This document shows positions 1 to 39,235 of a DNA stretch of 39,235 nucleotides, piece after piece (position 1 is the first letter of the stretch; the number at the start of each line of letters is the position of its first letter). The translations under genes and the position numbers were made by a program. The notes under the pieces are model-generated. The model ran no database searches. It had not been told where the DNA came from and saw only the letters and a program-made list of their open reading frames with translations. This stretch comes from a virus. The stretch spans positions 1 through 39,235 of IMG/VR virus record IMGVR_UViG_3300005264_000049; one strand, written 5' to 3'.

Positions 1-256
1 TGAAAACGTAGCTTTCAAAGATCTATTAGAAGAAAGCGGGATTGTTATTCCTGCGATTTTGAAGGCACTTACATTAGCACCATCTGGAAATGCAGGAGGG
101 GATAGGGCTTATATCAACACGGGAGGCGAAAGAATGCCGCTCCGTGGTGGCGCATGGGACAACACTTCGAGCACTGGGGTGTTCGCGTTGAACTTGGTCA
201 ACGTTCGTACTTATTCGAACAGCAGCATCGGGTTTCGCTCCGTTTTTGTCATTTGA
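1..256 (+). CDS. C-terminal part of a lectin-fold (FGE-like) variable protein, probable DGR target
   Basis: The reading frame is open from base 2 and stops with TGA at 254-256, giving 84 residues. It continues the protein that runs off the right end of the window (38117-39235) if one T is removed at the join. The segment contains GERMPLRGGAWDN and ends GFRSVFVI, typical of the C-terminal half of formylglycine-enzyme/C-type-lectin folds used as phage receptor-binding modules. From 158 to 226 the non-constant codons are GAC AAC ACT, AGC ACT, GTC AAC GTT, ACT TAT and AAC AGC AGC. All are NNY, as expected if AAY template codons were mutated at adenines. The region is clearly richer in G and C than its neighbours. 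Role inferred: host-receptor binding at the virion surface. No template repeat or reverse transcriptase is visible. Confidence 0.75.
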   Translation, partial: ENVAFKDLLEESGIVIPAILKALTLAPSGNAGGDRAYINTGGERMPLRGGAWDNTSSTGVFALNLVNVRTYSNSSIGFRSVFVI

Positions 257-258
257 TC

Positions 259-278
259 TAGTGTGTGATAACACGCTA
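259..278 (+). promoter_or_regulatory. 8-bp hairpin with GATA tetraloop just after the variable gene
   Basis: The arms are TAGTGTGT (259-266) and ACACGCTA (271-278), giving eight pairs with one G-T, around the loop GATA (267-270). It begins two bases after the stop codon of the variable protein. From memory, DGR target genes often carry a cruciform-type hairpin with about 8-bp stems and a GRNA loop downstream of the variable repeat, and it helps retrohoming. GATA fits GRNA. There is no T-run, so it is not an intrinsic terminator. Confidence 0.6.
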
Positions 279-426
279 CAGCATTTTAAACGTAAACATG
301 GGGGTAATGTGTAAGATTTAACTATACAACAAAAAACTATCGACATGTTTGAATATGCTTATCCGACACTGCAACAGTTATAATTTGTTAGAAAAAATAC
401 AGAAATATAAAATTAGGAGGTACAAA

Positions 427-588
427 ATGTTTACATTCAGAAATAGAGAAACAAAAGAAATTGTTAAGCAAGTGGATATTACAACAGAAGAATTAGAAAA
501 CGATTATGAGAATAAATTAGTCAACATTTTCGCAGAATACGATGTGTATAAGCACACTGCAAATTATGATTCGCCAGAACAAATTTAA
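427..588 (+). CDS. Small hypothetical protein (53 aa)
   Basis: ATG at 427 follows a TTAGGAGG ribosome site at 413-420. The frame is open further upstream, but no other start has a ribosome site. The product begins MFTFRNRETKEIVKQVDI, is acidic in the middle (EELENDYENK) and ends YDSPEQI. No signal peptide, membrane segment or known domain is recognised. It lies between the variable lectin gene and the head gene block. It could be a small virion or regulatory protein; I cannot assign a function. Confidence 0.65.
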   Translation: MFTFRNRETKEIVKQVDITTEELENDYENKLVNIFAEYDVYKHTANYDSPEQI

Positions 589-595
589 ATTTGTT

Positions 596-622
596 TAGGT
601 CGTTGCAAAATTAGGCGACCTA
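596..622 (+). promoter_or_regulatory. 7-bp hairpin in a 204-bp noncoding gap
   Basis: TAGGTCG (596-602) pairs with CGACCTA (616-622) around a 13-nt loop. No T-run follows, so termination is doubtful. Downstream, a GGAGGTGATAA ribosome-site-like stretch near 641-650 is not followed by a usable start codon, so this may be the remains of a small gene. Apart from these and the promoter at 724-752, I see nothing in 589-792. Confidence 0.35.
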
Positions 623-723
623 GGCAATAAAATAAGAAGGGAGGTGATAATAAATAAAAATATACCAATTAAAAAACAAAGTGCCTTAGAACACAAATAA
701 CAGATGATTATTTTTTTAGATAT

Positions 724-752
724 TTGATTTTTAAAGGAACATAGCTTATAAT
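724..752 (+). promoter_or_regulatory. Sigma70-type promoter for the head gene block
   Basis: TTGATT (724-729), a 17-bp spacer and TATAAT (747-752). The predicted start of transcription is near 759, about 35 bases before the MuF-like gene. The hexamers and spacing are identical to those of the promoter at 31089-31117. Confidence 0.7.
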
Positions 753-792
753 ATTATTAAGTTAAGTTTATTTATTTTAAGGGGGGGACGAG

Positions 793-1692
793 ATGTGTGA
801 TGTTTTAATTTCAATTGAAAATCTGATTAGAAAAGCTAATGAAGATTTAGAAGATGAATTAGAGAAAGCTAATTTTGTAGATCCTAAAGAAACCGTTAAA
901 AAAATAAATGAATTTGACGACGATGTAACAAAATTACTAGATGAAGAAAGAAAACATTTCCTTAAAGAGTTTGATAATGATGATTCAATACCTAATCTTG
1001 TAGCGAAATTAAACAATGCCAAAACAGATGATCTATTCAAAGTCGGAATGGCCAAGGTAACAAAGGAACATTTAACGGACTTTATTGCAGAATTTACAGA
1101 GTTGTATATTAAGCAAATTGACAAACAAATGGCTTTTAATTTCGCTACAGATAAAACTACTAATTGGATTAATAGTTGGGCAGAGGAATTAGGGGATATT
1201 ATGGGATTAACTTCTCATAATGAAATTGATAGGATACTTAAAAAAACTTTGAAAGAAGGATTAAGCATTCAAGAAACTAGAGAGATGTTAGAAGATTCAT
1301 ACGGGTTTAGTAGCACTAGAGCAAGAACAACTGCAATAACAGAAATATTAACAGCACACTCTGTTTCAAAAGAAGAAGCTTTCAATCAATCTCCAGCAGT
1401 TACTGGGAAGAAATGGAAACATAGTGGGCGTGCTAAGAATGAACCTAGAGCAGACCATGTAGCGGTAGACGGTGTTATTGTAGGAAAAGGTAAATACTTT
1501 AATGTGGGTGGAGAGTTAGCTTTATATCCTAGGGATACAAGCTTATCGGCAAAACAGAGGGTATTGTGCCATTGTACTCATTCGGCAGTAGTAGATCCTG
1601 AAATATTAGGTTTGACTTTAGAAGAAAAAAACAAATTACAAAACCAATTAATCATTTCAAATAATATAAATAATGAACTATTTTGGGGGTGA
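793..1692 (+). CDS. MuF-like minor head protein (SPP1 gp7 family)
   Basis: A 299-residue minor capsid protein thought to sit at the portal and inside the procapsid. Residues 1-110 are charged and helical. The MuF domain follows: GLSIQETREML (156-166), RARTTAITE (176-184), KKWKHSG (206-212), RADH (219-222) and a C-terminal RVLCHCTH (256-263) matching the Cys-containing end of the family. The ATG follows a purine-rich GGGGGGGACGAG stretch. It normally follows the portal gene directly. Here the 37828 gene, the variable lectin gene and the 427 gene lie between portal and MuF on the circular map. Family assignment is confident; the exact role is inferred from homologues. Confidence 0.85.
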   Translation: MCDVLISIENLIRKANEDLEDELEKANFVDPKETVKKINEFDDDVTKLLDEERKHFLKEFDNDDSIPNLVAKLNNAKTDDLFKVGMAKVTKEHLTDFIAEFTELYIKQIDKQMAFNFATDKTTNWINSWAEELGDIMGLTSHNEIDRILKKTLKEGLSIQETREMLEDSYGFSSTRARTTAITEILTAHSVSKEEAFNQSPAVTGKKWKHSGRAKNEPRADHVAVDGVIVGKGKYFNVGGELALYPRDTSLSAKQRVLCHCTHSAVVDPEILGLTLEEKNKLQNQLIISNNINNELFWG

Positions 1693-1699
1693 TAATTAG

Positions 1700-2791
1700 A
1701 TGGCAAAGTTCATAGAAAACGCAAATATAACCCATGTATCGTTGGTAGATACAGCGGCTAATAAGAAAAAGTTTTACATTGCAAAAGCAGAGAATAGTAT
1801 AGAAATACAAGTGAAAATCGCTAAAGCAGTCACGGAAGGTGAAGAACATTTTGTGTGGTCGCCAGTGTATGAGCCTAATATAGAAGATGCACATGGTGAA
1901 AAAATGACCGCAAAAGAAATAGAAAAGGCAGCGGATAAGTTTTTGGAAAACTTGAAAAAAGTAGAAGAAAGCGGAATAGATAATCAACATTCGTTCAAAG
2001 CAGAAGAAGGCTTACTAGTAGCCCAATCATTCGTGGCTCAAGATGACATGGAAATGTTCGGCGAAACAATAACCAAGGGGACTTGGATGATGAAAGTTAG
2101 AATACTAGATGATGAAATTTGGGAGAAGATAGAAAATGGTGAAATTACTGGTCTTTCAATGGGAGGGACTGGAGAAATCATTGAGAAAGCAGGAGGTGGG
2201 CAAGTGTCTGGACAGATTACAAAAGAAGATATGGGGATAATCAAGAAAATGGTTAATTTTTTCAAAGTTGAAAAAGGAGAATTAGCGGATAAGTCAAAAT
2301 CAGAAATAGCATTAGGAACTCTAAGGGTAGTGTATTGGAAATTAGATGATATGGTTTGGAATGCTAATTGGAATGGTGATGACGGAAAAATATCAGAATT
2401 GCTAAAAGAATTTGCTGAAATAGCGGTGCAAGTTTCAGAAGGATTCAAAAGTGAAGATATCATTAAAAGTATTAAAAAAAATAAGGAGGGCGAAAGAATG
2501 AATGAAGCAGAAGTAAAAGAAATTGTAAAAAATGCACTAGTGGATGCTATGAAAGTAGAAGAACCTGTTGTAAAAACGGAAGAAATGACAGCGGAAGTTA
2601 TGAAAAATATCGTTGTAGAAGCGGTTAAACCGTTACAAACAGCTAATGAAGATTTGAAAAAACAACTTGATACAGCTAATGAAGAAATCGAAACTTTGAA
2701 AAAATCTACCACAGGAACTACGCAAACAACTGTAGAAGTTGATCCGATAGTCAAAGCTAACACACCATCATATATGAAAAATTTCAGATAA
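1700..2791 (+). CDS. xkdF: XkdF-like prohead protease with C-terminal scaffold region
   Basis: A 363-residue protein matching PBSX XkdF-type putative serine proteases. The motif VYEPNIEDAHGEKMT (56-70), His97 in IDNQHSF and Ser153 in GLSMGG fit the His/Ser catalytic pair of phage maturation proteases. Residues about 265-350 are charged and coiled-coil-like (DLKKQLDTANEEIETLKK), as expected of a scaffold, and the tail is basic (YMKNFR). An in-frame ribosome site and ATG at 2484-2500 suggest that the scaffold is also made separately. It lies eight bases after the MuF gene and directly before the capsid gene. Confidence 0.8.
   Translation: MAKFIENANITHVSLVDTAANKKKFYIAKAENSIEIQVKIAKAVTEGEEHFVWSPVYEPNIEDAHGEKMTAKEIEKAADKFLENLKKVEESGIDNQHSFKAEEGLLVAQSFVAQDDMEMFGETITKGTWMMKVRILDDEIWEKIENGEITGLSMGGTGEIIEKAGGGQVSGQITKEDMGIIKKMVNFFKVEKGELADKSKSEIALGTLRVVYWKLDDMVWNANWNGDDGKISELLKEFAEIAVQVSEGFKSEDIIKSIKKNKEGERMNEAEVKEIVKNALVDAMKVEEPVVKTEEMTAEVMKNIVVEAVKPLQTANEDLKKQLDTANEEIETLKKSTTGTTQTTVEVDPIVKANTPSYMKNFR
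2498..2791 (+). CDS. Nested scaffold protein from an internal in-frame start
   Basis: Inside the protease gene, AAGGAGGG (2483-2490) precedes an in-frame ATG at 2498. This would give a 97-residue product equal to the coiled-coil C-terminus, beginning MNEAEVKEIVKNAL. Many phages make the scaffold from an internal start of the protease gene (lambda C/Nu3 is the classic case). The ribosome site is as good as those of the stand-alone genes here and falls where protease and scaffold domains should separate. Inferred role: core of the procapsid, removed during maturation. Confidence 0.65.
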   Translation: MNEAEVKEIVKNALVDAMKVEEPVVKTEEMTAEVMKNIVVEAVKPLQTANEDLKKQLDTANEEIETLKKSTTGTTQTTVEVDPIVKANTPSYMKNFR

Positions 2792-2807
2792 ATAAAGGGG
2801 GAAATAA

Positions 2808-3782
2808 ATGAACGCGAATACAGACATTAACATCGAAACAATAAGAACAGATCTAGCAAAATCATTAAATATAGCTTTTCCACAAAATGATGCTTATGGA
2901 TTCTTAGTGGACACAATAGGGAACGCAGAAACATTATCAAAATTAATGCCAATGATTAAATCTTCATCAGCAGGAAATATTGACGCACTGACAATAGGTA
3001 AGAGAAAAATTAGAATCGCAGATGATACTAGCGGTAATCCAACTGGTGTAACAGGAATAACAAAAAGACAAATTGCTTATGCAGTTAAAAAAGTATTTTG
3101 GGATGAATGGATCAAGAACGATGATGTATTCTACAATGCAGTGAGAGAAGCAAATAATATTGCAACTCAAACAGGTATTTCAAATACAACAGATTTAGAA
3201 ACTCTGATCATTCAAATGTTGCAAAAACAATTCGCTATGGATTTGCAAGACTTGGCATTTAATGGAGATACAACAGATACAAGTGGAGATGCAGCCTTCT
3301 TAACTATCTTAGATGGATTTGTTAAGAAAATGAAAACTTCTACAAATGAAACTGATTTAGGAGCAGCAGCACTTACATTAACTCAATTTGTGAACCATGT
3401 GCAGTTATTACCTGAAGAGTACAAAAACAACTTTGCAGATGATATAGCTTGGTTCATAACTAGAAAAGTTCATGATAAATTAATGGCACTAGTTTCCGCA
3501 AGAGCCACAGGTTATGGGGATGCAGTAATGCAAGATGGAAAAATTACTAAACTGGCAGGATATGACATTGAAATAGTCGCAAGTATGCAATCAGGATTCG
3601 TGGCCTTAACTCCTAGAAAGAACTTAGTTCCTATCATGACAATGGATGTTAAGTATACTAGAACTGGTGATGGAGCAGAAGCAGCTAAAAGAGATTCTAC
3701 TTACCATATCATTCATGCTTACTTAGATGTGATTGTTAAGGAAGTAAACGCGGTGGCATACATGATCGGAGATAACTTATAA
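2808..3782 (+). CDS. xkdG: Major capsid protein (HK97 fold)
   Basis: A 324-residue protein starting 16 bases after the protease/scaffold gene, with GGGGGAAATAA before the ATG. Length, position and features match PBSX XkdG/P2 gpN-like major capsid proteins: a helical N-arm, QKQFAMDLQDLAFNGDT in the middle and KLAGYDIEIVASM near the end. It forms the shell hexamers and pentamers. A strong terminator follows at 3791-3828, so it is the last gene of its transcript or a point of strong attenuation. Confidence 0.88.
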   Translation: MNANTDINIETIRTDLAKSLNIAFPQNDAYGFLVDTIGNAETLSKLMPMIKSSSAGNIDALTIGKRKIRIADDTSGNPTGVTGITKRQIAYAVKKVFWDEWIKNDDVFYNAVREANNIATQTGISNTTDLETLIIQMLQKQFAMDLQDLAFNGDTTDTSGDAAFLTILDGFVKKMKTSTNETDLGAAALTLTQFVNHVQLLPEEYKNNFADDIAWFITRKVHDKLMALVSARATGYGDAVMQDGKITKLAGYDIEIVASMQSGFVALTPRKNLVPIMTMDVKYTRTGDGAEAAKRDSTYHIIHAYLDVIVKEVNAVAYMIGDNL

Positions 3783-3790
3783 AATAACTT

Positions 3791-3828
3791 AAAAGAGCTT
3801 ACTTTCTACAAGATTGTAGGCTCTTTTT
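3791..3828 (+). terminator. Intrinsic terminator after the capsid gene
   Basis: AAAAGAGCTTAC (3791-3802) pairs with GTAGGCTCTTTT (3816-3827), twelve pairs with one G-T, with a 13-base loop and a T-run. Its strength and position suggest that it sets the excess of capsid over downstream tail transcripts. Confidence 0.85.
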
Positions 3829-3852
3829 AAAAATTAGTTAGGAGGGAAGAAA

Positions 3853-4002
3853 ATGTATAAATTAAAAGATTTGGATGTTCTAATGACATCAGACTGTATA
3901 TTTTTTTACAAAGATGTTATTTATGATGAAAAAATTATACCTAAAGATATGTTGAAAAAATTTGTAGAGATTAAAGAAAATAAAAAGAAACCAAAAAAAT
4001 AG
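3853..4002 (+). CDS. Small hypothetical head-region protein (49 aa)
   Basis: GGAGGGAAGAAA precedes the ATG at 3853 and the product ends with a lysine-rich tail (KENKKKPKK). The sequence MYKLKDLDVLMTSDC looks like the short proteins found between capsid and connector genes in PBSX-like phages, sometimes with a rho-like fold, but no family can be named. It lies just after the capsid terminator and 12 bases before the connector gene. Confidence 0.65.
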   Translation: MYKLKDLDVLMTSDCIFFYKDVIYDEKIIPKDMLKKFVEIKENKKKPKK

Positions 4003-4014
4003 AGGTGGTAATTT

Positions 4015-4398
4015 ATGTTAGTTCAACCACAAGAAATAAGAGATTATACAACTATACAGTCTGTAATTGACCGTACAGATGCACAATTAACAATTGATAT
4101 ACTACAAGCCGAATCAAAGCTATTCGAAGCTACAGGGCGAACTAGTAACGACGTTATATTTAGTCCACTACCCGAAAATATAAGGATTTTCTTAATAAAA
4201 TGGTCTGAATATTATGGAGCAAATTCAGACTTTGCAAATGCAGGGCAATATAAAAGCGAAAGTTTTGATGATTATGAATATGACAAGTTTGATTCTGCAA
4301 AAGTAACTATCCCTGATGTGAATTCACTAATTAAGCAGTATATCTTAGAAGAGGATGTAAGTGGAAAACAAATTATCTTCAAAATGAGAGTGGTTTAG
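4015..4398 (+). CDS. Head-tail connector, YqbG-like (DUF3199 type)
   Basis: A 127-residue protein in the place where PBSX/skin-element phages encode the YqbG-type adaptor. It starts MLVQPQEIRDYTTIQSVI and has a helical N-half (LTIDILQAESKLFEATGR) like gp6/gp15-type connector rings, then an acidic region around SFDDYEYDKFDS. AGGTGG precedes the ATG. The next gene starts immediately after its stop, indicating translational coupling. Inferred role: a ring between portal and tail. Confidence 0.65.
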   Translation: MLVQPQEIRDYTTIQSVIDRTDAQLTIDILQAESKLFEATGRTSNDVIFSPLPENIRIFLIKWSEYYGANSDFANAGQYKSESFDDYEYDKFDSAKVTIPDVNSLIKQYILEEDVSGKQIIFKMRVV

Positions 4399-4761
4399 AT
4401 GGCTATTTCTGATTTTTTCAATCATACGTGTGATATATATAAATATGTGAAAACTAGTGAGAGTAAAGGGTGGGGACAAGAAGAAAATCTATACAAATAT
4501 GAAACTATAGCGAGTCAAACAGATATAAAATGTCATTTTAAAACAGATTCAAAAAATACATCATTAAGTCAAAGTGAATCTGAAAATAAATTAGTGATTA
4601 GTCAAACTTTGGTGATGGGGATTAATGAAAATGTTGTAGTTGGCGACAAAGTTATAAACAAAGAAAATGATAGAGAATTCACTGTAGAAGACGTAATAAA
4701 CGTTAGGGATCATCACTTGAAAATAACATTATATAGAACTTCTAAGCAGGTGAGTTTATAA
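4399..4761 (+). CDS. xkdH: Head-closure protein, XkdH-like
   Basis: A 120-residue, beta-rich protein (MAISDFFNHTCDIYKY...) resembling the head-completion/stopper proteins (SPP1 gp16/XkdH group): a short N-terminus, a DIKCHF strand, GDKVIN and a C-terminal HHLKITLYRTS strand. It abuts the connector gene upstream and overlaps the next gene by one base (TAATG at 4759-4763). Inferred role: closes the portal after packaging. Confidence 0.6.
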   Translation: MAISDFFNHTCDIYKYVKTSESKGWGQEENLYKYETIASQTDIKCHFKTDSKNTSLSQSESENKLVISQTLVMGINENVVVGDKVINKENDREFTVEDVINVRDHHLKITLYRTSKQVSL

Positions 4762-5276
4762 TGGCTAGTGATTTTGAAATAGATGACCGAGAGTTCCAAA
4801 AATTCTTTAGGAAATTAGAAAGAGCGGGAAAAGAAAAAGATCTTTCGAAAGAAATAAAATTATGGTTCGAGGCTTTAGGTTTTGAGTTACTTGACTTGAT
4901 ACAAGACGAAATAATCAAGAAAGGTATAGTAGACACTAGGTTATTGCTTAATTCGTTTGATAAAGGCGGTGAAGGTGGTATATGGGAATCTAAAGATAAA
5001 GGATTATCACTAGAAGTTGGTACAAATTTAAGTTATGCGAAAATGGTCAATGATGGGCATTGGACAACCAAAGAAGGGGTGGCTCAAAGATTTGTACCTG
5101 GAGAATGGAAAGGCGATAGATTTGAATATCAAAAAAGTGCAAAAACTGGGATGATATTAAAGAGGCAGTGGATAGAAGGTAGGCATTATTGGGAAAGTGC
5201 TATTGAAGCATTTGAACCTATATTTGGCAAAAGTTTAGAAAAAAATCTACAAAAGTGGATGGATAAAATAATTTAG
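4761..5276 (+). CDS. xkdI: HK97 gp10-like tail-completion protein (XkdI type)
   Basis: A 171-residue protein. A long helical N-terminus (FQKFFRKLERAG) is followed by VDTRLLLNSF and the EVGTNLSYAKMVNDGHWT motif that is diagnostic of HK97 gp10-type proteins. A C-terminal helix follows (WESAIEAFEPIFGKSLEKNLQKW). It is translationally coupled to the upstream gene through TAATG. Role from homologues: neck or tail completion. Confidence 0.75.
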   Translation: MASDFEIDDREFQKFFRKLERAGKEKDLSKEIKLWFEALGFELLDLIQDEIIKKGIVDTRLLLNSFDKGGEGGIWESKDKGLSLEVGTNLSYAKMVNDGHWTTKEGVAQRFVPGEWKGDRFEYQKSAKTGMILKRQWIEGRHYWESAIEAFEPIFGKSLEKNLQKWMDKII

Positions 5277-5285
5277 GAGGTGTAT

Positions 5286-5741
5286 ATGGATCTATCTATA
5301 GAAACAGGAAGTATTGCAAAGTTATTTCTGGAAAATAACAATGTAAAAGCTTTTTATGATGAAGTACCAAAAGATTTTGAAAGACCGTGTATATATTTCC
5401 CTACAATTACTGTTTCCTCCAAAACTGATAGTATGACAACATACAAAGATTCATACTCATGGTATATCAAGATGTTTGACGGAAAAACATCTATATCGTA
5501 TAATAAAAGTATAGAGATAGCAGAAATTATTAAAAAAAATAGATACAAAATTAAACTATATAATTCAGATGGAACAGAATATGGAAAGAATTTAACTATA
5601 AGAACTATAGAAGTTTCCAAGGTTGATGAAGGTGTATGTCAAGTTTATATAACTTGGTATTCATCATATAAATATAATGTAGAAGTTCAGGAGAAAATCA
5701 TTAATTTCTTTGTGGATTATAACATAAAACAGGAGGTATAA
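5286..5741 (+). CDS. xkdJ: Tail-terminator-like protein (XkdJ position)
   Basis: ATG at 5286 follows TTAGGAGG. A GTG at 5280 is in frame, but it overlaps the ribosome site, so ATG is preferred (151 aa). The product has FYDEVPKDFERPCIYFPTI near the N-terminus, a pattern common in tail-terminator proteins where PxxxxYPYI-like strands begin the domain, then YSWYIKMFDGK and VYITWYSSYKYN. Its place between the gp10-like and sheath genes agrees with a tail-terminator role. Confidence 0.6.
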   Translation: MDLSIETGSIAKLFLENNNVKAFYDEVPKDFERPCIYFPTITVSSKTDSMTTYKDSYSWYIKMFDGKTSISYNKSIEIAEIIKKNRYKIKLYNSDGTEYGKNLTIRTIEVSKVDEGVCQVYITWYSSYKYNVEVQEKIINFFVDYNIKQEV

Positions 5742-5742
5742 A

Positions 5743-5913
5743 ATGGCGAGTACACCAAAATTCTCTATCGAAAGATTAAGAGAAAACAGTAAAAAGTTAT
5801 TTAATGTAGATGATTTTATTTTTGATGCAGCTATGTGTGGAAAAACAGGAGAGTTTACTAAAACAGAAGTAAAAAATATTATAAAAACTTGGTTAAACAA
5901 GGAGGCGGAATAA
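5743..5913 (+). CDS. YqzN/YkzM-domain small protein (56 aa)
   Basis: GGAGGTATAAA precedes the ATG at 5743. The 56-residue product (FSIERLRENSKKLFNV, then TGEFTKTEVKNIIKTWL) matches from memory the short YqzN/YkzM-type proteins encoded just before the sheath in PBSX and the skin element. Its own GGAGGCGGAA end forms the ribosome site of the sheath gene. Function unknown; the conserved place suggests a tail accessory. Confidence 0.65.
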   Translation: MASTPKFSIERLRENSKKLFNVDDFIFDAAMCGKTGEFTKTEVKNIIKTWLNKEAE

Positions 5914-5916
5914 TAA

Positions 5917-7239
5917 ATGGCTGGAAATTTTACACCAGGAGTGAGTAAGAAACAACCAGGAGCGTATTTTAATTTCGAAAGTGAAGCAGAATCGAAGGTT
6001 TCATTATCAGAGAGAGGTACGGTAGTAATGCCATTAATAGGGGCGAAATATGGGCCATTAAAAGAGTTCTTCTTAGTTGAAGATACTGATCTTGATGGAC
6101 AATATGAAAAATTAGGATACAAAGTATTAGTTGATTCTGAATTATTAGGGATTAAAGAAACGATAAAAAAAGCAAATAAAATATATGTATATATCCCTGC
6201 AACTGGAGGGACTAAATCAACTGTCACAATTGCACCACTAACTGCAACCGCTAAATATGTAGGAACTAGAGGAGATGATTTCAAGATAATTATTTCTGAT
6301 TCAGTAACTACAGGGAAATTACTCCAAGTGTTCTTAGGAACTGAAATCGTATTTGAACAGGATGAAGTAGTAAACGTGGAAGATATAAATGTAAACGACT
6401 ATATTGATTTCACAGGTACAGGAGCAGTAGCTGACACAGCGGGTACAAATTTAACAGGTGGGGTTAATGCTGTCTATTCTAATCAAGATTATACGGATAT
6501 GCTGAACGAAATGGAAGTATTAGAATTTAATACAGCAGCTTTTGAAACATCAGACGCTACATTGAAATCAGCTATTAATACAAAATTTAAATATTTCTTT
6601 GATACAATAGGAAAAAAAGTTATAGCAGTGACTGCGGATAATTCGGCTAATCACGAAGCTATTATAAGTATTAACAATGGAGTAAAATTACAAGATGGCA
6701 CAACAATAACTAAAGAATTAGCAACTTATTGGGTAGCGGGGGCAAGTGCGTCTGCATCAGTATCAACATCATTGACAGATATTATTTATGATGATGCACA
6801 AGAAGCTTATCCAAAATTAACTCATGCGGAAACAGATACTGCTATAGATGCAGGAGAGTTTGTTTTCTATGATAGCGAAGGATTCGCAAAAGTTAAATAT
6901 GATATAAATTCATTATCAGTATTAACTGGTGACAAAGATAAATCATATAAGAAAAATAGAGTTATTAGAGTTCTTAGCGAAGTACAAACAACAGGAGCTA
7001 ACGAAATATTGAAGCCTAATAAATATGACAATAATGCTGATGGACACGGGTTAGTGAAGAAGGACTTTGTTAATTTCTTATTAAGATTACAAGGATTAGA
7101 TGCTTTGAAAAATGTTGATGTAGACAATGACTTTGATATAAACGCAAACTTATCAGTGGGCGATGAAATGTATTCTGATGTTTATATTCAACCAGTTGAT
7201 TCTATTGAGAAATTCTATATTACTGTGAAAACTAGTTAG
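5917..7239 (+). CDS. xkdK: Contractile tail sheath protein (XkdK-like)
   Basis: A 440-residue sheath protein. The N-terminus GVSKKQPGAYFNFESEAES and the SERGTVVMPLIGAKYGP stretch (about 32-50) are typical of XkdK-type sheaths. The C-terminal domain runs through QGLDALKNVD and ends VQPVDSIEKFYITV-like strands that interlock neighbouring subunits. GGAGGCGGAATAATAA lies before the ATG. With the tube gene next, it establishes a myovirus. Confidence 0.88.
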   Translation: MAGNFTPGVSKKQPGAYFNFESEAESKVSLSERGTVVMPLIGAKYGPLKEFFLVEDTDLDGQYEKLGYKVLVDSELLGIKETIKKANKIYVYIPATGGTKSTVTIAPLTATAKYVGTRGDDFKIIISDSVTTGKLLQVFLGTEIVFEQDEVVNVEDINVNDYIDFTGTGAVADTAGTNLTGGVNAVYSNQDYTDMLNEMEVLEFNTAAFETSDATLKSAINTKFKYFFDTIGKKVIAVTADNSANHEAIISINNGVKLQDGTTITKELATYWVAGASASASVSTSLTDIIYDDAQEAYPKLTHAETDTAIDAGEFVFYDSEGFAKVKYDINSLSVLTGDKDKSYKKNRVIRVLSEVQTTGANEILKPNKYDNNADGHGLVKKDFVNFLLRLQGLDALKNVDVDNDFDINANLSVGDEMYSDVYIQPVDSIEKFYITVKTS

Positions 7240-7254
7240 GAGGTGAAGTAAAAA

Positions 7255-7692
7255 ATGGCAGTTCCAAACGTAAAAAGAATGAGTGCTAAAGAAGGTAGAG
7301 CATTTAGAGGTTCGGAAGAAATAACAAGCTTAATAAAATTAGAGGCTAACATGGCACTTGAAACTACTTCTAAGCGAGTAATGGGGCAAAGAGGTATGAC
7401 AACTAAGGTCATAGGCTACGATATAACTGGAACTATAACGCAATATAAAGCAACTACATGGATAAGGGACGCGATAAAAGAATACACAAATACTGGTGTG
7501 TTCCCAACGTTCGATATACAAGCAGTGTTGGATGATCCTGATTCTGATTTTGTTACAAGTAATGGAGCGGAAAGAGTTCAATTCATTGGGGTACAAATGA
7601 CAGGAGATTTACCATTAATTGCTATGGATGCAGAGGGAGAAGAAATTCAAGAAGAGATTTCATTTTCAGCAGCCGAAGTAAGATGGGCTTAA
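7255..7692 (+). CDS. xkdM: Tail tube protein (XkdM-like)
   Basis: 145 residues, the usual size for XkdM-type tubes. The product starts MAVPNVKRMSAKEGRAF, carries a conserved MALETTSKRVMGQRG stretch and GYDITGTITQYKAT, and ends ISFSAAEVRW. AGGAGGTGAAGTAAAAA precedes the ATG. It forms the inner tube of the contractile tail. Confidence 0.85.
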   Translation: MAVPNVKRMSAKEGRAFRGSEEITSLIKLEANMALETTSKRVMGQRGMTTKVIGYDITGTITQYKATTWIRDAIKEYTNTGVFPTFDIQAVLDDPDSDFVTSNGAERVQFIGVQMTGDLPLIAMDAEGEEIQEEISFSAAEVRWA

Positions 7693-7717
7693 AATAAATT
7701 AAATAAAGGGGTAAATT

Positions 7718-8152
7718 ATGATTAATAGAAATATGAGTTATTTCATGGACGCGGATCTAAATAAAGAGTTTGAAGAAGTCGAGATTAAAGGTATAGACCT
7801 ATTCAAAAATGAAAAAGGTGAAAATATACCGTGGATAGTTAAACCGCTTGAAATGAGCGATATAGAAGCCATAAGAGAAGCTAACACATCTAAGAAGAAA
7901 AAAGGGAAAGGATATATCAAAGAACTTGACGAGAAAAGATTTGGAAATACAATTATACTAGATAGCATAATTTTCCCTGATTTCAAAAATAAAGAGTGGT
8001 TAGCAAAAGAAAAGTTACTAGATCCAATCGAATTAATGTTAAAAGTTCTTAAGAAACCTACTCATTATGCGTCTATTTCAGATCAGATATTAGTAATGAA
8101 TGGAATGAAAGAGAATGATGAAGAGGATGATATTCAAGCAGCAAAAAACTAA
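7718..8152 (+). CDS. xkdN: Tail assembly chaperone, zero-frame product (XkdN-like)
   Basis: A 144-residue acidic protein between the tube and tape-measure genes, the fixed place of the tail chaperone. It has FEEVEIKGIDLFKNE, WIVKPLEMSDIEAIREA and a basic KKKKGK patch, and ends in a very acidic stretch before AAKN. The terminal codons GCA AAA AAC TAA contain a classic -1 slippery heptamer, so this is expected to be the short member of a G/GT-type chaperone pair. Confidence 0.8.
   Translation: MINRNMSYFMDADLNKEFEEVEIKGIDLFKNEKGENIPWIVKPLEMSDIEAIREANTSKKKKGKGYIKELDEKRFGNTIILDSIIFPDFKNKEWLAKEKLLDPIELMLKVLKKPTHYASISDQILVMNGMKENDEEDDIQAAKN
8143..8149 (+). promoter_or_regulatory. -1 programmed frameshift slippery site A AAA AAC
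   Basis: The heptamer AAAAAAC sits in the correct zero-frame phase (GCA AAA AAC), directly before the TAA TAA stops of the chaperone gene. Slippage by one base leads into an open frame of 57 codons (8149-8319) that has no start of its own. A GGGGGTG stretch follows at about 8157-8163; I did not find a clear pseudoknot by eye. Confidence 0.75.
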
Positions 8153-8319
8153 TAAGTGGGGGTGATATTGAAGCGGTGTATGCACATCATGCTTGGCATC
8201 GAACAAATATGCCACCACATGAATATTATGCTCGTAGTGATAGAGAAAAAGCTTTTATGATGGCCTCAATCGATTTAATAATAAAAGAAGAAACAAAAGC
8301 AGCCAATAAGGCGAAATAA
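8149..8319 (+). CDS. Tail chaperone frameshift extension (GT-like, joined to 7718-8149)
   Basis: Read in the -1 frame after AAAAAAC, this adds 56 residues beginning LISGGDIEAVYAHHAWHR and ending ANKAK. The fused protein would be about 200 residues. HHAWHRTNMPPHEYYARSDREKAF resembles the T domains of phage tail chaperones, which carry a short conserved xxPxExY-like helix and bind the tape measure. No in-frame ATG/GTG/TTG with a ribosome site exists near its beginning, which supports frameshifting over a separate gene. Confidence 0.75.
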   Translation, partial: LISGGDIEAVYAHHAWHRTNMPPHEYYARSDREKAFMMASIDLIIKEETKAANKAK

Positions 8320-8325
8320 AAACTT

Positions 8326-8351
8326 AGAGGGGCTTAATGTCCCTCTTTTTT
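8326..8351 (+). terminator. Weak intrinsic terminator after the tail chaperones
   Basis: AGAGGG (8326-8331) pairs with CCCTCT (8341-8346) around a 9-base loop, followed by a T-run to 8351. The stem is only six pairs, so partial termination is likely before the tape measure. Confidence 0.6.
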
Positions 8352-8372
8352 ATATAAAGGAGGTATAAATAC

Positions 8373-9869
8373 ATGGCAACTTTAACGGCAGTATTCAACG
8401 CAAGGGATAGAATATCAAAAAAAATGGACGCTATGTCTAAAGCTACTAGCAAAGTGACTGATACATTCAAAAATCTTGGTAAAGTAGCGGGAAAAGCACT
8501 TCTAGGAATCGGAGCGGTAGCTACAGGTGTAGCAGTCAAGTCCTTAGCAGACTTTTCTAGTTTTGATCGGGGTATGCGTGAAGTTTGGACACTTCTTCCT
8601 AATATGTCGGAGGAAGCCTTCGGGAGTATGCAAAAAGATGTATTGGAGTTCAGTAAGAAAATGAAAGTCCTTCCGGAAGATACTATACCAGCATTATATC
8701 AGGCAATATCCGCTGGAGTACCAAAAGAAAATGTTTTTGACTTTTTGACAATTGCACAAAAAGCAGCAAAAGGAGGGGTCACGGAATTAGAAACTGCAGT
8801 TGATGGTATTTCATCCGTTATGAATGCGTATGGTGCTGAGGTAATAGGAGCGACCGTGGTATCCGATCTTATGTTTACAGCAGTAAAAAACGGTAAAACA
8901 AGTTTTAGCGAAATGTCATCTTCATTATTCCAAGTTATACCTACAGCAGCGTCATTAGGAGTTGAATTTGGGAATGTAACAGCAGCATTAGCAACTATGA
9001 CAGCTCAAGGTACACCAACCTCGGTAGCGACAAATCAATTAAGGGCAATGTTTACAGAACTTTCAAAATCAGGAAGTGGAGCTGCTAAAAAGTTTGAAGA
9101 ACTTTCTGGGAAAACATTTAAGAAATTTATTTCAGAAGGTGGGAACGTTCAAGGAGCATTGCAAGTAATGGAAAAAGAATCTAATAAATTAAACGTAAGC
9201 ATTAGTGATCTATTCAGCAGTAGTGAGGCTGGTGCAGCAGCATTAGCAGTAACTGGAAAAGGTGCAGAAAGTTTTACAAAGAATTTGAATGACATGGAAA
9301 AAGCAGCAGGTGCAACAGAAACAGCAAACAGTAGAATGGAAGGCGGACTAAGTGATTTATTTCAAAATATTAAAGTCAGAGCAAAAGTAGTGTTCATAGA
9401 ATTAGGGGAGAAGTTAGCACCTGCAATATCAGAACTGGGTGACAAATTCTTGGAAAATTTGCCTAAATTAGAGGAGTTTTTCGCTATATTCTTAGAAAAA
9501 GTGCCTGGAATAGTGGATTCTGTAGTAACTGGATTCAGCAATATGTATGATTCAATATCTAGTGTTATGAATTTCATAAGCGATAATCAATTTTTGATAG
9601 AAACTTTGGTAGTCGTATTTGGTTCGTTAGTTGCGATAGGTGGTGCATTCACGTTAGTTATGACAACTGTAAATAGTTTGATGGCACTATTTGCTTTCAT
9701 AACTTCGCCGATTGGGCTTATAGTTCTAGGAATAACAGCAGCTATAGCATTGTTGTATATAGGATTTAAAAGTGGTTTCTTTGAAAAAATTATAGTTGCA
9801 TTGAAAAAATTGCCTGAAATATTCGTAAATGTATTTAATGGTATAAAAAATACTGTTTTGGCGAACTAG
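8373..9869 (+). CDS. xkdO: Tape measure protein, zero-frame product
   Basis: 498 residues. The N-terminus FNARDRISKKMDAMSKAT, the hydrophobic ALLGIGAVATGVAV, and the TP901-type core (SFDRGMREVWTLLPNM, DTIPALYQAISAGVP, ALATMTAQGTP) identify a TP901-core tape measure. Near the C-terminus there are membrane-like helices (LVVVFGSLVAIGGAFTLVM, then SPIGLIVLGITAAIALLYIGF). The frame ends in TAG at 9867, while the adjacent -1 frame continues with a typical tape-measure tail to 10129. The gene therefore looks shifted near 9845-9860, either by recoding or by an indel. AAGGAGGTATAAATAC precedes the ATG. Confidence 0.85.
   Translation: MATLTAVFNARDRISKKMDAMSKATSKVTDTFKNLGKVAGKALLGIGAVATGVAVKSLADFSSFDRGMREVWTLLPNMSEEAFGSMQKDVLEFSKKMKVLPEDTIPALYQAISAGVPKENVFDFLTIAQKAAKGGVTELETAVDGISSVMNAYGAEVIGATVVSDLMFTAVKNGKTSFSEMSSSLFQVIPTAASLGVEFGNVTAALATMTAQGTPTSVATNQLRAMFTELSKSGSGAAKKFEELSGKTFKKFISEGGNVQGALQVMEKESNKLNVSISDLFSSSEAGAAALAVTGKGAESFTKNLNDMEKAAGATETANSRMEGGLSDLFQNIKVRAKVVFIELGEKLAPAISELGDKFLENLPKLEEFFAIFLEKVPGIVDSVVTGFSNMYDSISSVMNFISDNQFLIETLVVVFGSLVAIGGAFTLVMTTVNSLMALFAFITSPIGLIVLGITAAIALLYIGFKSGFFEKIIVALKKLPEIFVNVFNGIKNTVLAN
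9845..9851 (+). promoter_or_regulatory. Possible -1 slippery site A AAA AAT in the tape measure gene
   Basis: The zero-frame codons ATA AAA AAT contain the heptamer AAAAAAT in slippery phase, six codons before the TAG that ends the 498-residue product. A -1 shift here reads directly into the open frame ending at 10129. The same A6 run is also a likely place for an assembly or mutational indel, so recoding is only one explanation. Confidence 0.4.
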
Positions 9870-10129
9870 GAACTCTAAAATTAAGTAATGAAATGAATAC
9901 AGAAAATGCGAACCAAACTGGAGATCAGTTATCCACAGAAAAAACAAGTACTATGTTAGCAAGTGCTGGAGTTGGAGGAGGTCCTTCTACAGATAACAGT
10001 AAAGTTGTAAATATAACTATAGAAAACATGGGAACCATTACTGCAAACAACAAAGAACAGGCTATGGAAGATATAAAAGAAGTTTTAGAAAGATCTATCG
10101 CAGAAGATGGTAATGGACAAGATTATTAG
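9851..10129 (+). CDS. Tape measure C-terminal segment in the -1 frame
   Basis: Open in the -1 frame from 9839 and probably read after the AAAAAAT site, this segment adds 92 residues. It contains FGELGTLKLSNEMNTENANQ, a glycine/serine linker and the final VNITIENMGTITANNKEQA...EDIKEVLERSI helix, which resembles the C-terminal tail of many tape measures. An internal ATG at 9893 has no good ribosome site. With the upstream part the protein would be about 585 residues, still short for a myovirus, so an internal deletion is possible. Confidence 0.55.
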   Translation, partial: YCFGELGTLKLSNEMNTENANQTGDQLSTEKTSTMLASAGVGGGPSTDNSKVVNITIENMGTITANNKEQAMEDIKEVLERSIAEDGNGQDY

Positions 10130-10135
10130 ATAAAA

Positions 10136-10163
10136 AAAAGGGCTTATTAATAGCCCTTTTTTT
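10136..10163. terminator. Bidirectional intrinsic terminator between tail operon and moron
   Basis: AAAAGGGCT-type arms (10136-10144 and 10152-10160) surround a 7-base loop. There is an A-run on the left and a T-run on the right, so it can stop rightward tail transcription and the leftward two-gene unit that ends at 10162. Confidence 0.8.
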
Positions 10164-10317
10164 ACTTCCTCTTCAACATTTCTTTTCTGTATTCCTTAAA
10201 CTCTTCTCTTTCTTTCTTAATTTCGTCAGCTTTTTTCTTAGCTTGCATGACATTCCCAGCAACTGCACAAACTATAAAAACTACAAATATAGCTACACCT
10301 ATTTCAAAACCATTCAT
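10162..10317 (-). CDS. Small membrane-anchored protein (51 aa), moron gene
   Basis: The start codon at 10317 follows TAGGAGGTAAAATA. The product has one N-terminal hydrophobic helix (EIGVAIFVVFIVCAVAGNV) and a charged lysine-rich coiled tail (KKKADEIKKEREEFKEYRK). The topology resembles small superinfection-exclusion, holin-like or phage membrane proteins, but no family can be named. It is co-oriented with and downstream of the Rha gene and ends inside the bidirectional terminator. Confidence 0.7.
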   Translation of the reverse strand: MNGFEIGVAIFVVFIVCAVAGNVMQAKKKADEIKKEREEFKEYRKEMLKRK

Positions 10318-10328
10318 TATTTTACCTC

Positions 10329-11024
10329 CTATTTTATCAAGATTACGTTAGCATATTTTTCAATATCTTGTTTTGCTATTATATATATTTCTTTATAATG
10401 TAAACCTTCATCCATACTTCTTTTTATAGATTTCTTGCAGATCTCCTCTGCTAGTAATAGTTGATATAATTCCAAAGTGTCCAAAGTTTCTCTTAATTTT
10501 GGTTTACTTAATTGGATGAAATTAAGTGCCTTATATTCCATTTTAGTTATATTCATATAATACATTTTAGCACTTTTGGAACCTTGAGAAGTTGCATAAT
10601 CTACAAAATCTTTGATAGTATCTGTTAGTTCTAATCTAGTATTTTTACCTAGTTCCCTATGTTTCAACCATTCAACATTTTTAGCATTAGTTTGCTGTTT
10701 TAATAACAATTTTTCCATTTTCTCAAATGCGTCTATGAAATTGTTTTGTATTTTATATAGTTTTTCTTTTCTTTTAGGAGTAACATTTGTATTCATTATT
10801 AGAGAAAAGAAACCTTTTTTAGTCATTACAAACATTTTATATTTTCTATTCCTACCGTTTACAAACTCTTCTTCCGAAAACTCACTAATCTGAACAGAGT
10901 TGTGAGATATTAATTCTCTTATATCTCTAAGTACATTTCCGTGTAACATTTCCATCTTTTCAGCAAACATTAAACTGGTGCAATACACTTTACCTCTTTT
11001 CACTTCTACTATTTCATTTTTCAA
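10329..11024 (-). CDS. Rha-family phage regulatory protein (moron)
   Basis: 231 residues. The N-terminal Rha domain reads MKNEIVEVKRGKVYCTSLM, EMLHGNVLRDIREL and FVMTKKGFFSLIMN. Residues about 90-120 are basic and helical, and a C-terminal domain starts near RLELTDTIKDFVDYA. The Rha protein at 35537 has the similar SLTDSIK in the same relative place. Rha proteins act as phage regulators or antirepressors. It is read leftward against the tail operon from its own TTGACT-17-TACAAT promoter and has AAGGAG before the start, which makes a self-contained moron with the small membrane gene. Confidence 0.8.
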   Translation of the reverse strand: MKNEIVEVKRGKVYCTSLMFAEKMEMLHGNVLRDIRELISHNSVQISEFSEEEFVNGRNRKYKMFVMTKKGFFSLIMNTNVTPKRKEKLYKIQNNFIDAFEKMEKLLLKQQTNAKNVEWLKHRELGKNTRLELTDTIKDFVDYATSQGSKSAKMYYMNITKMEYKALNFIQLSKPKLRETLDTLELYQLLLAEEICKKSIKRSMDEGLHYKEIYIIAKQDIEKYANVILIK

Positions 11025-11064
11025 ATCATCAACTCCTTTTTATATAATAATGTTTTATAACTAT

Positions 11065-11093
11065 ATTGTATATCGCAATTATATATAAGTCAA
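11065..11093 (-). promoter_or_regulatory. Leftward promoter of the Rha moron
   Basis: On the minus strand TTGACT (11093-11088), a 17-base spacer and TACAAT (11070-11065), about 40 bases before the Rha start codon. It is divergent from the extended -10 promoter at 11118-11126. Confidence 0.7.
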
Positions 11094-11117
11094 TTATTTT
11101 ATAATAAAAAATAAATG

Positions 11118-11126
11118 TGCTATAAT
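11118..11126 (+). promoter_or_regulatory. Extended -10 promoter restarting the baseplate operon
   Basis: TGC followed by TATAAT (11121-11126) with no convincing -35 box. It lies about 40 bases before the XkdP-like gene and restores rightward transcription after the moron's terminator. Confidence 0.55.
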
Positions 11127-11164
11127 TATAGTATAAAAATAAAACATTGGAGGTGACAAAAGCT

Positions 11165-11797
11165 ATGAAAATACTTGATAGTATAATTTTAAAACAAGAT
11201 AATTTATTTTTTTCTTTTCCATTGCTACCCGAAATTTTCAAAATTGGAAACAGTGCCAATAATAAGACTTACAATATTGAGGGGTTAGGTAACACAACTG
11301 TAATGAAAAGCCCTAATTTACTAGAGTTTTCTTTTTCTTCACACTTTCCAAAGTATTACTTCATTGGGTGTCAGTATGAAAAAATGATGAATCCAAAATT
11401 AGTAGTATTATTACTTGAAAAAATGAAAAGAGAAGGTAAATTAAGGTTAGTAATGCCAGGAACACTAATTAATATGTTGTGTACTATAGACAAATTTAAT
11501 ATTGAAGAAAGGGGAGGAGATGTTGACAGTATATATTTTTCGATATCTTTCAAAGAATACAGAAAAAAAACACCTAGAAAAATCACAGTGAAAAATGGGG
11601 TAGTTCAACTAGATAATAACAAAATAAGAATAAGCGAAAAATCTATAAATACAACTCATGTAGTCACATCAGGTGAAAACTTGTACAAAATTGCACAAAA
11701 AGAATACGGTGATGGTTCAAAATGGGTTGATATTGCTACTAAAAATGGAATAACTTCACCTTACACTATATACGCTAGTCAAAAGTTGGTGTTATAA
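11165..11797 (+). CDS. xkdP: LysM-domain baseplate/tail protein (XkdP-like)
   Basis: ATG at 11165 lies ten bases after GGAGGT; in-frame GTG and TTG upstream overlap the ribosome site. The product has 210 residues. The N-terminal part is beta-rich (SIILKQDNLFFSFPLLPEIF, TTVMKSPNLLEFSFSS), as in XkdP. The C-terminal LysM domain is HVVTSGENLYKIAQKEYGDG...WVDIATKNGI, ending ASQKLVL. It follows the tape measure in PBSX-like operons and is thought to bridge the tail tip. The stop overlaps an ATG (TAATG) at 11797. Confidence 0.8.
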   Translation: MKILDSIILKQDNLFFSFPLLPEIFKIGNSANNKTYNIEGLGNTTVMKSPNLLEFSFSSHFPKYYFIGCQYEKMMNPKLVVLLLEKMKREGKLRLVMPGTLINMLCTIDKFNIEERGGDVDSIYFSISFKEYRKKTPRKITVKNGVVQLDNNKIRISEKSINTTHVVTSGENLYKIAQKEYGDGSKWVDIATKNGITSPYTIYASQKLVL

Positions 11798-11855
11798 TGA
11801 GGATATTATTAGAATTATATTAAAGAACAGTATAAATAATGATGGAGTTAGAAAT
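11797..11855 (+). pseudogene. Remnant of the XkdQ start and lost N-terminal region
   Basis: TAATG at 11795-11799 couples to a new frame that reads MRILLELY and then stops at 11821-11823. MRILLELY is what I expect at the start of an XkdQ-like protein. The downstream body continues in another frame, so an out-of-frame deletion of roughly the first 80 residues, or an assembly error, is inferred. Confidence 0.5.
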
Positions 11856-12572
11856 TTGACTGCTTATGATTTGATGTTTTATTTGAATAAAAATAAAGAC
11901 ACTTTTGTTTTTAGGCAGAAAACAGCTAGTGAGATCTTTAAAGAAGTATGTGAAAGGTTTGAAATGTCTACAGGCACAATCGATAATAGCGTTTATATAA
12001 TCGACAACTTAACTTGTAAGAATAAGAGTGCATATGACATCATGGTAGAGGTTATGGCTATAACTTATAAGAATACTAATAAGAGATACTATGTAAGGGC
12101 GTCTAATGGTTCTGTACACTTTTTGAAACGTAGAAATCAAGCTCAAGTATTAGTTATAGAAACAGAAAATAATCTAAGTGGTTATAATGTTTCGGAAGAT
12201 GCGTCTAATCTCTATAATAGAGTGAAGTTGATAACTACAGCAGGTGCATTAGATCACACTGTAGTGCAGAATGACAAAGTATCCCAACAAAAATACGGAG
12301 TATTGCAATATTTTGAAAGGCAATCAGAATTTATAAGACCATCTGCTACTAAAGGATTGGCAGACGCGATATTAAAAGAAAAAAGTGTATTGAATAAAAA
12401 AATATCTGTTAATTGCGTAGGAGATGATAGCATAATAACTGGTAATGCCGTTATACTGAATATTCCTAATTTAGGAATATCAAAGGCTTTCTATGTAGAT
12501 TCTGATAACCACACTTATGATGATGGACATCACGAAATGACGCTTAACTTAACAGAGACAAATGAGGTGTAA
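11856..12572 (+). CDS. xkdQ: Baseplate hub protein XkdQ-like, N-terminally truncated
   Basis: 238 residues if begun at TTG 11856, which has GGAG seven bases upstream; the frame is open back to at least 11766. The sequence TAYDLMFYLNKNKDTFVFRQKTASEIFKEV corresponds to the middle of XkdQ/YqbQ-type hub proteins. It continues through SAYDIMVEVM and SGYNVSEDASNLYNRVKL to the C-terminal ITGNAVILNIPNLGISKAFYV. Family members normally have an extra N-terminal domain, which is missing here. Whether this shortened protein works in a baseplate is uncertain. Confidence 0.7.
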   Translation: MTAYDLMFYLNKNKDTFVFRQKTASEIFKEVCERFEMSTGTIDNSVYIIDNLTCKNKSAYDIMVEVMAITYKNTNKRYYVRASNGSVHFLKRRNQAQVLVIETENNLSGYNVSEDASNLYNRVKLITTAGALDHTVVQNDKVSQQKYGVLQYFERQSEFIRPSATKGLADAILKEKSVLNKKISVNCVGDDSIITGNAVILNIPNLGISKAFYVDSDNHTYDDGHHEMTLNLTETNEV

Positions 12573-12573
12573 T

Positions 12574-13074
12574 ATGAAAAATTTGATACAACAGATAGTC
12601 AAAAATATGCCCAGAGAAATTGAAATATTATCCATGAAAGTTACATCTGCTAATTATGATGATGTGAAAAAACCTTTAATAGAATTAGTAGATTTGGTAG
12701 ATGAAAAAAATATAGCAGGCCCCGAAAACGTAATAATTCCTGAAAAATTAAGTATCTATACAAAAGAGTTTGATATGGAAGCTATATTAAATGGGGCAAC
12801 TAGTGGAGGATTTTCCTTTGAAAACGGCACACTAGCAGGGGCAACCGCTAAAGAATTGCCGTCATTAACACATGAACACTTATACGCTAATATGTTAGCA
12901 CCTTTAGCTTTAAATGGGGGCGATTCAACGATAAACAGCTTTGACTTCACAATAAAAAAAACAGATAAAGGTATAATAACAATTTATAATGATTTAAAAG
13001 TTGGTGATATAGTGACTGTAATTGCTTTTAATCAGGCAAATTCATATTATATAATGGACAGGGAGGTGTACTAG
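12574..13074 (+). CDS. xkdR: Baseplate protein XkdR-like (DUF2577 type)
   Basis: ATG at 12574 follows GAGGTGTA at the end of the XkdQ frame. The product has 166 residues: an N-terminal helix (MKNLIQQIVKNMPREIEI), a strand-rich middle with LSIYTKEFDM, and ITIYNDLKVGDIVTVIAFNQANSYYIMDR near the end. That last part is the typical hydrophobic OB-like C-terminus of DUF2577 proteins. It lies between the XkdQ-like and XkdS-like genes and overlaps neither. Confidence 0.65.
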   Translation: MKNLIQQIVKNMPREIEILSMKVTSANYDDVKKPLIELVDLVDEKNIAGPENVIIPEKLSIYTKEFDMEAILNGATSGGFSFENGTLAGATAKELPSLTHEHLYANMLAPLALNGGDSTINSFDFTIKKTDKGIITIYNDLKVGDIVTVIAFNQANSYYIMDREVY

Positions 13075-13076
13075 TA

Positions 13077-13481
13077 ATGGCAGGATTATCACCTGATATA
13101 GACTTAAATATAAGCAATACCACGACAGAAATAGAAACTTCGAAAACTTATAATTTAGATTTTTCTACAGGTAGAATAATAGGGAACATAGAAGAAATTA
13201 AAGCTATAGAACAATTCATAGAGAAAGCTATCATAACCGCAAGGGAAGTATTTTTGATATATGATACAAATTATGGATCAGATATTTCAGATATATTGAG
13301 TGTAGGTGGTTCAGAATCATATTTAGGAGCTGAATTAACTAGAGTTATAACAGAAGCATTAGAATATGATGAAAGGATAACAGAAGTTAGAGATTTTTCT
13401 TTTAATTTTCAATTTGATGAAGGATATGTAACTTTCACGGTAGATACAATTTTTGGTGAAATAAAGGGGGTGACACTATAA
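13077..13481 (+). CDS. xkdS: Baseplate wedge protein XkdS-like (DUF2634/gp25-like)
   Basis: 134 residues. AIEQFIEKAIITAREVFLIYDTNYGSDISDIL is the diagnostic gp25/XkdS core: a helix, then IYxxxYGSD. The C-terminal VRDFSFNFQFDEGYVTFTVDT is the paired-strand end. GGGAGGTG precedes the ATG, and the following baseplate J gene starts one base after the stop. Role: links the tail tube base to the baseplate wedges. Confidence 0.78.
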   Translation: MAGLSPDIDLNISNTTTEIETSKTYNLDFSTGRIIGNIEEIKAIEQFIEKAIITAREVFLIYDTNYGSDISDILSVGGSESYLGAELTRVITEALEYDERITEVRDFSFNFQFDEGYVTFTVDTIFGEIKGVTL

Positions 13482-13482
13482 A

Positions 13483-14526
13483 ATGGCTTATCCAACAAAT
13501 ACAGATCAAGCTAGTATAATAGAATACTTATTGGCACAAACCGTAGGGGTAGATACAAGACAGGGATCAATAATATATGACGCGTTAGCTCCAGGATCGC
13601 ATCTAGCTGCACAACAATATATAGATCTACAAATCACACAGGACGCAGGGTTATTAGATACTTCATTCAGCCCGATTTTGCCTTTACTTTGTAATCAATT
13701 TGGAGTAGAACAAAGAGCAGCAGTGAAATCAGAAAGGGAATTTATTTTCACGGGAACAGAACCAGGAACAGGGACAAGATATTTTGCAGATGATATTTAT
13801 TGGGTGAAACTAGATAACGGTAATGTCGAATGTGAAACAACAGGAGTTACAGGGAATCTAGCAAGTGTAGGGACACAATTAGTTCCTGTATTAACTCAAA
13901 CAGGACTTACTAGTTCAAGTCTGGGTGATATAGTTATCCCTGGATCTGAAATTGAAGATGATGAAATATTGAGAGAAAGAACAAAACAATCAATAGCGGA
14001 TCCGCAACTAAATTCCAATAAAGCTCAAGTGAAATTTTGGTGTGAAGAAGTGGAAGGAATAGGATTAGCAAGAATATTATCACTTTGGGATGGAGCAAAT
14101 ACAGTTAAGGCAGTATTGCTAGACAGTTCATTTCAACCTGCATCAGTTGAATTAGTAGATGAAGTTCAAGAGTTAATAGATCCTAACTCATTAGGGTTAG
14201 GAGAAGGATTGGCAGATATAGGGCTTATATTTACGGCAGCAACAGCAGGACAAACCGATATTGATGTATCAGCTACAGTCGTATTAGAAGACGGTTTCAC
14301 TATAATTAATGCAAAAAATGAATTTGAACTAAAATTAATCGGCTATTTAAAAGATGTAACAAAACTAGATGTACAAGAAGTTTCTTATAATTTCATAGGT
14401 GCATTGATAATAAATTCAGATTCAATAAAAGATTATTCAAATCTTACCTTAAATGGTGGATCTGTAAATGTAGCAATAACTAATGAAAATGCAGGTGTGG
14501 TAGGAACAACCACATTCACGGAATAG
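13483..14526 (+). CDS. xkdT: Baseplate J-like protein (XkdT)
   Basis: 347 residues. The N-terminus is DTRQGSIIYDALAPGSHLAAQQYIDL. The central baseplate-J signature is PGSEIEDDEILRERTKQSIADPQLNSN followed by VEGIGLARIL. The C-terminal half has GLGEGLADIG and a DVSATVVLEDG strand pair. It lies next to the XkdS-like and XkdU-like genes. It forms the wedge that triggers sheath contraction. Family assignment is firm. Confidence 0.87.
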   Translation: MAYPTNTDQASIIEYLLAQTVGVDTRQGSIIYDALAPGSHLAAQQYIDLQITQDAGLLDTSFSPILPLLCNQFGVEQRAAVKSEREFIFTGTEPGTGTRYFADDIYWVKLDNGNVECETTGVTGNLASVGTQLVPVLTQTGLTSSSLGDIVIPGSEIEDDEILRERTKQSIADPQLNSNKAQVKFWCEEVEGIGLARILSLWDGANTVKAVLLDSSFQPASVELVDEVQELIDPNSLGLGEGLADIGLIFTAATAGQTDIDVSATVVLEDGFTIINAKNEFELKLIGYLKDVTKLDVQEVSYNFIGALIINSDSIKDYSNLTLNGGSVNVAITNENAGVVGTTTFTE

Positions 14527-14535
14527 GTGATGTAG

Positions 14536-15153
14536 ATGGATAATTTCAAAGAATTACAGAGTTATCAACCTGATTATTACAAAGAAATAATCGAAATGAT
14601 AGAGATTTTAAAGTCTCAAGGTGCAGTTTTTGACGATATAGCAGCACAAAACATAATAGTTAGAAATAACTTTGCAATATCTACAATGGATTTAACAACA
14701 ACTATTCGTTGGGAGCAATTTCTCAATGTTACACATGAGGCAATGCAAACACTAGAGGACAGAAGGCATAATATATACAATTTATTGAATCCTGAAAAAA
14801 TGAGCAAAACTTATATAGAAAAGATATTCTCAAGATATGCAACTTATATACCCAGTATTTCTTTTGAAAATTCAACTATTTATATTGATTATGTAGAAAG
14901 CAACGATATAACTAGAAATCTAGCTAATATATTTAAAATATTAAATCAAAGAAAACCTGCACACTTAGGATTATTAATATCTACGTTCACAACTTGGATG
15001 CAATCAGAGAAAACAACAGGATTTATAAACGGTTCACAGACTAATGAGAGAGATTTTGTATTAAGTGATGATTTTATTTTTTCAGAAGATTTTTTTCTTA
15101 GAGATAGAATAGGTCATTCCAATCAATCCAAATTAAACGAGGGGGAAGAATAA
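14536..15153 (+). CDS. xkdU: Tail protein XkdU/YmfQ-like (DUF2313 type)
   Basis: 205 residues. It starts with a coil (LQSYQPDYYKEIIEMIEILKS) and has TTTIRWEQFLNV, RRHNIYNLLNPEKMSKTYIE and ILNQRKPAHLGLLI. The order helix, IxxWE, DRR, then KPAH resembles the YmfQ-type proteins that follow baseplate J. The last 40 residues are acidic and variable. AGGTGATGTAG lies before the ATG. Role: attaches fibres to the wedge, by homology. Confidence 0.75.
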   Translation: MDNFKELQSYQPDYYKEIIEMIEILKSQGAVFDDIAAQNIIVRNNFAISTMDLTTTIRWEQFLNVTHEAMQTLEDRRHNIYNLLNPEKMSKTYIEKIFSRYATYIPSISFENSTIYIDYVESNDITRNLANIFKILNQRKPAHLGLLISTFTTWMQSEKTTGFINGSQTNERDFVLSDDFIFSEDFFLRDRIGHSNQSKLNEGEE

Positions 15154-15549
15154 ATGAGTATAGCAAATTTAAATACTTGGAGGACCAAAAGAGCGGATTT
15201 TCTATCAGGTAACAGAGTTAATGCAGCTAAATTCCAAAATATAGCAATAGGTGATGATGGATTAGATGGTGTAGGAGATCCAAAAGTCATACTAGGTACG
15301 GAAACAACACTACACAATGAGCTAAAAAGAAAAACTATGCAAGTTACCACAATAGATGCGTTCACTTACAAATATTTCATAAACATAAATACAGATACAA
15401 CAGATGCAGATTTAATAGGCAAAAGAATAAGCGAATTTGCTCTAATAGATAATGAAAGTGGATTAGCAGTCATGTGGACAAAAGAGTTCACACCTGTATT
15501 AACGGCAGGTTTCAACCAAAACATAGAATTAGTCATAGAGGAGGTGTAA
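15154..15549 (+). CDS. Tail-fibre N-terminal-type protein (131 aa)
   Basis: The start codon at 15154 directly follows the stop of the XkdU-like gene. The product starts MSIANLNTWRTKRADFLSGN and has FQNIAIGDDGLDGV and ISEFALIDNESGLAVMWTKEF. This resembles the N-terminal attachment domain of phage tail fibres (DUF3751-like), where a short jelly roll carries a FALxD...GxLxA motif. There is no distal shaft, so it may be a short connector between baseplate and the next fibre. Confidence 0.55.
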   Translation: MSIANLNTWRTKRADFLSGNRVNAAKFQNIAIGDDGLDGVGDPKVILGTETTLHNELKRKTMQVTTIDAFTYKYFININTDTTDADLIGKRISEFALIDNESGLAVMWTKEFTPVLTAGFNQNIELVIEEV

Positions 15550-15550
15550 G

Positions 15551-16096
15551 ATGGCAAATTTGAACGGAACTCCTGAATGGCAAAACTATATAACAGGTGT
15601 AGTAAACAAAGTTACAAACGGATATACAGGGCTTAATGGGATATTGCAAACTATAGCTAATAGACTACAATTTGTGAAAGAATCAAACGACGAGAAACTA
15701 GACAAAGGTGCAGTATCTATTGATTATAATACTGCTGAGAAAATAGAGGATAAGATAGAAGGGTTATTTAATGGCACAGAGCTTTGGAGCGGAAGTGCAA
15801 GTATCAGCACTGTTACACTTTTAGAAGCTTACACTAATTTCAATTTGCTAGAAATTAATACAAGTGATGGGGAAAGTAAGTTGATCAGAACATCTCAATT
15901 AACCTCTAAAGGTTATATTGGTATTTGGGGCGGGACTAATATATACTTCGATCCCTCAGGGTCTACTAGATATGCTTTAGATGGTTATTTAAGGGCAACA
16001 GTTACCAACACTACAACATTTACAATTTCTAAAACTAGAACATCTAAAAATAGTGACCCTAGTGTGACATCTATACTAGGAATTGGGAGGAAGTGA
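15551..16096 (+). CDS. Putative short tail fibre / receptor-binding protein
   Basis: 181 residues starting MANLNGTPEWQNYITGVVNK. A helical N-terminus (LQTIANRLQFVKESNDEKLDKGAV) is typical of fibre shaft starts. A beta-rich C-terminus follows (ELWSGSASISTVTLLEAYTN, SKGYIGIWGG, ATVTNTTTFTISKTRTS). That end looks like the exterior head domain of small phage tip proteins. GGAGGTGTAAG precedes the ATG, and the stop overlaps the ribosome region of the next gene. Confidence 0.6.
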   Translation: MANLNGTPEWQNYITGVVNKVTNGYTGLNGILQTIANRLQFVKESNDEKLDKGAVSIDYNTAEKIEDKIEGLFNGTELWSGSASISTVTLLEAYTNFNLLEINTSDGESKLIRTSQLTSKGYIGIWGGTNIYFDPSGSTRYALDGYLRATVTNTTTFTISKTRTSKNSDPSVTSILGIGRK

Positions 16097-16098
16097 AT

Positions 16099-16521
16099 AT
16101 GAAAATTAAAATATCGATAAACTCAGATAATTACGTTGCAAATTATGCCGAAATAGGAAACATTGGAAACTCTGTTGAAATTGAAATCGATGATGACACT
16201 TTCACAGATTTCAAAAGTAATTTCAGGTGTTATAAATATGAAGATAGCTCTATAGTTCTTGATTTTGAAAAGGTAGGTAGCGAAACTCTTGAGGTTGAAA
16301 AAAAGAAAGCAAGAACACACCGACTCACCGCATTCCAAGCCCTAGACCTCTACGACAAAGCAGTCCTTCGTGGTGATATCCAAGAAACAGAGGAAGAAAA
16401 AATAGAAAGAGATACTTTTAGGCAACAATGGTTAGCAGTTCCTGACAACTATACAGACATCGCCATACCAATAGAACAATCATATCCAATCATGCCTAAT
16501 TTTATAGAATATTTTATTTAA
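16099..16521 (+). CDS. Fibre-associated protein with XkdW-like C-terminus
   Basis: ATG at 16099 lies eight bases after GGGAGG (a GTG at 16093 is less likely), giving 140 residues. The N-half is basic-acidic beta (KIKISINSDNYVANYAEIG). The C-half has TAFQALDLYDKAVLRGDIQETEEEKIERDTF and ends IPIEQSYPIMPNFIEYF, like the short proteins encoded next to tail fibres. The stretch 16310-16385 uses G/C-ending codons (CGA CTC ACC GCA, CTC TAC GAC) unlike its AT-rich surroundings, which suggests recent mosaic exchange. Confidence 0.55.
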   Translation: MKIKISINSDNYVANYAEIGNIGNSVEIEIDDDTFTDFKSNFRCYKYEDSSIVLDFEKVGSETLEVEKKKARTHRLTAFQALDLYDKAVLRGDIQETEEEKIERDTFRQQWLAVPDNYTDIAIPIEQSYPIMPNFIEYFI

Positions 16522-16526
16522 AATTT

Positions 16527-16552
16527 AAAGAGCCTTAAACGGCTCTTTTTTT
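16527..16552 (+). terminator. Intrinsic terminator of the tail operon
   Basis: AAAGAGCC (16527-16534) pairs with GGCTCTTT (16541-16548) around TTAAAC, followed by a long T-run. It is immediately followed by a new promoter. Confidence 0.85.
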
Positions 16553-16579
16553 GTTTTTGTACCGAATTTGATGTATAAT
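16551..16579 (+). promoter_or_regulatory. Promoter of the lysis cassette
   Basis: TTGTTT (16551-16556), a 17-base spacer and TATAAT (16574-16579), about 45 bases before the lipoprotein start. Its position after the tail terminator gives the lysis genes their own timing. Confidence 0.6.
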
Positions 16580-16629
16580 ATACTAAATAGATTTAAAACG
16601 TCTTAAACGTCAAACAAGGGGGTTATACA

Positions 16630-16917
16630 ATGAAAAAACTACTCATAATATCTATTCTATTATTATTTTTATCTTGCACAAAAGAAACTACTATCTACAT
16701 TGAAAAAGCAAATTTCAACAATCTGAGTGAATTGCAGATCAATGATATAGATGCAGTAGGAAAAGTAAAAATCATAAAAATTATGAAAGAAATGGAAAAA
16801 GGAGAGTTCAAAAGTAAGAAAGATTTTGAAGATCGGATGAAAGGGAAACTTTCTCCAGACATGATTTTTAAAATTGGAGAAAGTTATGAATTTAAAACAA
16901 CTAATGGGGGTACATAA
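16630..16917 (+). CDS. Small lipoprotein, candidate outer-membrane spanin
   Basis: 95 residues with a clear signal peptide and lipobox: MKKLLIISILLLFLSC, Cys16 being the predicted lipid site. The mature part is charged and helical (EMEKGEFKSKKDFEDRMKGK). It overlaps by one base with a gene for a one-TM coiled-coil protein. Together they look like an o-spanin/i-spanin pair that fuses inner and outer membranes in Gram-negative hosts, although the order is the reverse of the usual one. The alternative is an unrelated exclusion lipoprotein. An AAGGGGG site lies before the ATG. Confidence 0.6.
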   Translation: MKKLLIISILLLFLSCTKETTIYIEKANFNNLSELQINDIDAVGKVKIIKIMKEMEKGEFKSKKDFEDRMKGKLSPDMIFKIGESYEFKTTNGGT

Positions 16918-17336
16918 TGGTAAAAGGATTTATAGAAAACGGAGAGAAAGTGGTTAAGATAGCAGAAGAAATACAAATTGGGGGAACTATAACCACCATA
17001 ATGGCTATAATGCTTTTAGTAATACTATGTTTATTAATTTTTTGGGGATCAAAAATAGCGAAAGTTTTCATCAAGACTATGTCAGAAATAGGTTTTGCCA
17101 CTAAGGAAATGGCAGAAAGTATAAGGACACTGGTAGACGAAAATGTAAAAAAAGATGAAACAGTGCGGAAAAATAATGAAGACTTCAACAATGTAAGAAG
17201 GCTGCATGTTGAAGAAATCAAAAGAGTTACAGAAATGGCTAATAATGTAGATAAAACGTTGGAAAAAGTAGAAGAAAAGCAAGACACGATAGTAACTAAC
17301 GTAAACAAGATATTAACGATTTTAGAGGTAAAATAG
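16917..17336 (+). CDS. One-TM coiled-coil protein, candidate inner-membrane spanin or holin
   Basis: 139 residues. A hydrophobic helix at about 22-47 (TITTIMAIMLLVILCLLIFWG) is followed by a long coiled coil (VKKDETVRKNNEDFNNVRRLHVEEIKRV...LEKVEEKQDTIV). A cytoplasmic N-terminus with a periplasmic coil fits an i-spanin. A haemolysin XhlA-like holin helper is the alternative. It is coupled to the lipoprotein gene by TAATG. Confidence 0.5.
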   Translation: MVKGFIENGEKVVKIAEEIQIGGTITTIMAIMLLVILCLLIFWGSKIAKVFIKTMSEIGFATKEMAESIRTLVDENVKKDETVRKNNEDFNNVRRLHVEEIKRVTEMANNVDKTLEKVEEKQDTIVTNVNKILTILEVK

Positions 17337-17344
17337 GAGGAGAA

Positions 17345-17494
17345 ATGTGGAAAAATATAATGTCAATAGTGATTAAAATATTTAGTTCACCAGTAGGGAA
17401 GGCTATAATAATGGGTGGAGTAAAGCAATATGTGAAATCAAATGATAATGATTTGACTAATGAAGTAGCAGATGCAATAGAAGAAATGTTATAA
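17345..17494 (+). CDS. Small amphipathic protein (49 aa), possible holin component
   Basis: AGGAGGAGAA precedes the ATG at 17345. The product MWKNIMSIVIKIFSSPVG continues with a mildly hydrophobic KAIIMGGV segment and an acidic tail (LTNEVADAIEEML). Its place directly after the spanin-like genes and before a terminator suggests a lysis role, but the sequence alone does not establish it. No other holin candidate is evident in the cassette. Confidence 0.5.
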   Translation: MWKNIMSIVIKIFSSPVGKAIIMGGVKQYVKSNDNDLTNEVADAIEEML

Positions 17495-17496
17495 AA

Positions 17497-17521
17497 AAAA
17501 GGGGCTTATATAGCTCCTTTT
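17497..17521. terminator. Bidirectional terminator between lysis cassette and leftward genes
   Basis: AAAAGGGGCT (17497-17506) and AGCTCCTTTT (17512-17521) form ten pairs (one G-T) around TATAT, with an A-run before and a T-run after. It serves the rightward lysis genes and the leftward gene at 17529. Confidence 0.8.
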
Positions 17522-17528
17522 ATTGTAT

Positions 17529-17717
17529 TTATTTAATTTTCAACGTTTCTACAAATTCATCACATATTTCGTTATCATAATCTCCTAAATGCTTAACAAA
17601 CCGAAACATTGATAGATTATTATTATTTAAAAATTTTTCTACTATTCTTTTCTCAGTAACCATATCATTAGAATTTTTATATCTTTTCACAAAAGTTTCA
17701 ATCATTTTTTCTTCCAT
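17529..17717 (-). CDS. Small hypothetical protein (62 aa)
   Basis: The start at 17717 follows TAGGAGGAGAA. The product is MEEKMIETFVKRYKNSNDMV and onward, a charged helical protein with VEKFLNNNNLSMFRFVKHLGDY, ending ETLKIK. There is no membrane segment or known family. It is the last gene of the leftward small-gene cluster and ends just before the bidirectional terminator. Confidence 0.6.
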   Translation of the reverse strand: MEEKMIETFVKRYKNSNDMVTEKRIVEKFLNNNNLSMFRFVKHLGDYDNEICDEFVETLKIK

Positions 17718-17782
17718 TTCTCCTCCTATAATCTACTTGCTTTAATTATCTTTTTAATCCCAACTTTCTTTTTTTTCTTAAT

Positions 17783-17878
17783 CTACATTCTTTCAAGTTC
17801 TTTTTCTTTGCTATTTGCTATCGTATAAGTAGTAATAAGCAATATTATTCCACCAACCAATTCTAATATTTGCATCAT
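17783..17878 (-). CDS. Tiny membrane peptide (31 aa)
   Basis: GAGGAGGT precedes ATG ATG at 17878. The product is MMQILELVGGIILLITTYT followed by a charged tail (ANSKEKELERM): a single hydrophobic helix. Its start overlaps the stop of the upstream 45-residue gene. Function unknown. Confidence 0.5.
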   Translation of the reverse strand: MMQILELVGGIILLITTYTIANSKEKELERM

Positions 17879-18012
17879 ACCTCCTCTAACTCCACACAAT
17901 ACATTAAGTTTTCATCAACCCAGCAAGATCTTATATATTCCCTTGGGTGCTTTTCTATATACTTGTCAGCCTTTCCCTCGGCCTCGTTGTTTGTATACCC
18001 AATGAAGATCAT
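17875..18012 (-). CDS. Small hypothetical protein (45 aa)
   Basis: GAGGAGGCAAA precedes the ATG at 18012. The product begins MIFIGYTNNEAEGKADKYIE and contains RSCWVDENLMYCVEL. The overlapping stop/start junctions on both sides (ATGA type) show that it belongs to a tightly packed leftward operon. No family recognised. Confidence 0.5.
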   Translation of the reverse strand: MIFIGYTNNEAEGKADKYIEKHPREYIRSCWVDENLMYCVELEEV

Positions 18013-18158
18013 TTTGCCTCCTCAAAATATTTGCAACTTGGTTGTTCTAATGTATTTCTTTCAAGATATCCAACACTATGCTTATAACATCTTTTATAAT
18101 GAGTACAACCGCCGCATACTCTACCAACTTTGAAAAAATCTTTAATTTTTTTTATCAT
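18009..18158 (-). CDS. Cysteine-rich small protein (49 aa)
   Basis: GGAGGATG lies nine bases before the ATG at 18158. The product has VCGGCTHYKRCYKHS and a later PSCKYF: four cysteines spaced CxxC...C...C that could bind zinc or a metal cluster. It is preceded by a gene for another CxxC protein and overlaps it. Function not recognised. Confidence 0.55.
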   Translation of the reverse strand: MIKKIKDFFKVGRVCGGCTHYKRCYKHSVGYLERNTLEQPSCKYFEEAK

Positions 18159-18318
18159 ATTTTCTACATCCTCCATAACATCTTACTTCTATACCTATTT
18201 TGCTACAACTTCCAACGAGCGAATTGATTAGTAAGCCTCTATAATACTTGCACTCTTTACAAATCCCGATAGGCTCAACATATTCATATTCTTTTTTTAT
18301 TTCTTCTAGTCTGGTCAT
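18142..18318 (-). CDS. Cysteine-rich small protein (58 aa), zinc-ribbon-like
   Basis: The start at 18318 overlaps the stop of the upstream RHH gene (ATGA), and its 3' end overlaps the next gene by 17 bases. Cysteines occur as ICKECKYY, GSCSK and RCYGGCRKY, a two-knuckle pattern. This may be a small zinc ribbon. No homologue is recalled. Confidence 0.55.
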   Translation of the reverse strand: MTRLEEIKKEYEYVEPIGICKECKYYRGLLINSLVGSCSKIGIEVRCYGGCRKYDKKN

Positions 18319-18449
18319 TTGATCAACCCCCTCATTCTCAAATACGTTGACAAGCTCAAACCCTTTTCTTTAGCTTTCACTAATAATTTTTCTTTTTCTT
18401 CTTTAGTCACCCTTATTTCAATCCTTTTTGTTCTTTTCATTTCCTTCAT
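18315..18449 (-). CDS. Ribbon-helix-helix DNA-binding protein (44 aa)
   Basis: AAGGTGG precedes the ATG at 18449. RIEIRVTKEEKEKLLVKAKE followed by KGLSLSTYLRMRGL is a textbook RHH: a basic strand, helix, turn and the STYLR helix. Such proteins repress phage operons or act in plasmid partition and mobilisation. A 4-bp hairpin (GGCG/CGCC) lies just upstream of its ribosome site. It is a candidate autoregulator of the small-gene cluster. Confidence 0.7.
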   Translation of the reverse strand: MKEMKRTKRIEIRVTKEEKEKLLVKAKEKGLSLSTYLRMRGLIK

Positions 18450-18486
18450 TTTGTACCACCTTGGCGGTAGGTCGCCACCCTTATTA

Positions 18487-18666
18487 TTATTTATAATTTT
18501 TGATTATATTGATTAATTCTTGATCTTCAAATCTCATATATTCGTTATATAGTCTTTCTAGTGTATAATCATTATAGTATCTGTAGATATCTATTCTGAT
18601 TTTTATAGCCTCTTCATTCTTAATATCTAAAGTTTCTCTTATTAATTTGTTTAACTTGATTTTCAT
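18487..18666 (-). CDS. Small hypothetical protein (59 aa)
   Basis: TAGGAGGTAACAAG precedes the ATG at 18666. The product is MKIKLNKLIRETLDIKNEEA, then IRIDIYRYYNDYTLERLYNEYMRF, a helical charged protein without known motifs. A small GGGG/CCCC hairpin (18682-18695) sits just upstream of its ribosome site and could tune translation. Confidence 0.55.
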   Translation of the reverse strand: MKIKLNKLIRETLDIKNEEAIKIRIDIYRYYNDYTLERLYNEYMRFEDQELINIIKNYK

Positions 18667-18701
18667 CTTGTTACCTCCTATGGGGCTTTCACCCCTGTTA
18701 A

Positions 18702-18880
18702 TTATTTGATTATGTTTCTAAGGGCTGATATATAAGCAGCTTTTAACATTTCGTTTTTTTCTTCTGTTGTGAACCCTCTCTTTGATGCTAATGTAGGGAA
18801 TACTGATTTTCTTACTTTTCTTCTTACTTCATCAGACAAAAATGTTTGTGTGCTTCTCTCATCATGTTTGCTTTAGTCAT
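18702..18880 (-). pseudogene. Frameshifted fusion gene next to the 60-bp repeat
   Basis: From the ATG at 18880 the zero frame gives only MTKANMMREAHKHFCLMK. The -1 frame then continues TFLSDEVRRKVRKSVFPTLA to LRNIIK, with the stop at 18702. The first 12 codons and the ribosome site are identical to the start of the 19129-19503 gene. The promoter-proximal part therefore looks copied onto the body of another gene, out of frame. The body lacks its own credible start. Confidence 0.5.
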
Positions 18881-18904
18881 CTTAATCACTCCCTTTATTT
18901 GTTT
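18845..18904. repeat. 60-bp perfect direct repeat, copy 1
   Basis: Identical by eye to 19468-19527. It covers a ribosome site, start codon and first codons (MTKANMMREAHK on the minus strand) of the truncated fusion gene. Confidence 0.8.
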
Positions 18905-19115
18905 TTAACTCTTTTGCGTATTCTAGTGCTTCTTCAAAATTCATCACTTTGTGTCCTTCTATTTTTTGTCCTAGTTCATCTTTGTGAACCCCAAGATTTG
19001 CTACTACACCAGTGTATAGTGATTTATGTATGATGAAATAAGCCCCTCTACTGTGATAATAAACTAAGTAATCCGTATTTTTTAATAGATTTTCTAAATG
19101 TTTAACTCTTTTCAT
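18882..19115 (-). CDS. Small hypothetical protein (77 aa)
   Basis: ATG at 19115 follows GGAGGGGGATTAAG; a longer frame upstream has no ribosome site. The product is MKRVKHLENLLKNTDYLVYY, then GAYFIIHKSLYTGVVANLG and NFEEALEYAKELK. The alternating strands and C-terminal helix suggest a small alpha/beta fold. Its end overlaps the ribosome site of the 18880 start. Function unknown. Confidence 0.6.
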   Translation of the reverse strand: MKRVKHLENLLKNTDYLVYYHSRGAYFIIHKSLYTGVVANLGVHKDELGQKIEGHKVMNFEEALEYAKELKTNKGSD

Positions 19116-19128
19116 CTTAATCCCCCTC

Positions 19129-19503
19129 CTATAATACCATTTTAGAAAATGCAGAACCACATTTTTCAAATACAAAACTAGATATTGCTTCGTCTAAAGT
19201 GTTTATTCCTCTTCTTGCTACACCATTTTTAATTGCTATTTCTGTAAGACTTCCGTTAAATTCCCCTTTGAAAAATTTCTTCATATCTTCGGCAATTTCT
19301 TGTGTGATGACTAATACTTTCCCTTTTTTCCCAAATTCAATGTTTTTATTTTCTGCTAAAAACATTTCTACTGCTTCTAATTCTGTCATTCTGACCACCC
19401 CTCTATTAAGAGTTCTAAGTGCTAATGACAAACATGCTGTATAATCTCCTTCAAATGTTTTTGCTAATTTGTGTGCTTCTCTCATCATGTTTGCTTTAGT
19501 CAT
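19129..19503 (-). CDS. Hypothetical phage protein (124 aa), first gene of the leftward cluster
   Basis: GGGAGTGATTAAG precedes the ATG at 19503. The product starts MTKANMMREAHKLAKTFEGDYTA, a pattern often seen at the start of small phage early proteins, and continues ELEAVEMFLAENKNIEFGKKGK and VARRGINTLDEAIS. It is directly downstream of the TTGACA-17-TATACT promoter. No family can be named. Its first 12 codons are duplicated at 18845-18880. Confidence 0.6.
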   Translation of the reverse strand: MTKANMMREAHKLAKTFEGDYTACLSLALRTLNRGVVRMTELEAVEMFLAENKNIEFGKKGKVLVITQEIAEDMKKFFKGEFNGSLTEIAIKNGVARRGINTLDEAISSFVFEKCGSAFSKMVL

Positions 19504-19527
19504 CTTAATCACTCCCTTTATTTGTTT
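19468..19527. repeat. 60-bp perfect direct repeat, copy 2
   Basis: Identical by eye to 18845-18904. The two copies begin 623 bp apart. It contains the ribosome site and first codons of the 19129-19503 gene. Confidence 0.8.
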
Positions 19528-19547
19528 GTTTCTCTCTTTCTATTAAT

Positions 19548-19576
19548 AGTATACTGTACATTGTACGTAATGTCAA
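19548..19576 (-). promoter_or_regulatory. Strong leftward promoter with overlapping palindrome
   Basis: On the minus strand TTGACA (19576-19571), a 17-base spacer and TATACT (19553-19548). The spacer contains the 11-bp palindrome GTACA-T-TGTAC (19556-19566), placed where a repressor would block RNA polymerase. It drives the small-gene cluster to 17529. This is the best promoter match in the window. Confidence 0.75.
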
Positions 19577-19603
19577 ATTTATTTTTGATTTATTTAGAAA
19601 AAA

Positions 19604-19631
19604 AAAGAACCCTGTAAAATCAAGGCTCTTT
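19604..19631 (-). terminator. Leftward intrinsic terminator after the endolysin
   Basis: On the minus strand AAAGAGCCTTG pairs with CAGGGTTCTTT (11 pairs, two G-T) around ATTTTA, followed by a T-run. It ends the early operon just before the small-cluster promoter. Confidence 0.8.
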
Positions 19632-19634
19632 TAT

Positions 19635-20012
19635 TTAATCTAATTGAAAATGCGGAAGATCCACAAAGTTTTCCCAATCTGTACCACCATATGAATTTTT
19701 AAATCCTAAAAAATTAGCACAAAATTTTAATTCTTTTCCAACTCTCCTAAAACTTTCTCTATCCTCCCAATCATTAAACGGATAAGGAATAAAGTCGATA
19801 GCTTTTCCTATTTGGTGCTTAGACTTTTTATTTATTCCGTCTAATTTACTGAATCCACCTTTAAACGCTTTTTGCTGGTCTTCTAAGCTTCTAATCCCAC
19901 ATATAACAGTTAGATCAACATTTCCCCTAGCTAATACCATACCCAGCACTAAAGATAGCTTAGGATCAATTCCTTCAATATTTTTTAAACTTCTTTTACT
20001 TAGTTTTTTCAT
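19635..20012 (-). CDS. Endolysin, M15-family L,D-/D-Ala peptidase
   Basis: 125 residues, similar in size to the T5-type L-alanyl-D-glutamate peptidase. VICGIRSLEDQQKAF precedes the metal site SKHQIGKAIDF (His66, Asp73), and the third ligand is in DLPHF (His121). Such zinc enzymes cut the peptide stem of peptidoglycan. It has no signal peptide, so release would depend on a holin. It is encoded at the end of the early leftward operon and overlaps the antirepressor stop (ATGA), far from the lysis cassette at 16.6 kb, which is unusual. Confidence 0.85.
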   Translation of the reverse strand: MKKLSKRSLKNIEGIDPKLSLVLGMVLARGNVDLTVICGIRSLEDQQKAFKGGFSKLDGINKKSKHQIGKAIDFIPYPFNDWEDRESFRRVGKELKFCANFLGFKNSYGGTDWENFVDLPHFQLD

Positions 20013-20752
20013 TTATTCTTCAACTCCTTTTTTATTTTTTCTAACAAGAATATTTGACCGCGTCCAGTCACTTTGGTTGTAAAGCTTGTTATATCACCTT
20101 TAACGGTTGTCACGATTCTTTCTGATACAACTAATAATCCTTGATTGATAGCTCTCTGTGTAGGCTCTGTTGAGTTCTTACAGATATAACCATATTCTCT
20201 TAATTTTCTATACAATTTATTTTGACCTAACTTTATACCCTCATTTCCTAGAATTTTTGATAAATCTCTGACTAATATTGAATCGCTAGCTTTTTCAATT
20301 GTTTCTGCAAATGATACCCTATGTTCATCCTCTTTTATTTTATTTTCTAAAAATACATTTTTACCTTCTAACTCCTGCTTTTCCTTTTGCTCTTCTATCC
20401 AAGCATTAGCCCTCTGTATCGGGTCCGCTATTTGGTAACTAGGGATAGATATTTCTTTTGATTGTTTTTCACACTCTATAAAATACTTTCTAGCTAATTT
20501 TCCCTTTTCATTTCCTTCTACCATAGATATTTCTTTTGCAACATCGGATTTTAAAACATAGTCATGTTTCCAATTTTTACCAACCATAAATTTGTGGAGC
20601 GTAAATTCTTCATTTTCTACAAATCCATACTTTTCAATTCTGTTTTTAATCCATGTTGTGAAGTCTTGTTTACTTTCTAAAAAAATATGTAATTCCCTCG
20701 CACTAACAAGCTGTTCACCTTTTTCATTTTTAGTTATTTTTATAAGTTCCAT
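20009..20752 (-). CDS. AntA/AntB-type antirepressor with KilA-C domain
   Basis: 247 residues. The N-terminal AntA/AntB domain is LVSARELHIFLESKQDFTTW, then IEKYGFVENEEF and VLKSDVAKEISMVE. A coil (NAWIEEQKEKQELEGKNVFLE) joins it to a C-terminal KilA-C-like winged domain (ILVRDLSKILGNEGIKLGQN, KLYRKLREYGYI). The order matches phage antirepressors that inactivate CI-like repressors. GGAGGAAAATTAAT precedes the start, and the endolysin start overlaps its stop. No CI-like target is evident in this window. Confidence 0.85.
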   Translation of the reverse strand: MELIKITKNEKGEQLVSARELHIFLESKQDFTTWIKNRIEKYGFVENEEFTLHKFMVGKNWKHDYVLKSDVAKEISMVEGNEKGKLARKYFIECEKQSKEISIPSYQIADPIQRANAWIEEQKEKQELEGKNVFLENKIKEDEHRVSFAETIEKASDSILVRDLSKILGNEGIKLGQNKLYRKLREYGYICKNSTEPTQRAINQGLLVVSERIVTTVKGDITSFTTKVTGRGQIFLLEKIKKELKNK

Positions 20753-20753
20753 A

Positions 20754-20939
20754 TTAATTTTCCTCCTTTAATTCTAATTTGTCTTTATTTTTTATATATT
20801 TTTCCGCTTCCTCTTTAGAATCAAAAGTTATGTATTCAAATATTATAGATTTTCCTCTGCCTAAAAATAATTTATCTCCATCGTCTGTGGTAACCTGTAC
20901 TCTCCAATTCCCTTTTTTATAAATTGCCTCTGCTTTCAT
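20754..20939 (-). CDS. Small hypothetical protein (61 aa)
   Basis: AAAAAGGAGAAAAT precedes the ATG at 20939. The product has a beta-rich N-half (MKAEAIYKKGNWRVQVTTDDG) and ends in a helix (SKEEAEKYIKNKDKLELKEEN). It is separated from the antirepressor by one base, so the two are coupled. Its start lies about 18 nt after the terminator-like end of the candidate RNA at 20957-21046, which may control it. Confidence 0.6.
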   Translation of the reverse strand: MKAEAIYKKGNWRVQVTTDDGDKLFLGRGKSIIFEYITFDSKEEAEKYIKNKDKLELKEEN

Positions 20940-20956
20940 ATTTTCTCCTTTTTAAT

Positions 20957-21046
20957 AAAAAAACGCGTTAATCATAATCCTGGCAGGAAATATAATCAAC
21001 GCGAAATTACTAATTTATGTTCCTTTCTGCCAAAAGGTTTATTTGT
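20957..21046 (-). ncRNA. Candidate small RNA or leader with kissing-loop terminator (element B)
   Basis: Read leftward from about 21046. Hairpin 1 is CCTTT-TGGCAG-AAAGG (21037-21022). An 18-nt AT-rich linker follows, then an 11-bp stem (21003-20993 with 20974-20964, two G-U) followed by seven T (20963-20957). The 18-nt loop of the second stem contains CTGCCA, exactly complementary to the TGGCAG loop, so a kissing interaction or pseudoknot is possible. The layout matches the element at 31124-31219. It is either a discrete RNA of about 90 nt or an attenuator for the genes below it. No open frame of useful size. Confidence 0.55.
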
Positions 21047-21052
21047 ACATCT

Positions 21053-21081
21053 ATTATACCAAATTACCTATTTTTCTTCAA
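21053..21081 (-). promoter_or_regulatory. Leftward promoter of element B
   Basis: On the minus strand TTGAAG (21081-21076), a 17-base spacer ending TTTGG, and TATAAT (21058-21053). TGG directly before TATAAT adds an extended -10. Transcription would begin near 21046. Confidence 0.7.
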
Positions 21082-21082
21082 A

Positions 21083-21292
21083 TCAATTATTGAAAATATT
21101 TTCTTTCCTAATTTTTCCACGTTTTAAGCAAATGGAATTTGGAGATCTCCCTAATAATTCGCCTAGTTCCATTAAGCTGTGGACATTATCAGTTAATAGA
21201 ACTTGAATTTCTGAGGTTGTCCATTGCTTGCAGTGATTAAAATGTATTTTAGAATTATAATTTTTATTATCTTTATATTTTCTGTTTTTCAC
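21083..21292 (-). CDS. Small Myb/SANT-like HTH protein (69 aa)
   Basis: The start is GTG at 21292, five bases after TTAGGAGG. After a basic N-terminus, WTTSEIQVLLTDN...LMELGELLGRSPNSICLKRGKI matches the small SANT/Myb-like helix-turn-helix proteins of phages, with the RSPNSI recognition-helix pattern. A DNA-binding role is inferred. It overlaps the end of the promoter for element B. Confidence 0.65.
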   Translation of the reverse strand: MKNRKYKDNKNYNSKIHFNHCKQWTTSEIQVLLTDNVHSLMELGELLGRSPNSICLKRGKIRKENIFNN

Positions 21293-21301
21293 CAGTACCT
21301 C

Positions 21302-21415
21302 CTAACTTTTCAATAGTTTTAACTTTCCCATTTTTGGCAATCCATCCGACCATTTTTTAGGCTTTTTAATTTCTAGTTTTATCAATTTTTCAGGGTCTAG
21401 TATTTTATTTTTCAT
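21302..21415 (-). CDS. Very small basic protein (37 aa)
   Basis: GCAGGAGGAATT precedes the ATG at 21415. The product is MKNKILDPEKLIKLEIKKPK and ends LPKMGKLKLLKS. Many lysines; no known fold. Immediately upstream, a GCCC-TTCGG-GGGC hairpin lies between it and the SSB gene. It is probably real given the ribosome site and operon spacing. Confidence 0.5.
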   Translation of the reverse strand: MKNKILDPEKLIKLEIKKPKKWSDGLPKMGKLKLLKS

Positions 21416-21452
21416 AATTCCTCCTGCCCCCGAAGGGCCTAATTAAATTTCA

Positions 21453-21830
21453 CTAAAAAGGGAAAATATCCTCTGTGTCTGGCGAATTGTTAGTTTTTTC
21501 TTTTTTCTTAGTTGGTGCAGCATCATCATTATTTTTTGTCTCTAAAAATTCAACGTTATTTATCATTATGTCGGTAGTATAAACCTTGTTGCCTTCTTTG
21601 TTGTCATAGCTACCTGTTTGTATCCTACCATTTACCGCTAGTCTGTGACCTTTCTTAACATATTCCGCTACAACTTCCGCAGTTTTTCCAAATGCTACAC
21701 AGTTTATGAAATCCGCGGGATCGTCTTTTTTCATTCTGCTAACCGCTAAGGTGAATTTACAAAATTTCACCTTGTCACCTTTTAACTCTATTTCTTTACA
21801 ATTTCTTCCTATCAATGTTACATTATTCAT
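21453..21830 (-). CDS. ssb: Single-stranded DNA-binding protein
   Basis: 125 residues. MNNVTLIGRNCKEIELKGD begins the OB fold. DFINCVAFGKTAEVVAEYVKKGHRLAVNGRIQTG is the SSB core, and the acidic tail ends DTEDIFPF, the partner-binding tip. The ribosome site lies in the end of the ERF gene. It works with the ERF recombinase and the primase-helicase in phage DNA replication and annealing. Confidence 0.92.
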   Translation of the reverse strand: MNNVTLIGRNCKEIELKGDKVKFCKFTLAVSRMKKDDPADFINCVAFGKTAEVVAEYVKKGHRLAVNGRIQTGSYDNKEGNKVYTTDIMINNVEFLETKNNDDAAPTKKKEKTNNSPDTEDIFPF

Positions 21831-21831
21831 A

Positions 21832-22485
21832 CTATTTTGCCTCCTTAGTTTTTTTAGTTTCTTTTAATTTCTCTATAATTTCTATTGCTCTTTTACTACC
21901 AATAGTTTTTAGACTGTCAATTTTCAACCACTTATATACTGATTCTTTTTGCTCTTTTACATTCATATCTTTTCCTAGTTCAATAATTAATATGTTGATT
22001 TGTTTAAGTTGATTAGGTGTGATGGGATTCACTTGTGCTTCATTAAGAGCTTCTTCTTTTTTCCTTTCTGAATTGTCTATGTCGTCTTCGTCTGTAGCAA
22101 TATGAAAGAATTTAAGCAGAAAATAACGTTCCGCATATGTAAGAGCAGACCCTAAACCTTTCTCCCAATCAGTCATTCCACTAGCAAAAAATGAATTTTC
22201 GTCTTTCTCACCAGTTTCGATATCTATCCAAGTGAACTTTTGCCATACTGAATATAACATTTCAGTTTTTTCACCGTTTTTAGTTTTGTAATTAATTATT
22301 TCTTTTTCTACTTTTTCAATTTCTTGTTTTAACATTATTCCATATGTATTCATTAATGGTTTTATAACCCCTAAAAGCTTATCACCAGTTACATATGAAT
22401 AAGAAAATGATTTTTTATCTTTGCCTAATCCTAATATTTCATTTTGTATCTTATGTAATTTTTGAAATAAATTTAATTTAGCCAT
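21832..22485 (-). CDS. erf: ERF-family single-strand annealing protein
   Basis: 217 residues. FQKLHKIQNEILGLGKDKKSFSYSYVTGDKLLGVIKPLM, the tryptophan strand VWQKFTWIDIETGE, and FASGMTDWEKGLGSALTYAERYFLLKFF are the ERF signature (G..xSYAxRY-like). A C-terminal helical tail follows. It anneals complementary strands during recombination or genome circularisation and lies next to SSB. Confidence 0.88.
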   Translation of the reverse strand: MAKLNLFQKLHKIQNEILGLGKDKKSFSYSYVTGDKLLGVIKPLMNTYGIMLKQEIEKVEKEIINYKTKNGEKTEMLYSVWQKFTWIDIETGEKDENSFFASGMTDWEKGLGSALTYAERYFLLKFFHIATDEDDIDNSERKKEEALNEAQVNPITPNQLKQINILIIELGKDMNVKEQKESVYKWLKIDSLKTIGSKRAIEIIEKLKETKKTKEAK

Positions 22486-22486
22486 T

Positions 22487-22789
22487 TTATCCCTCTCCTA
22501 AAAATATATTTTTTATTGCGATATCGTAACTACATTTTAATTTATCGTTATACACAAATTTTGTATTTATCAGCTCCTTTGGATAGTCACCTAAAAAGTT
22601 TTCTTTGATATATCTTTTTTTCATCTCTATGCTTTCAAGCTGCTTTTTTTCAGTGAGATCTATTTTTTTTATTTTTTTCTCTTCAACTTCACCTAAGTAA
22701 ATTGACTTATACCCCTCTAGAATATTTTCGTGGTTAATTTCATTATAACATTCTCGCTCCCAACTACCGATTTCTCTTTTTTTGCTCAT
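22487..22789 (-). CDS. Hypothetical protein upstream of ERF (100 aa)
   Basis: ATG at 22789 follows AAGGAGGGAATA; the longer open frame upstream has no ribosome site. The product is MSKKREIGSWERECYNEINH, with basic stretches (EEKKIKKIDLTEKK) and YPKELINTKFVYNDKLK. No motif identified. It is part of the early recombination/replication operon and may be an exonuclease accessory; this cannot be shown. Confidence 0.6.
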   Translation of the reverse strand: MSKKREIGSWERECYNEINHENILEGYKSIYLGEVEEKKIKKIDLTEKKQLESIEMKKRYIKENFLGDYPKELINTKFVYNDKLKCSYDIAIKNIFLGEG

Positions 22790-22799
22790 TATTCCCTCC

Positions 22800-22973
22800 T
22801 TATGATCTGAAAAATGTTTCGTTTGTAAAACGTTCATAACAATTTAGAAAATCATTAATTGCTTCTTCTATTGTCCAGCCATGCCCTGCCATGTGTAGCC
22901 CTTGTACGTTGCATATATATCTAAGACTCCCATATGTTTTTCCATTACCAAATTTTTGTAAATTGAATTCCAT
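22800..22973 (-). CDS. Small HicB-like protein (57 aa)
   Basis: ATG at 22973 follows TTGGAGGTAGTT. GLHMAGHGWTIEEAINDFLNCYERF resembles the end of HicB-type antitoxin folds, in which a strand is followed by GxxxEEAIxNF. No HicA toxin partner is visible. The start overlaps no neighbour. Confidence 0.45.
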   Translation of the reverse strand: MEFNLQKFGNGKTYGSLRYICNVQGLHMAGHGWTIEEAINDFLNCYERFTNETFFRS

Positions 22974-23081
22974 AACTACCTCCAAATTTTATATTTAATT
23001 TTTGTTTTAAAAATATGCTTAATCCACACTAACATTCTCTTTTCCAACCTCTCTCTTTGAATTTCTTTTCTATTATATTAT

Positions 23082-23474
23082 CTAACAACTTTTTACAAAA
23101 TCTCCTGTATCTACTTCATCTTCTAAATAATCCCAATTCTGCATTGTATCCATAGTATACCTAATAAACTCATATAAACTGTTGCAACTTGCAAAAGCGT
23201 CTAACTCTTCTCTATCATGTACAATATCTCTATAAGCAAATATAAATCCTTCTATTAATTTTTCAGAATATAATTTATTTGCTCTAAGTTGTTTCTCAAA
23301 CCATTCTATTTTGTTATTAAAAACAATTTCAACAACTTTGCTTTCTGATTCAAAATATTTTAATTCTAATCTTTCTTTTTTTAAATCATCAATTTTATTT
23401 TGATCCCATTCTATAATATCTACCAATTCTTTTTTTAATTTACCCATTAATTTTTCTTTTTCTTGACACAACAT
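23082..23474 (-). CDS. Hypothetical early protein (130 aa)
   Basis: ATG at 23474 lies eight bases after GGGAG; an ATG at 23480 is also possible. A coiled coil (KEKLMGKLKKELVDIIEWDQNKID) precedes an acidic helical C-half (RDIVHDREELDAFASC, DYLEDEVDTGDFVKSC). No known family. It is the second gene of the leftward early operon. Confidence 0.6.
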   Translation of the reverse strand: MLCQEKEKLMGKLKKELVDIIEWDQNKIDDLKKERLELKYFESESKVVEIVFNNKIEWFEKQLRANKLYSEKLIEGFIFAYRDIVHDREELDAFASCNSLYEFIRYTMDTMQNWDYLEDEVDTGDFVKSC

Positions 23475-23558
23475 ATTCATCACTCCCAAAATCATTATTT
23501 TCTAACTGTTATAGTAGTTGCAAGTTTATTCCTGGAAGACCTCCGAAGGGTTTCGAAT

Positions 23559-23777
23559 TTATTCTTGTATAAAGACTTTCACTCTAGTGCTTTCGATGCC
23601 TTGCCTATTTTCTTTCAACATTCCTACGAAGAACCCTATATTCCCGTTTCTGTCTTCAAAGTTGAAAGTTTCGTTAAGCAATTTTTCGAAGTATTGTTTT
23701 GCTACAGCTAAATTCTCCCAAAGTGTTGCAGTAAGGGTATTGCTACTTCTGCTAGAATAGTTATTTATTTTTTTCAT
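23559..23777 (-). CDS. Hypothetical early protein (72 aa)
   Basis: ATG at 23777 lies about eight bases after GGAGG; an earlier ATG (23783) is too near the ribosome site. The product has NTLTATLWENLAVAKQYFEKLL and FNFEDRNGNIGFFVGM. It is the first gene behind the leftward early promoter, the usual place for a small host-takeover or regulatory protein. No match recalled. Confidence 0.6.
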   Translation of the reverse strand: MKKINNYSSRSSNTLTATLWENLAVAKQYFEKLLNETFNFEDRNGNIGFFVGMLKENRQGIESTRVKVFIQE

Positions 23778-23819
23778 CTTCATTACCTCCGATTTATTTG
23801 TTTTTCTTATCTTGATAAT

Positions 23820-23848
23820 ATATTATAACAAAATACAGTTACTGTCAA
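23820..23848 (-). promoter_or_regulatory. Leftward early promoter with palindrome
   Basis: On the minus strand TTGACA (23848-23843), a 17-base spacer and TAATAT (23825-23820). An 11-bp palindrome ACAGT-T-ACTGT (23835-23845) overlaps the -35 box and is a candidate operator. It is divergent from the promoter at 23875-23903. Confidence 0.65.
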
Positions 23849-23874
23849 CTATTTTTTAAATGTTTTTTTATTAT

Positions 23875-23903
23875 TTGAATTATACTTAAAAATATAGTAT
23901 AAT
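23875..23903 (+). promoter_or_regulatory. Rightward early promoter
   Basis: TTGAAT (23875-23880), a 17-base spacer and TATAAT (23898-23903), about 28 bases before the AbrB-like gene. With the leftward promoter it forms the divergent switch region of the genome. Confidence 0.7.
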
Positions 23904-23930
23904 TTACATATAAATACAGGAGGTGAATAT

Positions 23931-24086
23931 ATGAAGTTCCCAGTAAAAATACAACAGACAAAGACAAACACTACTATAAACATACCTAAAGTAGTGGTAA
24001 AAAACTTAAAATTAGAGAAAGGGCAGAATGTAGAATTAGAAGTAAAAAAAAATAAAATAATTGTGCATATAATAAAGGAGGTATAA
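23931..24086 (+). CDS. AbrB-like small DNA-binding protein (51 aa)
   Basis: ATG at 23931 follows CAGGAGGTGAATAT. NTTINIPKVVVKNLKLEKGQNVELEVKKNKIIVHI is the swapped-hairpin AbrB/SpoVT/MazE pattern: xxIPKxVxxxLxLxxGxxVELxV. It may repress the divergent early promoters just upstream. The alternative is a MazE-like antitoxin, but no toxin is seen. The stop overlaps the ribosome site of the MazG-like gene. Confidence 0.75.
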   Translation: MKFPVKIQQTKTNTTINIPKVVVKNLKLEKGQNVELEVKKNKIIVHIIKEV

Positions 24087-24458
24087 ATGCAAAAACTAAT
24101 TGAAGAGAAAATCGAGATTTTAAAGGAATCGAACAAGTTCAACTTGGAATCAATCACTAAGGAAGAGATAGGAGAGTTCAGAGAGGCTCGTATTGAGTAT
24201 GCGAAGGCATTAGAGAGATCAGATGATAAAAAGTTCATACAAAAGAAGTTTGAGGCTATGTTAGACGAAATTTCTGACGTAATGGTCGTTACTAGACAGT
24301 GGGAGTTCCCAGAGAGAAAACTGCGGGAATCACTGACTGTAGATGAATATTATTATATAGAAGAGATTATAAAAGAAAATAAGGATTATATCAATGCTGT
24401 GATGTTATACAAGATGGAAAGAACGCTGATTAGAAATCTTATGAACTGGTATAAGTAG
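24087..24458 (+). CDS. MazG-like NTP pyrophosphohydrolase-type protein (123 aa)
   Basis: Helical protein with EEIGEF (26-31) and DEISDV (60-65), matching the EExxE and ExxD metal-binding pairs of all-alpha MazG/dUTPase-like enzymes. TRQWEFP follows. These enzymes hydrolyse NTPs or dNTPs and are common in phages, where they limit nucleotides or stress alarmones. It follows the AbrB-like gene with a TAAATG junction and is followed by a terminator. Confidence 0.6.
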   Translation: MQKLIEEKIEILKESNKFNLESITKEEIGEFREARIEYAKALERSDDKKFIQKKFEAMLDEISDVMVVTRQWEFPERKLRESLTVDEYYYIEEIIKENKDYINAVMLYKMERTLIRNLMNWYK

Positions 24459-24460
24459 AA

Positions 24461-24487
24461 AGAGGGAGAATATTTCTCCTTTTTTTT
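24461..24487 (+). terminator. Intrinsic terminator after the MazG-like gene
   Basis: GGAGAA (24465-24470), TAT, TTCTCC (24474-24479) and a T-run. The preceding A/G stretch can extend the stem into the T-run. Confidence 0.75.
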
Positions 24488-24497
24488 ATTTATTTAG

Positions 24498-24526
24498 TTG
24501 ACAAAAAGTGTAAAGTATAGTAAAAT
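24498..24526 (+). promoter_or_regulatory. Promoter of the replication operon
   Basis: TTGACA (24498-24503), a 17-base spacer and TAAAAT (24521-24526), about 33 bases before the small HTH gene. Confidence 0.7.
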
Positions 24527-24558
24527 TTAATTAAGTTAGTGAAAGGAGGGTGAGAAAA

Positions 24559-24714
24559 ATGGAAAGGTATTATTCTGTGACAGAAACAGCTAAAATTTTA
24601 AATGTTTCAAGAGTTACTTTGTACACGTGGAAAAAAGAAGGTAAAATAAAATTTGTAAAAATTGGAGCTAGAAATAAAATATCAGAGTCAGAATTAAAAA
24701 GGATGGTGAAGTAA
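24559..24714 (+). CDS. Excisionase/MerR-like HTH protein (51 aa)
   Basis: GGAGGGTGAGAAAA precedes the ATG. YYSVTETAKILNVSRVTLYTW, KKEGKIKFVKIG and RNKISESELKRM are the HTH_17 excisionase pattern. Since no integrase is visible, it is more likely a transcription or replication regulator than an excisionase. A six-codon frame (MKEIKK, 24714-24734) with TAATG coupling lies between it and the primase gene and may only couple translation. Confidence 0.75.
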   Translation: MERYYSVTETAKILNVSRVTLYTWKKEGKIKFVKIGARNKISESELKRMVK

Positions 24715-24746
24715 TGAAAGAAATAAAAAAATAGTGGAGGTTTTAA

Positions 24747-27020
24747 ATGCGAACAAAATTAATAAGTCACTTAAATGATCTTAAAATTGATTATTACATA
24801 AACAATGATAAAGCTATAAAAGTAAAAGGATGGCAAAAAGAAGAAAATACAGTTGGAAATCCAAACAAAAACGGTGATTTTATAGGTTTTATTTTCAAAG
24901 AAGATGGAATTGAGTTAAGTGGTAAAAATTTAATTTGTATTGATGTAGATGCAAAAGTTCAACATGGAAATACTGCGGAAGAACAGAAAGAGTTATTTGA
25001 TGATGTCGTTAAAATATTAGGTATAAGTAAATGGTATCCAGGGATTGAGCAAACTGTTAACGGTGGTTTTCACTTCTTCTTCTATCTTGATAACAAAGAT
25101 TATAAAAAGATCCATAAAAATTATAGTGTAGTGGTTGAACATTATATTGATGCTGAAGGTAACGAAAAAATAAAAAAAGAAGTTGAAATTTTTGTAAACA
25201 AAAGGTATATAGTGACTTCACCAAGTAAAGGTTACAAGACAGTGCATAATACACCACATATTGATTTTAAAAATTTGGAAACTATAGATTTTCAGAGTAT
25301 AGAAAACTTAAATTCATTAGGGATTGAAGATATAAAAGAAGAGTTTGAAACAGAGCAAGAATTTAACACTGGGAAAACAGATGGTTATCTATCAAAGGCC
25401 ATAAGCAATGTATCAGAAATAAAAGATTTTGTGAGCGGTTCATGGGGTGGATATAATCACGTAAAAGATGAAATCATGCGGTTTTATATAGCCCTTAATA
25501 AAGAAGATGAATTTATACAGGTGATTAAAAAGTTTCACCCAAAGCATCTACACGTTTGGGAATTATTCCCACAGAAATATCTAGCTGCAGTAAATGGAAA
25601 CAGACTTCCTACAAAAAAATCACTTCATATTCAATGGTTAAAAAGTGTAGGAGCATTAAAAAAACAAAGTAAAAAAGAGCAATTAAAAGATGACATGGAC
25701 GTTCTATTCGAGGCCATAGCAGGAAAGACAACTATAAAATTAGGGGATAGTGTATTTGTATATAATGGCAGATCTTACGAATGGTTGAACCCACTAAAAT
25801 ATGGTCAATGTATATATGATGAAGCAAAAAAAATATGGGGGAAAAGATTAAATAAAGATGAATTGAATGAATTGATACATCATTTTTCAATGTATATTGG
25901 CGGTAATGCAATAGAATATAATCCAGCTGATAAGTTAAAATGTGTTAGTTGTGTTCCGTTGGCATTTGCAAACGGTACTCTATATGTTCACGAGCATGCG
26001 AAAGTATTCAAGGAAAGCTTTTGGGCTACCGAGGATAAATGTTTTATAGAGTTCTCTATAAAATATGATGAAAGATTTTATAAATCATATTTTCACGATT
26101 GGGTAGAAGCTAGATTTGACACTGAAGAGAAACAAAAGTTTTTTAGAATGACTATAGGAGATTTATTTGCAACCGAAGTGACAACGGATGTTCACTCTTA
26201 TTACCATGGAGGTGCAGGTATAGGAAAATCAACTATAAGTAGCCTACTACAGCAAATCACAACGCGAGGAACTGTGGACTTTATGAAACTTGATAAGATA
26301 AAAGATAAATTTAGTAGGGTAAAGACATTAAGAACTCCTATACTTATAGCAGATGAAGCGAGTGAACGTAATATCCCAGAATCAGAATACAAAAGTACTA
26401 TTTCTAGGGAAGCGGATGATTATGAAATGAAAAATGTTCAAAACTTCAATGGTCAACCTATAGCAAAATTTTTAACATTTGCTAATATACTCCCTAATAT
26501 CAAGATGGATGCAGGAGTAAAAAGAAGATTATGTGTCTTGGAAGTATCAGACAAGAAAATTCATACAAATTTAAGTGAGTTAGAATTTGCGGAAAAATTA
26601 GGAACTTGTGAGAATGAAATGATTAATTTCATAATTCAAGGAATACAGGATTGTTTCACTATAAAATGGCGATTAAGCAAATATTATCAAGAAAATTTTG
26701 GTGAAGAAAAAAGAAATGTGATTGAGGCCAATGACAATTTCTCATATTTTATAGACCAGTGTTTTGTTCGAACCAATGAAGTGGGGAATGATGATGAATT
26801 AGTAGTTTCTATGGATGCTTACAAGATATATAATTTGTTTCTCAGCACTTTAGAAGGAACAGCAATGCACAGAATGACAGTAACAAAATTTGGAACAAAA
26901 ATAAAAGAGCTAGGGTTTGAAAGTAAACAAGTGAGGTTAAAAAACAAAACAAGAAAAAGAATTTATAGAGGCATATTACACACAAATAAAAGTCGTGATT
27001 TATTAATGGGAGCAGATTAA
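24747..27020 (+). CDS. Primase-polymerase / SF3 helicase fusion
   Basis: 757 residues. The N-terminal Prim-Pol domain has IDVDAK (Asp66, Asp68) and GGFHFFF (His109). A linker leads to a DUF5906/D5-like helicase with Walker A GGAGIGKST (about 488-496), Walker B PILIADEA (about 531-538) and LTFANILPNIKMDAGVKRRL, the SF3 sensor and Arg finger. It primes and unwinds phage DNA. GTGGAGGTTTTAA precedes the ATG. The repeats just after its stop may be the origin it acts on. Confidence 0.9.
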   Translation: MRTKLISHLNDLKIDYYINNDKAIKVKGWQKEENTVGNPNKNGDFIGFIFKEDGIELSGKNLICIDVDAKVQHGNTAEEQKELFDDVVKILGISKWYPGIEQTVNGGFHFFFYLDNKDYKKIHKNYSVVVEHYIDAEGNEKIKKEVEIFVNKRYIVTSPSKGYKTVHNTPHIDFKNLETIDFQSIENLNSLGIEDIKEEFETEQEFNTGKTDGYLSKAISNVSEIKDFVSGSWGGYNHVKDEIMRFYIALNKEDEFIQVIKKFHPKHLHVWELFPQKYLAAVNGNRLPTKKSLHIQWLKSVGALKKQSKKEQLKDDMDVLFEAIAGKTTIKLGDSVFVYNGRSYEWLNPLKYGQCIYDEAKKIWGKRLNKDELNELIHHFSMYIGGNAIEYNPADKLKCVSCVPLAFANGTLYVHEHAKVFKESFWATEDKCFIEFSIKYDERFYKSYFHDWVEARFDTEEKQKFFRMTIGDLFATEVTTDVHSYYHGGAGIGKSTISSLLQQITTRGTVDFMKLDKIKDKFSRVKTLRTPILIADEASERNIPESEYKSTISREADDYEMKNVQNFNGQPIAKFLTFANILPNIKMDAGVKRRLCVLEVSDKKIHTNLSELEFAEKLGTCENEMINFIIQGIQDCFTIKWRLSKYYQENFGEEKRNVIEANDNFSYFIDQCFVRTNEVGNDDELVVSMDAYKIYNLFLSTLEGTAMHRMTVTKFGTKIKELGFESKQVRLKNKTRKRIYRGILHTNKSRDLLMGAD

Positions 27021-27029
27021 AAAAAGAGG

Positions 27030-27115
27030 GTGTCACAGGGTTGTGTCACAGAGTGTCACAGGGTTGTGTCACAGACTTGAGGCCTTATAAACATTGATGT
27101 CACAGAGTGTCACAG
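27030..27115 (+). repeat. Six-copy TGTCACAG iteron-like array, candidate replication origin
   Basis: TGTCACAG starts at 27031, 27044, 27054, 27067, 27098 and 27108. Copies 1-2 and 3-4 form two perfect tandem 23-bp units (27030-27052 and 27053-27075). Copies 5-6 follow after an AT-rich spacer and share the CACAGACTTGA end with copy 4. Spacing alternates 13 and 10 bp, and all copies are in one orientation. The array begins ten bases after the primase-helicase stop. Iterons next to replication genes often bind the initiator; that role is inferred here. Confidence 0.6.
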
Positions 27116-27161
27116 ACTTGAAGACATTCAGAGTATATTTTATTTATAATGGAGGTATAAA

Positions 27162-27443
27162 ATGGATAAAAAAGTGTTATGGATATATGGGTGTAATTCA
27201 TTTGGTGCAGGTGCTTATCATCCTGGATATATAGAAGAATTAAAAAAAAATAAAGTTACACATACAATTGATTATTTTGATTTACACACTAAAAATTATG
27301 ATCTTAGTGATATTGATAGAATAATATATGATGATTCGTATAGTGCTTGTGTTTATGAAGGCGAAAGAAGTCCTTATTTTGAAGAATTTAAGAAAAAATA
27401 TAAAAAATACAAATTTGAATTAAGAACAGAGAGAATCATATGA
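27162..27443 (+). CDS. Hypothetical protein (93 aa)
   Basis: GGAGGTATAAA precedes the ATG. The product is MDKKVLWIYGCNSFGAGAYH, then VTHTIDYFDLHTKNYDLSDIDRIIYDDS and a basic end. The alternating strands and GxNSFGxGxYH start recall small alpha/beta proteins, but no family is recognised. It overlaps the following gene by four bases (ATGA). Confidence 0.6.
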   Translation: MDKKVLWIYGCNSFGAGAYHPGYIEELKKNKVTHTIDYFDLHTKNYDLSDIDRIIYDDSYSACVYEGERSPYFEEFKKKYKKYKFELRTERII

Positions 27444-27643
27444 GAGAAAAAATACTTAAATACATATCCCAGAAAAAATGGATGGCGCGTTACCCTAAAC
27501 TTGTTACCTATGAAGTCCTAGAGTCACACAACAAGCTCTATGATAAACTAGTGATGCAGGAGGTAATAGAAAATGAGGAGTTAGATGATAAACCATTTTA
27601 TGACCTAAAAAAACAGGAAGTGATAATACATGGCAAAAAATAA
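27440..27643 (+). CDS. Hypothetical protein (67 aa)
   Basis: Start at 27440 overlaps the previous stop. The product is MREKILKYISQKKWMARYPK, LVTYEVLESHNKLYDKLV and an acidic/basic tail ending EVIIHGKK. It may be a small winged-helix protein, but this is not certain. It overlaps the RuvC-like gene by 14 bases, which indicates coupling. Confidence 0.55.
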   Translation: MREKILKYISQKKWMARYPKLVTYEVLESHNKLYDKLVMQEVIENEELDDKPFYDLKKQEVIIHGKK

Positions 27644-28397
27644 ATATTATGATCTAATTGGCGTTTTAAGGACTTCTGAATCATTTGGTGAGTACAAAGT
27701 CCTTGAAGTAGTTGAAAATGGCTCACAGGTCAAATTGTGGCTTTTTAAGATAGTATTTGAGGATACTAAACATGAATATTTCGAGAAGTGGGATAAAATA
27801 AGAAAAAACAAAGTAAAAGACTTGAAATTAATTAAGCAGCAGAAAGCAGAAAAGACAAGAAAAAAAATAATAGAACGGAATAGACTAGTGAAAAAGAATA
27901 CTTCACACTATTCATTAGAGAATATTAATACAAAATATACACTCATGCTAGATTGGTCAACGTCAAATACTGGGATAAGCCTTTGGGAAGGAAGTGAACA
28001 TCTTATTTCAAAAAGTTATGGATCAGAAAATAATTGTTTTAGAACTAGGAGCAATGAAATTTCTAAAAGTGTTTGCAGTATCTTAGATTATTGTGATAAT
28101 GATGTGGTTGTCTTGATAGAAAATCTGTACCTCGGGCTTAATTCTTCCATACTTTCAATACTAGCAGAAAGTAGAGGATACATAACAAAGGAATTGATTG
28201 AAAGAAATATTAGATTTGAATTAATCCCAGCTACAAAAGTAAGACACGATATGAATGCACCAATCCATAGGGGAGATATAAAAAAGTGGGCTATGGAGTT
28301 TTATAAAGAAAAAACTGGTTTAATCGCAGAAGATGATGATTTAGCAGATGCGTTTGTGATTGGCTACTGGTTGAATATTTCGAGAATGGAGGGATAA
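27630..28397 (+). CDS. RuvC-like Holliday-junction resolvase with N-terminal DNA-binding-type domain
   Basis: 255 residues. The RNase H-fold core is TLMLDWSTSNTGISLW (Asp108), VLIENLYLG (Glu164) and AEDDDLADAFVIGYW (acidic pair at 237/240), the RuvC/A22-type catalytic set. Residues 1-65 (GVLRTSESFGEYKVLEVV and WLFKIVFEDTKHEYFEKWDKI...KNKVKDL) resemble the AP2-like/HNH-associated DNA-binding repeat. Expected role: cut branched phage DNA before packaging. It is the last gene before a noncoding region. Confidence 0.75.
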   Translation: MAKNKYYDLIGVLRTSESFGEYKVLEVVENGSQVKLWLFKIVFEDTKHEYFEKWDKIRKNKVKDLKLIKQQKAEKTRKKIIERNRLVKKNTSHYSLENINTKYTLMLDWSTSNTGISLWEGSEHLISKSYGSENNCFRTRSNEISKSVCSILDYCDNDVVVLIENLYLGLNSSILSILAESRGYITKELIERNIRFELIPATKVRHDMNAPIHRGDIKKWAMEFYKEKTGLIAEDDDLADAFVIGYWLNISRMEG

Positions 28398-28664
28398 TAA
28401 TGATATTCAAATGTAAAAATAGGAGGGAATAATGAAACATAAAATTATCAAAATTCCTATCCTGTGATACAGGTTTCAAATGGAGTGAAGTTGTAGAAGT
28501 ATAACTAATAGAGTGATTCCAGGGTCGAACCTCTCCTTATTGGTGAAAAAATTGAAGAATAAAAGTATTGTAAAAAGTTGCGTGACATTAGCCTAATCAG
28601 CCGTCATAGGGTAGCCATATAATGCTTACCTATATAGAAACTATAAATCTATGTAGGTGTAGGG
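28398..28664 (+). other. 267-bp noncoding region with hairpins and two tiny frames
   Basis: Two ribosome sites each lead into short frames: ATG 28400 gives 10 codons and ATG 28432 gives 11 (MKHKIIKIPIL). The second could continue as CDTGFKWSEVVEV if one or two bases were shifted near 28460. Hairpins include CCTGT-GAT-ACAGG (28461-28473), a 7-bp one at about 28488-28505 and a 10-bp one at 28628-28658. Probably a decayed small gene plus leader structure. Confidence 0.4.
28628..28658 (+). promoter_or_regulatory. 10-bp hairpin covering the ribosome site of the PP-loop gene
   Basis: ACCTATATAG (28628-28637) pairs with CTATGTAGGT (28649-28658), ten pairs with one G-T and an 11-base loop. The AGGT in the right arm is part of the only good ribosome-site candidate for the ATG at 28665, so pairing would hide it. 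Confidence 0.5.
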
Positions 28665-29489
28665 ATGAGAAAACATATAGTTTGCTATTCTGGTGGGCAT
28701 AGTTCTGCCATAGTAGCTATTGAGGTAGCTAGAAAATTTAAAAATGAAGAAGTGATTCTATTAAATCATAATATAAATTCTGAATATGAAGATAAAGATA
28801 TAAAAAGGTTTAAAAATGAAGTAGCTAATTATTTGGGATTGAATATAACATATGCTAATTATAAAGATATGGAGAATCCAACAAACCATTTGGACCTAAG
28901 TATTGAGAAAAAAGGGTTTAAATTTGGGAACAATGTAATGTGTACATATGAATTGAAAACAAAGCCATTCCACAAGTGGTTAAAAGAAAATTATAATGAT
29001 GATGATATCATATACTATGGGTTTGATAAGGATGAAATGCACAGAGTACAAAGAAGAATAGGAAGATTATCCAAGGATGGATATAAAAGTGATTATCCAC
29101 TAGCTCTATGGAACAATAGAACAATATCCGAAACTATAGAAATTGGGATTAGAAAGCCTCTACAATATTGTAGTTTCAAGCATAGTAATTGCATAGGATG
29201 CTTAAAAGCTGGTAGGCAGCATTGGTATGTTGTCTATTGCAAACATAGAGAGATCTTTGAGAAAGCAAAACAAACAGAGGATATCATAGGTTATTCAATT
29301 ATAAAAGGGGTCTACCTAGATGAATTAGAAGAAATGTTCGAAAATATGCAGAAATTAGGGATAACTCCCACCGAGCATATGGAAGCTAACAAATTTTGGT
29401 CAGAAACTAAGAGAGTATTGAGAGGGGATTATCAGAGAACCCTATTCGGTGATGATGAAATATTAAAACCGTGTGAATGTAGCATATAA
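28665..29489 (+). CDS. PP-loop ATPase of the PAPS-reductase family
   Basis: 274 residues. The PP-loop SGGHSS (9-14) has His in place of the usual Asp/Lys position. NHNINSEYEDKDIKRF, MCTYELKTKPFHKWL and a Cys cluster (Cys169, Cys176, Cys179, Cys192 in YCSFKHSNCIGCLKAG) follow. This matches phage PAPS-reductase-like proteins, whose real substrate is often unknown; some relatives act in nucleic-acid sulfur or base modification (DndC, QueC/TtuA superfamily). It lies about 2 kb upstream of the deazaguanine-type operon, so a DNA-modification role is possible but unproven. Confidence 0.75.
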   Translation: MRKHIVCYSGGHSSAIVAIEVARKFKNEEVILLNHNINSEYEDKDIKRFKNEVANYLGLNITYANYKDMENPTNHLDLSIEKKGFKFGNNVMCTYELKTKPFHKWLKENYNDDDIIYYGFDKDEMHRVQRRIGRLSKDGYKSDYPLALWNNRTISETIEIGIRKPLQYCSFKHSNCIGCLKAGRQHWYVVYCKHREIFEKAKQTEDIIGYSIIKGVYLDELEEMFENMQKLGITPTEHMEANKFWSETKRVLRGDYQRTLFGDDEILKPCECSI

Positions 29490-29495
29490 ATAAAA

Positions 29496-29529
29496 AAGAC
29501 TCAATTAAGAGTCTTGGTCGTGGCGACTA
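29496..29529 (+). promoter_or_regulatory. Two adjacent hairpins after the PP-loop gene
   Basis: AAGACTC (29496-29502) pairs with GAGTCTT (29509-29515). It is followed by GGTCG-TGG-CGACT (29516-29528). No T-run follows, so termination is uncertain; a leader structure for the 29570 gene is an alternative. Confidence 0.4.
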
Positions 29530-29569
29530 GGTTGTTATATCATGGTTTTACGCAAAAAAGGAGTGAATT

Positions 29570-30097
29570 ATGAGACAAAAGAATGTAAAAAAGTTAATGG
29601 AAATGATTTTTTATATTTCGTTACATATAGATGAAATACAGACAGCTGACAGAAAATGTGAAGAGGTAGAAGGTGTAGGGTATGTAGATAGACACTTTAG
29701 GGCTATGATAACTAGAACATCTAAGGCTAATCTTGAGTTATTGGAGGAAGTGCATAGAACTTATCCAGACATAAGCATTAAAACGGAACCACGTATTTTA
29801 GAGGATAGACTAGAAAAAATGTTGAATTCACTGTGTTATGAAATGGGAAAAAAAGGAGAAAATATAAAAGGTGAGAAAGAGATAGATTTCGACAGTGTCA
29901 AAATAGGATTGCCAAAGCCGTTCAGAGTTTTCTTATCTGGAATAGTAGTTTCTACGAATTTATTTGACAAAAAATATAGGCCCTTGATGGATGAAAATAT
30001 AAAAAAAAGTTGGAAAAAATATACCGATAGAGTTGATACAATAGTCAACAAATTAATTTCCGAGAACATAATTTGGTATACTAATGGTGTGGCATAA
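29570..30097 (+). CDS. Hypothetical protein (175 aa)
   Basis: AAAGGAGTGAATT precedes the ATG. The N-half is helical (KKLMEMIFYISLHIDEIQTADRK, MITRTSKANLELLEEVHRTY). The C-half includes LPKPFRVFLSGIVVSTNLF and YTDRVDTIVNKLISENIIWY. Basic residues alternate with acidic ones. The context, between the PP-loop gene and the 30097 gene, suggests an accessory of replication or late regulation. No family recognised. Confidence 0.6.
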   Translation: MRQKNVKKLMEMIFYISLHIDEIQTADRKCEEVEGVGYVDRHFRAMITRTSKANLELLEEVHRTYPDISIKTEPRILEDRLEKMLNSLCYEMGKKGENIKGEKEIDFDSVKIGLPKPFRVFLSGIVVSTNLFDKKYRPLMDENIKKSWKKYTDRVDTIVNKLISENIIWYTNGVA

Positions 30098-30270
30098 TAG
30101 ATGAAAAACGTATTTTAGAAATCATAAGATTAAAATTTAAATTAAGAAATAACGATTTCATCAAGATGGAGGACTGGGAGTTAGAATTTTACTGTGAAAG
30201 TATAGGGATAGAGGTGAAACAGTGTAGACTTGCTATTACTAATATTGTTTTGAAGAAACGGTGGATATAA
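30097..30270 (+). CDS. Small hypothetical protein (57 aa) with no standard start codon
   Basis: The frame reads IDEKRILEIIRLKFKLRNND, MEDWELEFYCESIG, then CRLAITNIVLKKRWI, a convincing small helical protein. The frame opens after a stop at 30082 and contains no ATG/GTG/TTG before an internal ATG near 30169. Translation could begin at ATA 30097, overlapping the last base of the upstream TAA, or the start may have been lost by mutation. Start uncertain. An intrinsic terminator follows. Confidence 0.4.
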   Translation: MDEKRILEIIRLKFKLRNNDFIKMEDWELEFYCESIGIEVKQCRLAITNIVLKKRWI

Positions 30271-30275
30271 AATTT

Positions 30276-30298
30276 AAAGGGATTTAATCCCTTTTTTT
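30276..30298 (+). terminator. Intrinsic terminator
   Basis: AAAGGGA (30276-30282), TTTAA, TCCCTTT (30288-30294), then more T. It ends the primase-to-30097 gene block. Confidence 0.8.
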
Positions 30299-30312
30299 AT
30301 TATATTTTTATG

Positions 30313-30321
30313 TGGTATAAT
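30313..30321 (+). promoter_or_regulatory. Extended -10 promoter
   Basis: TGG followed by TATAAT (30316-30321) with no -35 box. It lies about 70 bases before the 30393 gene and belongs to a recurring TGnTATAAT set. Confidence 0.5.
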
Positions 30322-30392
30322 GAAAGTAAGGGGGGGGAGATTAATATTAATTCTGTAAACAGAATCTATAAAAATATTTAAGGGGTGATAAA

Positions 30393-30818
30393 ATGAGCGG
30401 AAAGTTAGATTTTTTTTCTCCTAAAGGGGATAAAGTAAGAAAAAGTGATGGAACAGTAGTTTCTAGTTCTGATGTAGCCAGAGAAGGAAACGCAGGATGC
30501 CATTCAGATGGGGTAATAACTGAACGTTCCACTATTAGTGTAGGAAAATCCAAAGGATTATACATAAAAGCATTGAAAGATTGTAGTATTAATATTTTTG
30601 GATATATTCACTCAACATTAGCTGAAAGTAATAAGTTCTCAGCTGTTGAGATTTTCTTTCTAGGAATAGAAGATACAGAGATAGAACCAACTTTTGGGCC
30701 TGATGTATTCGATTTAATGATTCCTAGATCTATATTAAACACTATGGATGGCACACTTCCACACAATCTAAAAGACCATACAGTCAAAATTTTGTGCAAC
30801 CTAAACTTGATATTATAG
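30393..30818 (+). CDS. Hypothetical protein, N-terminal part of a possibly frameshifted gene
   Basis: AGGGGTGATAAA precedes the ATG. The 141-residue product starts MSGKLDFFSPKGDKVRKSDG and has KGLYIKALKDCSINIFGYIH and VEIFFLGIEDTEIEPTFG, a beta-rich pattern like a virion or surface protein. It ends at TAG 30816, while the -1 frame continues with a similar beta-rich sequence to 31087. The two may be one gene split by an indel near 30740-30800, or two separate genes. No family recognised. Confidence 0.5.
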   Translation: MSGKLDFFSPKGDKVRKSDGTVVSSSDVAREGNAGCHSDGVITERSTISVGKSKGLYIKALKDCSINIFGYIHSTLAESNKFSAVEIFFLGIEDTEIEPTFGPDVFDLMIPRSILNTMDGTLPHNLKDHTVKILCNLNLIL

Positions 30819-31087
30819 GAGCAAAGCTTGGGGATTTTTTAACAAGTGATGATCTAGCGGAAACAACTTATATGCACTTACCTACAACTTCTACACCAAT
30901 TATGTTAGATAGTAATACTATGATTGCATCTTCACAATCTCAAAGTAGTGTGCAAAAAGTTGGATTTGTTTATTTGAATGAAGGTCAAAATTTATTAATA
31001 GTATTCACTAATGAAAATTCACAGGGTACAAATGAGGCTATAGCAGATATACATTTGACGATAAAATATTCAGAGACAAAGTTTTAG
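30794..31087 (+). CDS. Hypothetical protein, C-terminal part (possible frameshifted continuation)
   Basis: Frame open from before 30770 (RPYSQNFVQPKLDIIGAKLG). GTG 30794 is the first start and has no ribosome site. The rest reads SDDLAETTYMHLPTTSTPIM, VGFVYLNEGQNLLIVFTNEN and ADIHLTIKYSE, a beta-sandwich-like end. Without its own ribosome site it is best read as the rest of the 30393 gene after a -1 shift. No canonical slippery heptamer is present. Confidence 0.45.
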   Translation: MQPKLDIIGAKLGDFLTSDDLAETTYMHLPTTSTPIMLDSNTMIASSQSQSSVQKVGFVYLNEGQNLLIVFTNENSQGTNEAIADIHLTIKYSETKF

Positions 31088-31088
31088 T

Positions 31089-31117
31089 TTGATTTATTTT
31101 GGATATGATAATATAAT
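31089..31117 (+). promoter_or_regulatory. Promoter of element A
   Basis: TTGATT (31089-31094), a 17-base spacer and TATAAT (31112-31117); predicted start near 31124. Same hexamers and spacing as the promoter at 724-752. Confidence 0.72.
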
Positions 31118-31123
31118 TAACTC

Positions 31124-31219
31124 GAAAAAACAAAACAGGATACCTACAATCCTATATTAATTTACCAAATAACTCATAGATGCGTGGTGTAGGAACTCGC
31201 GTCTGTGGGTATTTTTTTT
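31124..31219 (+). ncRNA. Candidate small RNA or leader with kissing-loop terminator (element A)
   Basis: After an A-rich 5' end comes hairpin 1, AGGAT-ACCTACA-ATCCT (31137-31153). A 19-nt AT-rich linker follows. Then a 12-bp terminator stem, CTCATAGATGCG (31173-31184) with CGCGTCTGTGGG (31198-31209), three G-T, is followed by an 8-T run. Its 13-nt loop holds TGTAGG (31188-31193), fully complementary to CCTACA of the first loop. The arrangement is the same as in element B. It lies upstream of the deazaguanine operon, which also has its own promoter at 31330-31338, so a free RNA of about 95 nt is as likely as a riboswitch. No coding frame. Confidence 0.6.
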
Positions 31220-31329
31220 ATACTAAATACATTGTAAATTTAAAAGTTAACAAGGATTAGTCACCTTGGTACTTAACAGTATTCGTAACAATTTTTAAGC
31301 TCTACAATAAAATAGAGTTAACTAAATTA

Positions 31330-31338
31330 TGGTATAAT
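31330..31338 (+). promoter_or_regulatory. Extended -10 promoter of the deazaguanine operon
   Basis: TGG followed by TATAAT (31333-31338), 21 bases before the ParB-like start; no -35 box. Between element A and this promoter (31220-31329) there is only AT-rich DNA with no open frame. Confidence 0.55.
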
Positions 31339-31359
31339 ATATAAAAGGATGGTGATAAA

Positions 31360-31848
31360 ATGAACGAAAAAGTTAAATTGACAGAATTGATTAAATATCA
31401 AAATAATGCTAAAGAACATCCACAGGAACAAATAGATCAAATTAAAGCAAGCATACAAGAGTTTGGGTATATTACTCCAATAATTGTAGATGAAAAGAAT
31501 GTTATACTCGCAGGGCATGGAAGATATGAAGCATTGCTACAGTTAGGACATGAAGAAGTTGAAGTGAAAAGAGTTAATCATTTAACGGGAGTACAGAAAA
31601 AACAGTATATATTGGCAGATAATAAATTAAATGCAAATACAGGATTTGATGATGAAATGTTAAAACTTGAATTAGAAGCGATTGAAGAGATGGAGGGAGA
31701 TTTAGAACTTACTGGGTTTGAAGATGAAGAAATAGAAAATTTAAAAAATGAGTCTTTTATATTTGGAGATGATTCTGATTTTATTGATGTTAATCCTCCT
31801 AAAGAGAAAGAAACGAAAGTTTGCCCACATTGTGGTGGTGAATTATAG
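31360..31848 (+). CDS. ParB/Srx-like domain protein with C-terminal zinc knuckle
   Basis: 162 residues. The ParB N-terminal domain is NNAKEHPQEQIDQIKASIQEFGYITPIIVDEKNVILAGHGRYEALLQLG (GHGR at 52-55), then RVNHLTGVQKKQYILADNKLN. It ends with a CPHC knuckle (155-158). There is no methyltransferase domain, which similar phage proteins often carry. GGATGGTGATAAA precedes the ATG, and the DpdA-like gene begins directly after its stop. From the literature, ParB-fold ATPases (DpdB type) work with DpdA in DNA 7-deazaguanine insertion; this pairing is the basis of the role inferred here. Confidence 0.75.
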   Translation: MNEKVKLTELIKYQNNAKEHPQEQIDQIKASIQEFGYITPIIVDEKNVILAGHGRYEALLQLGHEEVEVKRVNHLTGVQKKQYILADNKLNANTGFDDEMLKLELEAIEEMEGDLELTGFEDEEIENLKNESFIFGDDSDFIDVNPPKEKETKVCPHCGGEL

Positions 31849-32649
31849 ATGAAAATGTTTTTAAGTGGTTTAGAAGCTTCCCAAGAAGGAATATATATTG
31901 ATGAAAAAAAGAAAAGTTATGATTATTTATTATTTTCTTATTTTTATTTGAGAAAATCAAAAGAGTTTGCCAAGAAACTTACAGACAAAGCAAAAGAAGT
32001 TTTAATTGATAGTGGTGCACATTCTTTTCAAAAAGGCAAAAAAGTAGAATGGGAAAGTTATACAAAAGAGTATGCTCAATGGATCTATGAAAATGATGAA
32101 GAGAAAATACTGGGATATTTTGAAATGGATATAGACCCAGCAGGTTATGACTACGAAATGGTAAAAAAATTAAGAAAAATATTAACAAATAAATCAGATA
32201 AAATTATTCAAGTATGGCATAAAGGTAGAGGGATAGAAGATTTTAAAGAAATGTGTAAAAATCCGATTCACAAAGATAGAATTGTGGCGATAACAGGGTT
32301 TAGGAACGAAGATATAAAAGACGAAGATTATATAAAATTTTTAAAATATGCTTGGGAAAACAATTGCACTTTACATTGTTTAGGTATGACTAGAAAAGGT
32401 ATTCTAGATAAAGTTCCATTTGATCTAGTTGATTCTAGTTCTTGGAAACAATCAGGCATAAATTGGGTAGTAGGAAAAAAACAAGTTTCAAGGCATTATT
32501 CAGACTGTGATGGGGACACTAAAGAAAGAACTAAAAAAAGAGGACACATTATGTATCTTAGTTTCTTGGAATGGGAAAAAATGCAGAAACATTATTTTAA
32601 AAAATGGAATTTAAAAATAAAAAAAACTAAGGAGAAGATGATTAAATGA
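31849..32649 (+). CDS. dpdA: DpdA-like DNA 7-deazaguanine transglycosylase (TGT fold)
   Basis: 266 residues. Motifs in the order of the tRNA-guanine transglycosylase barrel: LIDSGAHSF (Asp54, base-recognition Asp), GYFEMDID (Asp94/Asp96), QVWHKG, IVAITGF, LHCLGMTR (His176) and FDLVDSSSW (Asp192/Asp195, candidate nucleophile region). The DSSSW end and the lack of the TGT zinc site favour the DNA-specific DpdA group over tRNA enzymes. It would exchange guanine in DNA for a preQ-type base. It sits between a ParB-like gene and a YhhQ-like preQ transporter gene, with a four-base overlap with the latter. No biosynthesis genes for the base are present. Confidence 0.75.
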   Translation: MKMFLSGLEASQEGIYIDEKKKSYDYLLFSYFYLRKSKEFAKKLTDKAKEVLIDSGAHSFQKGKKVEWESYTKEYAQWIYENDEEKILGYFEMDIDPAGYDYEMVKKLRKILTNKSDKIIQVWHKGRGIEDFKEMCKNPIHKDRIVAITGFRNEDIKDEDYIKFLKYAWENNCTLHCLGMTRKGILDKVPFDLVDSSSWKQSGINWVVGKKQVSRHYSDCDGDTKERTKKRGHIMYLSFLEWEKMQKHYFKKWNLKIKKTKEKMIK

Positions 32650-33299
32650 AAAATGAAATACTATGGGTGTTACTAATGTTATTCAATTTTTGTGGGGTTA
32701 TGCTATTCTATAAAAAATTCGGTAAAATAGGGTTATTCGCTTGGATACCATTATCAATTATAATTGCTAATTTGCAAGTTGTAGCTACTATCCAACTATT
32801 TGGTATCTATAGCACTTTGGGGAATATAATATATGGTACAGGGTACTTAGCGACTGATATTTTATCCGAAAACTATGGAAAAGAAGAAGCAAAGAAAGGT
32901 GTTATGATTGGGTTTGCAACGTTAATAACTTTTGTATCAATGATGTTTATATGTTTGCAATTCAATATTTTAGATAACAAAGAACCTATGGAAAAATTAT
33001 TTGGTATAATGCCAAGGATATGTTTGGCTAGTATAGCGGCTTATATAATATCACAGAAAATAGATGTAGAAATATTCCATTTTATTAAAAAAAAATTCCC
33101 TAACAAATTATGGTTAAGAAATAATTTATCTACAATGTTCAGCCAGTTCTTAGACAGTATAATATTTACACTGATAGCTTTTTTAGGTGTTTTACCCACC
33201 GAAGTTATGATTGAGATTTTTATTAGTACTTATATATTGAAATGGTTAGTCGCTGCATTAGATACACCGTTAATATATTGGGCTAAAAAACAAAAATAA
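32646..33299 (+). CDS. yhhQ: YhhQ-like queuosine-precursor transporter
   Basis: 217 residues, with about six hydrophobic segments (ILWVLLMLFNFCGVMLFY, IGLFAWIPLSIIIANLQVV, VMIGFATLITFVSMMFI, ICLASIAAYIIS, FTLIAFLGVL). The family hallmark is GYLATDILSENYGKEEAKKGV. YhhQ proteins import preQ0/preQ1 across the inner membrane. Overlap with the DpdA-like gene (ATGA at 32646) argues for a shared pathway: bring in the base, then place it in DNA. Confidence 0.85.
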   Translation: MKNEILWVLLMLFNFCGVMLFYKKFGKIGLFAWIPLSIIIANLQVVATIQLFGIYSTLGNIIYGTGYLATDILSENYGKEEAKKGVMIGFATLITFVSMMFICLQFNILDNKEPMEKLFGIMPRICLASIAAYIISQKIDVEIFHFIKKKFPNKLWLRNNLSTMFSQFLDSIIFTLIAFLGVLPTEVMIEIFISTYILKWLVAALDTPLIYWAKKQK

Positions 33300-33313
33300 A
33301 GAGGTGATTAAAT

Positions 33314-33757
33314 ATGGCTGCTAAAAAGCATTATAAAGAGTATGTAAAAGAAGAACATTTTGATCTAATTCCTAAATGGAAGCGGCAAGGTCAAAAAGAT
33401 GATTGGGTAGCTAAAAAAATAGGTATAGGAAAAGATTTATTGATAAGATGGAAAAAAGAACATGTAGAGTTTAGAGAGTTATTTAAAAAAGGTACAGCAG
33501 AATTATTGCTTGACCTTGAAGAAACTCTCTATACTCGTGCTAAAGGGTATATAAAGAATACTAAAGAGTATATGTTGGATAAAGATGGAAAACCTGTTAA
33601 ATCAACTATAAAAGTGAAGGAAACTTTTATTTGGTCTGATAGTAATTTACAATTTGCATTAAAGAAATTAGATCCTGAAAAATGGGGGGATAAAAAAGTA
33701 GAAGAAGAAAAAATAAATATTCACATTTCAGATTTGCGTGATAAACATGGATTGTAG
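33314..33757 (+). CDS. terS: Terminase small subunit
   Basis: 147 residues. The N-terminal HTH is FDLIPKWKRQGQKDDWVAKK, IGIGKDLLIRWKKEH. An oligomerising helical region (LFKKGTAELLLDLEETLYTRA) follows, and the C-terminus is FALKKLDPEKWGDKK, typical of small terminases. GAGGTGATTAAAT precedes the ATG; the end overlaps the large subunit gene. It recognises the packaging site, probably nearby. Confidence 0.82.
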   Translation: MAAKKHYKEYVKEEHFDLIPKWKRQGQKDDWVAKKIGIGKDLLIRWKKEHVEFRELFKKGTAELLLDLEETLYTRAKGYIKNTKEYMLDKDGKPVKSTIKVKETFIWSDSNLQFALKKLDPEKWGDKKVEEEKINIHISDLRDKHGL

Positions 33758-35444
33758 AAGTTATGTAACAGAAAGGAAAAAACTTTGGAACAAGACAAAA
33801 GATATAGAAGTAGACAAAGAATGGAGGGAACTCACATGGAGCGAAATAGCGGATGATAAGACAGTAGTTAAAGAAATTATAGAAAACCCTTGGCTCCTAA
33901 TGGAAATGCAATTTATAGTGACTGACAAAGAGTTTAATGAGTTGCCTTTTTTCTTGAATGAAGTACAGAGAGATTTGCAAGATAATACATTAGTCCCGAT
34001 GATCCGAGAGCAAGAAAAAGGACTGAGGGATCAAATAAAAATTAAAGTGCTAAAAGGGAGACAGTCAGGAATTTCTACTTATATAACAGCCTTCCAACTA
34101 TGCTTGGCGTTGACGCAAAAAGGTTTCAGAGGTTTCACTATGGCTCATGATGCAGATTCTACTAAATCAATATTCGATGATATAGCCAAAGGTTTTTTTG
34201 ATACTTTGATAGATGATATCAAGGAAAAACCTAAAAAATCCAATGCAAAAGAGTTGGTATTTGAGAAATTAAATTCAGCTTGGAGGATTGCAACTGCTGG
34301 GTCCAAAGGAGCAGGAAGAGGGAAAAAATTAAAGTTTCTTCATAATTCTGAAAAAGCTTTTTGGGATAATATGAGAAAAAATGCAGCAGCAATATCACAA
34401 GCCTTAACTCCTACGGGTTCTATAGAAATAGATGAATCGACCGCTCAAGGATATAATGAGTTTAAAGAGGATTGGGATGATATCAAAGCAGGCAGGAGTA
34501 AATGGGTAGGAGTGTTCTTAGAATGGTATAGAACAAAAGAATATAGGCTCTCATTCGATAGTACGAACTACACCAAAGAAGAATTTCTAAGTGCAATATT
34601 TAAAGGTGAAAGATTCAGAGGCGTAGATAGTAGTTTCATGACTTTTTTAAAATCTCTGATCCAGGATGTAGGGTTAGATATAAACCAAGTTCACTGGTAT
34701 TTTGACAAAAGGACAGAGTTGAGAGGGGATGTGTTCCAGGAATATCCATGCACAGACGAACAAGCTTTTTTGTTATCTGGTCGACCTTATTTTGATGTGG
34801 AGTTAATAGATCTAGAAATTAATAAAAATAGTAATATTGAGTTTAGAAGCGAAAAAGGTGGGAAAGTTATTATATACGAAGAACCTATTGATGGTGATAC
34901 TTATGTAATTGGTTCAGACGTAGCTGAGGGGCTAGATGATGGGGATAGTTCCACTATAACTGTTATCAATGCTAGAACTAAGAATGTGGCTATGGATGCA
35001 GAATATACTATGAAACCTGACGATCTTGGAAGAGAATTAGTCAAGTGGGCTGAATATTACAATGGTGCTATGATAGGAGTAGAGAGAAATAACCACGGAC
35101 ATTCAACTATAAACACAATGGTTAATGAATTAGGATATAGAAATCTATTTGTAGAAGTCACAATTGACAAAATACAGAATAAATCCACTAAAAAAATAGG
35201 GTGGCTTACTACAGAAAAATCTAAATATCTAATGTTGGATGAATTGGATATAGCACACAGAAAAGGCGATATTATAATTAATTCTGTTAGGGCCTTAAAG
35301 CAAATGAGGGGAGTACAGAAAATTAACGGGAAAGTAAATGTAAATGGTAAGGATATAGTCGTATCAACTGCTATTGCTAATCAGATGTTGAAATATGCTA
35401 AGACAGGGGAAAATGTGAAAGAGAAAAAGAGTAGAAGGATGTAA
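33747..35444 (+). CDS. terL: Terminase large subunit
   Basis: 565 residues from ATG 33747 (an in-frame GTG at 33738 is less likely); it overlaps the small subunit gene by 11 bases. Walker A is GRQSGIST (104-111) and the adenine-binding region is MEMQFIVTDKEFNELPFFL. The nuclease domain has IGSDVAEGLDDGDSS (Asp near 391) and GVERNNHGHSTINTM. The Walker B region (KFLHNSEKAF) is less canonical, as in several PBSX-like terminases. It translocates and cuts DNA. Confidence 0.87.
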   Translation: MDCRSYVTERKKLWNKTKDIEVDKEWRELTWSEIADDKTVVKEIIENPWLLMEMQFIVTDKEFNELPFFLNEVQRDLQDNTLVPMIREQEKGLRDQIKIKVLKGRQSGISTYITAFQLCLALTQKGFRGFTMAHDADSTKSIFDDIAKGFFDTLIDDIKEKPKKSNAKELVFEKLNSAWRIATAGSKGAGRGKKLKFLHNSEKAFWDNMRKNAAAISQALTPTGSIEIDESTAQGYNEFKEDWDDIKAGRSKWVGVFLEWYRTKEYRLSFDSTNYTKEEFLSAIFKGERFRGVDSSFMTFLKSLIQDVGLDINQVHWYFDKRTELRGDVFQEYPCTDEQAFLLSGRPYFDVELIDLEINKNSNIEFRSEKGGKVIIYEEPIDGDTYVIGSDVAEGLDDGDSSTITVINARTKNVAMDAEYTMKPDDLGRELVKWAEYYNGAMIGVERNNHGHSTINTMVNELGYRNLFVEVTIDKIQNKSTKKIGWLTTEKSKYLMLDELDIAHRKGDIIINSVRALKQMRGVQKINGKVNVNGKDIVVSTAIANQMLKYAKTGENVKEKKSRRM

Positions 35445-35458
35445 AATTTACAGAAATA

Positions 35459-35467
35459 TGGTATAAT
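35459..35467 (+). promoter_or_regulatory. Extended -10 promoter before the second Rha gene
   Basis: TGG followed by TATAAT (35462-35467). A leader of about 60 nt with a 6-bp TCTAGT/ACTAGA pairing precedes the gene at 35537. Confidence 0.5.
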
Positions 35468-35536
35468 ATATGTATCTAGTGAAAGCATCTGCACTCGTTG
35501 TTAGTAACTAGAAATATATTAAATGGAGTGTGCAAA

Positions 35537-36205
35537 ATGGAAAAGATTAACAATGATTTAGTGAGATTGACGACTCAAGATGTAAATGGGGCAAAACCAA
35601 TAGTTAATAGCAGAGTAGTTGCGGAAGATTTTTCAAAGAATCACAAAAATGTAGTGAGAAAAATAGAAGATTTAATAAGCTCAAAAGCGAGCCTATTGAA
35701 TAGCATGTTTTTCGAAAACGTTTATTTTGATATTAGAGGGAGAAAGCAAAAAGAATATCTATTAAATAGAGATGGTTTCTCATTATTAGTTATGGGATTC
35801 AGCGGTAAAAATGCGTTAGAGTTCAAACTTAAATATATAGAAGCTTTTAATTTTATGGAGAAAGAGCTACAAGTTAGAAAAGAAACCAGGCACATAGGAA
35901 TTAATGCTAGAAAGTCGTTAACAGACAGCATAAAATTAAATATAGACGAAAATACTAATTTTAAAAAGTTTGCTTATTCTAATTATTCGAAATTAGTTTA
36001 TAAAAAAGTGTTAGGTAAAACAGTAAAAAAAGCAAAAGAAGAGATAGGGTTAACTTCTAAAGATAATATAAGAAATCATTTTTCAATAGGACAATTGGAA
36101 GAAGTACAGAAAATAGAGAGTAAAATAGCCACTTGGATAGAAGCTTGGAAAGATTTAGAAATGACAGATAAAGAAGTTTATGAAAAAATAAAAGAAAAAT
36201 TATAA
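35537..36205 (+). CDS. Rha-family phage regulatory protein, second copy
   Basis: ATG at 35537 follows GGAGTGTGCAAA (upstream TTG frames ignored); 222 residues. The Rha domain is PIVNSRVVAEDFSKNHKNVVRKIEDL, then NSMFFENVYFDIRGRKQKEY and LLNRDGFSLLVMGFSGK. The C-terminal domain begins SLTDSIKLNIDE, like ELTDTIKDF in the 10329 copy. It lies between terminase and portal with its own promoter and a following terminator, so it is an inserted regulatory cassette in the packaging block. Confidence 0.82.
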   Translation: MEKINNDLVRLTTQDVNGAKPIVNSRVVAEDFSKNHKNVVRKIEDLISSKASLLNSMFFENVYFDIRGRKQKEYLLNRDGFSLLVMGFSGKNALEFKLKYIEAFNFMEKELQVRKETRHIGINARKSLTDSIKLNIDENTNFKKFAYSNYSKLVYKKVLGKTVKKAKEEIGLTSKDNIRNHFSIGQLEEVQKIESKIATWIEAWKDLEMTDKEVYEKIKEKL

Positions 36206-36209
36206 AACT

Positions 36210-36230
36210 AAAGGGTCTAACCGCTCTTTT
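36210..36230 (+). terminator. Weak terminator after the second Rha gene
   Basis: AAAGGGT (36210-36216) pairs with GCTCTTT (36223-36229) through G-T pairs around CTAACC, followed by a T-run. Confidence 0.55.
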
Positions 36231-36251
36231 TTTTATTTGCAAAAAAAAATA

Positions 36252-36260
36252 TGCTATAAT
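36252..36260 (+). promoter_or_regulatory. Extended -10 promoter of the portal/head operon
   Basis: TGC followed by TATAAT (36255-36260), 30 bases before the portal start; no properly spaced -35 box. Confidence 0.5.
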
Positions 36261-36289
36261 AGAAGTATAATAAAAGGAGGGGATAACAG

Positions 36290-37828
36290 ATGTCAAAAGG
36301 TGTAAGAGTTATAAAATCTAATGCTATGCCTGGTATAATTACAAAATCAGAAAAGATTGAAAATGTAACATTTGATCAACAGACTGGATTGTCTTATTCA
36401 GTAGCACGTCCATATGATCCATTGACGTTACAACAAATAGTTGACTCTAATTCTATACTACCACAATGTGTAACTGCTTATAAGAAAAATATAGCAGGGT
36501 ATGGAATAGATGTGAAGTTTAAAAATAGGATTGATAAAGAAGACAAAGAAGCAATTAAGCAAAAAGAAGAACTAGAAAATATAATTGAATTTCTTTCTTT
36601 TGAAAAACCTACTAAGGAAGTATTTGAGGAGATAATTGAAGATAGAGAACGTCTTGGATATGCATTCCTGGAAGTGATTAGAGATCTTGGTGGTAGAGTT
36701 GTCGAAATAGCGAGAGTTAGTTATCCTGAATCAATTGAAATAGTGAAATTAGAAGATAAATTAACAGAATACAAAGTTACTAGGAATGGGAAAATTTCTA
36801 GTAGAAGTAAAAAGTTCAGGTGTTATAAACAAATGGTGAATGGCAATACCGTATATTTCAAAGAGTTCATGAATAGAAAAAAAATGAATAAGAAAACAGG
36901 AAGTTATGAAGATGTAGTAGTAGAAAATCAAGCTAACGAATTAATACATTTCAAGATCAATAATAGATTGACTGTATATGGTAAGCCAAGATGGGAAGGT
37001 GTGTTGATTTCTGCATTAGGTGCCAGATATGCTGAAAAATTAAACTTGAATTATTTTATTAACGGTAGGCATACACCTATGGCGATATTAATCAAAAACG
37101 GGACTCTAAGTGATGATGCTTTCTTGAATTTGCAATCTTACATGAATGATATAAAAGGAGAAGCAGGACAACATAAATTTTTATTGTTAGAAGCTGAAAG
37201 GATGCAAAAAGAAACTATGTTGGATAGTGATAGTGATAAATTAGATATAGAAATTAAACCGTTAGCGGAAATGTTACAAAAAGATGAATTATTTATAGAA
37301 TATTTAGATAATTCTAGGAAGAAAATACAATCTGCATTTAGATTGCCTGATATTTATGTAGGGTATACACAAGATTTTAATGTAGCTACCGCAAAACAGG
37401 CGGTTACCACAACTGAACAACAGGTATTCGTCCCTGAAAGAGAGAGTTTATCATGGGTTTTAAACAATTTATTATTAGGAGATTATGGTTTTGATAAGGT
37501 AGAAGCATTTTTCAAAAGTCCAAATATGGAAAATTCAGATCAACAGAAAGCTATGTTTGCAATAGCATCTAAATCAATGACAATTAACCAAGTTATAAAT
37601 GAATATTCTAAGACTATAAATACTGAATTAGAGCCTATAGCAGATGAATTAGGTGGAAATGTGCCTATTGAGCTGGCAAAACTTCAATTACAAGCTAATA
37701 TAGTACCACAGATAACAAAAACAATAGAGAAAGCAGAGGAAAACGGCGATATAGACATAGTAAGTGTATTGAAAGATGTTCAAAAAAGTTATGTAGCATT
37801 ACTAGAAAAAATTGAGGAGGAGAAATAA
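36290..37828 (+). CDS. xkdE: Portal protein (PBSX XkdE/gpQ-like)
   Basis: 512 residues. It has PYDPLTLQQIVDSNSILPQCV, ERLGYAFLEVIRD, LIHFKINNRLTVYGKPRWEG and YFINGRHTPMAILIKNG, the typical portal core. IQSAFRLPDIYVGY and FNVATAKQAVTTTEQQVFVPERESL make up the crown-side region. GGAGGGGATAACAG precedes the ATG. It forms the ring through which DNA is packed. Confidence 0.87.
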   Translation: MSKGVRVIKSNAMPGIITKSEKIENVTFDQQTGLSYSVARPYDPLTLQQIVDSNSILPQCVTAYKKNIAGYGIDVKFKNRIDKEDKEAIKQKEELENIIEFLSFEKPTKEVFEEIIEDRERLGYAFLEVIRDLGGRVVEIARVSYPESIEIVKLEDKLTEYKVTRNGKISSRSKKFRCYKQMVNGNTVYFKEFMNRKKMNKKTGSYEDVVVENQANELIHFKINNRLTVYGKPRWEGVLISALGARYAEKLNLNYFINGRHTPMAILIKNGTLSDDAFLNLQSYMNDIKGEAGQHKFLLLEAERMQKETMLDSDSDKLDIEIKPLAEMLQKDELFIEYLDNSRKKIQSAFRLPDIYVGYTQDFNVATAKQAVTTTEQQVFVPERESLSWVLNNLLLGDYGFDKVEAFFKSPNMENSDQQKAMFAIASKSMTINQVINEYSKTINTELEPIADELGGNVPIELAKLQLQANIVPQITKTIEKAEENGDIDIVSVLKDVQKSYVALLEKIEEEK

Positions 37829-38115
37829 TGAGTGGAAGAAATCCAAAAACAGTAACTTTGGTAGCAGACGTAGAAACTATCTACAACGTTGATAGAAACG
37901 ACAGTTCAGGAGAAAAAGAAAATTATCTTGATTGGTTTGTAACTAATAATTCAGAAGAAGACTTGTGGGTAGCAGTCAATAATACGGCGATTGTAGAAGG
38001 TGATGGATGTTATCTAGTCCCAGGGAAATCATCTAGGTTATTAGCAGAAGGTGGGAAAAACTTGCACCTAATAAGTGTCGGTGTAGTTGTAGCTAATATC
38101 CAAGGGGTGAATTAA
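37828..38115 (+). CDS. Small beta-rich structural protein (95 aa), candidate head or fibre decoration
   Basis: The ATG overlaps the portal stop (TAATG). The product is TVTLVADVETIYNVDRNDSSG, LDWFVTNNSEEDLWVAVNNT, YLVPGKSSRLLAEGGKNLHL and SVGVVVANIQ, an all-beta small protein like the decoration or adaptor proteins often found beside fibre genes. It sits between portal and the variable lectin and is separated from the latter by one base, so it may help attach the lectin to the virion. Confidence 0.5.
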   Translation: MSGRNPKTVTLVADVETIYNVDRNDSSGEKENYLDWFVTNNSEEDLWVAVNNTAIVEGDGCYLVPGKSSRLLAEGGKNLHLISVGVVVANIQGVN

Positions 38116-38116
38116 T

Positions 38117-39235
38117 ATGAGAAAACCTTTCATCCAAGGATTTAGGAAGATAGAATATGACAGAGCAACAACTAAAAAATGGGAAGGAACTCTATTAACA
38201 GGAGCTGCTGAAATAACTGGATTAGTAGACTTGCCCGACAGCAACACACTGGAATACCAATTCGTCTTAGGAGGAGTGTTGCAAGAGCCAACAACTGATT
38301 TCATAGTGGATCACACGACGGGTACAATAACGATAGTTGGCGGTGCATTATTAGAAGATGTGGAATATTTATTAATTTATCGGAGTGTAGCGATTCCGGG
38401 GTTAGGAGAAATAGAAGAGAAAGTGGAAGATAATACAGAACAAATACAGATTTGTTCTACCAATATAGAAAATATAGAAGAACAAAATAATAATGTTTGG
38501 ATTGCAGATGATACAGGGAAGCAGTCATTAATGGTTAAGATTCCGAGATTTAAAATTTCTGATGTGATAGATGTGCCTGCAGAAGACGACGGGTGGCATC
38601 CTGCGTTTATCGTGAATGGCGAGGTGAAGGAAGCAATATATATATCTAAGTACCAAAATGTAGTGGAAAATAATAGAGCGTATAGCCTTGGAGGTAAAAC
38701 GCCTAGAACGTACATAAACTTTGACCAAGCCAAGTTAGCTTGTGAAGCAAAAGGGGCAGGATGGCATCTTATGTCTAATGCAGAATGGGCTGCTATTGCG
38801 CTGTGGTCTAAGAAAAACGAAACTGAACCTCTCGGAAATAACTATGCAGGTTCTCATTATATCAAAAAACATCTAGCAGGATCTGAAGGCTATACTTGGA
38901 AATATTCGTCTAATTGGAACGGGAGAGCATATAAGGAAGAGCCAGCGGGAACTTATTGGCACACGGGAACCACGGAAACAGGGAGTGCACCGAAAGAATT
39001 TTCTCATAATAGAGAAACTGACGGAATATACGATCTTAATGGGAATGTTTGGGAATGGGTAGGAGGGATGAGGCTACAAAATGGGGAAATACAAGTTATT
39101 CCCGATAATAACGCCGCAATAACTGGGATGAACATGAGTTCTACATCCACAGAATGGAAAGGTATGCTACAAGATGGTTCGTATGCGACGCCAGGGACTT
39201 CGGACACACTGAAATATGACAACACGAGCGGACTT
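38117..39235 (+). CDS. N-terminal part of the variable FGE-like/lectin protein (cut at window end)
   Basis: 373 codons exactly to the window end. The attachment part is MRKPFIQGFRKIEYDRATTKK and on to about residue 95. A coiled segment follows (EIEEKVEDNTEQIQICSTNIENIEEQ), then an FGE/C-type-lectin domain with NAEWAAIALWSK, DLNGNVWEWVGG (about 306-317) and EWKGMLQDGS. The protein continues at base 2 of the window if one T is removed, for a total of about 457 residues. The literal join creates a TGA. GC content rises toward the 3' end. Role inferred: a diversified receptor-binding protein. Its place between portal and MuF genes is unusual for a tail fibre. Confidence 0.78.
   Translation, partial: MRKPFIQGFRKIEYDRATTKKWEGTLLTGAAEITGLVDLPDSNTLEYQFVLGGVLQEPTTDFIVDHTTGTITIVGGALLEDVEYLLIYRSVAIPGLGEIEEKVEDNTEQIQICSTNIENIEEQNNNVWIADDTGKQSLMVKIPRFKISDVIDVPAEDDGWHPAFIVNGEVKEAIYISKYQNVVENNRAYSLGGKTPRTYINFDQAKLACEAKGAGWHLMSNAEWAAIALWSKKNETEPLGNNYAGSHYIKKHLAGSEGYTWKYSSNWNGRAYKEEPAGTYWHTGTTETGSAPKEFSHNRETDGIYDLNGNVWEWVGGMRLQNGEIQVIPDNNAAITGMNMSSTSTEWKGMLQDGSYATPGTSDTLKYDNTSGL

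Follow-up and report, generated by a model that had tools for sequence, protein, structure and literature searches.

Two Intergenic Phage Elements Share a Promoter-Hairpin-Terminator Architecture with Self-Specific Loop-Loop Complementarity

The 39,235-nt stretch of phage DNA analyzed here (hereafter the window; record IMGVR_UViG_3300005264_000049, a ~39-kb genome) contains two intergenic elements, A and B, with the same architecture: a sigma-70-like promoter, a 5-bp hairpin (P1), an AT-rich linker and an intrinsic terminator hairpin (P2) whose loop holds a perfect 6-nt complement of the P1 loop. This shared architecture is too regular for chance. We tentatively propose that A and B are attenuated leaders in which kissing between the two loops may be a selected, self-specific part that gates read-through, a reading to which we give somewhat less than even confidence.

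Architecture of the Two Elements

Element A is on the plus strand. Its promoter, TTGATT-17-TATAAT at 31089-31117, matches 10/12 consensus positions in a scan that found 6 sites around A against 4.5 expected by chance in the region, and transcription is expected from the promoter position to start at ~31124. The sequence, the predicted fold and a descriptor scan agree on P1 (AGGAT[ACCTACA]ATCCT, 5 bp; 31137-31153), the kissing part CCTACA of its loop ACCTACA (31143-31148), P2 (31172-31210), which has 13 bp including G-U and a 13-nt loop, TGGTGTAGGAACT, and the kissing part TGTAGG of the P2 loop (31188-31193). The 18-nt AT-rich linker found by the descriptor scan spans 31154-31171, and a run of 8 T (31212-31219) completes the predicted terminator. 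The fold of A is -25.7 kcal/mol (z -3.8). A small hairpin, CAAGG[ATTAGTCA]CCTTG (31251-31268, plus strand), is found 3' of the terminator in the same intergenic gap and is possibly a further leader element; its loop matches a leader hairpin of a relative, L088.

Element B is on the minus strand, where the consensus scan places the promoter TTGAAG-17-TATAAT with a TGn extension (10/12) at 21081-21053 and transcription is therefore expected to start at ~21046. By the same three kinds of evidence, P1 is CCTTT[TGGCAG]AAAGG (5 bp; 21037-21022), whose entire loop TGGCAG (21032-21027) is the kissing part, and P2 (21003-20964) has 13 bp and a 14-nt loop, TTTCCTGCCAGGAT, with the kissing part CTGCCA at 20986-20981. 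The AT-rich linker of 18 nt (21021-21004; descriptor scan) separates the two hairpins, 7 T follow P2 (20963-20957), and the fold of B is -23.9 kcal/mol (z -4.4). The sequence, promoter scan and folds thus bear out the initial annotation with respect to both elements, their coordinates, promoters and gene neighbors, with two adjustments: the linkers, given as 18-19 nt, are both 18 nt, and the terminator stems, given as 11-12 bp, are both 13 bp once G-U pairs are counted.

Each loop pair is specific to its own element, and the two pairs are orthogonal: the predicted pairing energies of the own loops are -7.7 and -9.5 kcal/mol, while those of the crossed A/B loops are -2.7 and -1.4 kcal/mol. In plain minimum-free-energy folds, small inner pairings form within the P2 loops of A and B and one extra G-T pair closes the P1 loop of B, all of which kissing would have to open.

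Chance Expectation of the Loop-Loop Complementarity

Nine strong terminators are found in the window, three of which have a 5-bp hairpin within 40 nt upstream, and two of these three hairpin-terminator units, A and B, possess the 6-nt loop-loop complement. None of 200 dinucleotide shuffles of the window contains a kissing unit; as the shuffles are poor in terminators (mean 0.5), a control with real DNA is fairer. This control, 6.10 Mb of DNA from other phages, from prophages and from bacteria, contains 1,025 distinct terminators, 254 of which follow a comparable 5-bp hairpin, and none of the 254 units kisses at 6 nt, with 0.59 expected when their loops are re-paired at random. The claim of the initial annotation that A and B share an architecture with a perfect 6-nt loop complement holds. 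For a unit with a large loop, the control DNA gives a chance of 6-nt kissing of ~0.006; two kissing units in three would then have a chance of ~1e-4 before the equal lengths of linkers and stems are taken into account, a value that is somewhat optimistic because the descriptor was written after A and B had been seen. Relaxed settings that admit other hairpin pairs yield four clusters in the window, where 0.4 would be expected; two of the four are A and B, and the remaining two are weak and rich in AT.

We consider it quite unlikely that A and B are ordinary boundary terminators with small hairpins upstream, in which the double loop complementarity is coincidental. The ingredients of such a coincidence are at hand, given that upstream 5-bp hairpins are common and that loops of at least 12 nt are not rare (221/1,025 control terminators), but two kissing units of three in one 39-kb genome contrast with none of 254 elsewhere, and the lengths of linkers and stems are the same in both elements.

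Searches for Homologs and Known Families

No sequence homology is detectable between A and B, whose alignment score (19.5) falls among the shuffle means of comparable pairs (17-23). The initial annotation had regarded the differing loops with retained complementarity as what compensatory change would give; with A and B not detectably homologous and no homologs found, this interpretation is not sustained, and the two elements appear, from their sequences, to be a single architecture present twice in the same genome rather than a case of covariation. The covariance-model search suggested with that annotation was unproductive. As MAFFT could not align A with B, the model was built from A aligned with itself, and it found A only, neither B nor anything in nine related records; because A and B are unalignable, a joint model would have little sequence signal for searching.

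No homologs of A or B were found in the phage records searched by DNA, in the plasmids searched, in virus contigs reached via neighbor proteins, at DpdA loci or portal loci, or at antirepressor loci of Clostridium-bin family genomes and virus contigs. Near-exact hairpin patterns matched six times in 204 genomes, none with an adjacent kissing terminator, and the six matches look like coding DNA. The element is also absent from the relatives whose terminases are closest (61, 57, and 39%). The kissing architecture thus occurs twice in this phage genome and nowhere else in the DNA examined, and nothing comparable was found in open-access papers on kissing together with antitermination or terminators in phages.

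A search of the whole window against Rfam 15 gave no matches at gathering score, including the preQ1 classes and C4, in agreement with the initial annotation, which had recognized no known family. Permissive searches yielded only sub-threshold matches for A and B and none for the gap between A and ParB. The best of those at B, preQ1-II (20.2 bits; gathering score 47), was rejected, as its score rests on the ribosome-binding-site tail and is below the gathering score. A ligand-sensing riboswitch, e.g., for preQ1, could be imagined from the deazaguanine genes after A, where the order is ParB-DpdA-YhhQ, and a riboswitch-like class had been suggested for both elements. We regard it as very improbable, since A and B have no shared conserved nucleotides that could build a common ligand pocket; moreover, B has the same architecture with unrelated genes downstream, and the preQ1 classes of Rfam do not match.

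Gene Context and Possible Functions

A and B lie on the two divergent arms of the phage, each at a gene-block boundary. A is at the junction between primase/RuvC genes and the ParB-DpdA-YhhQ-TerS-TerL-portal genes with the structural block. The first gene after A encodes a ParB-like protein (31360-31848, plus strand; Pfam ParB_N sub-threshold; PHROG 620, E 3.6e-50), followed by genes for a tRNA-guanine-transglycosylase-like (DpdA-like) protein, with a tblastn match to the queuine tRNA-ribosyltransferase of phiFN37, and a YhhQ/Vut_1 transporter (Vut_1 E 1.7e-49; together 31849-33299, plus strand), and then by the terminase small subunit at 33314 (PHROG 309) and the large subunit TerL at 33738. 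B is at the junction between Erf/SSB/HTH genes and three minus-strand genes: the small gene p61, which comes first after B (20754-20939; PHROG 37746, E 3.7e-5, function unknown), an AntA-KilAC antirepressor gene (20009-20752; Pfam AntA E 1.1e-21, ANT E 2.3e-20) and an endolysin gene of the M15 peptidase type (19635-20012; PHROG 465, E 7.4e-30). In other phages with the same ParB-DpdA-YhhQ block, L171 and L181, the sequence likewise shows a promoter, then a short leader and a strong terminator directly before ParB, with no kissing; in L181, TTGACA-17-TATAAT is followed by the terminator ~40 nt on.

The position at module boundaries points to attenuated leaders. In both A and B a promoter and a terminator stand in series, placed where early (replication) genes meet a later gene block. 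We infer that each constitutive-type promoter would yield a structured RNA of ~90 nt ending at the strong intrinsic terminator, that most transcripts would stop there as short RNA, and that read-through alone would express the later block, i.e., the packaging and structural genes after A and the p61-antirepressor-endolysin genes after B. The kissing may set or gate this read-through, e.g., by influencing the form of the nascent hairpin during its exit from the polymerase or by presenting a structure that a phage or host factor reads. Since the kissing contact and the terminator can coexist topologically, kissing would not act as an antiterminator by mutual exclusion. No antiterminator gene was recognized among the phage proteins searched, several small ones of which have no known family. 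The promoter spacers of A and B share only TATTTTGG/TAATTTGG, an imperfect 8-nt match at different offsets, and thus no common site of the Q/AlpA type is seen.

A strong rival, especially for A, is a possible but doubtful reading: A and B may be free-standing phage sRNAs of ~90 nt that act by base-pairing or as sponges, with kissing stabilizing them or masking a seed, while the downstream genes have other promoters. A promoter, a 5' hairpin, an AU-rich single-stranded linker and a terminator are standard sRNA anatomy, and in L088 a promoter-hairpin-terminator RNA (6339-6460) stands directly before a second, consensus-like promoter and looks autonomous. The 140 nt between A and ParB hold possible promoters; the consensus scan gave only a weak promoter-like site there (31285, 9/12). 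An extended -10-like TGGTATAAT just upstream of the ParB ribosome-binding site and a 9/12 promoter-like site overlapping the B terminator hairpin (20999-20971) suggest that promoters other than those of A and B may serve the genes downstream. B, however, lies directly on the ribosome-binding site of the next gene: its T-run ends 5 nt before the Shine-Dalgarno AAAGGAG (20951-20945, minus strand), a gap too short to accommodate a separate promoter. Furthermore, the 5' portions of the two elements pair with the next 500 nt no better than shuffled queries (17/60 and 33/60 as good), so that no downstream target stands out for the antisense action raised in the initial annotation; outside this range, the notable match, of 12 nt at 7732, is at about chance level, and there is no conserved seed, as no homolog was found.

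The genes after B suggest a further alternative. In P1 the order is promoter, RNA, small gene and ant. The c4 RNA represses ant by an antisense mechanism and carries complementary sequences in its loops (PMC12197685). Like B, P1/P7 c4 and P4 CI are leader RNAs of ~77-90 nt before a small gene and an antirepressor gene, with loop-borne complements. If A and B were immunity RNAs of this kind, loop 1 of a terminated RNA would kiss loop 2 of a newly made leader in trans and silence the antirepressor (B) or the late genes (A), and self-specific loop pairs are what heteroimmunity would need. The position fits for B, where a small gene and the AntA/KilAC antirepressor gene follow, and does not fit for A. 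We consider this improbable. c4 pairs in trans with the ant ribosome-binding region, whereas the complement in A and B is inside the same short RNA, so that kissing within the molecule should prevail over pairing in trans; no target was found downstream, pairing with the next 500 nt, including the ribosome-binding region, being at shuffle level; and Rfam gave no match, not even a sub-threshold one to C4.

Comparison with Known Systems and Implications

Two-hairpin and two-leader arrangements are known from other systems. HK022, like this phage, carries two structured leader RNAs, the put antitermination RNAs, each of which serves one operon; the put sites are alike in sequence and lack terminators, whereas A and B share shape only and are themselves terminators. 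Guanidine-II (mini-ykkC) RNAs, like A and B, consist of two neighboring hairpins joined by a linker with a loop-loop contact. Their loops are conserved and alike, whereas the loops of A differ from those of B, the pairing extends over 6 bp, and a terminator serves as the second hairpin. In the operons on which lambda Q and Pseudomonas AlpA act, intrinsic terminators come directly after the promoters (PMC7969949). A and B have this succession, ahead of a lysis or late-type operon, in common with lambda PR' and the AlpA-controlled operons (alpB, PA0807), and AlpA serves two such leaders, the number found in this phage. Unlike these systems, A and B come without a recognized antiterminator gene and a shared site between -35 and -10, and kissing of a hairpin with the terminator has not been described for lambda PR'-Q or AlpA.

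With low confidence, A and B can be thought of as members of a class of 'kissing terminators', i.e., sequence-free leaders whose promoter-proximal hairpin grips the loop of the terminator; they would be orthogonal switches for two later gene blocks, read by a shape-recognizing factor or by RNA-RNA self-recognition. If kissing alters termination, the phage would possess a simple cis element for tuning an intrinsic terminator via its loop, one that escapes standard homology and covariance searches because only shape and self-complementarity are kept. If true, such elements would explain how early and late transcription are split in this phage without a recognized regulator, and would provide a test case for sequence-free RNA elements.

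Genome Organization

The virus record consists of 39,235 bases with 32% G+C, and its two gene arms diverge at ~23.8–23.9 kb. On the minus-strand left arm, genes for an Erf-type annealing protein, an SSB and p69, a small HTH-like protein, precede element B (21046–20957, minus), which is followed by p61, the gene for an AntA-KilAC antirepressor and that for an M15 endolysin. On the plus-strand right arm, element A (31124–31219, plus) lies after the genes for an excisionase-type HTH protein, a primase and a RuvC-like resolvase and is followed by ParB-like, DpdA-like and YhhQ genes and then by those for terminase and portal. In both arms, the element thus separates the early genes from a later block. 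A low-G+C Firmicute is the probable, though tentative, host. Pieces of apparently one gene are found at both the right-hand and left-hand record ends, which makes a circular genome probable. The pieces (38117–39235 and 1–256) appear to belong to a single protein whose end is formylglycine-enzyme/C-type-lectin-like (GGAWDNTSST...SIGFRSVF) and resembles the targets of diversity-generating retroelements; no reverse transcriptase was noticed within the window. The p69 gene (69 aa, 21083–21292, minus) stops just short of the promoter of B, and its product, which weakly matches a D5-like transcriptional regulator, is a candidate regulator of B.

Predicted Structure of Elements A and B

The anatomy proposed in the initial annotation, in which a promoter is followed by a 5-bp hairpin, a linker and a terminator hairpin whose loop is complementary to the first loop ("kissing"), was borne out for both elements, with promoters and terminators called by consensus. 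In A, CCTACA would kiss TGTAGG, and in B, TGGCAG would kiss CTGCCA; both elements have an 18-nt linker and a 13-bp terminator stem. In the TAR-TAR* kissing complex the 6-nt loops are fully paired, and we estimate that the 18-nt linker is long enough for a coaxial stack of 5 + 6 + 13 bp. The loops are orthogonal, with −7.7 and −9.5 kcal/mol for their own pairs versus −2.7 and −1.4 for crossed pairs.

That the double kissing arose by chance appears improbable. Nine strong terminators are found in the window, three with an upstream 5-bp hairpin, and two of these three kiss. None of 200 shuffles of the window contained a kissing unit, and no 6-nt kiss was found among 254 hairpin-terminator units from 1,025 distinct terminators in a 6.10-Mb set of sequences from other phages, prophages and flanking bacterial DNA, for which 0.59 were expected by re-pairing. 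At ~0.006 per unit, two of three would occur by chance at ~1e-4; the true figure is less extreme, because A and B themselves had shaped the descriptor. A wider scan of the window for any hairpin pairs gave four clusters versus 0.4 expected, the two besides A and B being AT-rich and weak.

The further argument that the differing loops reflect covariation fails as stated, because A and B are no more alike in alignment than shuffled sequences, and B is not recovered by a covariance model of A. What remains is one shape in two independent-looking instances in a single genome.

Relatives and Other Predicted Promoter-Terminator RNAs

By large terminase, the closest relatives are L008 (a Clostridium genome bin; 61% identical), L088 (57%) and L089 (39%), whose genomes have little else in common with the window. 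Kissing elements were absent from these three, whole contig or record included, and searching by way of DpdA, antirepressor and portal neighbours also yielded none; the collection searches used short protein patterns, with which relatives can be missed. Over 97 residues, the antirepressor shares 79% identity with one encoded in the Clostridium genome of L008; the gene for the latter apparently has its own promoter and has no leader of the A/B kind.

Two promoter-short RNA-terminator units without kissing loops occur in each of two terminase relatives, L008 (2869–2749 and 2439–2340, minus, with 12/12 promoters) and L357 (16995–17106 and 17100–17205, plus). Among the antirepressor-bearing, Listeria A118-like phages L276–L325, more than a dozen share a conserved ~55–60-nt unit running from promoter to terminator (TTAAGGTAATATCTCAAATCC..., loop CTGCTA), which lies 1.2–1.5 kb downstream of antA and on the opposite strand (e.g., L276 4897–4819, minus). 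Its terminator stem varies in sequence with pairing kept, and by this pattern it looks like a real small RNA.

ParB-DpdA-YhhQ (31360–33299) is a recurring phage gene block (L007, L171–L184, L194–L196), in some phages directly before terminase, for deazaguanine DNA modification or queuosine salvage. Upstream of ParB in L181/L182, a consensus promoter (TTGACA-17-TATAAT) is followed ~40 nt on by a strong terminator and then the ParB-DpdA-YhhQ-TerS block. Hairpins of 5–6 bp with the loop ATTAGTCA(C) lie just after the terminator of A (31251–31268) and, in L088 (6375–6392), between a TTGACT-TATAAT promoter immediately upstream and a terminator; they could be a shared leader element, with a rough chance estimate of a few per cent. 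An L008 leader after a 12/12 promoter (2838–2781, minus) aligns with 31231–31287 after A (CAAGG...CTTGGTnCTTAACA, shared AGTATTCGTA), a score equalled in 4/500 shuffles for one of nine comparisons, uncorrected. A 12-nt perfect complement between the A linker/terminator-hairpin junction (31167–31178) and 7732–7743, within the early codons of the gene at 7718, is at about chance level.

Possible Functions

The T-run of B ends only 5 nt before the p61 Shine-Dalgarno sequence, and a promoter-like site (9/12) overlaps its terminator hairpin. Unless this site works, transcription of p61-antA-endolysin must therefore depend on read-through, initiated either at B's own promoter or further upstream. 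The terminator of A lies 140 nt from ParB; the gap contains a promoter-like site at 31285 (9/12), and an extended −10-like TGGTATAAT is directly 5′ of the ParB ribosome-binding site. L171 and L181, phages with the ParB-DpdA-YhhQ block, have a promoter-leader-terminator arrangement at the same place. Leaders of the promoter-terminator type serve as switches for lambda Q and AlpA (PMC7969949). On this basis, we tentatively favour A and B as attenuated leaders over free-standing small RNAs, a less probable but serious rival, and over both chance and a trans immunity RNA like C4 (c4 is reviewed in PMC12197685), which we consider quite improbable. A riboswitch is very unlikely.

The predicted kissing does not exclude the terminator and is therefore not a classical antiterminator. 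Kissing could set the time of terminator folding while the RNA leaves the polymerase or could protect the released RNA. Rom reads the RNA I-RNA II kissing complex, and by analogy the kissing in A and B could hold the RNA in a shape that is read by a protein.
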